The notes below the pieces were generated by a model. That model saw only the letters and a program-made list of their open reading frames with translations. It was not told the DNA's origin and made no database searches. DNA of 35,484 bases from a virus: the IMG/VR virus record IMGVR_UViG_3300008740_000456, positions 1-35,484 of that record; one strand, written 5' to 3'. Shown piece by piece: positions 1 through 35,484 of the stretch. A program made the translations under genes and the position numbers. The stretch's first letter is position 1; each line of letters opens with the position of its first letter.

Positions 1-675
1 GTGTATTACATTTGAATCGCCTACTATGTAAATATCTGCACTTGCACCTTCGCTACCTGAACTATCTGCAAACTGACTATGCGAAGCAGTTTGTGGACCA
101 ATTGCCTTATTTGCATTTGTATTAAATCCTTCTGAATCTGTTGAACTGTACCATTCTACAGTATTTGAGTCACCTGACATACGAACATATAAGAAATGGT
201 TGTCACCTCTATTCTGAACCCAAAATGTATTTGAATCTCCATAAATGTCTAAGTCAACATTGAAATTTGTTGTAGAGTCTGACCAAGTATCATAGTCTAC
301 TACGTTTGAATCACCTGTAATATCATGATCTAAATAAAAACCTGTAGCATTAACGTCATCTATGTCAGGTCTTAATTTATTAGAATTACCAATTGCTGTA
401 TAATCAAAGGTCATATTAGTACCTTTAAAAGATAAGTGACCATTATAATCTGTTACGTTTGTATTACCTATTTGTTTAATAATAATAGTAATTTTATTTC
501 CGTCAATTACAAAAGGATTATCTGTGCTTCTTCCAAACGTATTGTTTAATCCGTCTTGTTTTATATAGACTGAACCATTTTCTTGATCAATTTGTGTTAT
601 AAAGACTTTATTACTCGCATAACAATTAATCGTTGTTGCTAGTAACAGTATTAGACTCAATAATAACGCTCTCAT
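1..675 (-). CDS. Curlin-like secreted repeat protein, C-terminus beyond the window
   Basis: The minus-strand frame from ATG 675 stays open for 225 codons to the window edge, so the C-terminus is missing. It begins with a signal peptide (MRALLLSLILLLATTINCYA). The mature part holds curlin-style units: YIKQDGLNN, IIKQIGNTN, then AIGNSN, ITGDSN, IYGDSN, MSGDSN and IVGDSN, spaced roughly 20-35 residues. Curlin subunits (CsgA/CsgB) are built from IxQxGxxN-type repeats; here G(D/N)(S/T)N is kept but the Gln is mostly lost after the first repeats. A strong GGAGG lies 7 bases before the ATG. The start overlaps the 3' end of csgG by 50 bases in another frame, so the two are probably co-translated. Position directly after csgF-csgG suggests it is the cargo of that pore. 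It could instead be a non-amyloid beta-solenoid surface protein. Confidence 0.8.
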   Translation of the reverse strand, partial: MRALLLSLILLLATTINCYASNKVFITQIDQENGSVYIKQDGLNNTFGRSTDNPFVIDGNKITIIIKQIGNTNVTDYNGHLSFKGTNMTFDYTAIGNSNKLRPDIDDVNATGFYLDHDITGDSNVVDYDTWSDSTTNFNVDLDIYGDSNTFWVQNRGDNHFLYVRMSGDSNTVEWYSSTDSEGFNTNANKAIGPQTASHSQFADSSGSEGASADIYIVGDSNVIH

Positions 676-1879
676 CTGCGACCTCCAATGCGGCTTTCTG
701 ATCATTTAAAATTGTTTGAATTTTTGCTTTACGTATTTCTTTTTCTGTTTCTTTTAAATCAAATGCTACTAACATTTTTAAATGGTCTTGATATTCATCC
801 CAAGTTTTAAAATCTGTACTGTTAGCTTTATTATACCAAGCTAATTCATTCTTTTGAACTTTCTTTAAATGTTTTTTAGCCAACAATGCTTCTTTTTTAG
901 CTAACTTTTCTGCCTTCAAGGCTTCTTTTTTAGCTTTCTTCTCTTCTAACAATGCAAGTTTTTTAGCTTTCTTTTCTGCTAGGTATTCTTCTCTTGTTTT
1001 AATTTTTACTACTGTTTGTTCTACTTCTAAATTTACTTTTACTTCTTCTTCAGTAACAACTTCTGCATCTGACTCTTCAACTGCTTCTGGTAGTACTGGT
1101 TCCGGTGGTAGTTTAATTTTCCATATTTCTTTTTTAGCACCTACTTGTATAATTTCTGCAACACCGGCTTCAATTGCTTTTCTCACAGCAAAAGTAACTG
1201 GTTCGTTTCTTGCTACTCCAATTTCAGTTTCTAATAACATTGTATCAGCATCAAAGTACTTGAATATATCTCCACCTGTTCCTGTTGAGAATATTGTTTT
1301 TTCAATTGTTGTTGATATAACAACTTCACCTGTTTGCACATTTACTAATCTTAAAATAACAGTAACTACATCTTGTCTGTATTGTGTATTGGCTTGTACG
1401 CCTAAAATTCTTGCACCTATACCACCTGATTTAGTATCTGAATCGTATCCTACTATACCACCTGTAATATATGCACCTGCAAATAATAATGCTGGTAATG
1501 GTTCAGCTTGATCACCATCTGCCATTTGTCTTGTTGATCTAATAAGTTTTCTTTCTTGTAATAGACTTGGTAAACTTGCTCTTTCAACAACTCTAAACCA
1601 TTTGCCTTCTCCGGCATCTTGTAATGCTTTAATTAAAAGTTGATATGACCCTTGAGTTACTGCTGTACTCATTGATGCAAAATTGCCACCTGGCTTCTTT
1701 TGTCCTGTCATATCTAAGAAGTCATAGACAGCAATTATAATAGGGTCTCCATCTAACTCAGGAACCTCTAAAAATGTTTTTGCTACAGGCTTTTGAGTTC
1801 TGTAATCGAAGTCTGGTTTACCAGCACAACTAGCCAGAAATAAAGTTGCTAGAAATATAATTGCTAATTTTTTAAACAT
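626..1879 (-). CDS. csgG: CsgG-like curli secretion pore lipoprotein with long C-terminal extension
   Basis: CsgG forms a nonameric outer-membrane channel for curli subunits. The protein starts with a lipoprotein signal (LFLASC, Cys18). The core shows CsgG hallmarks in order: IAVYDFLDMTGQKKP, STAV, LLQERKLIRSTRQ, GGIVGYDSDTKSGG, IGARILGVQANTQY, LRLVNVQTGEV, and NEPVTFAVRKAIEAGV. E. coli CsgG is 277 residues; this one is 417. From about residue 260 it has an acidic Pro/Glu linker, then a Lys/Ala/Leu/Glu-rich, coiled-coil-like stretch (about 290-350) and a further helical tail, all expected in the periplasm. The constriction loop (PYPASNF in E. coli) reads PGGNFASM, one residue longer. The ATG follows the csgF stop by 2 bases, with GGAAG upstream. 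Family assignment is firm; the substrate is inferred from neighbours. Confidence 0.93.
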   Translation of the reverse strand: MFKKLAIIFLATLFLASCAGKPDFDYRTQKPVAKTFLEVPELDGDPIIIAVYDFLDMTGQKKPGGNFASMSTAVTQGSYQLLIKALQDAGEGKWFRVVERASLPSLLQERKLIRSTRQMADGDQAEPLPALLFAGAYITGGIVGYDSDTKSGGIGARILGVQANTQYRQDVVTVILRLVNVQTGEVVISTTIEKTIFSTGTGGDIFKYFDADTMLLETEIGVARNEPVTFAVRKAIEAGVAEIIQVGAKKEIWKIKLPPEPVLPEAVEESDAEVVTEEEVKVNLEVEQTVVKIKTREEYLAEKKAKKLALLEEKKAKKEALKAEKLAKKEALLAKKHLKKVQKNELAWYNKANSTDFKTWDEYQDHLKMLVAFDLKETEKEIRKAKIQTILNDQKAALEVADESVIIESNTVTSNND

Positions 1880-1881
1880 TA

Positions 1882-2334
1882 TTAGTCTTCCTTCGGCATT
1901 GTAAATGATGTTACAGTTCCGTCTGTTTCGGTAACAGTAATTGTAACATTACCAGTACCTGAAGGCGTCGTCCAAGTTACAACTTCGCCACCAATAGGTG
2001 ATGTAAATGTTCCTGAATCTTGTTGTAAACCATCAGCACCAAATACGTTTGTTGTAATTTGTTTTGCTAAAGCCGTATAAAATCTTGATTCTAAATTTGC
2101 TTTGAATTTTGCTATCGCAGTATTTTTTGCATCTTGCTCTGCTTTTTCTTTTGCGGCTTTATCAGCGGCTTTTATAGCATCTTTTCTTGTTTTTTCTATG
2201 TTTTCAATAGTCAAATAGTGTGAACTTTTGCCTTCTCCACTGAAAGATGGGCTATCAAAGTCAAACGTTATTTCGCTGGCTTGAACACCAGTGAATAAGA
2301 AACATAATAGTATAATATGTGCTAGAATCTTCAT
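1882..2334 (-). CDS. csgF: CsgF-like curli assembly factor
   Basis: CsgF is a secreted partner that inserts its N-terminus into the CsgG channel and helps nucleate fibres. The protein has a signal peptide ending near VQA, and its mature start SEITFDFDSPSFSGEGKS closely matches the CsgG-binding start of E. coli CsgF (GTMTFQFRNPNFGG). Residues about 45-75 are an Ala/Lys helical insert that E. coli CsgF lacks. The C-terminal part has the beta-rich CsgF look (GGEVVTWTTPSGTGNVTITV). Start ATG 2334 has AAGGAG upstream. It is the first gene of the minus-strand csg module. It is about the usual length (E. coli 138; here 150). Confidence 0.85.
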   Translation of the reverse strand: MKILAHIILLCFLFTGVQASEITFDFDSPSFSGEGKSSHYLTIENIEKTRKDAIKAADKAAKEKAEQDAKNTAIAKFKANLESRFYTALAKQITTNVFGADGLQQDSGTFTSPIGGEVVTWTTPSGTGNVTITVTETDGTVTSFTMPKED

Positions 2335-2371
2335 TGTACTCCTTAAATTGGTAAAATTCTATTATCAGTAA

Positions 2372-2379
2372 TATTTATA
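2372..2379 (-). promoter_or_regulatory. Late-type promoter octamer for the csg module
   Basis: Read on the minus strand this is an exact TATAAATA, the -10 box of T4 late promoters, 37 bases before the csgF start. No TTGACA-like -35 is seen at the right distance. It would drive csgF, csgG and the curlin-like gene together. A perfect 6-bp inverted repeat with a 1-base centre (2389-2401) sits just upstream. Confidence 0.55.
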
Positions 2380-2432
2380 CATAATCAATCAGATAATCTG
2401 ACAGGCGACCGTGGCTTAAATATTATACTATT

Positions 2433-4079
2433 ATGTCAAAAATTTTAACAAGCAAATGGGCGGTTTGTGTCACTTTATTGATACTTTTATTCATTAAGTG
2501 GGTAGATCCTACACCTATTCAGTCAGCTAAACTTACCACATTTGATTCATATCAAAAGTTTGGTAAGCATTTTACATCTAAGAGCTTAATATTATTAGAC
2601 ATAAGTGATCAAGCATTAAAAAGTCAAGGTCAATGGCCCTGGAAAAGGGATATTATAGGACGGGCAATAGTTAATGCCTATCGTAATGGCGCCGCCCTAG
2701 TAGTCCTTCAAGTCGTGTTTGCACACAAAGATAGACTAGGTGGAGATGAAATGTTCCTTAAAATGATTTCAAAGTATCCAGTTATTCTTACAGAAACCAA
2801 CGATGTTAAAAATATAATAAGCATTGAACGAAAAGCTCGGGCAGTAGGTAATGTAAGTGTACCTATTGACATAGATGGTACTATAAGAAGACTACCTCTT
2901 GATAAATCAATTCCTGCTGTTATATTAGAAACAATTCAATATTACAATAAAGCAAAAAATGAAATATGGTTGGATTTTAGACATCATATTCCACGATTAG
3001 ATTATACAGATAAAAGCAACTGGTCAAAAATGAAAGGTAAAATTGTATTCATTGGAACTACATTTAAAGGATCAACATTTGTTACTACGCCTAATGGTTT
3101 AAAAAACACTCATGAGATAATGGCCATTGGTACAGAAACATTGTTATCACAAAATTTTATTAGTAGACCAGATTGGTTAGAAAAAGTAGAATGGGCATTT
3201 ATTATTATAGGAGGTATTTTATTTTTATTAATAATTCCTAGATTAGGTGTGCTATGGAGTTTAGTCCCTTTTATAGTTTATCTAAGTATTGTTCTTGGAA
3301 CAAGTGCTTACCTATGGACAACAAACCTATATCTTACAGAATGGCTAACACCTGTTGTGATTATTACTATAGTTTGGGGACACTTAATATATAATAACTT
3401 TGCACGAGAGAATAGATTAAAACTACAAATCAAAAGACAGTTTGAACATTACCTTGCACCCGACATGGTTAAGAAGTTACAAAAAGATCCATCACTATTG
3501 AAGTTGGGTGGTGAAACTCGTACAATGACATTTTTGTTTTCAGACATAAGAGGATTTACACCCATCAGTGAAAAGTACAAAGGCAATCCAGAAGGACTTA
3601 CAAAACTTATTAATAGATTCTTAACACGTATGACAGATGTTATTATTAAAAATGGTGGAACAATAGATAAGTTTATGGGAGATTGTATTATGGCATTTTG
3701 GAATGCTCCAATAGAGAATGGAGAACACGAAGAATGTGCAGTTCAAAGTGCAATGGAAATGGAAGAAGAACTTGCTATGTTAAATGCTGAACTTATTGCA
3801 GAAGGGTTGCCACAAATCAATATTGGGATAGGTATAAACACAGGAGAAGCACTTGTGGGCAACATGGGGTCTAAACAACGATTTGACTATTCTGTAATAG
3901 GAGATGCAGTAAATTTAGCCTCTAGATTAGAGTCTAGTTCAAAGACACTTGGTAAAACAATAGTCATAGGTGAAGAAACAGTTAATAGAGCCAAGCTCAA
4001 TTATAGTTTTGAATACATTGATGACATAAAAGTTAAGGGCAAAACAGAGTTTATCAAGGTATATACCATAACAAAATAA
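2433..4079 (+). CDS. Membrane CHASE2-class III adenylate cyclase
   Basis: This would make cAMP from ATP at the inner membrane under control of an extracytoplasmic CHASE2 sensor. Order of parts: TM at about 9-23; CHASE2 domain at about 30-245 (LDISDQALKSQGQWPWKRD is typical); three TM helices at about 253-270, 272-292 and 303-321; then a class III catalytic domain from about 362. Metal ligands are present as D371 (FSDIRGF) and D417 (DKFMGDC); the adenine-selecting Lys is K413; the transition-state pair is N494 and R498 (AVNLASRLE). S487 (FDYSVIGD) occupies the Asp/Thr position, which fits the IIIb group. All catalytic residues look intact and the length of 548 is complete. It is divergent from the csg module, with no clear Shine-Dalgarno. 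A plain TTAAATATTATA lies just before the ATG. A membrane cyclase is very unusual in a phage-like context. Confidence 0.92.
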   Translation: MSKILTSKWAVCVTLLILLFIKWVDPTPIQSAKLTTFDSYQKFGKHFTSKSLILLDISDQALKSQGQWPWKRDIIGRAIVNAYRNGAALVVLQVVFAHKDRLGGDEMFLKMISKYPVILTETNDVKNIISIERKARAVGNVSVPIDIDGTIRRLPLDKSIPAVILETIQYYNKAKNEIWLDFRHHIPRLDYTDKSNWSKMKGKIVFIGTTFKGSTFVTTPNGLKNTHEIMAIGTETLLSQNFISRPDWLEKVEWAFIIIGGILFLLIIPRLGVLWSLVPFIVYLSIVLGTSAYLWTTNLYLTEWLTPVVIITIVWGHLIYNNFARENRLKLQIKRQFEHYLAPDMVKKLQKDPSLLKLGGETRTMTFLFSDIRGFTPISEKYKGNPEGLTKLINRFLTRMTDVIIKNGGTIDKFMGDCIMAFWNAPIENGEHEECAVQSAMEMEEELAMLNAELIAEGLPQINIGIGINTGEALVGNMGSKQRFDYSVIGDAVNLASRLESSSKTLGKTIVIGEETVNRAKLNYSFEYIDDIKVKGKTEFIKVYTITK

Positions 4080-4095
4080 CCCACCCTTTTTTAGA

Positions 4096-4103
4096 TATAA
4101 ATA
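4096..4103 (+). promoter_or_regulatory. Late-type promoter TATAAATA
   Basis: Exact T4-late-type TATAAATA, 9 bases before the ATG of the small membrane gene at 4113. Near matches CGTAAATA (4321-4328) and GGTAAATA (4890-4897) precede the genes at 4353 and 4926. Confidence 0.5.
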
Positions 4104-4112
4104 GTTTTAATT

Positions 4113-4277
4113 ATGGACGCGGACCTTTTATTAATGATCTCTAGAGCATGGCCAATCTTTGTGGCTTTCATAATGCTTATTGTGGTTTTAGCTCAATCGC
4201 ATTATCGAATCAAGGTGCTTGAGGAGAAGGTTAAAGTTGCGTTCGATCTAATTAATAAACTCACTAACAAGAAATAA
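4113..4277 (+). CDS. Small single-span membrane protein
   Basis: A 54-residue ORF with a short polar N-terminus (MDADLLLMISRAW), one hydrophobic helix (about residues 13-28) and a charged helical tail ending in KLTNKK. It sits right behind a TATAAATA box and ahead of two other small exported or membrane ORFs. Size and topology would suit a lysis-accessory or virion-associated membrane peptide, but no family is recognised. No strong Shine-Dalgarno is visible. Confidence 0.6.
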   Translation: MDADLLLMISRAWPIFVAFIMLIVVLAQSHYRIKVLEEKVKVAFDLINKLTNKK

Positions 4278-4352
4278 ACTCACTTAACTTTTATAGCCAT
4301 TTAACTTTGCGGAATTTAACCGTAAATAAATTAGTGGACGAAGGAAAAAGAA

Positions 4353-4613
4353 ATGGAAAAAATTTTTATGATAATAATATTTTGTATAGGACTTGATTGT
4401 CAAGGTGTCTGGCAAGAGTCTACTTACAATAGTATGACGAACTGTGAAGCGGCGTCTCCTATGGTAAAAGAATATTTTACATCAACTTTTCCTGAGTCTC
4501 GAGGTGAAATTCATTGTTTAACTGAAGGTGCGTTCATTGAATGGAAACAATGGCTAGAAGCAGGCAACGAACCCGTTTTAAATATGGACTTGAATCAAAT
4601 GGGTCAACAATAA
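4353..4613 (+). CDS. Small exported protein, unknown
   Basis: An 86-residue product with a hydrophobic N-terminus (MEKIFMIIIFCIGLDC) followed by a polar domain containing two further Cys (about 29 and 53) that could form a disulphide. The Cys in the N-terminal segment is not in a clear lipobox. AAGGAAAAAG precedes the ATG. The stop overlaps the ATG of the next gene (TAATG), a sign of translational coupling with the lipoprotein. Function unknown; the pair could be an inner/outer membrane lysis pair, but that is only a guess from topology. Confidence 0.65.
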   Translation: MEKIFMIIIFCIGLDCQGVWQESTYNSMTNCEAASPMVKEYFTSTFPESRGEIHCLTEGAFIEWKQWLEAGNEPVLNMDLNQMGQQ

Positions 4614-4843
4614 TGGATTTTTCTAATAAAACCTGGCTACTTATTTTTATAGGGGTAATGTTTATAACATTACTCCAAGGGTGTGTTACGCCAGTTACTA
4701 CTAATCTTACAACATCCCCCAAATCAAATATAGCTAATATAGGTTTAATAGGCGAAGTTATAGGATGTGTCTTCGCACCACAAGACCCTAGCTGTCAAAA
4801 AGAGCAATACAATCACCCTGCTCCTACAAAATCACCTCAATAA
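4613..4843 (+). CDS. Small lipoprotein
   Basis: I take the start at ATG 4613, which overlaps the previous stop, not the longer frame starting inside the upstream gene, because a signal sequence begins there: MDFSNKTWLLIFIGVMFI then TLLQGC. LLQG-C is a good lipobox. The mature part is about 50 residues, Thr/Ser/Pro/Asn rich, with two more Cys and no domain I know. A short lipoprotein coupled to a membrane or exported partner is the usual form of an outer-membrane spanin, but no homology supports this. Confidence 0.65.
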   Translation: MDFSNKTWLLIFIGVMFITLLQGCVTPVTTNLTTSPKSNIANIGLIGEVIGCVFAPQDPSCQKEQYNHPAPTKSPQ

Positions 4844-4925
4844 AACAATTAAAGTACTCTTGATCCGGTGGTATATTCACCATTAAAGCGGTAAATACTG
4901 CTAATAGGGTCAAACGGACAGGTAA

Positions 4926-5189
4926 ATGAAAAAGATAACAAGATCAATATTAGATGATTTGCATAGTATTCATAGAGTCAAGGATACTGAAGCATTTCTT
5001 GAGACTACAGGTAGCAACATAATAGAAAGTGCTGTTAACCTGTTGGACGTCATTAATAAAAACTACCCTCCTGAGCAGGCCCAAGAATTAGAGAGAAGAT
5101 TCATTAATTCTATTAAGAACGGTGAATCAAAAAAATTCAAAGTCGGCATTAAGAAGATCATAGAGGGTAAACAAGATGAATCAAATTAA
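4926..5189 (+). CDS. Hypothetical phage protein
   Basis: An 87-residue, mostly helical product with many charged residues (MKKITRSILDDLHSIHR start; C-terminal IKKIIEGKQDESN). No domain recognised. Its 3' end overlaps the nucleotidyltransferase-like gene by 14 bases, so the two are likely co-translated. The upstream gap (4844-4925) holds a GGTAAATA late-type box and a tiny GGTG/CACC hairpin. Confidence 0.65.
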   Translation: MKKITRSILDDLHSIHRVKDTEAFLETTGSNIIESAVNLLDVINKNYPPEQAQELERRFINSIKNGESKKFKVGIKKIIEGKQDESN

Positions 5190-5931
5190 TGAAGGCGGAA
5201 ACATATTCAAAAATCCTACCGGCCAACCAGCAACACAAAGAATTAATCAAGCAGACGTAGACCCAACTATTGCCTGGCTAGAAAAAATTACAGGATTACC
5301 TTTACAATCAAACAAATTAGGAACTACAGGAACATCTCCTACAAGTGGAGATATAGATGTTGCTGTAGATCAATCTAAAATTACAAAAGACCAATTAGTA
5401 TCAAAATTGACGCAATGGGCTCAAGCTAATAAGCAAGACCCGTCAAAATGGATTAAGAAAAGTGGTATTAGCGTTCATTTTAAAACACCTATTAACGGTA
5501 ATGTTAAAAATGGATTCGTACAAACTGACTTAATGTTCGGTGACCCAAATTGGATGTCCTGGAGTTTGAAAGGCTCATCTCCAGGCTCCAACTATACTGG
5601 AGCGGATAGACACGTATTCATTGCTAGTATATCTAAAGCACGAGGATATAAATGGAGTCACAAGAACGGTTTATTAAAAAGAGATACAAACGAACCTGTA
5701 TCTAAAAAGCCTGATCAGATAGCAAGTTTATTATTAGGTAGAAATGCTAAAGGATCTGATCTTGATAGTGTAGAAAATATTCATAAAATGATTAGAGGTG
5801 CATCTGACTATAACGAATTAGTTGCAGACTTTAGAGATAGTCTTGCAAAAATAGGAAAAACAATGCCTGAACACGTTATCGAAGGAAGTCCTGTTTGGTT
5901 TAAAGGTTTATTAGCAAAGGTTAATCTATGA
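5176..5931 (+). CDS. Pol-beta-type nucleotidyltransferase-like protein
   Basis: The signature of the minimal nucleotidyltransferase fold is visible: GTTG...SGDIDVAVD at about 49-65 (catalytic D59 and D61), then a third carboxylate, D118, in VQTDLMF. This three-acid layout is that of enzymes that transfer a nucleoside monophosphate from NTP to RNA, protein or a small molecule. The C-terminal half is helical and not recognised. The gene overlaps the ligase-like gene by 4 bases (ATGA-type), so both products are likely made together. The true substrate is unknown. Fold confidence is good; activity is inferred from the preserved acids. Confidence 0.75.
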   Translation: MNQINEGGNIFKNPTGQPATQRINQADVDPTIAWLEKITGLPLQSNKLGTTGTSPTSGDIDVAVDQSKITKDQLVSKLTQWAQANKQDPSKWIKKSGISVHFKTPINGNVKNGFVQTDLMFGDPNWMSWSLKGSSPGSNYTGADRHVFIASISKARGYKWSHKNGLLKRDTNEPVSKKPDQIASLLLGRNAKGSDLDSVENIHKMIRGASDYNELVADFRDSLAKIGKTMPEHVIEGSPVWFKGLLAKVNL

Positions 5932-7070
5932 AATTAGTAGAGTTTAAAAAAGTTACAGGTAATTGTAAAACACCTTTATTAGAAACAGGAGGCAGAATTG
6001 ACCATGCCGAAGACCTTGTATTTTGGAATGGTAGCCAAGGAGCCTTAAATGCTATAAGACAATTAGAAGGATTAGCTAAAAATACTAATAACCTTACAAT
6101 TAAATGGGATGGTTCTCCAGCAGTAGTGTTTGGAAGAAATCCTAATGGTGAATTTATTTTTACAGACAAAAGTGGATTTCACGCACAAGGATATGATGGT
6201 AGAGCAACGAACTCAGCTGACTTAAAAGGAATGATTAAAGATAGAGCAAAGAAAAATCCTTCTAAAACAAATTCATATAAAGCCTACGCAGATAAAATTG
6301 TTCCTATTTTTAATACAGTAGCAAAAGCAATTCCTAATAAGTTTCAAGGTTACTTTAATGGTGATATGTTATATTTTGCAAAACCAGAACAAGCTAATGG
6401 CAGATATGTTTTTAAACCTAATGTAGTAGAATATAGTGTTGATGCTAGTAGTGAATTAGGTAAAAAAATTGGGCAAAGCAAAGCAGGTGTTGTTGTTCAC
6501 AATATGATGAGTGAACAAGGAAGAATTATGCCAATTAAAGAACTTGATAGATATATTCAAGGACGTGGTTTATTTGTAATTCCGCCAACAACTGTAAACA
6601 AGAAAGTAGGTGTAGATACCAACGCACTAAACAAAATAAAAAATGTGGTAAGTCAAAATGCTACTTTAATAGATGCCTTATTAGACAAAAACAAATTAGC
6701 TAGTATGAAACTAACTGATCTACCTAAAATATTATATGCATATACTAACGCAAAGGTTGATCAAGGACTTCAAAATTTAGGTAGTGACTTTTCTAGATGG
6801 TTATTAACTAGTGCAGTTAGTGAACCAAAGAAACAAAAAATTATAGAATATGTAAAACAAAATATAAATGGCTTTGTAGCACTTTGGAATACTGTTAGTG
6901 GTATAATGAATGCTAAAGATAATATTATAACACAATTAGATACTGCACCTGGAGATGTTCAAGCATCTATAAATGGTAGACCTGGTGGAGAAGGTTATGT
7001 GTTGGGCGGTATAAAACTAGTTAGAAGATCTGGGTTCACTCAGGCTAACAGAGCAATAAATAAAAGATAG
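5928..7070 (+). CDS. Covalent nucleotidyltransferase (ligase-like) family protein
   Basis: Residues 57-66 read TIKWDGSPAV, the KxDG motif I of ATP-dependent DNA/RNA ligases and capping enzymes, with K59 as the candidate AMP-linked lysine. Downstream segments resemble further ligase motifs: GYFNGDMLYF (about 141-150, motif III-like) and AGVVVHNMM (about 186-194, motif IV-like). The N-terminus (GRIDHAEDLVFWNG) and helical C-terminus lie outside the known core. I believe related marine T4-like phage proteins are filed as a domain of unknown function. It is coupled to the NTase-like gene before it. RNA end repair, tRNA repair or modification of a virion component are possible, and nothing here decides between them. 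Confidence 0.7.
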   Translation: MKLVEFKKVTGNCKTPLLETGGRIDHAEDLVFWNGSQGALNAIRQLEGLAKNTNNLTIKWDGSPAVVFGRNPNGEFIFTDKSGFHAQGYDGRATNSADLKGMIKDRAKKNPSKTNSYKAYADKIVPIFNTVAKAIPNKFQGYFNGDMLYFAKPEQANGRYVFKPNVVEYSVDASSELGKKIGQSKAGVVVHNMMSEQGRIMPIKELDRYIQGRGLFVIPPTTVNKKVGVDTNALNKIKNVVSQNATLIDALLDKNKLASMKLTDLPKILYAYTNAKVDQGLQNLGSDFSRWLLTSAVSEPKKQKIIEYVKQNINGFVALWNTVSGIMNAKDNIITQLDTAPGDVQASINGRPGGEGYVLGGIKLVRRSGFTQANRAINKR

Positions 7071-7079
7071 GAGAATAAT

Positions 7080-7592
7080 ATGAGATTTAATGAATTTAGA
7101 GACCCAGCTGATCAGGAACCAGCATACGACAAGGACTTTAAACAAGATTCTTTATTCAATCAATTAGGTAAAGTTTTAGATAGTCAAGGTAATCCTAAAC
7201 CAGTAGACACCGTTACTACAGATGATAATAAACAATTTAAAGTTACAGTAGCCCAAGCTGAACTAATAAGAAATTTAATGACATCTAATGACATTAAACC
7301 AGCTTTAAGAGGACGATTTACTAAAGATATACAAGGGTCAACTACTCTTGCTAAATTTTTAGGATCACCAGATATGATAACACTATTTGGACAAATGTAC
7401 ATGAACGTAGATGATGGTGGTGCCCAGGACGAACAAGTTGATGAAATCAAGAAGAAAAAGAAACCTAAACCTAGTTTTTGGAGTCCTAAACCTTCTGGAA
7501 AGTCTCGAGGCGTATTACCCAAGAAAGGACCTTCCGCTATTAAAGGTGGCCCGAAAACAGGACCTACGGCAAACGTGGCACTAGCAAATTAA
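7080..7592 (+). CDS. Hypothetical phage protein with basic tail
   Basis: 170 residues. The first half is mixed charged and helical. The middle carries VDEIKKKKKPKPSFW, and the C-terminal 45 residues are Pro/Gly/Lys rich and probably disordered. AGGAGAATAAT gives a good Shine-Dalgarno. It is packed between the ligase-like gene and an HNH-like ORF. Proteins of this look sit among virion genes in marine T4-like phages, but I recognise no domain. Confidence 0.65.
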   Translation: MRFNEFRDPADQEPAYDKDFKQDSLFNQLGKVLDSQGNPKPVDTVTTDDNKQFKVTVAQAELIRNLMTSNDIKPALRGRFTKDIQGSTTLAKFLGSPDMITLFGQMYMNVDDGGAQDEQVDEIKKKKKPKPSFWSPKPSGKSRGVLPKKGPSAIKGGPKTGPTANVALAN

Positions 7593-7594
7593 AG

Positions 7595-7834
7595 ATGTGT
7601 ATAAAGTACGACAGATATAGAGGTTGGATTAAAACACTACCTAAAAAAAGAAAAGGTAAAAGTACAGTCCAACATTGGATTCTTCCAGAAAGCATTGGTG
7701 GAATAGATGCAAAAGATAATAAAGTATGGATGACACATGAAGATCATATTACAGCCCACAAAAAACTTGTACAATGTTTTAAATCTCCTAAAAGAGATAA
7801 AATGGTAATTGCTTTAAATGAGGTATTAAATTAA
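7595..7834 (+). CDS. HNH-like endonuclease domain, small and probably degenerate
   Basis: The 79-residue product is almost only an HNH core: VQHWILPESIGGIDAKDNKV then MTHEDHITAHKKL. HNH proteins usually read HHIxPxSxGG...DNxVxLTxxEHxxAH. Here the first His of HHI is Gln while the second His, the Asn and the final H..AH are kept. A free-standing small HNH can be a homing nuclease remnant or a recruited virion protein. It begins 2 bases after the previous stop and overlaps the next start by one base, so it is built into the operon. Activity is uncertain because of the Gln. Confidence 0.65.
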   Translation: MCIKYDRYRGWIKTLPKKRKGKSTVQHWILPESIGGIDAKDNKVWMTHEDHITAHKKLVQCFKSPKRDKMVIALNEVLN

Positions 7835-8721
7835 TGTTAGACACAATTGGAGTTCCATTTATTAGTGAAATATATGAAGCGAGAATGACTCGTAATTCAA
7901 GCGACACTAAAATATTGACTTATACAGACTGCACTGAAAGATTATATCTAACTGTTCTTATTTTAGAACTATTAAGCAAATATAAAACATACAAACATTT
8001 TGCAAGAGCATATGCTAAAAATACAACAACTTATTCTAGCTATAGAAATTTTAGAATGAATGGTACTGACCTGTACAATTTTATATACTTTGTTACAGGT
8101 GACGCAAGAGCAATGAACAAATTAAAAGATCCTAAAAGTGCTATGGCAAAAAGAAAAGCTACTACATTTCCTACCATGGCTTTAAATAGATACCTATCAA
8201 AAATAGCAAGTGGAACACAAAGTACTGATACTCAATTATTTGCTAATTTAGAATCTGCTTTAAAAATCAGAAACAGCGACTATAAAGCAGTTAGAAGAGA
8301 CATATTAAATTATACTAGTTTAACTCCAACAACTCGTAAAAAAGCAGTTACTAGATTACTTCATGCCGCTAGAGCAAAATTAAGAAATAGTGATATTATA
8401 CAACATTTACAAAGATTAATTACAGATAAAAATTTAGAAACAGGGTTAGTTAAAGATAATGAACCTAAAATTAGTGTACCTGATATAGGTGTAGAAGGTA
8501 GAGATCTTGCTATGTATAGATATCTTACTGGAACTAAAAGCATAGTTCAATTAAAAAGATTTATAGAATTTGCGTTAGCAGGAAAATCTATACCTGCTAC
8601 AATAGTTGGTGCATATATTCCTGCAATTAAAATGATAGACGATATTGTTAAAGCAGGTCCAGGAACTGTAGCAATTTTAAAAGGATTGCATCAAAGAGCC
8701 TTAAAAACACGTAGAAAGTAA
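7834..8721 (+). CDS. Hypothetical phage protein
   Basis: 295 residues, basic and largely helical, with no signal peptide or membrane segment and no motif I can name. It starts on the TAATG of the HNH-like gene and ends the operon that began near 4926. A 230-base leader for the first small virion-type protein follows. Position among virion-type genes suggests a structural or assembly role, by context only. Confidence 0.6.
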   Translation: MLDTIGVPFISEIYEARMTRNSSDTKILTYTDCTERLYLTVLILELLSKYKTYKHFARAYAKNTTTYSSYRNFRMNGTDLYNFIYFVTGDARAMNKLKDPKSAMAKRKATTFPTMALNRYLSKIASGTQSTDTQLFANLESALKIRNSDYKAVRRDILNYTSLTPTTRKKAVTRLLHAARAKLRNSDIIQHLQRLITDKNLETGLVKDNEPKISVPDIGVEGRDLAMYRYLTGTKSIVQLKRFIEFALAGKSIPATIVGAYIPAIKMIDDIVKAGPGTVAILKGLHQRALKTRRK

Positions 8722-8769
8722 TATTAACACACAATTTTCAACCCATTCACACTAAATAAATGCAATACA

Positions 8770-8790
8770 CAGTCTACGGAGTGTAGACTG
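8770..8790 (+). repeat. GGAG-loop hairpin in the leader of the 8952 gene
   Basis: CAGTCTAC-GGAGT-GTAGACTG: a perfect 8-bp stem with a 5-base loop. It lies 11 bases after an ACTAAATA late-type box (8751-8758), so it would form at the very 5' end of the transcript. A hairpin with the same CTACGGAG(N)GTAG core recurs at 9767-9789. The rest of this 230-base leader (8722-8951) shows no gene; it ends with GGGAGACAACAA before the ATG. Confidence 0.6.
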
Positions 8791-8951
8791 CCAATACAGA
8801 GAAAAGAATATACAAATATTGGCTGAAAGTGATCATACAAACACATTCACATATATTGTTAATCTTTTCTTTAACAAAACGGTAATGAACTAACGTCCAA
8901 CCTGTCCGTTGAATTTTAGGGAGTTACCATTTTTTAAAAGGGAGACAACAA

Positions 8952-9296
8952 ATGGCTAAATTAGCAAGAACTAGCGGCTTCGGTGATTTTTTAACAACTG
9001 GAGGCGTAAGAAGTACAGCTAACCTAGGTGCATTTTTAATCGACGCAGGCGGAGACCTTCGTGACGAAGACGATGCGGCTAGAGAAGCAGTTGAAGTTAT
9101 CCTTGGTGAAGTACAACCGTTACTTTACAGCATTGTAAACGATAACAGTGGAAAAATGACTGTAATAGTAGACAACTCGCAAACTGACGCAACTGATTTA
9201 CAAAGACGTCTTAGAGCATTAGACACAGTAGGTCCTAATGACTATGACATATCAGGCGCAACAGTTACAGCGGCTTCTACACTAGTAGCGGCGTAA
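8952..9296 (+). CDS. Small virion-type protein 1, probably abundant
   Basis: 114 residues, acidic, no signal peptide. It starts MAKLARTSGFGDFLTTGG and ends DISGATVTAASTLVAA. GCG/GCA codons are frequent compared with the AT-rich neighbours, and there is a strong GGGAGA Shine-Dalgarno behind a long structured leader, all signs of high expression. Two further genes of the same size and C-terminal style (TVTA, VTVAATTISG) follow, each with its own leader. I read them as decoration or appendage proteins of the virion, by context. I recognise no named family. Confidence 0.65.
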   Translation: MAKLARTSGFGDFLTTGGVRSTANLGAFLIDAGGDLRDEDDAAREAVEVILGEVQPLLYSIVNDNSGKMTVIVDNSQTDATDLQRRLRALDTVGPNDYDISGATVTAASTLVAA

Positions 9297-9324
9297 TTCA
9301 CGCTAATAACTTTAATAAGGTTTT

Positions 9325-9349
9325 TGGGGTGTTCTTACTGGGCACCCCA
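9325..9349 (+). repeat. GC-rich hairpin between virion-type genes 1 and 2
   Basis: TGGGGTG pairs with CACCCCA (7 bp, 11-base loop). A U-run is before the stem, not after it, so it does not look like a standard terminator. It may stabilise the upstream mRNA 3' end or act in mRNA processing. Confidence 0.5.
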
Positions 9350-9386
9350 GAACATTGTTAAAAATTTATAAAAAAGGAGAAAACAA

Positions 9387-9731
9387 ATGGCAGTAATATC
9401 AGGAAGTAAAGACATTACAAACCCTAATGGCGTAGAATTTTTATCGAAAGATATTGATTTTTACAAAATTACAGGTGCTACAGGAATTCACACTGCTCCA
9501 GAAGGTGCATCTTCAGTTTTTCACAAAACTGTAAGAGCTATATCTGGCGAAGCGAATATCGTAGTACTTGGTATACCAGCGGCTAATGACCTAGTAGTAG
9601 GCTTAGAAGGTGGTTACGAAGGTAATGGAAGTACAGGTGCGGCGGCGACTTTAAAGGCGCTTATCGACACAGAGACTGGTGTTTCAGTTACGGTAGCGGC
9701 AACGACTATCAGTGGCGACACTTGGTCTTAA
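9387..9731 (+). CDS. Small virion-type protein 2
   Basis: 114 residues, starting MAVISGSKDITNPNG. Alternating hydrophobic and polar residues and Gly/Ala/Thr-rich turns suggest a beta-rich fold; the end is VSVTVAATTISGDTWS. It has a good AAAGGAGAAAAC Shine-Dalgarno and its own non-coding leader. Length equals the gene before it, and the SVTVAATT tail echoes its TVTAAST. No enzyme motifs. Probably a coat or fibre component, by context only. Confidence 0.6.
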   Translation: MAVISGSKDITNPNGVEFLSKDIDFYKITGATGIHTAPEGASSVFHKTVRAISGEANIVVLGIPAANDLVVGLEGGYEGNGSTGAAATLKALIDTETGVSVTVAATTISGDTWS

Positions 9732-9766
9732 TAGTTAATATAATATAATATTAATTTTTTTAACAT

Positions 9767-9789
9767 TTAATCTACGGAGCGTAGATTAA
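9767..9789 (+). repeat. GAG-loop hairpin in the leader of the 9819 gene
   Basis: TTAATCTACG-GAG-CGTAGATTAA: a perfect 10-bp stem with a 3-base loop. The top of the stem and loop (CTACGGAGCGTAG) match the hairpin at 8770-8790. It lies 29 bases before the next ATG and upstream of an AAAAGGAG Shine-Dalgarno. The repetition in two leaders suggests a common RNA-level role. Confidence 0.6.
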
Positions 9790-9818
9790 GTCATTTAAGA
9801 GAAAAAAGGAGAAAAAAA

Positions 9819-10187
9819 ATGGCGACAGTAACAAGAGTTAATCCAGCGTCAGAGGCGGTGGACTTTAACAACACAGGAAGAAACCTAGTGCATTTAGACA
9901 TTGACTTTAATGGTGCAGTTAACGGCAAATTAGGCCCAAACTCAACAGTTAAAGCAGTTCTAGAAGCAATAAGTCAAACTAATAACATAGTATTGGCTGG
10001 ACCACTTCACACTACAAACAACAATATGTCAATTGCGGTTGAAGGTGATTTTGGCGAAGACACATACGATGGTACTAATTCTGAAACTTTAGCGGCACAC
10101 TTAGAAGATGTAGTGCAGGCTTTAGGAACAGTTGATGGTATTGGTTTAGGCTCAGCAACAGTTACAGCTAAAACATACGTGCTGTAA
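9819..10187 (+). CDS. Small virion-type protein 3
   Basis: 122 residues with no signal peptide, starting MATVTRVNPASEAVDFNNTG and ending GSATVTAKTYVL. Asn/Thr/Gly rich and probably beta-structured. AAAAGGAGAAAAAA gives a strong Shine-Dalgarno. It closes the trio of small, well-translated genes and is followed by a clear terminator. Role inferred as virion surface or appendage protein. Confidence 0.6.
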   Translation: MATVTRVNPASEAVDFNNTGRNLVHLDIDFNGAVNGKLGPNSTVKAVLEAISQTNNIVLAGPLHTTNNNMSIAVEGDFGEDTYDGTNSETLAAHLEDVVQALGTVDGIGLGSATVTAKTYVL

Positions 10188-10227
10188 TTTAAAATAAGAA
10201 TTAAACTTTTTAGATTCTCAGAATTAA

Positions 10228-10257
10228 GGGTGTTCAAGAAATTGAGCACCCTTTTTT
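10228..10257 (+). terminator. Intrinsic terminator after the virion-type trio
   Basis: A 10-bp stem (GGGTGTTCAA with TTGAGCACCC, one G-U pair) capped by a GAAA tetraloop and followed directly by TTTTTT. A textbook factor-independent terminator, 40 bases after the stop at 10187. Confidence 0.88.
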
Positions 10258-10298
10258 CATCTATAATAAGTACAACTAGCTTAAGAGAAGAAAAGTGT

Positions 10299-10730
10299 AT
10301 GAGATTTAAAATTTTATCATTAGTAGACATTACAAAAACAGGGTTACACAAAAATAATAGCAAAGACGAAAAAGCTATTTCCCAAAACGCCAACTATCTA
10401 ACCTTTGAAAACTGTCTCCAATTTAGATCAAATATTGAACCTATTGACAATCCAAAATTAGAGAAAATGAATTTGGCAAATACAAATTTTGGTGAGAACT
10501 ATACTGGAGAACATAATGTATGGTCTATGGAATTTACAATGGAAGATAGAGCAGACCCTTTACCTATTAGTGAAATTATAGGTCATTTAAAAGAAGACAT
10601 AGATTTGGTCCCTATAATCAATGCATTAGACGAAACTATTAGTTTAACCAATAGTATGTTCAGAACACAAGATTTAAAAACTAATAATATAATAATAGTA
10701 GAAAAAGACGATAACCTTGGCAATAAATAG
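10299..10730 (+). CDS. Hypothetical phage protein
   Basis: 143 residues from ATG 10299 (MRFKILSLVDITKTGLHK). The frame is open further upstream to 10230, but that part lies in the terminator hairpin, and AGAGAAGAAAAG sits properly before 10299, so the shorter start is chosen. The middle (LTFENCLQFRSNIEP) and the acidic C-terminus show no enzyme motif. The style resembles proteins of marine T4-like phages whose role is unknown. An AATAAATA late-type box overlaps the 3' end (10722-10729). Confidence 0.65.
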   Translation: MRFKILSLVDITKTGLHKNNSKDEKAISQNANYLTFENCLQFRSNIEPIDNPKLEKMNLANTNFGENYTGEHNVWSMEFTMEDRADPLPISEIIGHLKEDIDLVPIINALDETISLTNSMFRTQDLKTNNIIIVEKDDNLGNK

Positions 10731-10813
10731 TAACATTAAACGAATCAAGGCACATTTTAGGCACAATCTTAGGCCCTTCCACTGGATAATAAAATAATAG
10801 GAAGAGAGAAAAA

Positions 10814-11053
10814 ATGGCAGAGTCCAAAAGTATAGAACAGAAAAATTTAGAAGCACACGTCGAGTTGTGTCACCAAAGATACGAGTCTTTGGAAAAGAGA
10901 CTTGGTGCAATAGAACAAAAAGTTGACCAAAATCAACAAGCTATTATGCATGGTAACAAGTCGATGATTAAAGTTATTATAGGTGCCACAGGGACCATAG
11001 TAGCTGGACTCCTTTCCACAATAGTAGTTCTATTATTAAAATTTCCATTATAA
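10814..11053 (+). CDS. Holin/XhlA-like small membrane protein
   Basis: 79 residues: a charged N-terminal coiled coil (about 8-45, with YESLEKRLGAIEQKVDQNQQ) followed by one C-terminal hydrophobic helix (about 52-77) and a two-residue tail. This coiled coil plus tail-anchor plan is that of XhlA-type lysis proteins and other small phage membrane proteins. GGAAGAGAG precedes the ATG. The role in lysis is inferred from architecture only. Confidence 0.55.
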   Translation: MAESKSIEQKNLEAHVELCHQRYESLEKRLGAIEQKVDQNQQAIMHGNKSMIKVIIGATGTIVAGLLSTIVVLLLKFPL

Positions 11054-11065
11054 CCCCCCACATTC

Positions 11066-11073
11066 GCTAAATA
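11066..11073 (+). promoter_or_regulatory. Late-type promoter-like octamer GCTAAATA
   Basis: GCTAAATA, followed by CG, 22 bases before the ATG at 11095. It matches the recurrent (N)(A/C)TAAATA element in front of virion-type genes in this window. Confidence 0.35.
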
Positions 11074-11094
11074 CGTTCATACAGTAGGAAAAGT

Positions 11095-11454
11095 ATGAAA
11101 ATAGTAGAAGTAGTAAGTCCATTACAGGTAGGTGAAACGTTTGTCCAGGTCTGGTCTAGAACTGGTGGCAAAATGGTACGTAGGTATCGTTGCACTGCTG
11201 GAGTACGAAAAGGAAGAATAGTATCTGATCCTAAAACTTGTACAGCTCCTAAAAGGATGTCTGGTATCATATCAATCAAAAGAGCAAAAGCTAGAAGAGG
11301 TTCTGCACTTAAAGTTAAAAGAGCAAGAACTAAAAGAGCTACATTTTCTAGACGTATAGCAAAACTAAACAGAATGGGTAATCAAACTGTTAGAGGAAGA
11401 ACATCGTTTAGAACATCTACGAGACCTAAAATTTGGAGAAGGGCATCGCTTTAG
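11095..11454 (+). CDS. Very basic, possibly nucleic-acid-binding phage protein
   Basis: 119 residues, very rich in Arg and Lys. It starts MKIVEVVSPLQVGETFVQVW, then a Cys-containing YRCTAGVRKGRIVSDPKTC stretch, then a long Arg/Lys/Ser/Thr tail. The two Cys could bind a metal, but the pattern is not complete. A DNA- or RNA-condensing or head-internal role fits the charge. I have no family name. Confidence 0.65.
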   Translation: MKIVEVVSPLQVGETFVQVWSRTGGKMVRRYRCTAGVRKGRIVSDPKTCTAPKRMSGIISIKRAKARRGSALKVKRARTKRATFSRRIAKLNRMGNQTVRGRTSFRTSTRPKIWRRASL

Positions 11455-11457
11455 ATA

Positions 11458-11835
11458 ATGAGATATAGAGAAATTAAAGAAACCGATTATATACAAAACC
11501 TAATTAAAAAAATAGGTGCAGGACAATCAACTGGAGGACCTGTTCCACAAGGTGTACTACCTAAAGGAACTATTAGATCAGCAGGCGCCTCACAATCAAC
11601 CAAAGTAATTAATAGACAAGTCGACAGGGATTTACTTAAACCAGGCAAAGTACTTCCTATACCTGTTGGCCCAAATCAAGAAACGGACATGGAAATAGAC
11701 AAAGTTGATACAGATACAGTATCATTTAAAAACCCTGATCCAAAGCCCGGAGAACCCCCTACAACCACACTTAATAAGAAGGACCTTAATCCTGTAATAA
11801 ACAACTTATTAAGAAGACAAAGAGCACAGGGATGA
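11458..11835 (+). CDS. Hypothetical phage protein, Pro/Gly rich
   Basis: 125 residues starting MRYREIKETDYIQNLIKKIG. The rest is low-complexity with many Pro, Gly, Thr and Asp, so probably extended; it ends LLRRQRAQG. The last 4 bases overlap the next gene (ATGA). No motif recognised. Confidence 0.6.
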   Translation: MRYREIKETDYIQNLIKKIGAGQSTGGPVPQGVLPKGTIRSAGASQSTKVINRQVDRDLLKPGKVLPIPVGPNQETDMEIDKVDTDTVSFKNPDPKPGEPPTTTLNKKDLNPVINNLLRRQRAQG

Positions 11836-12050
11836 AGATTAACGAATTAATATTAGACAGTTTTAAAATTTACGTCTCAAATGAAGAATATAACGTTTTG
11901 AGTAAACTTAAAGAACAGAGTCGTTTAGATCTCTTTACCGAAAGAGAACAACAGTTAATCAGAAATCTTATAAACAAAAGTGTCGTTAAAAAAATAGTAA
12001 AAGACGGACAAGTGCTTGTGGTTGGAAATGAATACAAAACATCTATCTAA
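11832..12050 (+). CDS. Small hypothetical protein, possibly winged-helix-like
   Basis: 72 residues. The core FTEREQQLIRNLINKSVVKK followed by a short VLVVGNEY strand resembles the helix-helix-wing run of small DNA-binding domains, but it is too short for a firm call. It overlaps its neighbours at both ends (4 and 23 bases), as expected for a compact phage operon. Confidence 0.55.
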   Translation: MKINELILDSFKIYVSNEEYNVLSKLKEQSRLDLFTEREQQLIRNLINKSVVKKIVKDGQVLVVGNEYKTSI

Positions 12051-12453
12051 AGAATTAAAAAAACTCATAGACAGAAACATTCATAAGGTATGCATACCTA
12101 TAAAAAATGGTAGTGGCATACGGATGAAACATTATATAATACGTGAAAACGGTTATAGTAACTTAATATACGACCTTAGGTATAATAAACAAGTTGCTAC
12201 TACATTTACTAAAACAGGAGCCATTGCAACAGCTAAAGCCCTAGTCGATAATCGTGAAGATGACATAGAACAAATAACAAATCTAGATAGAGAAATCCAA
12301 TCAAAATACAATAAATGCGTACAATTCAAAAGCACAATAGCTAATTCTGATAATGAAGTTACTGTAGATTCTGCCCATATACGTTACGATATTGCGTGGG
12401 ATGATTTGTTAAACCTAAGGGACCGCCTAGATGAGTATGTATTTGATAAATAA
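12028..12453 (+). CDS. Hypothetical phage protein
   Basis: 141 residues from ATG 12028 (MNTKHLSKELKKLIDRN); an upstream TTG in frame is less likely. Mixed alpha/beta with a helical C-terminus (IAWDDLLNLRDRLDEYVF). It overlaps the previous gene by 23 bases in another frame. No motif. A GATAAATA late-type box (12445-12452) overlaps its stop and would serve the next gene. Confidence 0.6.
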   Translation: MNTKHLSKELKKLIDRNIHKVCIPIKNGSGIRMKHYIIRENGYSNLIYDLRYNKQVATTFTKTGAIATAKALVDNREDDIEQITNLDREIQSKYNKCVQFKSTIANSDNEVTVDSAHIRYDIAWDDLLNLRDRLDEYVFDK

Positions 12454-12474
12454 ATCATATAGGGGATATTATTA

Positions 12475-13578
12475 ATGAAGATATCGCAATTTAACGCAAA
12501 AGTTACAGCAGAGCAAATGAATCAAACGTTAGCACAAATGTTTGGTGAAAGCATTGACCTTAAAAAGTTCACAATGGAGCAATTAGAGTCTGCAAAAGCA
12601 AGAACTATCAACAAAATTTCAACACTTCAAGCCCAAGAAAATTTAGCTACTAGCGAAGAGTATCAAAAACAAAGAATGTTTTTAGATGTAATAAATGCGG
12701 CAATTGAAGGCGGTATGTCTGATATCCATGTAGGTGCTCAAGAGATAGTAGGCGAGTATCAAGACGACGTGGATCATTTAGCTAAACCTAAAGCTGAAGT
12801 TATAGCAGATTTAGAGCGAAGAAAAGCAGAAGCAAAAGACTCAACTTCACAATATACACTATCTACTGCAATAGATATGGTTCAAAATGGCTTTGATGAC
12901 CAAGGAGATGCTATTCCAGACCCTAGCGATATGGCACCCGAGAACATAAATACTGATACAATGAAAGCAACAGATTTAAAAACAACAGAAGCAAAAGGCA
13001 AGGACCATGATAAAGATGGTGATGTTGACTCTAAAGATTATATGAAATCAAAAGATATAGCAATTAAAAAAGCAATGAAAAAAGAAGACGTACAAGTTAA
13101 AGAAGGCGCAGAAGAAAATGCACAATTAGTGATGGCGGCTAAAGATATGGTTGACAAAATCACAGGCTGGATGGAAGACACAGCGTCAATGCAAACAGAA
13201 TCAATGTTAGAATTAAGCGATGCAATTAGAGATGAAGTAGGCTCAGAACAATCAGAATCATTTGTTAATCAAGTTAAACCAGCATTAGAATCATTATACT
13301 CAGCACTAGAAGTTACAAGAACATCATTAACAGGAGGCGTAGCCGTCCTGACAGGCGAGACAGTTCCAGCAACAATGGGAACAGATACTCCAGACGAGCC
13401 TGTAGTAGAACCAACAGATGATATAGCAGATGTTCCAGCAGACGATTTCGGAGCGAGCGAACCTGCAACTGGTGGAGATTTACCAGCAGACAGAGGCAAA
13501 AGAGAATCAATTTTAAGAATGTCAAGAAGACTAGCAGAAACATTATCAGCAAAGTCCACAGGAAAAAAAAAGGCTTAA
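12475..13578 (+). CDS. Core/scaffold-like phage protein with Ca-binding-type loop
   Basis: 367 residues, Glu/Lys/Ala rich, largely helical (MKISQFNAKVTAEQMNQ start). Residues about 178-192 read DHDKDGDVDSKDYM, a DxDxDxxS loop like EF-hand or dockerin sites. The centre (GAEENAQLVMAAKDMVDKI) is a long helix. The C-terminus is an acidic Pro/Ala linker, then RESILRMSRRLAETLSAK. Proteins with this loop and helix plan occur in marine T4-like phages near head genes; a core, scaffold or chaperone role is inferred. The frame ends at TAA 13576 immediately after a nine-A run, while the -1 frame stays open for 108 further codons that look truly coding. The protein as read is therefore probably the short form. 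Confidence 0.75.
   Translation: MKISQFNAKVTAEQMNQTLAQMFGESIDLKKFTMEQLESAKARTINKISTLQAQENLATSEEYQKQRMFLDVINAAIEGGMSDIHVGAQEIVGEYQDDVDHLAKPKAEVIADLERRKAEAKDSTSQYTLSTAIDMVQNGFDDQGDAIPDPSDMAPENINTDTMKATDLKTTEAKGKDHDKDGDVDSKDYMKSKDIAIKKAMKKEDVQVKEGAEENAQLVMAAKDMVDKITGWMEDTASMQTESMLELSDAIRDEVGSEQSESFVNQVKPALESLYSALEVTRTSLTGGVAVLTGETVPATMGTDTPDEPVVEPTDDIADVPADDFGASEPATGGDLPADRGKRESILRMSRRLAETLSAKSTGKKKA
13563..13572 (+). promoter_or_regulatory. Slippery A-run (A AAA AAG) before the frame break
   Basis: Nine A then G. In the 0 frame the bases 13566-13572 read A AAA AAG, the classic bacterial -1 slippery heptamer (as in dnaX). A -1 slip leads into an open frame to 13898. It could also be an under-called A10 in the assembly; one extra A would restore one long gene. 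Confidence 0.6.
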
Positions 13579-13898
13579 CCGAGTCTTCCGACACTCTCCT
13601 TATCCAAACATTAAGAAATTTAATTAGTAGTGCAAATTCTAAAGGGCAAACTGCCTATTTAAATTATGATGCTCTTAATAAAATAATGCAGAATGTCGGG
13701 GGCGGTCAATATAGCTTTAATAACTTCAAAAACAGATACGATAGTGTTCCTGGCGTAAAAAACTTAACCCAAAAATTTGATAAAGATGGCATCACATTAA
13801 AAACAGATGCAAATAATTCAAATCCAGAAATAACTCAAAAAAAGAAAACGTCAGATATTAAGCAAATGGCTAAACGAGCCACTGCCAAAAGATTCTAA
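13572..13898 (+). CDS. -1 frame C-terminal extension of the core-like protein
   Basis: From the slippery site the -1 frame has no stop for 108 codons: GLTESSDTLLIQTLRNLI, then SANSKGQTAYLNYDALNKI, a domain with NNFKNRYDSVPGVKNL, and an end in AKRATAKRF. An ATG at 13686 lies inside this stretch but has no Shine-Dalgarno, and the sequence before it already reads as good protein, so the ATG is probably an internal Met. I read the unit as the C-terminal domain of the 12475 gene, reached by programmed or transcriptional slippage or split by an assembly error. An independent 70-residue ORF from 13686 is the alternative. Confidence 0.65.
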   Translation, partial: GLTESSDTLLIQTLRNLISSANSKGQTAYLNYDALNKIMQNVGGGQYSFNNFKNRYDSVPGVKNLTQKFDKDGITLKTDANNSNPEITQKKKTSDIKQMAKRATAKRF

Positions 13899-13927
13899 TT
13901 GACTTATTTTGGTTTATAATATAAAAT
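13899..13927 (+). promoter_or_regulatory. Sigma-70-type promoter before the NifU-like gene
   Basis: TTGACT (13899-13904), 17 bases, TAAAAT (13922-13927); a TATAAT at 13915 lies at a poorer spacing. The ATG is only 8 bases past the -10 box, so the transcript would be nearly leaderless. Confidence 0.5.
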
Positions 13928-13935
13928 AACAAGAC

Positions 13936-14373
13936 ATGAGTAATAGAACTAAAGAAGAAATTGTTAAAGACATCAAATTTGTACTAGAAGACAAAGTAGC
14001 TCCTTCAGTTGCCCAACATAATGGATTTATAAATTTTTTAGATTTTGATATGGAATTAGGTGTGGCAAAATTAGAATTAGCAGGTGCTTGTAGTGGTTGT
14101 GCTATGTCTAAACAAACATTACATCAAGGTGTGGAAGATATGTTAAAGCATTATGTTCCAGAGGTTCAAGCGATTATAGGAGAAGATGACCAAAAAGCAG
14201 AAGAACAAGGTTATACACCTTTTGTACCAAGAAACGAATGGCCAGAACAAACAGTATCAGAAAAAATGCAAGATGCATTAGAACCCATAGATGCTATTGA
14301 TAATCTTACCGGAACAGAACAATTAGATAAAATAGATTCTTTAACTACAGAAAATCAAAAAAATATAAAATAA
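13936..14373 (+). CDS. NifU-like (Nfu-type) Fe-S scaffold domain protein
   Basis: The first 80 residues are a NifU C-terminal-type domain: KDIKFVLEDKVAPSVAQHNG, then LAGACSGCAMSKQTL with the Fe-S-binding CxxC at C52 and C55, then GVEDMLKHYVPEV. Such domains carry a labile 4Fe-4S cluster to client enzymes. The C-terminal 65 residues are acidic and not part of the family. In this window possible Fe-S-linked clients are not obvious: the bilin reductase uses host ferredoxin and the nuclease shows no four-Cys cluster site. It is followed after 6 bases by the PD-(D/E)XK nuclease, likely in one transcript. Confidence 0.88.
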   Translation: MSNRTKEEIVKDIKFVLEDKVAPSVAQHNGFINFLDFDMELGVAKLELAGACSGCAMSKQTLHQGVEDMLKHYVPEVQAIIGEDDQKAEEQGYTPFVPRNEWPEQTVSEKMQDALEPIDAIDNLTGTEQLDKIDSLTTENQKNIK

Positions 14374-14379
14374 TTTTTA

Positions 14380-15063
14380 ATGTCATTAATAACCGAGAAG
14401 TATGAATACAAGAAGATGTCACGATCCATACTTGAAGGTAGAAGAGTATATCAAACTCCAGACGGAGACAAATTAGCAAGTGTCACAACAATCCTAGACG
14501 ATACTAAAGACAAAACTCATTTAAACAAGTGGCGTAAAAAAGTAGGTCACGAAAAAGCTAAAGAAATAACTGCTGAAGCAACTACTGTTGGAACTTCAAT
14601 GCATAAACATCTTGAACATTATGTAAACAATGGTGAATGGAAGAAACCTGGTTCTAATCCTTATCATCAACAGGCTTTTAAAATGGCGCAAAAAATATAT
14701 GAAAATGGATTAAAAGATATTAATGAAATATGGGGCAGTGAAGTTGGATTATATTTTCCTAAAATTTATGCTGGTACAACTGACATATTAGGAGAATATA
14801 AAGGTATGCCTGCTATTATAGACTTTAAACAGTCAAACAAGCCCAAACGTGAAGAATGGGTTACAGATTACTATTTGCAGTTAGTGGCTTATGCAGAAGC
14901 ACATAATGAAGTGTACGGCACTAATATTAACCAAGGACACGTATTTTTATGTTGTAGGGATCTTACATACCAACAATTTAACATAACACCTGAAAACTAC
15001 AATGATTATAAAGATATGTGGTGGAAAAGGGTGGAGCAGTACTATATTAAACATACGAACTAA
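14380..15063 (+). CDS. PD-(D/E)XK exonuclease-like protein (RecB/MGME1 type)
   Basis: 227 residues with the nuclease core in order: an early helix VGTSMHKHLEHYV (about 70-82), E121 (WGSEVGLY), D135 (AGTTDILGEY), D148-F-K150 (AIIDFKQSNK), and the motif-IV-type helix DYYLQLVAYAEA with Q167. This is the layout of RecB-like and Cas4/MGME1-like single-domain exonucleases that degrade or trim DNA ends. No cluster cysteines of the Cas4 type are seen. A role in phage recombination or host DNA breakdown is likely. Start ATG 14380 lies 6 bases after the NifU-like gene. Confidence 0.82.
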   Translation: MSLITEKYEYKKMSRSILEGRRVYQTPDGDKLASVTTILDDTKDKTHLNKWRKKVGHEKAKEITAEATTVGTSMHKHLEHYVNNGEWKKPGSNPYHQQAFKMAQKIYENGLKDINEIWGSEVGLYFPKIYAGTTDILGEYKGMPAIIDFKQSNKPKREEWVTDYYLQLVAYAEAHNEVYGTNINQGHVFLCCRDLTYQQFNITPENYNDYKDMWWKRVEQYYIKHTN

Positions 15064-15084
15064 ATTTCAAAAGACGATACAGTC

Positions 15085-15092
15085 GATAAATA
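15085..15092 (+). promoter_or_regulatory. Late-type promoter-like octamer GATAAATA
   Basis: GATAAATA followed by TAAAATAA, 19 bases before the ATG of the beta-helix protein, with AAGGA in between as Shine-Dalgarno. Confidence 0.42.
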
Positions 15093-15111
15093 TAAAATAA
15101 TAAGGACATAT

Positions 15112-16740
15112 ATGGCTATTGTATCGATATCAAGAATACAGATTAGACGAGGTAAAAAGAACGCAGGTTCTGGTTTACCCCAACTTGCAGGTGGTGAATT
15201 TGGATGGGCAGTCGATTCTCAAGAATTATACTTGGGTAATGGCTCTGTATCTGAAGGTGCACCTAACGTTGGAAATACTAAAGTTTTAACAGAACACGAT
15301 AACTTATTTCAATTAAGCAATCAATACATTTACCTAAATGGATCTACTGTACAAACAGGAACAACTGCATTAAATCATACTAAAAGAGATTTACAATCTA
15401 GACTAGATGATTTAGTTAGTGCTAGATCATTTGGTATTACTGGAGATGGTACAGATGTAACAGATGCTTTACAAAGAGCAATAGATCAATTATTTTGTAA
15501 CCCGGCAACTGTAGGAAATGAAACAAGCAGAGTTACACTTCATCTTCATGCTGGAGTATATGTTATTAACGGAACATTACACCTTCCACCTTTTACAAAC
15601 ATTCAAGGAGATGGTAGTGATAAAACTGTTATAAAACAAAATGGAAGTTTTACAACTATTGTTGCAGTAAACGGAATTAGAGTTCCAGGTGACAGTTCAA
15701 CTCACTTTGCACAAACAACTACTCTTAACCAACCAAGACACATTTCAATTAAAGGTTTAACAATTGAACATACAACTAGTCATGCATATTTTGGAATGCA
15801 ATTAGATAATGTTACTAATAGTATTTTTGAAGATGTTAAATTAAAAGGACCATGGACTACAGGAACAGCAATTCAAAATGGTGCTGAAGCAGGAATTAAA
15901 TTAACAAGTTTAAGTTCTGTTGTTACTAGTTCAAATAATAATTTTAACAACTTTTATGTAGATGGTTGGAGCAATGGAATAATTTCAGATAATGATATTG
16001 TTAATAATACTTTTACAAACAGCATATTTGAAAATTTAGGATATGGTGTAGTATGGGGCAGAGGTACAAATTTAGGAAATGTAGCAATGGCTACAGGACC
16101 TATTAACAATGCTATTACTAATTCAAGATTTGCTAACATAGATAAAAATGGTTTTTGGGTTAAAGAAGGTTATGGAAATGTTAGTGCAAATAATTCTTAT
16201 GCATTAGTTGGAAATGATGGTGGTACAGAAAATGGACCAATATCTGGAGTAATTAAATTTGAATCTAAAAATAATTCATCTCACACAGATCACTTTACTA
16301 GAACAAAAGTTTTATCATCTGATACTGCAAATTTATCTAACGTTGCATACATTCCAGAGATAGAAGGAAAGTTTGCAGGTACTTTTTCATATACGTTTGA
16401 TGCTTCAGTAGGTTATGTACCAACTACACAAAGATTATTTAGATTACCAGCAGATTCAAATAAAAAATATAAAATTGATTACACATATCTAAGCAATACA
16501 GTTAACGCAACAAGACATGGTGAATTAAATGTAATGCTTAATATAGCACAAGGTACAACTAAAATTGCAGATGAATACAATTACGATGGTGATGTAGCAT
16601 ATCAAACTAATTTAGAATTTACAACTGCATTATCAGACGAAAATGGTGACGCAACAAAGGAAACTTTGGTATTTTATGTTAAAAATACTACTGCTGGAGA
16701 CAATGCAGGCTTACTTTTCCACGTTTCGGTTCTTTCTTAA
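15112..16740 (+). CDS. Tail/appendage protein with pectate-lyase-like beta-helix
   Basis: 542 residues. The N-terminus (SRIQIRRGKKNAG, then LPQLAGGEFGWAVDSQELYL) is the short module seen at the start of phage fibre and tropism-determinant proteins. Then SFGITGDGTDVTDALQRAID (about 105-124) marks the entry of a pectate-lyase-3-type right-handed beta-helix, with Asn/Thr/Ile-rich coils to about residue 430. The last about 110 residues form a separate beta-rich C-terminal domain (NATRHGELNVMLNIAQG). Likely role: virion appendage that binds or cleaves a host surface polysaccharide. No catalytic residues can be assigned by eye. Confidence 0.82.
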   Translation: MAIVSISRIQIRRGKKNAGSGLPQLAGGEFGWAVDSQELYLGNGSVSEGAPNVGNTKVLTEHDNLFQLSNQYIYLNGSTVQTGTTALNHTKRDLQSRLDDLVSARSFGITGDGTDVTDALQRAIDQLFCNPATVGNETSRVTLHLHAGVYVINGTLHLPPFTNIQGDGSDKTVIKQNGSFTTIVAVNGIRVPGDSSTHFAQTTTLNQPRHISIKGLTIEHTTSHAYFGMQLDNVTNSIFEDVKLKGPWTTGTAIQNGAEAGIKLTSLSSVVTSSNNNFNNFYVDGWSNGIISDNDIVNNTFTNSIFENLGYGVVWGRGTNLGNVAMATGPINNAITNSRFANIDKNGFWVKEGYGNVSANNSYALVGNDGGTENGPISGVIKFESKNNSSHTDHFTRTKVLSSDTANLSNVAYIPEIEGKFAGTFSYTFDASVGYVPTTQRLFRLPADSNKKYKIDYTYLSNTVNATRHGELNVMLNIAQGTTKIADEYNYDGDVAYQTNLEFTTALSDENGDATKETLVFYVKNTTAGDNAGLLFHVSVLS

Positions 16741-16846
16741 TAGAAATTTTCTTAGATAATTATAATATGATACTTTAACTAACAACCTTTAGTTTTAGTG
16801 CCATATTAACCATTTAAATTTTTACAAAAAACGAAGCAAATATAAA

Positions 16847-16875
16847 TTGACAAAAACAAAAAAATTGCATATAAT
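16847..16875 (+). promoter_or_regulatory. Consensus sigma-70 promoter for the nrd operon
   Basis: TTGACA (16847-16852), 17 bases, TATAAT (16870-16875): a perfect consensus. It lies in the 207-base gap (16741-16947), which has no gene. An AATAAATA box (16895-16902) follows, so later transcription may also start here. Confidence 0.82.
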
Positions 16876-16947
16876 AAGCTAATCATCAATATAAAATAAA
16901 TAGTACTTTAAAGGATACATCGGACAGGGACAAAACAGAAAAATATA

Positions 16948-19353
16948 ATGGAAACTACTACTACAACTCAGGCGTATTCACAGATTAAGGTACAAAAACG
17001 TAAAGGCAAACTAGAAAAATTAGATATTAATAAAATTCATTTTGTAGTTGAAGAAGCTTGTAACGATTTACCTGGTGTTAGTTCATCCCAAATAGAGATG
17101 AATGCTAATATTCAATTTTATGATGGAATAACGACTAAAGGAATTCAACAAATCCTAATTAAATCAGCAAATGATTTAATAACTCTAGACCAACCTAACT
17201 ATCAATACGCCGCGGCAAGATTACTTTTATATGATGTACGTAAAGAAGCACACGGACAATATGAATATATGCCTTTGTCTAAATTAATTGAAAGAAATTG
17301 CGAATTAGGTGTTTATGACAAAGACATCATGGAAAAATATTCTAAAACAGAATCAAAAAAACTTAATTCTTGGATACGAAGAGACAGAGATTTAAATTTC
17401 ACTTATGCTGGAATAAGACAAGTAGTAGACAAATATCTTGTACAAGATAGAAGTACAGGACAATTATACGAAACACCACAAGATATGTATATGATGATTG
17501 CGGCAACCTTATTTGCTAACTATCCAGAAAAAAATAGATTACAATATGTTAAAAGATATTATGATGCAATATCACAATTTAAAATTAATATTCCAACACC
17601 AGTAATGGCAGGAGTTAGAACACCTATTAAACAATTCGCAAGTTGTGTTTTAGTTGATAGTGATGATACTTTGCCATCAATTTTTTCTAGTGATATGGCA
17701 ATCGGTTTATATGTGGCACGTAGAGCAGGTATAGGAATTAATGCAGGACGCATAAGAGGAATTAATTCTAAAATAAGAGGTGGAGAAGTTCAACACACAG
17801 GCGTGATTCCGTTTCTTAAAAAGTTCGAAGCTACAGTTAGAAGTTGTACCCAAAATGGAGTACGTGGTGGAAACGCAACTGTACACTTTCCTATATGGCA
17901 CCAAGAAATTAAAGACATTATAGTTCTTAAAAATAATAAAGGAACCGAAGACAATAGAGCTAGAAAAATGGATTACTCAATTCAAATTTCTAAATTGTTT
18001 TATGAAAGATTTATTACTGAAGGAGACATTACATTATTCTCTCCACACGAAGTACCTAGTTTAATGAAAGCCTGGGGCACACCTAAATTTGATGAACTAT
18101 ATTTAAAATATGAAAAAGATAAATCAATTGACAGTAGAAAAGTATCTGCACAAAAATTATTCTTTGATATATTAAAAGAAAGAGCAGAAACAGGCAGAAT
18201 TTATATTATGAATATAGACCATTGCAATACTCACTCATCCTTCAAAGACAGAATAACAATGTCAAACTTATGTCAAGAAATTACACTACCTACAAGACCT
18301 ATTCAACACATTGATGATGAAAAAGGAGAAATTGCACTTTGTATTCTTTCAGCAATTAATGTTGGAACAATAAGTGACGTATCAGAATTAGAACCAATTT
18401 GCGATTTAACTGTAAGAGCTTTAGATGAAATAATTGACTATCAAAATTATCCAGTTAAGGCGGCAGAAATTAGCACTAAAGCAAGACGTTCTTTAGGAGT
18501 TGGTTATATTGGATTAGCACACTATCTAGCAAAACAAGGTTACAAATATAGTGAACAAGGTGCTTGGGATGCCGTTGATAGATTATCTGAAGCATTTCAA
18601 TATTATCTATTAAAAGCTAGTAACGAATTAGCACAAGAAAAAGGAAAATGTTCTAAATTTGATAGAACAACATATGCAGATGGTCAATTACCAATAGACC
18701 ATTATAAAAAAGATGTTGATAAAATTGTACCACACAAACAAAGAATGGCGTGGGAGGCTTTAAGAAAAAATATTTTAAAACACGGATTAAGACACTCAAC
18801 ATTAACAGCTCAAATGCCAAGTGAAAGTTCTTCCGTAGTCAGTAATGAAACAAACGGAATTGAACCACCTAGAGCAATATTATCAATTAAGAAAAGTAAA
18901 AAAGGTCCATTGAAACAAATAGTTCCAGGTTATCCTAAACTTAAAAATGCATATACTTTACTTTGGGATATGGAAAATAATGATGGATATATTAAAGTTG
19001 TTTCAGTTATGCAAAAATACTTTGACCAAGCAATTAGTGGTAATTGGAGTTATAATCCATTACACTATGAAAATAATGAAGTTCCTTTATCTGCAATGGC
19101 AAAAGATATGCTTAACGCATATAAATTTGGATGGAAAACTTCTTACTACCAAAACACTTATGACTTTAAAGGTGAGGAAGAAGATGTTCAACCAGCAGGT
19201 ATTGATACTAGCGAAATTTATGACCATTTAAAAGAAAAACCAATTACTGGTATAAATGGTGATGCAAAAATTAACGGAGAAGCATCGAAAGAGAAGGTTG
19301 CCGAATTAGTAGAAACAAATTCAGGAGAAGACTGTGATGCTTGTACTATATAA
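16948..19353 (+). CDS. nrdA: Ribonucleotide reductase class Ia, large subunit
   Basis: Reduces ribonucleoside diphosphates for phage DNA synthesis together with NrdB. An ATP-cone is at the N-terminus (VQKRKGKLEKLDINKIH), for allosteric activity control. Active-site elements are visible: the first redox Cys in FASCVLVD, the N-x-C-x-E triad in MSNLCQEITLPT, the partner Cys in LCILSAINVG, the radical-transfer Tyr pair in SYYQNTYDF, and the C-terminal shuttle cysteines in EDCDACTI. Length 801 against about 760 in E. coli; the extra part is a polar linker before the CxxC tail. nrdB follows at once. The tail would be re-reduced by the glutaredoxin at 21060. Complete and probably functional. Confidence 0.97.
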   Translation: METTTTTQAYSQIKVQKRKGKLEKLDINKIHFVVEEACNDLPGVSSSQIEMNANIQFYDGITTKGIQQILIKSANDLITLDQPNYQYAAARLLLYDVRKEAHGQYEYMPLSKLIERNCELGVYDKDIMEKYSKTESKKLNSWIRRDRDLNFTYAGIRQVVDKYLVQDRSTGQLYETPQDMYMMIAATLFANYPEKNRLQYVKRYYDAISQFKINIPTPVMAGVRTPIKQFASCVLVDSDDTLPSIFSSDMAIGLYVARRAGIGINAGRIRGINSKIRGGEVQHTGVIPFLKKFEATVRSCTQNGVRGGNATVHFPIWHQEIKDIIVLKNNKGTEDNRARKMDYSIQISKLFYERFITEGDITLFSPHEVPSLMKAWGTPKFDELYLKYEKDKSIDSRKVSAQKLFFDILKERAETGRIYIMNIDHCNTHSSFKDRITMSNLCQEITLPTRPIQHIDDEKGEIALCILSAINVGTISDVSELEPICDLTVRALDEIIDYQNYPVKAAEISTKARRSLGVGYIGLAHYLAKQGYKYSEQGAWDAVDRLSEAFQYYLLKASNELAQEKGKCSKFDRTTYADGQLPIDHYKKDVDKIVPHKQRMAWEALRKNILKHGLRHSTLTAQMPSESSSVVSNETNGIEPPRAILSIKKSKKGPLKQIVPGYPKLKNAYTLLWDMENNDGYIKVVSVMQKYFDQAISGNWSYNPLHYENNEVPLSAMAKDMLNAYKFGWKTSYYQNTYDFKGEEEDVQPAGIDTSEIYDHLKEKPITGINGDAKINGEASKEKVAELVETNSGEDCDACTI

Positions 19354-19364
19354 TAATACAACTT

Positions 19365-20465
19365 ATGAGCAAATCAGTATTCAATAAAAACGAAATAAAT
19401 TTCACAAAAGAACCTATGTTTTTTGGTGCGGACCAAAATGTACAAAGGTATGATATATTTAAATATCCACAATTTGATAAACTTAATCAAACAATGCTTG
19501 GATACTTTTGGAGACCTGAAGAAGTATCTTTACAAAAAGACAGATCAGATTACGCAAATTTCAGACCTGAACAAAAACATATATTCACAGCAAATTTAAA
19601 ATATCAAACATTATTAGATAGTGTACAAGGCAGAGGACCTGCTTTAATGTTTCTTCCATATTGTTCATTACCTGAACTAGAAGGATGTATAGTAACTTGG
19701 GATTTTATGGAGGCACTTCATTCAAGAGCTTATTCACACATTATGAAGAACGTTTATCCTAATCCATCTGAAGTATTTGATACCATTTTAACAGATAAAG
19801 AAATATTAAAACGTGCTAAAACTGTTACTGAACATTATGATAATTTTGGAAGTGCGGCACAGGATTATTTTGTAAAAGGCAAAGGTGATCTTAAAGAAGT
19901 TAAAAAACAATTATATTTGGCAATGTTTAATGTTAATTTATTAGAAGGCGTTAGATTTTATGTTTCATTTGCTTGTACATTTGCATTTGGAGAACTTAAA
20001 CTTATGGAAGGTTCTGCTAAAATATTATCATTAATTGCCAGAGACGAAGCTACGCATTTAAGCCTAACATCACATATAATTAAAAATTGGCAAAAAGGTG
20101 ATGATCCTGAAATGAAAAAAATTATTAAAAGTTGTGACAAACAAGTAATTCAAATGTTTAAAAATTGTGTTGAAGAAGAAAAGGCTTGGGCAAAATATTT
20201 GTTTAATGAAGGATCTTTAATAGGATTAAATGAAAAACTTTTACACAGATACGTAGAATGGACTGGAAATAAAAGATTAAGAGCTTTGGGTTTTGATCCA
20301 ATATATGATATTCCACCATCTCAAGATCCACTACCTTGGACTAGACATTGGTTAAGTTCAAGAGAATTACAAGTTGCTCCACAAGAAACAGAAGTAGAGT
20401 CATACTTAATTGGTGGTATTAATCAAGATATAAAAGAAGGACAATTTTCTAAATTTAAATTATAA
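19365..20465 (+). CDS. nrdB: Ribonucleotide reductase class Ia, small subunit
   Basis: Carries the di-iron tyrosyl-radical centre. I start at ATG 19365 (MSKSVFNKNEINFTKEPMFF), which matches the family N-terminus; an upstream TTG inside nrdA is less likely. Iron ligands are visible: the Asp in LLDSVQGRGP, Glu/His and the radical Tyr in MEALHSRAYSHI, the Glu in LLEGVRFYVSF, and Glu/His in IARDEATHLSL. The C-terminal NrdA-docking tail is YLIGGINQDIKEGQFSKFKL. At 366 residues it is close to E. coli NrdB (376). It lies 11 bases after nrdA and overlaps the next small ORF by one base. Confidence 0.97.
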   Translation: MSKSVFNKNEINFTKEPMFFGADQNVQRYDIFKYPQFDKLNQTMLGYFWRPEEVSLQKDRSDYANFRPEQKHIFTANLKYQTLLDSVQGRGPALMFLPYCSLPELEGCIVTWDFMEALHSRAYSHIMKNVYPNPSEVFDTILTDKEILKRAKTVTEHYDNFGSAAQDYFVKGKGDLKEVKKQLYLAMFNVNLLEGVRFYVSFACTFAFGELKLMEGSAKILSLIARDEATHLSLTSHIIKNWQKGDDPEMKKIIKSCDKQVIQMFKNCVEEEKAWAKYLFNEGSLIGLNEKLLHRYVEWTGNKRLRALGFDPIYDIPPSQDPLPWTRHWLSSRELQVAPQETEVESYLIGGINQDIKEGQFSKFKL

Positions 20466-20659
20466 TGGATAAATGGGCTGACATGAATGGATTAGAAGTA
20501 CTTTGGTACCTATTAAGTAATTGGGACGAAGGTAGAGGACTTTGGTTTATAATTGGTTTCGGCTTGACAATTTTCGCAATTAGTCTTATAATAGACCATA
20601 TAGACAAAAAGAACAATACAAAAAGTAATTGGACTATTAAATACGATGGCGAAATATAA
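20465..20659 (+). CDS. Small membrane protein
   Basis: 64 residues with one clear transmembrane helix (GLWFIIGFGLTIFAISLII) and a charged C-terminal tail. The start ATG shares its first base with the nrdB stop (TAATG) and the end overlaps the next gene by 14 bases, so it is part of the nrd operon. No family recognised. Confidence 0.65.
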   Translation: MDKWADMNGLEVLWYLLSNWDEGRGLWFIIGFGLTIFAISLIIDHIDKKNNTKSNWTIKYDGEI

Positions 20660-21059
20660 TTTACTATGCACACACGACCATAAATTCGAAGGTTGGTTTG
20701 ATTCCGAAAAAGCATACCTAGATCAAAAAAAGAAAAATTTACTAATTTGCCCTATGTGTGATGATCCTAATATTAGGAGAGCAATTATGGCTCCTAGTAT
20801 TTTTAAAGCTAAAGGATCAAAAAAGAAAGACAAAGAGAACAAAGTCTTTTTTAATAGCAGACAAGCATTGAAAAATTTAAATAATTGGGTTACGAAGAAT
20901 TGTGAAAACGTAGGTCGTAATTTTGCCAAGGAAGCCAGAAAGGCATCCAAGGGAGAACGAGATGACCATATTTACGGTACTGCAACTGATAAAGAAATTA
21001 AGAAACTTCATGACGAAGGCGTAGGCGCAATTCCTATACCAGAAGTAAAGGATAATTAA
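20646..21059 (+). CDS. DUF1178 family zinc-ribbon-like protein
   Basis: The N-terminal 55 residues match the DUF1178 pattern: YNLLCTHDHKFEGWFDSEKAY, then LLICPMCDDPNIRRAIMAPS. One Cys-x-H pair and a CPMC pair are likely metal ligands. The C-terminal half is basic then acidic, with HIYGTATDKEIKKLHDEGVG, also typical. The family is common in alphaproteobacterial genomes and its function is unknown. Here it lies between nrdB and the glutaredoxin, in the nucleotide-metabolism operon, and ends one base before the next ATG. Probably acquired from an alphaproteobacterial host. Confidence 0.83.
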   Translation: MAKYNLLCTHDHKFEGWFDSEKAYLDQKKKNLLICPMCDDPNIRRAIMAPSIFKAKGSKKKDKENKVFFNSRQALKNLNNWVTKNCENVGRNFAKEARKASKGERDDHIYGTATDKEIKKLHDEGVGAIPIPEVKDN

Positions 21060-21311
21060 ATGTCAAATATAGTTTGGTCTAAAATGCAATGTCATTTTTG
21101 TGATATGGCTAAAAGACTTTTAGAACAAAAAGAAATAGTATATGAAGAAAGAATGATCGGCGATGGTTGGACTGTGGAACAATTATTAGAAGCAGTTCCA
21201 AATGTCCGTACTGTTCCTCAAGTTATCTTAGACGGAAAATTAATAGGAAGTTATGACAATTTAGTAGAACATTTTAAAAAAATAGATGAGGAGAAATATG
21301 CTAGAGATTAA
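21060..21311 (+). CDS. Glutaredoxin (phage NrdC-like)
   Basis: 83 residues with the glutaredoxin fold: active site CHFC (VWSKMQCHFCDMAKRLL), the cis-Pro loop TVPQVILDG and IGSYDNLVEHF for glutathione binding. It would reduce the NrdA C-terminal cysteines, as T4 NrdC does. It starts on the base following the DUF1178 stop and overlaps the Sm-like gene by 14 bases. The CHFC active site differs from the CPYC of host glutaredoxins, as is common in phage. Confidence 0.92.
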   Translation: MSNIVWSKMQCHFCDMAKRLLEQKEIVYEERMIGDGWTVEQLLEAVPNVRTVPQVILDGKLIGSYDNLVEHFKKIDEEKYARD

Positions 21312-21579
21312 ACCTGACCAAACAATATCAATGAAATTAAATACCGGTGAAGAAGTTATTGGAAGAGTATTAGAAATAACTGATAAAGAATTTATAATAA
21401 AACGTCCTATGATGTTAATAAGAACAGAAAAAGGAATAGGGTTAGGACCTTTTATGTTTTCAACTCCACAACATCAAGAATTCAGAATCCACAGAAATAG
21501 TATTATGGCCTACTCACCTACAGAAGTTGAAATGGCTAAAAAATATACAGAAGCAAATACAGGTCTTAAATTAACATAA
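21298..21579 (+). CDS. Sm-like (LSm-fold) small protein
   Basis: 93 residues from ATG 21298, chosen over 21286 because GAGGAG sits 6 bases before it. The segment ISMKLNTGEEVIGRVLEITD, then EFIIKRPMMLI, has the pattern of an Sm1 motif (bent beta-sheet with a conserved Gly). A second strand pair is FRIHRNSIMAYSPTE. LSm-fold proteins form rings that bind RNA; small ones occur in several phages with unknown roles. Hfq itself has a different Sm2 signature (YKH), absent here. Confidence 0.65.
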   Translation: MLEIKPDQTISMKLNTGEEVIGRVLEITDKEFIIKRPMMLIRTEKGIGLGPFMFSTPQHQEFRIHRNSIMAYSPTEVEMAKKYTEANTGLKLT

Positions 21580-21585
21580 TACTTA

Positions 21586-22176
21586 ATGAATAAAATAATA
21601 GCAACAGACTGCGACGGAGTTTTACTTCTTTGGGAAAAAGGCTTTGACGAATGGATGGCAACTCAAGGCTTTACTAAATTTGCTAAAGATCATTATAGCA
21701 TAGATATGAATTATCATTTAGGAGAAGGTCAAAGTGAAGTCTTCATAAAAGTATTCAATGAAAGTGCTTGGATGAAACATTTAGAACCTGTTGAAGGCAG
21801 TGTTGAAATAGTAAAAAAATTATCAGAACAAGGATATAAGTTTGATGTAATAACATCTCAAACTTTAGATACAAAAGCAAACCAATTAAGACGAGAAAAC
21901 TTAATGAATGTTTTTGGAGATGTGTTTAATGAAATTACATTTTTAGATCAAGGTTCTGGCAAACTAGATGTCCTGAAACGGTACAAGCCAGGAACATTTT
22001 GGATAGAAGACAAACCAAATAATGCTGAAGATGGTGCATCTTTGGATTTGAAATCATTATTGCTTGACCTTCCACACAATAGAAGCTACAATACTAATGA
22101 AACTCCGGTCCAGCGAGTTAAGAATTGGATGGAGATTTATAACGTTATAATTAAGGAGAATAAAGATCATGAGTGA
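21586..22176 (+). CDS. HAD-superfamily phosphatase, 5'-nucleotidase-like
   Basis: 196 residues with HAD motifs in order: DCDGVLL (nucleophile Asp and acid/base Asp), ITSQT (motif II Ser/Thr), K at about 120-130 (SGKLDVLKRY) and the metal acids in FWIEDKPNNAED. The short cap and size resemble deoxyribonucleotidases (NT5C type), which fits a gene beside ribonucleotide reductase. Substrate not proven. The stop overlaps the start of the next small ORF by 8 bases. Confidence 0.8.
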   Translation: MNKIIATDCDGVLLLWEKGFDEWMATQGFTKFAKDHYSIDMNYHLGEGQSEVFIKVFNESAWMKHLEPVEGSVEIVKKLSEQGYKFDVITSQTLDTKANQLRRENLMNVFGDVFNEITFLDQGSGKLDVLKRYKPGTFWIEDKPNNAEDGASLDLKSLLLDLPHNRSYNTNETPVQRVKNWMEIYNVIIKENKDHE

Positions 22177-22348
22177 GACACATCAACAGATTACTCAGGC
22201 TGTAGAAAGTTACGTTAAAGAAAACGAAGCTTTTGAAACAAAAGGAATTAAAGCCGCGGCGGCTAGAGCTAGAAAGGCCCTAGGGAATTTAGGTAAACTT
22301 GCTAAAGCTAGACGTAAAGAAATACAAGAAAAGAAAAATTCTATGTAA
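22169..22348 (+). CDS. Small basic helical (histone H1-like) protein
   Basis: 59 residues: an acidic N-terminal helix (MSETHQQITQAVESYVKEN), then an Ala/Lys/Arg helix with KGIKAAAARARKALGN and AKARRKEIQEKK. This resembles short histone-H1-like or Hc1-type proteins of bacteria and marine phages. A good AAGGAG lies 11 bases upstream. It overlaps the HAD gene. DNA binding is inferred from charge and periodicity. Confidence 0.65.
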   Translation: MSETHQQITQAVESYVKENEAFETKGIKAAAARARKALGNLGKLAKARRKEIQEKKNSM

Positions 22349-22354
22349 TCTTAA

Positions 22355-22388
22355 GTTGGCGTGGATCTAATCGATTATCCATGCCAAC
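22355..22388 (+). repeat. 12-bp hairpin downstream of the nrd operon
   Basis: GTTGGCGTGGAT pairs with ATCCATGCCAAC (one G-U) around a 10-base loop. No U-run follows directly (next bases AACACCC then TTTT), so it is at best a weak terminator; it could protect the 3' end of the operon mRNA. A CATAAATA box (22411-22418) follows, for the cold-shock gene. Confidence 0.55.
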
Positions 22389-22462
22389 AACACCCTTTTC
22401 CAGGAATTCACATAAATAATTCAGTACGATAATAATTAATAAGAAGATCACATAAGAAGAAT

Positions 22463-22672
22463 ATGGCAACAGGCAAAATTAAATGGTTTAATTCCGCTAA
22501 AGGTTTCGGATTCATCACACCAGATCAAGAAGGTAAAGACGTGTTTTTACACGTATCTGCTTTAAAGGCCTCTAATTTAAGCGACGTTCACGACGGCGAT
22601 AAAATGGAGTATGAACTGGTAGAATTCCGAGGAAGACAAGTAGCAGGAAATCTTAAACGCATTGTAGAATAA
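22463..22672 (+). CDS. Cold-shock domain protein (CspA type)
   Basis: 69 residues, a single cold-shock domain: GKIKWFNSAKGFGFI (RNP1 KGFGFI) and DVFLHVSAL (RNP2), ending AGNLKRIVE. Binds single-stranded RNA or DNA and melts mRNA structure. Full family length with all core aromatic residues. It stands alone between the nrd operon and the tmRNA. Phage copies are known, and the near-consensus sequence suggests recent descent from a bacterial gene. Confidence 0.95.
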   Translation: MATGKIKWFNSAKGFGFITPDQEGKDVFLHVSALKASNLSDVHDGDKMEYELVEFRGRQVAGNLKRIVE

Positions 22673-22717
22673 TCATCCCAACATAAAACAGCATACCAGA
22701 CTGTACTATCGATGTCT

Positions 22718-22746
22718 TTGACATATCAATAAAAAGATGTTATAAA
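22718..22746 (+). promoter_or_regulatory. Sigma-70 promoter for the tmRNA
   Basis: TTGACA (22718-22723), 17 bases, TATAAA (22741-22746). The -10 region also reads TATAAATA (22741-22748), the late-type octamer, so the tmRNA may be made throughout infection. Confidence 0.75.
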
Positions 22747-22761
22747 TATTATAGTAGACGA

Positions 22762-23060
22762 TGAAGTTTGGGTAATAAATTTCAGGGACGTCGGGGCAGT
22801 ACCGACCACCTCCACCAAATTCTTCCACGTGAAACATTTTAAGGTTTAAGTGTTTAACGGGGGTGAACTAGGATCGACCGGAATGTAAAGACAAATGGAG
22901 TTTACCTAGTAGGCACGAAGTAACGTCCAATTTATAAATGCATTAGCATTTAAACCTGAAGTGACAGTTCCAGTCAGTATTTTTGCTGACAGAGAACTGG
23001 TTGCAGTTTAATACTGCCATTTCGGAGAAAGGTTAATCTCGGCAACAGAACATAGACCAG
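22762..23060 (+). ncRNA. ssrA: Circularly permuted two-piece tmRNA
   Basis: The acceptor piece comes first: T stem GTCGG (22790-22794), loop GGCAGTA, CCGAC (22802-22806), acceptor strand CACCTCC (22807-22813) and encoded ACCA ending at 22817. After a 41-base spacer the coding piece begins GGGGGTG (22859-22865), followed by AACTAGGATCGACCGG. GGGGGUG pairs fully with CACCUCC, and the third pair is G-U, the alanine identity element. This is the alphaproteobacterial permuted plan, in which the spacer is cut out. The upstream AATTTC can pair with GGAAT of the coding piece as part of P2. The 5' end and the exact coding-piece end are estimates. The tag frame is not clear: the longest open frame ends at TAA 23009-23011, after LVAV. 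Confidence 0.88.
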
Positions 23061-23091
23061 CATAGGGACTTCGGTCCCTATGTTTATTTTT
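23061..23091 (+). terminator. Intrinsic terminator of the tmRNA gene
   Basis: CATAGGGAC-TTCG-GTCCCTATG: a perfect 9-bp stem with a UUCG tetraloop, followed by TTTATTTTT. Confidence 0.92.
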
Positions 23092-23153
23092 AACATACCT
23101 TATAACTTTTCTTAGCATTTTTCTTTTACTAATATATTTCTAAATATATACGT

Positions 23154-23408
23154 ATGAGATATAGCATTAAAAAAAAGAAGTTTTTTAGAAAGTTAAAAAA
23201 GAGTGCTCCAAAAGTACCTGATCTTACTTGTCCTTCTATTGACAATGCTATAGAAAGACTTAAAAAACTATACGAGAATAATAAACCCATTTCTGACTAT
23301 CAATGGAAATTAATCGAAAAAAGACTAGAAAATCTTAGAGAACAAAACGAGCTTCTTCGTGATAGTGGCAAATATTGGTACGAAGCTTGTAAAGAACACG
23401 TAAAATAA
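23154..23408 (+). CDS. Hypothetical basic helical protein
   Basis: 84 residues: a Lys-rich N-terminus (MRYSIKKKKFFRKLKKS), then a helical region (about 28-84, with ERLKKLYENN and EKRLENLREQNELL) that could form a coiled coil. No family recognised. A TCTAAATA late-type box (23139-23146) lies 7 bases upstream and no clear Shine-Dalgarno is present. Confidence 0.55.
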   Translation: MRYSIKKKKFFRKLKKSAPKVPDLTCPSIDNAIERLKKLYENNKPISDYQWKLIEKRLENLREQNELLRDSGKYWYEACKEHVK

Positions 23409-23434
23409 CCCCATATATCAACACTTATTAATCA

Positions 23435-23463
23435 TTGACACTACCAGAATCTTCATATATTAT
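23435..23463 (+). promoter_or_regulatory. Sigma-70-type promoter before the lysin gene
   Basis: TTGACA (23435-23440), 17 bases, TATTAT (23458-23463). An AATAAATA late-type box (23476-23483) lies between it and the ATG at 23501. Confidence 0.65.
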
Positions 23464-23500
23464 AGTATGTGTTAAAATAAATACGAATTACAAATAGAAT

Positions 23501-24250
23501 ATGCGTAAAAAACATAAAGATTCTAAGATTTATAATAGTAATAAGAAATTATTAAAATCTCTAAAAAAATGGTTCCATTATACTCTTGCAGTAATTATGG
23601 TAGTTTCTATATCCTTTTCTTATGGAACATTTTTTCCAAATCCAGTTGCAGAAGGCAAACTTACTTCATCAATGTTTGAAAGTATAAAAGAACATTTTGC
23701 CAAAATTAATATTAAATTAGACAAAATAACTATGCAAAATAAAAAAGATATGGAAGTATCTTTATACTTGGATATACATCAACCCGAATTTAACTACAAT
23801 GACGCAGACTCTTTTATGTACGCAGTTAAACAATGTGTAGATTATTTAAATTATACAACAGAAATAGAAAAAAGAATACCTAGTTCAATTATTATAGCAA
23901 TGGCTGGAGTTGAATCAGGTTGGGGTACTAGCAGATTTGCAATAGAAGGTAATGCATTATTTGGAGTTAGAACTTGGGATTCTAAAATACCACAAATGAA
24001 AGCAAAAGGTAATCCAGATGCAGATTGGGGTGTTAAAAAATACGAACATAAATGCGAAAGTATTCGTGATATGATAGAAATTATTAATAGACATCCTGCT
24101 TATAAACCTTTCAGAGATGAAAGAACAAAACAACTAAAAGAAGGTAAATGGAACTATAAGAAATTAATTCAAGGTTTAAATGCTTGGAGTGAAAATAAAG
24201 ACTACGACCATTTAATATATAGTGCCATATTAAATAAAAACCTTCCATAA
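23501..24250 (+). CDS. Bax/FlgJ-type glucosaminidase with signal anchor, probable endolysin
   Basis: 249 residues. A Lys-rich start and one hydrophobic helix (about 27-47, FHYTLAVIMVVSISFSYGTF) form a signal anchor. The catalytic domain is of the Bax / mannosyl-glycoprotein endo-beta-N-acetylglucosaminidase type: RIPSSIIIAMAGVESGWGTS (catalytic Glu in VESGWG), then FAIEGNALFGVRTW, and a C-terminal region with LIQGLNAWSENKDY. These enzymes cut the glycan strands of peptidoglycan. Membrane-tethered export fits a SAR-type phage lysin that is released when the membrane depolarises. It has its own promoter, with small phage genes behind it. A host-derived wall hydrolase used for another purpose is the alternative. 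Confidence 0.83.
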   Translation: MRKKHKDSKIYNSNKKLLKSLKKWFHYTLAVIMVVSISFSYGTFFPNPVAEGKLTSSMFESIKEHFAKINIKLDKITMQNKKDMEVSLYLDIHQPEFNYNDADSFMYAVKQCVDYLNYTTEIEKRIPSSIIIAMAGVESGWGTSRFAIEGNALFGVRTWDSKIPQMKAKGNPDADWGVKKYEHKCESIRDMIEIINRHPAYKPFRDERTKQLKEGKWNYKKLIQGLNAWSENKDYDHLIYSAILNKNLP

Positions 24251-24254
24251 TACT

Positions 24255-24617
24255 ATGAGCTTTATAGAAGTAATATTTCCTAAAAAAAGGAAAAGACGTA
24301 AATTACCTAATACTGCAAGACTAAGAAAAGTCCGTGCAGAACATAAGGCTTGGCTTAAAAAATTAGGAATTGATAGAATAAGTTTAAGAAGAAGATGGAA
24401 AAAATTAACAAAGGAAAGCTGGTTTCCTAGTTATACAACCGACGATAATTATCCACCAACATCAGATAAAATCCCAGTAGGAACTTCAGCTAAAAAAGAA
24501 CGAATGCAATATTCAGGCGAAAGAAAACTAATAGGAATAGCAACAATGCATAAATCAAATCAAGTACCTGTATTTGAAGAACAAGATGCTAAAGATATTG
24601 CTAATATGAGAAGATGA
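24255..24617 (+). CDS. Hypothetical phage protein, basic N-terminus
   Basis: 120 residues; the first half is very Arg/Lys rich (FPKKRKRRKLPNTARLRK), the second half acidic and polar. It starts 4 bases after the lysin and overlaps the next gene by 4 bases. Nucleic-acid contact is possible from charge. No domain recognised. Confidence 0.6.
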   Translation: MSFIEVIFPKKRKRRKLPNTARLRKVRAEHKAWLKKLGIDRISLRRRWKKLTKESWFPSYTTDDNYPPTSDKIPVGTSAKKERMQYSGERKLIGIATMHKSNQVPVFEEQDAKDIANMRR

Positions 24618-24898
24618 CATTAGAAAAAAGAAACATTAAGCAATTAGCAAAAGAAATGAAAAAACAATTCGATGCTCACGAGGATTGTGTTCTAGATTAC
24701 GACTTACCAAATAAAAAAGGTTATGAACTTGTAATTACAAGAAGTAGTGAGGGAGAAGATGGCTCATACATTACTACAGTAGATCTCCACAAGTATGAAA
24801 GCGATGATTATGAAATGCTTTCGACTTACGGGTCATCAGATTTATCTGACTTCGAATGGATTGTACAAGAAGTTATAGATAATGGGGGAAACATATAA
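24614..24898 (+). CDS. Hypothetical phage protein, acidic
   Basis: 94 residues, acidic, alpha/beta-like (YELVITRSSEGEDGSY, then LSDFEWIVQEVIDN). ATGA overlap with the previous gene and TAATG with the next, so translationally coupled on both sides. No motif known. Confidence 0.6.
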   Translation: MTLEKRNIKQLAKEMKKQFDAHEDCVLDYDLPNKKGYELVITRSSEGEDGSYITTVDLHKYESDDYEMLSTYGSSDLSDFEWIVQEVIDNGGNI

Positions 24899-25026
24899 TG
24901 ACATTTGAAGACGGATTATTATTAGGAATTATAGGCTGTACATTAACAGTCGTTGGCTTTGGTTATGCATACTATAAAGCCTCTCAAAAAAAAGAAGAAG
25001 ACGAAGAAGAAAACGACCATTTCTAG
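24898..25026 (+). CDS. Tiny single-span membrane protein
   Basis: 42 residues: a short start (MTFEDG), one hydrophobic helix (LLLGIIGCTLTVVGFGYAYY), then a KKEEDEEENDHF tail. Start overlaps the previous stop. Size and plan suit a small regulator or lysis helper; unproven. Confidence 0.6.
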   Translation: MTFEDGLLLGIIGCTLTVVGFGYAYYKASQKKEEDEEENDHF

Positions 25027-25100
25027 GTTGTATTTTACATTTTGGTAAACTACTACCAAAAAAGCCTTCAAAACCAAGACATCTTAATCGAACAAATACC

Positions 25101-25129
25101 TTGACTTTTTGGTAGCAATACCATATAAT
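25101..25129 (+). promoter_or_regulatory. Sigma-70 promoter before the exported-protein group
   Basis: TTGACT (25101-25106), 17 bases, TATAAT (25124-25129), 34 bases before the lipoprotein ATG at 25164. Confidence 0.78.
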
Positions 25130-25163
25130 GTACATAATGATAACTTTTAATCGGGAGGCAAAA

Positions 25164-25751
25164 ATGAAGAGATCATTTAAGTTACTAACTGTTTTATTTG
25201 CAATGGTATTCCTTTTGAATGCTTGTGCGAACAGAATGGTAAAACTGCCAACTGACAATCCAAAACATAAAACCGTTCCGGCGTGGTATTTAAATCACGA
25301 AGATAACGGAAAAGAAGGTTTGATATTCAGACACGGATACTTTTATGCCGTGGCTGTTGCAGTATCACCTGATATGGAAATGTCTATGAAAAAGGCAGTA
25401 TTAAAAGCAAAGGCTAAAATAACTGACAGAATAAATGGTGAGATGAACAACAGAACATCTATCGTTTATGAAGAAAAAGGTGCCGCTGAAAATGTACAAG
25501 GCATAGAACAATCTGAAGATGTTATTGTTAACTTTATTTCAAAGACTGTATTAAGAACATACTCTATAGAAAAGAAGTTGACGTTATATAGCAAAGACAA
25601 TAATAACTATAGGTCTTTTGTTTTAGTAAAAATATCTCAGAAAGATGTTAATGAAATAATTGCATTAGTTGAAAGCAAAAAAGCAATGAAATTAAGCAGT
25701 TCAATTTCAAAAATATCTGATAAGGTATTAGATCAATCAGAGAAGCAGTAG
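25164..25751 (+). CDS. LPP20-like lipoprotein
   Basis: 195 residues from ATG 25164, chosen because GGGAGG lies 6 bases upstream and a lipoprotein signal starts there (MKRSFKLLTVLFAMVFLLNAC). The mature part resembles LPP20-type lipoproteins: VPAWYLNHED, FYAVAVAVSPDMEMSMKKAV, then AKAKITDRINGEM, and a second strand-helix unit near FVLVKISQKDV. Such proteins sit in the outer membrane with poorly known roles. It is first in a run of three exported proteins under one promoter. Family call is moderate. Confidence 0.65.
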   Translation: MKRSFKLLTVLFAMVFLLNACANRMVKLPTDNPKHKTVPAWYLNHEDNGKEGLIFRHGYFYAVAVAVSPDMEMSMKKAVLKAKAKITDRINGEMNNRTSIVYEEKGAAENVQGIEQSEDVIVNFISKTVLRTYSIEKKLTLYSKDNNNYRSFVLVKISQKDVNEIIALVESKKAMKLSSSISKISDKVLDQSEKQ

Positions 25752-25760
25752 GGGTAACCT

Positions 25761-26090
25761 ATGAAGAAACTATTATTAATATTAGGTACCCTTACTCTGG
25801 TGTGTACGGCTGAAGCTAAAGCTGGTGGTGTTTGGAGTGAACAATACTGCAACGCAACTACACACACGGTAATCACAAAGGATGTTAACGGTGATATTAT
25901 AAATCAAGAAACCGTAGAAACAATGGTATGTGATGATGGTAAAAAGGACTTCTTACATTATAGTGGTATAGCAAAAGAATGTAGAGAGTTCTGGTTTGAT
26001 ATAGTTTTAAGTGGAACATTTGTAAAAAGGAAAGGTTATGTTTGCCAAAAATTTGACGGCTCTTGGGAAATTGTGTATAATCCTAAGTAG
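25761..26090 (+). CDS. Small exported Cys-containing protein
   Basis: 109 residues. Cleavable signal peptide (MKKLLLILGTLTLVCTAEAKA), then a mature domain of about 88 residues with four Cys (YCNATT, MVCDDG, KECREFW, YVCQKF) that probably pair as disulphides in the periplasm. The end CQKFDGSWEIVYNPK is reminiscent of outer-membrane lipoprotein C-terminal repeats. AGGGGTAACCT precedes the ATG. The 3' end overlaps the next gene by 53 bases. No named family. Confidence 0.65.
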   Translation: MKKLLLILGTLTLVCTAEAKAGGVWSEQYCNATTHTVITKDVNGDIINQETVETMVCDDGKKDFLHYSGIAKECREFWFDIVLSGTFVKRKGYVCQKFDGSWEIVYNPK

Positions 26091-26490
26091 TTTATTATTA
26101 GTAAATTGTAGCTCAACTAAAAATGCTGAACTTAATAGCGAAAGTACTTTTAGAAGTGTAGAAAAAGACTTCAATAATACTAATCACTGGACACATACAA
26201 TATACAACGCAATAAAATACAATAAAAATATGCTTAAAAAAGAAGACCAAGTTAAGCAGATGCAGGCAGTATTTTTTGCATTAAACAATGCACCAGAAGG
26301 TGAAGTTGTTAAATGGTACAATGATAAGAATCAAACATTTGGTTTAGTTAAAATAGTATCTAGTTATCCTCACGGTAGTGGATATTGCCGAATATTATTC
26401 ACACAAATATCTAAAAAAGGCAAAATCAGAGATTTCACAGAAACCGCTTGTAAAGACGTCGCATACAACGGTTGGCAATTTATCAGATAG
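26038..26490 (+). CDS. Lipoprotein resembling 17-kDa surface antigen C-terminal domains
   Basis: 150 residues. Lipobox LLLVNC ends the signal sequence. The C-terminal part, SSYPHGSGYCRILFTQIS, then FTETACKDVAYNGWQFI, matches in plan the YCREYxxxI...GxACxxxDGxW pattern of rickettsial 17-kDa/RT0821-type surface antigens. AAGGAAAGG precedes the ATG, which supports this start despite the 53-base overlap with the gene before. Likely attached to the outer membrane. Role unknown. Confidence 0.62.
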   Translation: MFAKNLTALGKLCIILSSLLLVNCSSTKNAELNSESTFRSVEKDFNNTNHWTHTIYNAIKYNKNMLKKEDQVKQMQAVFFALNNAPEGEVVKWYNDKNQTFGLVKIVSSYPHGSGYCRILFTQISKKGKIRDFTETACKDVAYNGWQFIR

Positions 26491-26527
26491 TATTAAAAGC
26501 GATAAGTATTAGTTTAAATAATACTAT

Positions 26528-28438
26528 ATGTTTATCGCACTTCTTACATTAATTTCGGCCCTTTCAATATCGGGTGTAGCAATCTTCTATTCAGTAATAG
26601 GATTGGCTACAATCTTCCCTGGTGCTTTCGTGCCAGTGGTTATTATGGGTTCGGTATTAGAGGTTGGTAAACTAATAGCCGCCAGTTGGTTGTATCGGAA
26701 CTGGAAACAAACTCGGTTTCTCTTAAAATTTTATCTCGCCACAGCCGTGGTTGTATTAAGTTTAATAACATCTATGGGTATTTTTGGATTCTTATCCAAA
26801 GCCCATTTAGAACAAAATCTAGCAGAAAATACAGTTGTACAAAGAATTGAAATAATCAATAGCAAAATTGAAAGCGAAGAAACCTATATTAAAAGACAAA
26901 CTGCTATTATTGAAAGAGCTGAAAAGAGTCTTTCAAGAACAACTACTACTAATGATGAAGCAATAGGCATTGAAAAAGAGAATTTAAAAGCAGTAGAAGA
27001 TAAATTCAAAACTTTACTTGCAGTTGAGACCAAGAATATTGAAACTTTAAGCAATAGAATGATGGTATTGGATAAAGACGTAAGTGATGTATTAACTGCA
27101 AACAAATCATTTTTTAATGAAGAAAAGGCGGCTAAACAATTAAAAGAATCACAAAAAGAAGAACGGGCAGATATCAATATAAAAATAAGTGAATCCCAAA
27201 GCAGAATTGCTCAACTTAAACAAGACTACGCAAATGATACTGCCGTTATACAGAAAAGAATAGAGAAATTAAGAGAAGGTAGTGTTGACGACAAATCGGG
27301 GGTCTACATACAAATAGAAGTAGCAGAAGACAACATATTAAAATCACAAAACAATATAGATGATTTAATTATTGACCGAGAGCCTTTAGAGGCAAAAATG
27401 ATTAAATTAGAAGCAGAGATAGGCCCAGTAAAATATATTGCCGCACTTGTAGTTGATTGGGGCGTTACAAAAGATGTTGACACAGACGAAGCAGTAAGAT
27501 GGGTTATCTTAATTATAATTTGCGTATTTGATCCACTTGCAGTTGCATTGTTATTAGCGGCGAACCAAAGTTTAATGAGAAGATTTCCTACAGGCTGGGA
27601 GGCGCCTGAAGATCCTACACCACCAAGTAAACCTAAAGCACCTGAACTGCCACCTAAAAATCCAAGCGGTTCTATTAAAGCATCTGACCTAGTTAAAAGT
27701 GATAGTAGTCAACTAGCAAAGGATCAACAAACTATGTTAGATAACATAGAAAAACATTCGCCATCTGCAGAAGTAGAAGAAATTAAAATAGAAGAAAAAG
27801 AACCATCTGTTTCAGAACTCTTAGCAAAAGGATTTGAAGAAGAACAAAAAGCTAGAGCTGAAGAAGAAGCTGAAGAAGAAGCTAAAGAACAAAGAGAAGA
27901 TGAACTACTTGATGAATTAATTGATGATGAATATAAAGACGGCTTTGATGAAGACCAAGTAAAATACGATATGGAAACGGAACCAAAACCAATACCTATC
28001 CCAATGGAGCCTGTTCCAACAACGGCAGATGTTGCAATGATTTTACCTGATCGTAATATAGCAACAAAAGAATTAATAGACAATTACAATGTTGAAAAAG
28101 AACTAAAAGAAGAACTAATAAAAATAGGTGAAGATAAAGAAACAGAAGTTTTAAGAACACTAGATGATGAAGAACAAAAACGTCTAACTACATATGACGA
28201 AAAAGAAAACACCTGGCAAACCGAAAAAGCAGAATGGAAACGAAGAAATCCAGAAGATACCATAAAAAGACATAAAGAATTATATGTAAAAGGTTTTATA
28301 GATAAACTACCCTGGGAAAACATCAACCTTGAAAAACAAGAAGATTTAGAAAGCTGGAATAAATGGGTAGATGCGGCAAATAAAGAAGCCGAAAAAGAAG
28401 ATTCAGACGTAGAAAAAAAAAGACTGACGAACCAGTAG
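26528..28438 (+). CDS. Large membrane coiled-coil protein of marine T4-like phages
   Basis: 636 residues. Two to three N-terminal TM helices (about 3-45, 63-88; VVVLSLITSMGIFGFLSK is very characteristic), a long coiled coil (about 95-290), another TM helix (WVILIIICVFDPLAVALLL, about 323-341), and an acidic, Pro/Glu/Lys-rich cytoplasmic tail. I recall very similar proteins in cyanophages and other marine T4-like phages, always unassigned. A role in the infected cell membrane is inferred. The 0 frame stops at 28436 just after a nine-A run, and the -1 frame stays open to 28539, so the C-terminus as read may be short by 39 residues. Confidence 0.78.
   Translation: MFIALLTLISALSISGVAIFYSVIGLATIFPGAFVPVVIMGSVLEVGKLIAASWLYRNWKQTRFLLKFYLATAVVVLSLITSMGIFGFLSKAHLEQNLAENTVVQRIEIINSKIESEETYIKRQTAIIERAEKSLSRTTTTNDEAIGIEKENLKAVEDKFKTLLAVETKNIETLSNRMMVLDKDVSDVLTANKSFFNEEKAAKQLKESQKEERADINIKISESQSRIAQLKQDYANDTAVIQKRIEKLREGSVDDKSGVYIQIEVAEDNILKSQNNIDDLIIDREPLEAKMIKLEAEIGPVKYIAALVVDWGVTKDVDTDEAVRWVILIIICVFDPLAVALLLAANQSLMRRFPTGWEAPEDPTPPSKPKAPELPPKNPSGSIKASDLVKSDSSQLAKDQQTMLDNIEKHSPSAEVEEIKIEEKEPSVSELLAKGFEEEQKARAEEEAEEEAKEQREDELLDELIDDEYKDGFDEDQVKYDMETEPKPIPIPMEPVPTTADVAMILPDRNIATKELIDNYNVEKELKEELIKIGEDKETEVLRTLDDEEQKRLTTYDEKENTWQTEKAEWKRRNPEDTIKRHKELYVKGFIDKLPWENINLEKQEDLESWNKWVDAANKEAEKEDSDVEKKRLTNQ
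28413..28422 (+). promoter_or_regulatory. Slippery nine-A run near the gene end
   Basis: Nine A then G, read GAA AAA AAA AGA in the 0 frame, giving an A AAA AAA slippery heptamer (28414-28420). This and 13563-13571 are the only runs of nine A I see in the window, and both sit at a switch to an open -1 frame. Confidence 0.5.
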
Positions 28439-28539
28439 AGCAACCAAATAAAGAAGTATTCCCAATAAATTACATAGTTAGAGACAAAAATATCCAAGTT
28501 CGTAGAAAAACGACTCCAAAAGAAGACGACGAATCATAA
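28420..28539 (+). CDS. -1 frame extension of the coiled-coil protein
   Basis: 39 codons open in the -1 frame after the A-run: KTDEPVEQPNKEVFPINY, IVRDKNIQVRRK, ending in EDDES then TAA. The composition continues the charged Pro/Glu/Lys tail of the gene. It fills the otherwise non-coding gap before the promoter at 28542, which also argues that it is real coding sequence. No start codon of its own. Confidence 0.5.
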   Translation, partial: KTDEPVEQPNKEVFPINYIVRDKNIQVRRKTTPKEDDES

Positions 28540-28541
28540 TA

Positions 28542-28570
28542 TTGACATTTACCATCCATTATGCTAAAAT
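28542..28570 (+). promoter_or_regulatory. Sigma-70-type promoter, nearly leaderless start
   Basis: TTGACA (28542-28547), 17 bases, TAAAAT (28565-28570). The ATG at 28577 lies just 6 bases past the -10 box, so the mRNA would begin at or next to the start codon. Confidence 0.68.
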
Positions 28571-28576
28571 AACTTA

Positions 28577-28996
28577 ATGTCGCAAATTAAGTTGATAACA
28601 CCACCTGATAAATTATTAAATGAAAATAAAAGTATTCTTTTGGTTAATTTAAAGGATACATTTAAAGATGAGTTTAATAAGATTATAAAAGAAATAGACG
28701 TTAACATTAATCTTTATATGTATGACGAACTAGAAAATAAAGATAGTGCTAATTGGTTAATTGAATCATCTGGTATAGCTGATTATATTATTTTAGACAT
28801 AGACAATACCGGATTAGATAATTGGTTAATTGGATACCTATTGGCTAAAAGTAAAACCTTTTATACTTGTATGGATATACCTAAACCAAAACCTTATAAC
28901 TTAATAAGCAGTAATAGAATCTATAATTTAGATCCAATAAAAACAATCCTAAAAGATTTAAATGACAACACAACTAACACGAAAACAACTAATTGA
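28577..28996 (+). CDS. Hypothetical phage protein
   Basis: 139 residues, alpha/beta: SILLVNLKDTFKDEF, NINLYMYDE, then ADYIILDIDNTG and LIGYLLAKSKTFY. The strand-helix order is of the flavodoxin/TIR or deoxyribosyltransferase kind, but the catalytic Glu of those families cannot be placed. I recall similar proteins in cyanophages without a function. It overlaps the next gene by 35 bases. Confidence 0.6.
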   Translation: MSQIKLITPPDKLLNENKSILLVNLKDTFKDEFNKIIKEIDVNINLYMYDELENKDSANWLIESSGIADYIILDIDNTGLDNWLIGYLLAKSKTFYTCMDIPKPKPYNLISSNRIYNLDPIKTILKDLNDNTTNTKTTN

Positions 28997-29651
28997 TAGT
29001 ATAATTAATATACCCAAACACTATATTATTAGATTTACTGGTTTAGGATATGAATCAGTAATGGGGTCAATAACAAAACAACAACACGATTATTGGAAAA
29101 GAAAAGGTTCACGCAAACTAGGAGAGTATCTAGCAGAGTTACGTGATATGAATCAATTAGATTATATTCCTTATGAATCTCAATTAAACTCTCCCGACTG
29201 GTATGATTATGATAGTATAGCACACGCCGCCGGGGCCGAACTTAATCCTAAAAATTACTTAACTATAGAAGAAATTGATGGTCCACACAATCATACTGTA
29301 TTAACTGAAAAACTATCTATTAAAAAATTAGCTAAACACGGCATTACTGTATTTTGTACAGGTATATTCAATCGGAATATGAGTTCATTAAAAGACAAAC
29401 ATTATTTTCATGGTCAAAGTCACGAACTAGGTACCTGGACTAATGAAGAAAAAATAGTTACCAACGCATTAGGTTTACAATTAGACAAGCTAAAAATATT
29501 ATATGCAGATATAGAAGGTAAACAAATAATTCACGGCATTAGATATATTAAACAACCATATCATATGGAGACAAATAAGGTTACCGGAAAAGAGCTTAAA
29601 CTTGGCGTAAAAAGAGGCTGGTATGATATTTTGGCTAACTTAGGCTCTTGA
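28962..29651 (+). CDS. Hypothetical phage protein
   Basis: 229 residues starting MTTQLTRKQLIDSIINIPKH. Notable stretches are GYESVMGSITKQQHDYWK, the His-rich IDGPHNHTVLTEK and DKHYFHGQSHELG, which could bind metal. Not a family I can name; of the kind found in several marine T4-like phages. The overlapping start suggests co-translation with the gene before. Confidence 0.6.
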   Translation: MTTQLTRKQLIDSIINIPKHYIIRFTGLGYESVMGSITKQQHDYWKRKGSRKLGEYLAELRDMNQLDYIPYESQLNSPDWYDYDSIAHAAGAELNPKNYLTIEEIDGPHNHTVLTEKLSIKKLAKHGITVFCTGIFNRNMSSLKDKHYFHGQSHELGTWTNEEKIVTNALGLQLDKLKILYADIEGKQIIHGIRYIKQPYHMETNKVTGKELKLGVKRGWYDILANLGS

Positions 29652-29676
29652 TTTTTCGGGGAATAATGTTTATATT
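29648..29676 (+). promoter_or_regulatory. Possible promoter region of hsp20
   Basis: TTGATT (29648-29653), 17 bases, TATATT (29671-29676), followed by a GATAAATA late-type box (29687-29694). The inverted pair TGTACG/CGTACA flanks 18 bases further downstream. Either promoter class could serve. Confidence 0.4.
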
Positions 29677-29758
29677 ATAATAGTATGATAAATAACATTG
29701 TACGTGATGCTATGATAGGTCTCGTACACATAACTTGCTTAACAAAAGGAGGACAATT

Positions 29759-30205
29759 ATGACAAATAAAGCCCTATCAATTTTTAATCAACTAAGACCC
29801 GTTACTATTGGATTCGATAACGTATTCAATCAATTCGAAAGAATGATGGAAAGCGATCAATTCTTTAATGGTGCCGGCGTCAACTATCCACCTTACAATA
29901 TAGTGAAAACAGGTGAAAACACTCACGATATTGAAATTGCTCTTGCTGGCTTCAGTAAGAAAGATATTGATGTAGAGTATAAAGATAATATACTTACAAT
30001 CAAATCTATCAAAGAAGCTAAAGCAAATGGCACGGAGGATGGTGTTGTGCATAGAGGAATATCTCAAAGATATTTTTCTAAATCTTTTACAATTTCGGAT
30101 GACGTAGAAGTAAAAGGTGCAGAACTTAAAGATGGTCTTTTAAGAGTTTCTTTGGAGAGAATAATTCCAGAGAATAAAAAGGCTAGAAAAATAAACATTA
30201 AGTAA
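29759..30205 (+). CDS. Small heat-shock protein Hsp20 (IbpA type)
   Basis: 148 residues from ATG 29759, chosen for its AAAGGAGGA Shine-Dalgarno. Alpha-crystallin domain at about 35-130: YPPYNIVKTGENTHDIEIA, LAGFSKKDIDVEY, then RYFSKSFTISDDVEVKGAEL and the GLLRVSL strand. The C-terminal I-x-I anchor is INI in ARKINIK. The N-terminus (PVTIGFDNVFNQFERM) is IbpA-like. An ATP-independent holdase that keeps unfolded proteins soluble; common in T4-like marine phages. Complete. Confidence 0.94.
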   Translation: MTNKALSIFNQLRPVTIGFDNVFNQFERMMESDQFFNGAGVNYPPYNIVKTGENTHDIEIALAGFSKKDIDVEYKDNILTIKSIKEAKANGTEDGVVHRGISQRYFSKSFTISDDVEVKGAELKDGLLRVSLERIIPENKKARKINIK

Positions 30206-30242
30206 TTAATGATATGGGTGGGGCGTATAATACGCCCTGCTC

Positions 30243-30250
30243 TATAAATA
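30243..30250 (+). promoter_or_regulatory. Late-type promoter TATAAATA before clpS
   Basis: Exact TATAAATA, 6 bases before the ATG at 30257. It follows GGGCGTATAATACGCCC (30222-30238), a 7-bp hairpin that may end the hsp20 message. Confidence 0.48.
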
Positions 30251-30256
30251 AATTAT

Positions 30257-30562
30257 ATGAGTACTGACATAGAAGTAAAAATAGATGAAAAAATAAAACA
30301 GGTTGTCAAAGAACCTGAAAATTACAAAGTTATATTTTTGAATGATAATATAACTCCTATGGAATTTGTAATTGATATATTAATCAAAATATTTAAACAC
30401 ACTCCAGAAACGGCTCGTGATCTTACTATGAAAATTCATAAAGAAGGTTCTATTATTGTTGGCATTTATACATACGAAATAGCAGAACAAAAAGGTATGG
30501 AGGCAACTAACGAAAGTAGAAGTTTGGGATATCCACTTCAAATAAAGATTGAAAAAGAGTGA
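30257..30562 (+). CDS. clpS: ClpS adaptor of the ClpAP protease
   Basis: 101 residues. Core motifs are clear: YKVIFLNDNITPMEFVIDIL (the N-degron pocket region), then AMKIHKEG-type TMKIHKEGSIIVGIYTYEIAE, and LGYPLQIKIE at the end. ClpS delivers N-end-rule substrates to ClpAP and hinders degradation of ssrA-tagged proteins. In a phage it could steer host proteolysis. The stop overlaps a GTG start of the heme oxygenase by 4 bases, so the two are coupled. Full family length. Confidence 0.92.
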   Translation: MSTDIEVKIDEKIKQVVKEPENYKVIFLNDNITPMEFVIDILIKIFKHTPETARDLTMKIHKEGSIIVGIYTYEIAEQKGMEATNESRSLGYPLQIKIEKE

Positions 30563-31176
30563 GCAAATTAAAAGAATTAACTTGGGAACATCATAAGAAT
30601 GCAGAAAGGCATAAATTTGCCAAACTGCTTATGAGTGGCAAAATGCCAAAAGAGCTATATGCTACCTATCTATATAATCAACATCCTTGTTATGATGTAT
30701 TAGAAGTCATTGGAATGGTTCATGGATTAATGAATCAAGACCTTAGAAGAGCTCCAGCTATATGGGAAGATTTCAGAGAGCTATGGACTGAAAATACAGA
30801 CGATCCTAATTTTAAAAAACCTTTTGTAGCACCTGTTGTAAAAGAATTTATAGATCATATTAAATCAATAAAAGATGACAAACAAAAAATAATGGCCCAC
30901 ATTTATGTTCGTCATATGGCAGATTTAAGTGGTGGTCAAATGATTAGAAAACGTATACCTGGTAGTGGTAAATTATATGATTTTCCTAAACCAATTGAGG
31001 AAATGAAAGCCGATATAAGAAAAAATTTAAATGATGATATGAAAGATGAGGCAATAATTGCTTTCGAATTTGCTACTAAACTATTCAAAGAATTAAGTAC
31101 ACAAATTTATGACGAAGATAATAGAGATACTGCAAACGATCCTTTTAAAGGAACAGTTATAGAAGGAAAAGACTAA
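30559..31176 (+). CDS. ho1: Heme oxygenase
   Basis: 205 residues with a GTG start overlapping clpS. Opens heme to biliverdin IX-alpha, CO and iron. The proximal heme ligand is H12 in HHKNAERHKF (HxxAE pattern) and the distal helix is RHMADLSGGQMIRKRI, with the classic DLSGGQ. The length and all-helical plan agree with bacterial and cyanophage HO1. It is followed by a small ORF and the bilin reductase, making a two-step heme-to-bilin unit. Electrons must come from host ferredoxin. Confidence 0.93.
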   Translation: MSKLKELTWEHHKNAERHKFAKLLMSGKMPKELYATYLYNQHPCYDVLEVIGMVHGLMNQDLRRAPAIWEDFRELWTENTDDPNFKKPFVAPVVKEFIDHIKSIKDDKQKIMAHIYVRHMADLSGGQMIRKRIPGSGKLYDFPKPIEEMKADIRKNLNDDMKDEAIIAFEFATKLFKELSTQIYDEDNRDTANDPFKGTVIEGKD

Positions 31177-31385
31177 TGACTAAACTATCTATAATAAGAG
31201 GGTCAGTATCACAACTTACTGGAGCAAATAAAAAAGACTTCAGTGGAAATATGATAAAGGTTAATATTCTTAAACAAGAAGTTGAACATCTTAAAACACT
31301 ACTTCAACCTACGGACACTGGACATCTTCATACAACAATATCTGTCCTGGAAGACCGAATAAAAGAATTAGAAAATGAAAAATGA
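31176..31385 (+). CDS. Small coiled-coil hypothetical protein
   Basis: 69 residues; the second half is a likely coiled coil (ILKQEVEHLKTLL, then ISVLEDRIKELENEK). One-base overlap with the heme oxygenase and 11 bases with the bilin reductase, so it is inside the bilin operon. No known role; possibly unrelated to bilin formation. Confidence 0.6.
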   Translation: MTKLSIIRGSVSQLTGANKKDFSGNMIKVNILKQEVEHLKTLLQPTDTGHLHTTISVLEDRIKELENEK

Positions 31386-32079
31386 ATCTTTTATTTGGAA
31401 TAAACTTATAGAGTGTCAAAATCAAATACTTAAAGAGTTTAATACTAGAGGTACAGAAATAACTGAACCCGGCATGGACCATTTTAATCAACCTGAAAAT
31501 GGTTGGATGAATAGGGTGTGGCATACTAATCATTGTAGACGTTGTCATATAGATGTAGTAGATGCTAGAGATACAAAAGCTCTTTGGATGATGCACGTAT
31601 GCGTCTTTCCTAATCTTGATAACAACGGACCTATATATGGCTTTGATGTTATTGCAGGTAAAAATAAAATGACTGGTGCCTTTCATGACTTTTCAGCATC
31701 ATCAGGTGGAGAAAAACATCCATTAGTAGATTGGTATAAAGATGCAGTAGCAGATTATATACCTAGCAAAAAAAGAGAATTACCTGAATGGGCACAAAAC
31801 ATATTTTCAAGTAGTATGATTGCCGCTGGTAATGTTAGAACAGATGAAGAAGCAACTGCAATAGTTGATTTAGCAATTAACAATCTTAAAGTTTATTTTG
31901 ATAGTATAGGACAATATTCAGATACTGCAAAAAAAGATGACACAATTAAAGCACAAAACTATTATTGTTCCAATCAAACTATGAACCCACATACACCAAG
32001 AGTAATGAAGTCATTAGGTCTAAAAGAGCAAGATGTTGAAAAATTTTGTACAGACATATTATTTCCTAAAATAAGCTAA
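31375..32079 (+). CDS. pcyX: Ferredoxin-dependent bilin reductase, PcyX-like
   Basis: 234 residues. The FDBR core is plain: MMHVCVFPNLDNNGPIYGFD, then VIAGKNKMTGAFHDFSAS, and the C-terminal family block YYCSNQTMNPHTPRVMKSL with FCTDILFPKIS. H74 and D91 are 17 residues apart, the same spacing as His88 and Asp105 of PcyA, the proton-donor pair. PebS-type enzymes lack that His. Phage FDBRs next to heme oxygenase in non-cyanobacterial marine phages are known as PcyX, which make phycoerythrobilin from biliverdin. The family call is firm; the PcyX subtype and product are inferred. With heme oxygenase it forms a complete bilin pathway. Confidence 0.88.
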   Translation: MKNESFIWNKLIECQNQILKEFNTRGTEITEPGMDHFNQPENGWMNRVWHTNHCRRCHIDVVDARDTKALWMMHVCVFPNLDNNGPIYGFDVIAGKNKMTGAFHDFSASSGGEKHPLVDWYKDAVADYIPSKKRELPEWAQNIFSSSMIAAGNVRTDEEATAIVDLAINNLKVYFDSIGQYSDTAKKDDTIKAQNYYCSNQTMNPHTPRVMKSLGLKEQDVEKFCTDILFPKIS

Positions 32080-32101
32080 TAATACCAACACTTATCTGAT
32101 A

Positions 32102-32130
32102 TTGACATACAACCAAAAATTTGCTATAAT
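32102..32130 (+). promoter_or_regulatory. Consensus sigma-70 promoter, nearly leaderless start
   Basis: TTGACA (32102-32107), 17 bases, TATAAT (32125-32130). The ATG at 32136 (or 32142) lies at or next to the predicted first base of the RNA. Confidence 0.8.
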
Positions 32131-32135
32131 AATAT

Positions 32136-32324
32136 ATGACAATGGCGTACCATACATTAAAAGATTTTGTACACAAAGTAGACGTAATGCATAAAAAATC
32201 TAAAGACCTTGCATTATTAAAAGATACTGCTCATCCAGAAGAAGTAAAATATATGATAGAGGATATTCAAGCAGTAGCAAGAGAAATTGCAAACGACAAA
32301 AATATTACCGAAAATATAGAATAA
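32136..32324 (+). CDS. Small hypothetical helical protein
   Basis: 62 residues, two helices (KDFVHKVDVMHKKSKDLALL and EEVKYMIEDIQAVAREIA). A second in-frame ATG at 32142 could be the start. The stop shares a base with the next gene. No family known. Confidence 0.55.
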   Translation: MTMAYHTLKDFVHKVDVMHKKSKDLALLKDTAHPEEVKYMIEDIQAVAREIANDKNITENIE

Positions 32325-32803
32325 TGAATATTACTATAAGTGGTGGAAGTAAAAAATTATATGATTTAGCACATAGTATAGTTGACTATTGTGGTAAAAC
32401 AATACTATCCAAACAATTATATAATACAATTTCAATTGATTTAGAATTTGATAAAAATTTATATAAAGATTCTGGAGTACTAGCAGAAGTAGATTTTGAT
32501 GACAGAAATCATAAACCAAGAGAATTTACTATAACTGTAGATTGTTCAGTTTCAAAAAGAAGAATTATGGAATCAATTGCTCATGAAATGATCCACGTAA
32601 AACAATATGCCAAGGGAGAAATGATAGACCTAGAAAGATGTGGATCTACTAAATGGCAAAATAAAATCATAGATAAAGAAACAAATTACTGGGACCGTCC
32701 TTGGGAAGTAGAAGCCCATGGAAAAGAGCTTGGACTATTTGTTCGTTGGGCAGAGCATAATTTATTAGGTTCTCAAGCCTGGACCCAAGAAAAATACAAC
32801 TAA
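32324..32803 (+). CDS. HExxH metallopeptidase-like protein 1
   Basis: 159 residues. SIAHEMIHVKQYAKGE contains a zincin HExxH site, with a further acid/His cluster 40 residues on (RPWEVEAHGKELG) that would hold the third ligand (Glu). Related in plan to the SprT-like gene that follows, but with a different C-terminal part. Start is coupled to the previous stop (ATAATG). Substrate unknown; phage zincins may act on host or virion proteins. Confidence 0.72.
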   Translation: MNITISGGSKKLYDLAHSIVDYCGKTILSKQLYNTISIDLEFDKNLYKDSGVLAEVDFDDRNHKPREFTITVDCSVSKRRIMESIAHEMIHVKQYAKGEMIDLERCGSTKWQNKIIDKETNYWDRPWEVEAHGKELGLFVRWAEHNLLGSQAWTQEKYN

Positions 32804-32889
32804 TTATCCACAATTTCCGAGTAAAGTACGCACTTTATTATTTTTAAGTATCAGATAATAACTGCATATATTTTGATAATTAATATTAT

Positions 32890-33342
32890 ATGCAGAAGCG
32901 AATTCAACATAAACTACGAGTCAAAAAAGCACTTAAAAAAAGAGAAGGTGTGAGAAATTTCAAACCTACAGTTGCTCAAGCTCAGAGCTGGTTTTCAGTT
33001 TTGAACAGAGCCCTGTTTGGCAATAGATTATGGATGCCTGATATCTATGTTAAAGGAATTCATAATGCTCGTGGACAAATTGTTTATGATTGGGACGGTA
33101 GAGTAACTCCTGTAGGAACATATGACTCTAGAAAAATTCCTTATCATAATCATACTTTATGGATAGAAATGGAATTAGCTTCAAAATTTAGAACGTGGAA
33201 AGATTTTATTGAAACTCTTGCACACGAAATGGTACATCTTTATCAAATGCAAATCCAAAAAGATCCTTATGCCAATCATAACAAAAGATTTTATGCTTGG
33301 AAACAAAAATTCGCCACTATAGGATTGAGCTTAGAAAGATAA
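32890..33342 (+). CDS. SprT-like zinc metallopeptidase
   Basis: 150 residues. Basic N-terminus (LRVKKALKKREGVRNFK), then the SprT-type domain AQSWFSVLNRALFGNRLWMP, catalytic TLAHEMVHLYQMQ (HExxH) and the downstream third ligand His in NHNKRFYAWKQKF. SprT/Spartan-type enzymes act on DNA-bound proteins. It follows the other HExxH gene after an 86-base AT-rich gap with no clear promoter. Confidence 0.8.
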   Translation: MQKRIQHKLRVKKALKKREGVRNFKPTVAQAQSWFSVLNRALFGNRLWMPDIYVKGIHNARGQIVYDWDGRVTPVGTYDSRKIPYHNHTLWIEMELASKFRTWKDFIETLAHEMVHLYQMQIQKDPYANHNKRFYAWKQKFATIGLSLER

Positions 33343-33356
33343 TTCGGTAAGATCCC

Positions 33357-33527
33357 TTATTTATCAGATTGGGGATTAGTTAGATAATCTAGGGTGATTA
33401 TTTGGTTAATTGGAACCGCTTTTGGATCTCTAGCCACAACTTTTGGCTTAATTCGGTTACTATTCTTAAACCTTTTTTCAGCTTTACGGAGTTCTCTTCG
33501 TAGCACTCTATCTGATTTCTTAGCCAT
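33357..33527 (-). CDS. Small basic minus-strand ORF
   Basis: 56 residues: MAKKSDRVLRRELRKAEK, RFKNSNRIKPKVVARDP, ending LTNPQSDK. A good GGAGA lies 8 bases before the ATG (33527), codon use looks normal, and it fills a 284-base gap between plus-strand genes. Apart from the csg module it would be the only minus-strand gene. Basic, helical, possibly nucleic-acid binding. No family known. Confidence 0.55.
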   Translation of the reverse strand: MAKKSDRVLRRELRKAEKRFKNSNRIKPKVVARDPKAVPINQIITLDYLTNPQSDK

Positions 33528-33578
33528 CTGTTGTCTCCTAAACTGAACGTTATAACCATCATTCTACTTATCTATCAT

Positions 33579-33607
33579 TTGACTTTTGGTGTAGAAAATG
33601 TTATATT
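33579..33607 (+). promoter_or_regulatory. Sigma-70-type promoter before bS21
   Basis: TTGACT (33579-33584), 17 bases, TATATT (33602-33607), 19 bases before the ATG at 33627. Confidence 0.6.
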
Positions 33608-33626
33608 ATAGGTAATTATACATAAT

Positions 33627-33824
33627 ATGGAAATAGAAGTTAGAAATAATAATGTAGATAAGGCAATGCGTATCCTTAAGAAAAAAATGAAAAAGGAAGG
33701 TCTTTTTGATTTAATGAAGGAGAAGCAGTACTATCAAAAACCATCTTTTAAAAAACGTGAAAGAGCAAAACGTAGAAAAATTAATATTAAGAAGGCAGAA
33801 AAGTTAAGACAAAATTTCATTTAG
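33627..33824 (+). CDS. rpsU: Ribosomal protein bS21
   Basis: 65 residues with the bS21 pattern: VRNNNVDKAMRILKKKMKKE, then GLFDLMKEKQYYQKPS and KKRERAKRRKINIKKA. bS21 sits on the 30S platform near the anti-Shine-Dalgarno and affects initiation. Phage copies are known, including, as I recall, in the pelagiphage HTVC008M. The phage version could replace host bS21 to favour phage mRNAs. It has its own promoter; AGGAGGG right after serves the next gene. Confidence 0.9.
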   Translation: MEIEVRNNNVDKAMRILKKKMKKEGLFDLMKEKQYYQKPSFKKRERAKRRKINIKKAEKLRQNFI

Positions 33825-33831
33825 GAGGGAA

Positions 33832-34110
33832 ATGAAAGCAAAAGATTTAGAGTGGAGTACATTTGCAGTACCTTATGGATATTTTAAAAATTATTTTCTT
33901 TTAATGATATTTGCCTTATGGTTTTTACCAGGCGTATTAGGTGTTAGGTTTACACTTTTAGGATATGTTTTAAATTATTTTTGGGCAGACTTTATGTTTT
34001 ATATATGGTATAAAACTAAAATGTCAGCTAGAGAATATTGGGAAGAACAAAAAAGAAAAAGAGATTGGCAAGACGATACAAGGAACGACGACGATGACAA
34101 CACATTTTGA
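33832..34110 (+). CDS. Small membrane protein with two helices
   Basis: 92 residues. Hydrophobic helices at about 20-40 (FLLMIFALWFLPGVLGV) and 42-60 (LLGYVLNYFWADFMFYIWY), then a charged tail ending in DDTRNDDDDNTF. Strong Shine-Dalgarno TTAGGAGGGAA. The end overlaps the next gene by 17 bases. No family recognised. Confidence 0.65.
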   Translation: MKAKDLEWSTFAVPYGYFKNYFLLMIFALWFLPGVLGVRFTLLGYVLNYFWADFMFYIWYKTKMSAREYWEEQKRKRDWQDDTRNDDDDNTF

Positions 34111-34318
34111 TGATATAGCATTAATTGAATGTACCGACAACGGTAAAAAAATGGAAGCCGAAGTTCTTAGTTTTAAAGAAGAACAGTTTTTAAGTGTTTC
34201 AATCCAAAGAGCAGTAAAATTAAATATGTCCTGGAATCCAGAAAAAAATGTTTATATTGGTAAAGGTTCCGGTCTCGAATTTATATCAACAGGTCCTAAA
34301 AAATTTATAACTACTTAA
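34094..34318 (+). CDS. Hypothetical small protein
   Basis: 74 residues, probably beta-rich (DDIALIECTDNGKKMEAEV, then FLSVSIQRAVKLNMSW). The run resembles small barrel domains of phage, but is too short for a call. Followed after 4 bases by the dehydrogenase gene. Confidence 0.6.
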   Translation: MTTHFDDIALIECTDNGKKMEAEVLSFKEEQFLSVSIQRAVKLNMSWNPEKNVYIGKGSGLEFISTGPKKFITT

Positions 34319-34322
34319 TATA

Positions 34323-35372
34323 ATGAAAAACGTTGGAATAATTGGCGTCGGTAAAATTGGTCGAACAATTGCCGCCTTTTTAAATAAAAAACCAGAAATA
34401 TTTAAAGTTCATTTAGCAGATATAAACCCATGGGATAAAGATGAATCCATTATGGAATTAGATGCATCTAATATAGATGAATGCAAAAGATTTATAAAAG
34501 GTAAAGATTTAATAATCACATCAACAACTCATGACGTTAATATTAATATTGCAAAATCGTGTGCTGAATTAGGTGTAGCATATTTTGATTTAACAGAAGA
34601 TACAGAAGTTTCAGAGTATATTAAAAATTTAGATACAAAAACATTTATGATGCCACAATGTGGATTGGCACCCGGGGCAGTTAATATTATTGCCGCAAAT
34701 TTAATCAGTCAATTTGAAGAACCACATAAAGTTAAAATGAGAGTTGGAGCATTACCTAAATATCCTACCAATGCAATGTCTTATTATCTTACTTGGTCAA
34801 CTGATGGCTTACTTAATGAATATGTAAATTATTGTGATGTCATTTCCCATTACGATCATATTAAAGCACACCCACTAGATGGTATAGAATCAATTTATAT
34901 AGATGGAAGTAGATATGAAGCATTTAACACATCAGGAGGTAGTGCTTCTATGTGTGAAACATATAAAGGAAAAGTTAGAACATTATCATATAAAACTATT
35001 AGGTATCCAGGACACTGTGATAAAATGAAATTCTTATTAGAAGATTTAAATTTAAAACATAACAAACAAAAATTTATAGAATTATTTGACCAAGAAGTTC
35101 CTTATACAACTGCAGATGTTGTAGTAATGCTTGTATCTGTAATTGGTAAAAAAGATGGTAAATTACAAGAAGTTACATATTCAAATAAAATTTATGGTGA
35201 TCCAGATTATAGTGCAATCCAAAGAGCAACTGCTTCTGGTGTATGTTCTGTAGCATTAGCATATGCTGAAGGAAAGCTCACAGGAACAGGATATATCAAA
35301 CAAGAAGACATACCATATCAAAATTTTATAACTAATTTATACGGAGAAATATATAATGGCAAAAGAACCTAA
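34323..35372 (+). CDS. Saccharopine dehydrogenase-family oxidoreductase
   Basis: 349 residues. An N-terminal Rossmann fold opens with VGIIGVGKIGRTIAAFL (GxGxxG for NAD(P)); then DLIITSTTHDVNINIAKSC and the family-typical MMPQCGLAPGAVNIIAANLI. The C-terminal region has YKTIRYPGHCDKMKFLLEDL, found in saccharopine dehydrogenase-like and lysine 6-dehydrogenase proteins. It could act in lysine or polyamine metabolism. The exact substrate cannot be read from the sequence. Complete, and overlapped by the next start by 17 bases. A probable host-derived metabolic gene. Confidence 0.8.
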   Translation: MKNVGIIGVGKIGRTIAAFLNKKPEIFKVHLADINPWDKDESIMELDASNIDECKRFIKGKDLIITSTTHDVNINIAKSCAELGVAYFDLTEDTEVSEYIKNLDTKTFMMPQCGLAPGAVNIIAANLISQFEEPHKVKMRVGALPKYPTNAMSYYLTWSTDGLLNEYVNYCDVISHYDHIKAHPLDGIESIYIDGSRYEAFNTSGGSASMCETYKGKVRTLSYKTIRYPGHCDKMKFLLEDLNLKHNKQKFIELFDQEVPYTTADVVVMLVSVIGKKDGKLQEVTYSNKIYGDPDYSAIQRATASGVCSVALAYAEGKLTGTGYIKQEDIPYQNFITNLYGEIYNGKRT

Positions 35373-35484
35373 ATTAGATTTTGGACCTACAAAGAAAGAC
35401 CACGGTTGGTTCTATTATGTTTGGAACTGGAAAACTTATGTGTTCTATGCGTTATTAATTGTTGGTTCAATACTTGCATTTATA
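35356..35484 (+). CDS. Membrane protein, cut by the window edge
   Basis: The first 43 codons only: MAKEPKLDFGPTKKDHGWFY, then VWNWKTYVFYALLIVGSILAF, a TM helix running off the right edge. The start overlaps the dehydrogenase gene by 17 bases. No call possible beyond a membrane protein with a polar N-terminus. Confidence 0.6.
   Translation, partial: MAKEPKLDFGPTKKDHGWFYYVWNWKTYVFYALLIVGSILAFI

Follow-up and report, generated by a model that had tools for sequence, protein, structure and literature searches.

Why should a phage carry a complete membrane-bound adenylate cyclase back to back with genes that change the cell surface? The question is raised by an IMG/VR virus record that is present whole in the stretch analyzed here (35,484 bases, hereafter the window) and carries many phage genes, with nrdA and nrdB among the T4-like ones. 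The cyclase gene (positions 2433..4079, plus strand) encodes 548 amino acids. Its N-terminal part, residues 15-265 (2475..3227, plus strand), is a CHASE2 sensor region (PF05226, E 2.8e-28, 99.6 bits against a cut-off of 26.3), and residues 363-546 (3519..4070, plus strand) form a class III catalytic domain (Guanylate_cyc, PF00211, E 3.2e-23, far above its cut-off). The AlphaFold model is confident (mean pLDDT 89) and places membrane helices at residues 8-24, 247-270, 273-298 and 305-337, that is, on both sides of the sensor. The catalytic part of the model matches CyaB of Pseudomonas aeruginosa (TM 0.91 by target length, 1.3 A, 38% identity), and the closest viral model is a COG4252 sensor from an uncultured Caudovirales phage (TM 0.91 over the query). 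As judged from its sequence and modeled fold, the gene is a membrane CHASE2 receptor fused to an intact class III cyclase.

The residues expected to support catalysis are all in place, including the two metal-binding aspartates (D371 and D417), the substrate-binding lysine and aspartate (K413 and D485), and the transition-state asparagine and arginine (N494 and R498). A first-pass annotation of this DNA had claimed a full-length membrane cyclase with an extracytoplasmic CHASE2 sensor; the five residues that it named (D371, K413, D417, N494, R498) lie exactly where it placed them, and its sensor is confirmed by the strong PF05226 match together with the bounding helices of the model. The adenine-contacting residue D485 comes in addition to those five. 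In class III cyclases, an aspartate at this position goes with ATP as substrate. Since D485 is present, ATP is the predicted substrate of the window cyclase, which probably makes cAMP from it, to judge by these residues and by the similarity to CyaB.

We compared the catalytic residues across 208 distinct phage relatives. The full hexad (DKDDNR) is kept in 145 of them, the window clade included, while 61 sequences, forming a Melnitz-type clade, have serine in place of both the adenine-contacting aspartate and the transition-state asparagine; one example lies at 9989-12040 (plus strand) of contig L083. In the Melnitz-type clade the product or the substrate may differ, or the activity may have been lost, and therefore cAMP may not be what every one of these proteins makes.

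The neighborhood of the gene is a curli export locus. On the opposite strand lie csgF, encoding the curli pore accessory protein (1882..2334, minus strand; PF10614, E 1.7e-12), csgG, encoding the outer-membrane export pore (626..1879, minus strand; PF03783, E 7.6e-49), and an ORF for a curlin-repeat (CsgA/B-like) protein that is cut by the contig end (1..705, minus strand). The last was recognized by its repeated curlin-type motifs and by its position after csgG, as in the cultured phage HTVC008M; Pfam gave no match in this ORF, and its true start is probably an internal ATG. The back-to-back arrangement noted in the first-pass annotation thus stands, with the cyclase divergent from csgF and with both csg genes confirmed by Pfam. 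The window ends inside the curlin gene, and in its close relatives L003, L004 and L005 a FecR-domain gene adjoins this gene.

Several other genes of the window deserve mention in their own right. A heme oxygenase (PF01126) adjoins a ferredoxin-dependent bilin reductase (PF05996) at 30559-32079 (plus strand), a pair that makes up a pigment cassette; the phage is no obvious cyanophage. The gene at 26528-28438 (plus strand) encodes a 636-aa membrane protein with long coiled-coil-like stretches and a weak tetraspanin-like match below cut-off. A pectate-lyase-like repeat protein with a weak Mtd_N match, encoded at 15112-16740 (plus strand), is probably a tail fibre or tropism protein.

The cyclase and the curli genes form a recurrent module in viruses. 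One IMG/VR scan with the window cyclase returned at least 394 related viral stretches, and a second scan with the HTVC008M version returned at least 585. The cultured phages HTVC008M (on SAR11) and Melnitz (on OM43) share the order csgF-csgG-curlin-fecR-curlin-cyclase. We labeled CsgF, CsgG, FecR, curlin and cyclase genes in the fetched loci. Among the 111 viral loci with at least 5.5 kb upstream, CsgG, CsgF and FecR all accompany the cyclase in 110 and FecR does so in every one, and, of the 32 loci located through CsgG that had enough flank, all 32 contain CsgF, FecR and the cyclase. As top matches to a few queries, these loci are not independent draws. The linkage of cyclase, curli genes and FecR in phages is close to strict. 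The first-pass annotation had proposed a search of viral contigs for CHASE2 cyclases next to csgG, and had allowed that the gene might be a product of misassembly or carried by no other phage. The search found the pair in many separate contigs and in cultured phages. Because the gene recurs beside csg across these contigs and cultured phage genomes, misassembly and bacterial contamination are excluded, and the gene is plainly not confined to one phage, as HTVC008M, Melnitz and the IMG/VR stretches carry it.

Two layouts of the module were distinguished, namely the co-oriented one of the HTVC008M type and the divergent one of the window type (n = 52 loci, among them the window and L001, which is its own copy). 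Where the layout is divergent, fecR sits to the left of the curlin gene; for the window, this position falls just past its end. The phage FecR protein combines a FecR domain with an N-terminus that resembles a signal peptide, and 93 of 132 distinct sequences have a curlin-like strand at the C-terminus.

The association as such is not new, since the full module of curli genes, FecR and adenylate cyclase in pelagiphages, podophages as well as myophages, was described by Wittmers et al. 2022 (PMC9599517), and HTVC008M is already annotated with a cyclase. Phage csg genes were also described by Zaragoza-Solas et al. 2020 (PMC7029224) and Buchholz et al. 2022 (PMC9004378). However, CHASE2 is named nowhere in the main texts of PMC9599517 and the other phage csg papers searched, and our literature search found no paper uniting phage, marine, CHASE2 and adenylate cyclase; the naming of the sensor of the phage cyclase as CHASE2 is a new point beyond the earlier literature. 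The window shares with the pelagiphage type VIII secretion modules of HTVC008M and Melnitz the components CsgF, CsgG, curlin repeat and cyclase, with csgF, csgG and the curlin-repeat gene adjoining its cyclase, and to judge by L003-L005 its phage probably has their FecR as well. It differs from them in that its cyclase is divergent from csgF and has a late-like promoter of its own, in a shorter CHASE2 domain, and in a longer CsgG. The cyclases of HTVC008M and Melnitz are 31-33% identical to that of the window over the full length. The extra length of the window CsgG (626-1879, minus strand) is a Lys-rich C-terminal extension of about 140 aa, absent from both cultured phages.

Both arms of the divergent unit carry promoter-like elements. 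Upstream of csgF lies the T4-type late promoter motif TATAAATA (2372..2379, minus strand), and a TAAATA element, a possible late promoter, precedes the cyclase start by 16 nt (2417..2422, plus strand). In 39 divergent loci the TATAAATA motif was found upstream of csgF in 28, against 2.15 expected from shuffles, compared with only 30 of 80 co-oriented loci (3.5 expected). TAAATA was found upstream of the cyclase in 37 of the 39 divergent loci (13 expected), mostly at a spacing of 12 or 16 nt from the start. In HTVC008M and Melnitz, TATAAATA stands in front of late genes, with gp2, gp4, head and tail genes among those preceded by it, often at a distance of 13 nt from the start codon. From motif and spacing we infer late expression of both the csg operon and the cyclase. 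The presence of T4-late-like motifs on both arms is a new point; a general sigma-70 scan said little in a sequence so rich in A and T.

The cyclase also appears to be maintained by selection. Pairwise dN/dS values of phage cyclases range from 0.08 to 0.17, with synonymous changes near saturation in some pairs, and on this evidence the gene is under purifying selection. In L003, L004 and L005, sister phages whose CsgG is 100% identical to that of the window, a second CHASE2 cyclase lies beyond fecR and is complete in L004 (1037-2962, plus strand); another example is found in L008 (3086-4381, minus strand). The two cyclases of L004 are only 28% identical in their sensors but 81% in their catalytic domains. 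The window cyclase and the first cyclase of L004 are 95% identical in the sensor and 77% in the catalytic part, and the catalytic part of the window protein is 82% identical to that of the second L004 cyclase. This mosaic suggests that the catalytic output is kept while the sensors diversify. The low dN/dS and the second cyclase with its dissimilar sensor also add to the earlier literature.

Bacterial relatives give a view of where the module may have come from. We examined 80 loci of the nearest bacterial cyclases, mostly from Alphaproteobacteria. Neither CsgG nor CsgF was found near any of these 80, a FecR-domain gene lies within 5 kb of the cyclase in 35, and FecR or type I secretion genes are near it in 53. 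By Pfam, the neighbors include FecR domains in large RTX/cadherin-type proteins as well as HlyB, HlyD and TolC-like genes. In eight such bacterial genomes, which have 13 CHASE2 genes, about 5 of these lie no more than about 7 kb from a FecR gene, against a rough chance expectation of about 0.15 (23 FecR genes in about 27 Mb). Bacterial curli operons were rejected as the source of the cyclase, both on the count of zero in 80 and because five alphaproteobacterial curli loci examined had neither FecR nor a cyclase nearby. Alphaproteobacterial CHASE2 cyclases, such as those of Bradyrhizobium, Afipia and Sneathiella, share with the phage proteins the architecture, the hexad and an adjoining FecR-domain partner. 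In contrast to the phage curlin with CsgG and CsgF, however, the alphaproteobacterial cyclases often have as partner a giant RTX/cadherin-type protein together with export of the HlyB/HlyD/TolC-like kind, and the two sets of cyclases separate in the tree, an unrooted one made by a quick method, where a fully supported branch divides all 58 bacterial sequences from all those of phages. Since the bacterial cyclases adjoin FecR and type I secretion genes and not curli genes, the phage module looks like a hybrid between a curli export pore and a FecR/CHASE2-cyclase pair that serves other secreted surface proteins in bacteria. This likely bacterial origin, beside FecR-domain adhesins and type I secretion, is another new point.

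The literature offers precedents for parts of such a system. The Sinorhizobium meliloti CHASE2 class III cyclases CyaD1, CyaD2 and CyaK, which act with NsrA, answer a protein signal arriving via an outer-membrane beta-barrel (PMC13001267); they differ from the phage protein in being chromosomal and in having a known CRP-family receptor, Clr. Burkholderia no longer formed biofilm when the BiofilmReg operon, which includes a LysM-FecR protein and a CHASE2 histidine kinase, was disrupted (PMC5192318). This operon resembles the phage module in combining a periplasmic FecR-domain protein with a CHASE2 receptor and in its surface phenotype, although its CHASE2 protein is a histidine kinase and that of the phage a cyclase. 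According to a summary given in PMC5498481, the FecR domain touches the outer-membrane transporter FecA in E. coli.

Taken with the near-strict linkage, these comparisons lead to a proposal that has, in our judgment, about an even chance of being right, namely that the cyclase is the signaling arm of the marine-phage curli (type VIII secretion) module and acts as a late envelope relay from a FecR/curli complex through CHASE2 to cAMP. Late in infection the phage would assemble CsgG and CsgF into an outer-membrane pore through which curlin-like fibres are exported. The FecR protein could link the fibre or the pore to the periplasm, given its signal-peptide-like start, its FecR domain and its frequent curlin-like C-terminal strand. 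CHASE2 would then read the state of the FecR/curli export complex, in a contact with FecR that we infer from gene neighborhood, and the cyclase would respond with cAMP inside the cell. Most likely, the purpose would be to make some late step, for instance the timing of lysis, the gating of export or the control of superinfection, depend on fibre export or on the state of the envelope. A relay from pore or fibre to FecR, CHASE2 and cAMP is the most economical model.

The host bears on what such a signal could do. The window NrdA is closest to that of Pelagibacter phage Mosig (68.5% identity), and G510, a relative of the divergent type, has 74% DNA identity to Mosig around the capsid gene. From these similarities a SAR11 host is likely, though not proven; a DNA-level search of window positions 5100-13000 against cultured phages gave no match. 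Among 117 SAR11-family genomes, a CRP-type helix-turn-helix above cut-off was found in one, in a protein that looks FNR-like, and a cNMP-binding domain in five; many of these genomes are incomplete, so that the lack of a match in any one of them says little, yet taken together they show a clear pattern. Two members of this set carry all four of the SAR11 16S probe sites. Class III cyclases above cut-off were found in two of these genomes, on contigs L505 and L506. Both contigs carry csgF-csgG-curlin-fecR-cyclase in phage order, one also has a terminase, and their cyclases group on the phage side of the tree; host-encoded SAR11 class III cyclases were therefore rejected. These phage-type contigs are binned in the SAR11 MAGs G404 and G440, which thereby appear, falsely, to possess curli and cyclase genes. 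A phage-encoded cAMP receptor was likewise rejected within the scope examined, PF00027 (cNMP-binding domain) being found in none of six phage records. SAR11 thus appears to be essentially without CRP-type receptors, and the apparent absence of a known cAMP receptor from the likely host is a new point worth testing.

These counts weigh on the idea, put forward in the first-pass annotation, that the phage raises cAMP in order to reprogram its host via a CRP-type regulator. The catalytic hexad is intact, cAMP-CRP control is general in many other bacteria, and the host of the window phage is not proven to be SAR11. However, a single FNR-like protein with a CRP-type helix-turn-helix and five genomes with a cNMP-binding domain offer little for cAMP to act on, the late-promoter-like motifs argue against an early take-over of the host, and the idea does not require the strict tie to a curli module. 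We consider host control of this kind unlikely.

The same shortage of receptors in SAR11 would suit a protein whose chief part is to scaffold the export complex at the membrane or to act as its receptor, with cyclase output of minor importance, as would the 61 Ser/Ser sequences of the Melnitz-type clade, where activity may be lost or changed and dN/dS is still low. Yet all six catalytic residues are kept in the other 145 sequences, the window clade included, and we regard this reading as improbable.

Still less probable is that the cyclase has no phage role of its own and was merely carried along with FecR. The pair pre-exists in bacteria and could have been captured as a unit, and the Melnitz clade has altered catalytic residues; against this stand a dN/dS of about 0.1, the hexad in 145 of 208 distinct sequences, a cyclase at every one of the 32 CsgG loci with enough flank, and the mosaics of sensor and catalytic domain. 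The first-pass view that the gene is hard to explain as a passenger is therefore supported, as it is a genuine phage gene, conserved, csg-linked, intact and under purifying selection.

An anti-defence or decoy role, in which the cyclase floods or mimics cyclic-nucleotide immunity such as Pycsar or CBASS, was also suggested at first and is very unlikely, because its positive sign, the match of PycC models to the catalytic domain (best PDLC00734, E 5.5e-30), reflects the shared cyclase superfamily, D485 points to ATP, a decoy needs no membrane sensor, and a late-like promoter would act too late for early defence. Membership in Pycsar was rejected, as no PycTIR or PycTM effector adjoins the cyclase, whose neighbors are curli, FecR and phage genes, and PADLOC gave no match for csgF, csgG or FecR. 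Both the host-control and the decoy ideas have less support than the relay model.

To return to the relay, a broader form of it is a tentative proposal, namely that marine T4-like phages install a late outer-membrane-to-cytoplasm relay with interchangeable sensors and cAMP output in hosts without a known receptor. Such a relay would imply an unrecognized cAMP effector in SAR11 or in the phage, and raises the question of what answers cAMP in a cell without CRP. Few ligands of CHASE2 domains are known; the recurrence of a FecR-CHASE2 pair, beside bacterial adhesins as well as among the curli genes of phages, suggests that what these domains read may be the state of polymers secreted to the surface. 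Should the relay prove real, the role of the puzzling phage curli genes becomes testable, and phages of very abundant ocean bacteria would bring with them their own transmembrane second-messenger signaling.
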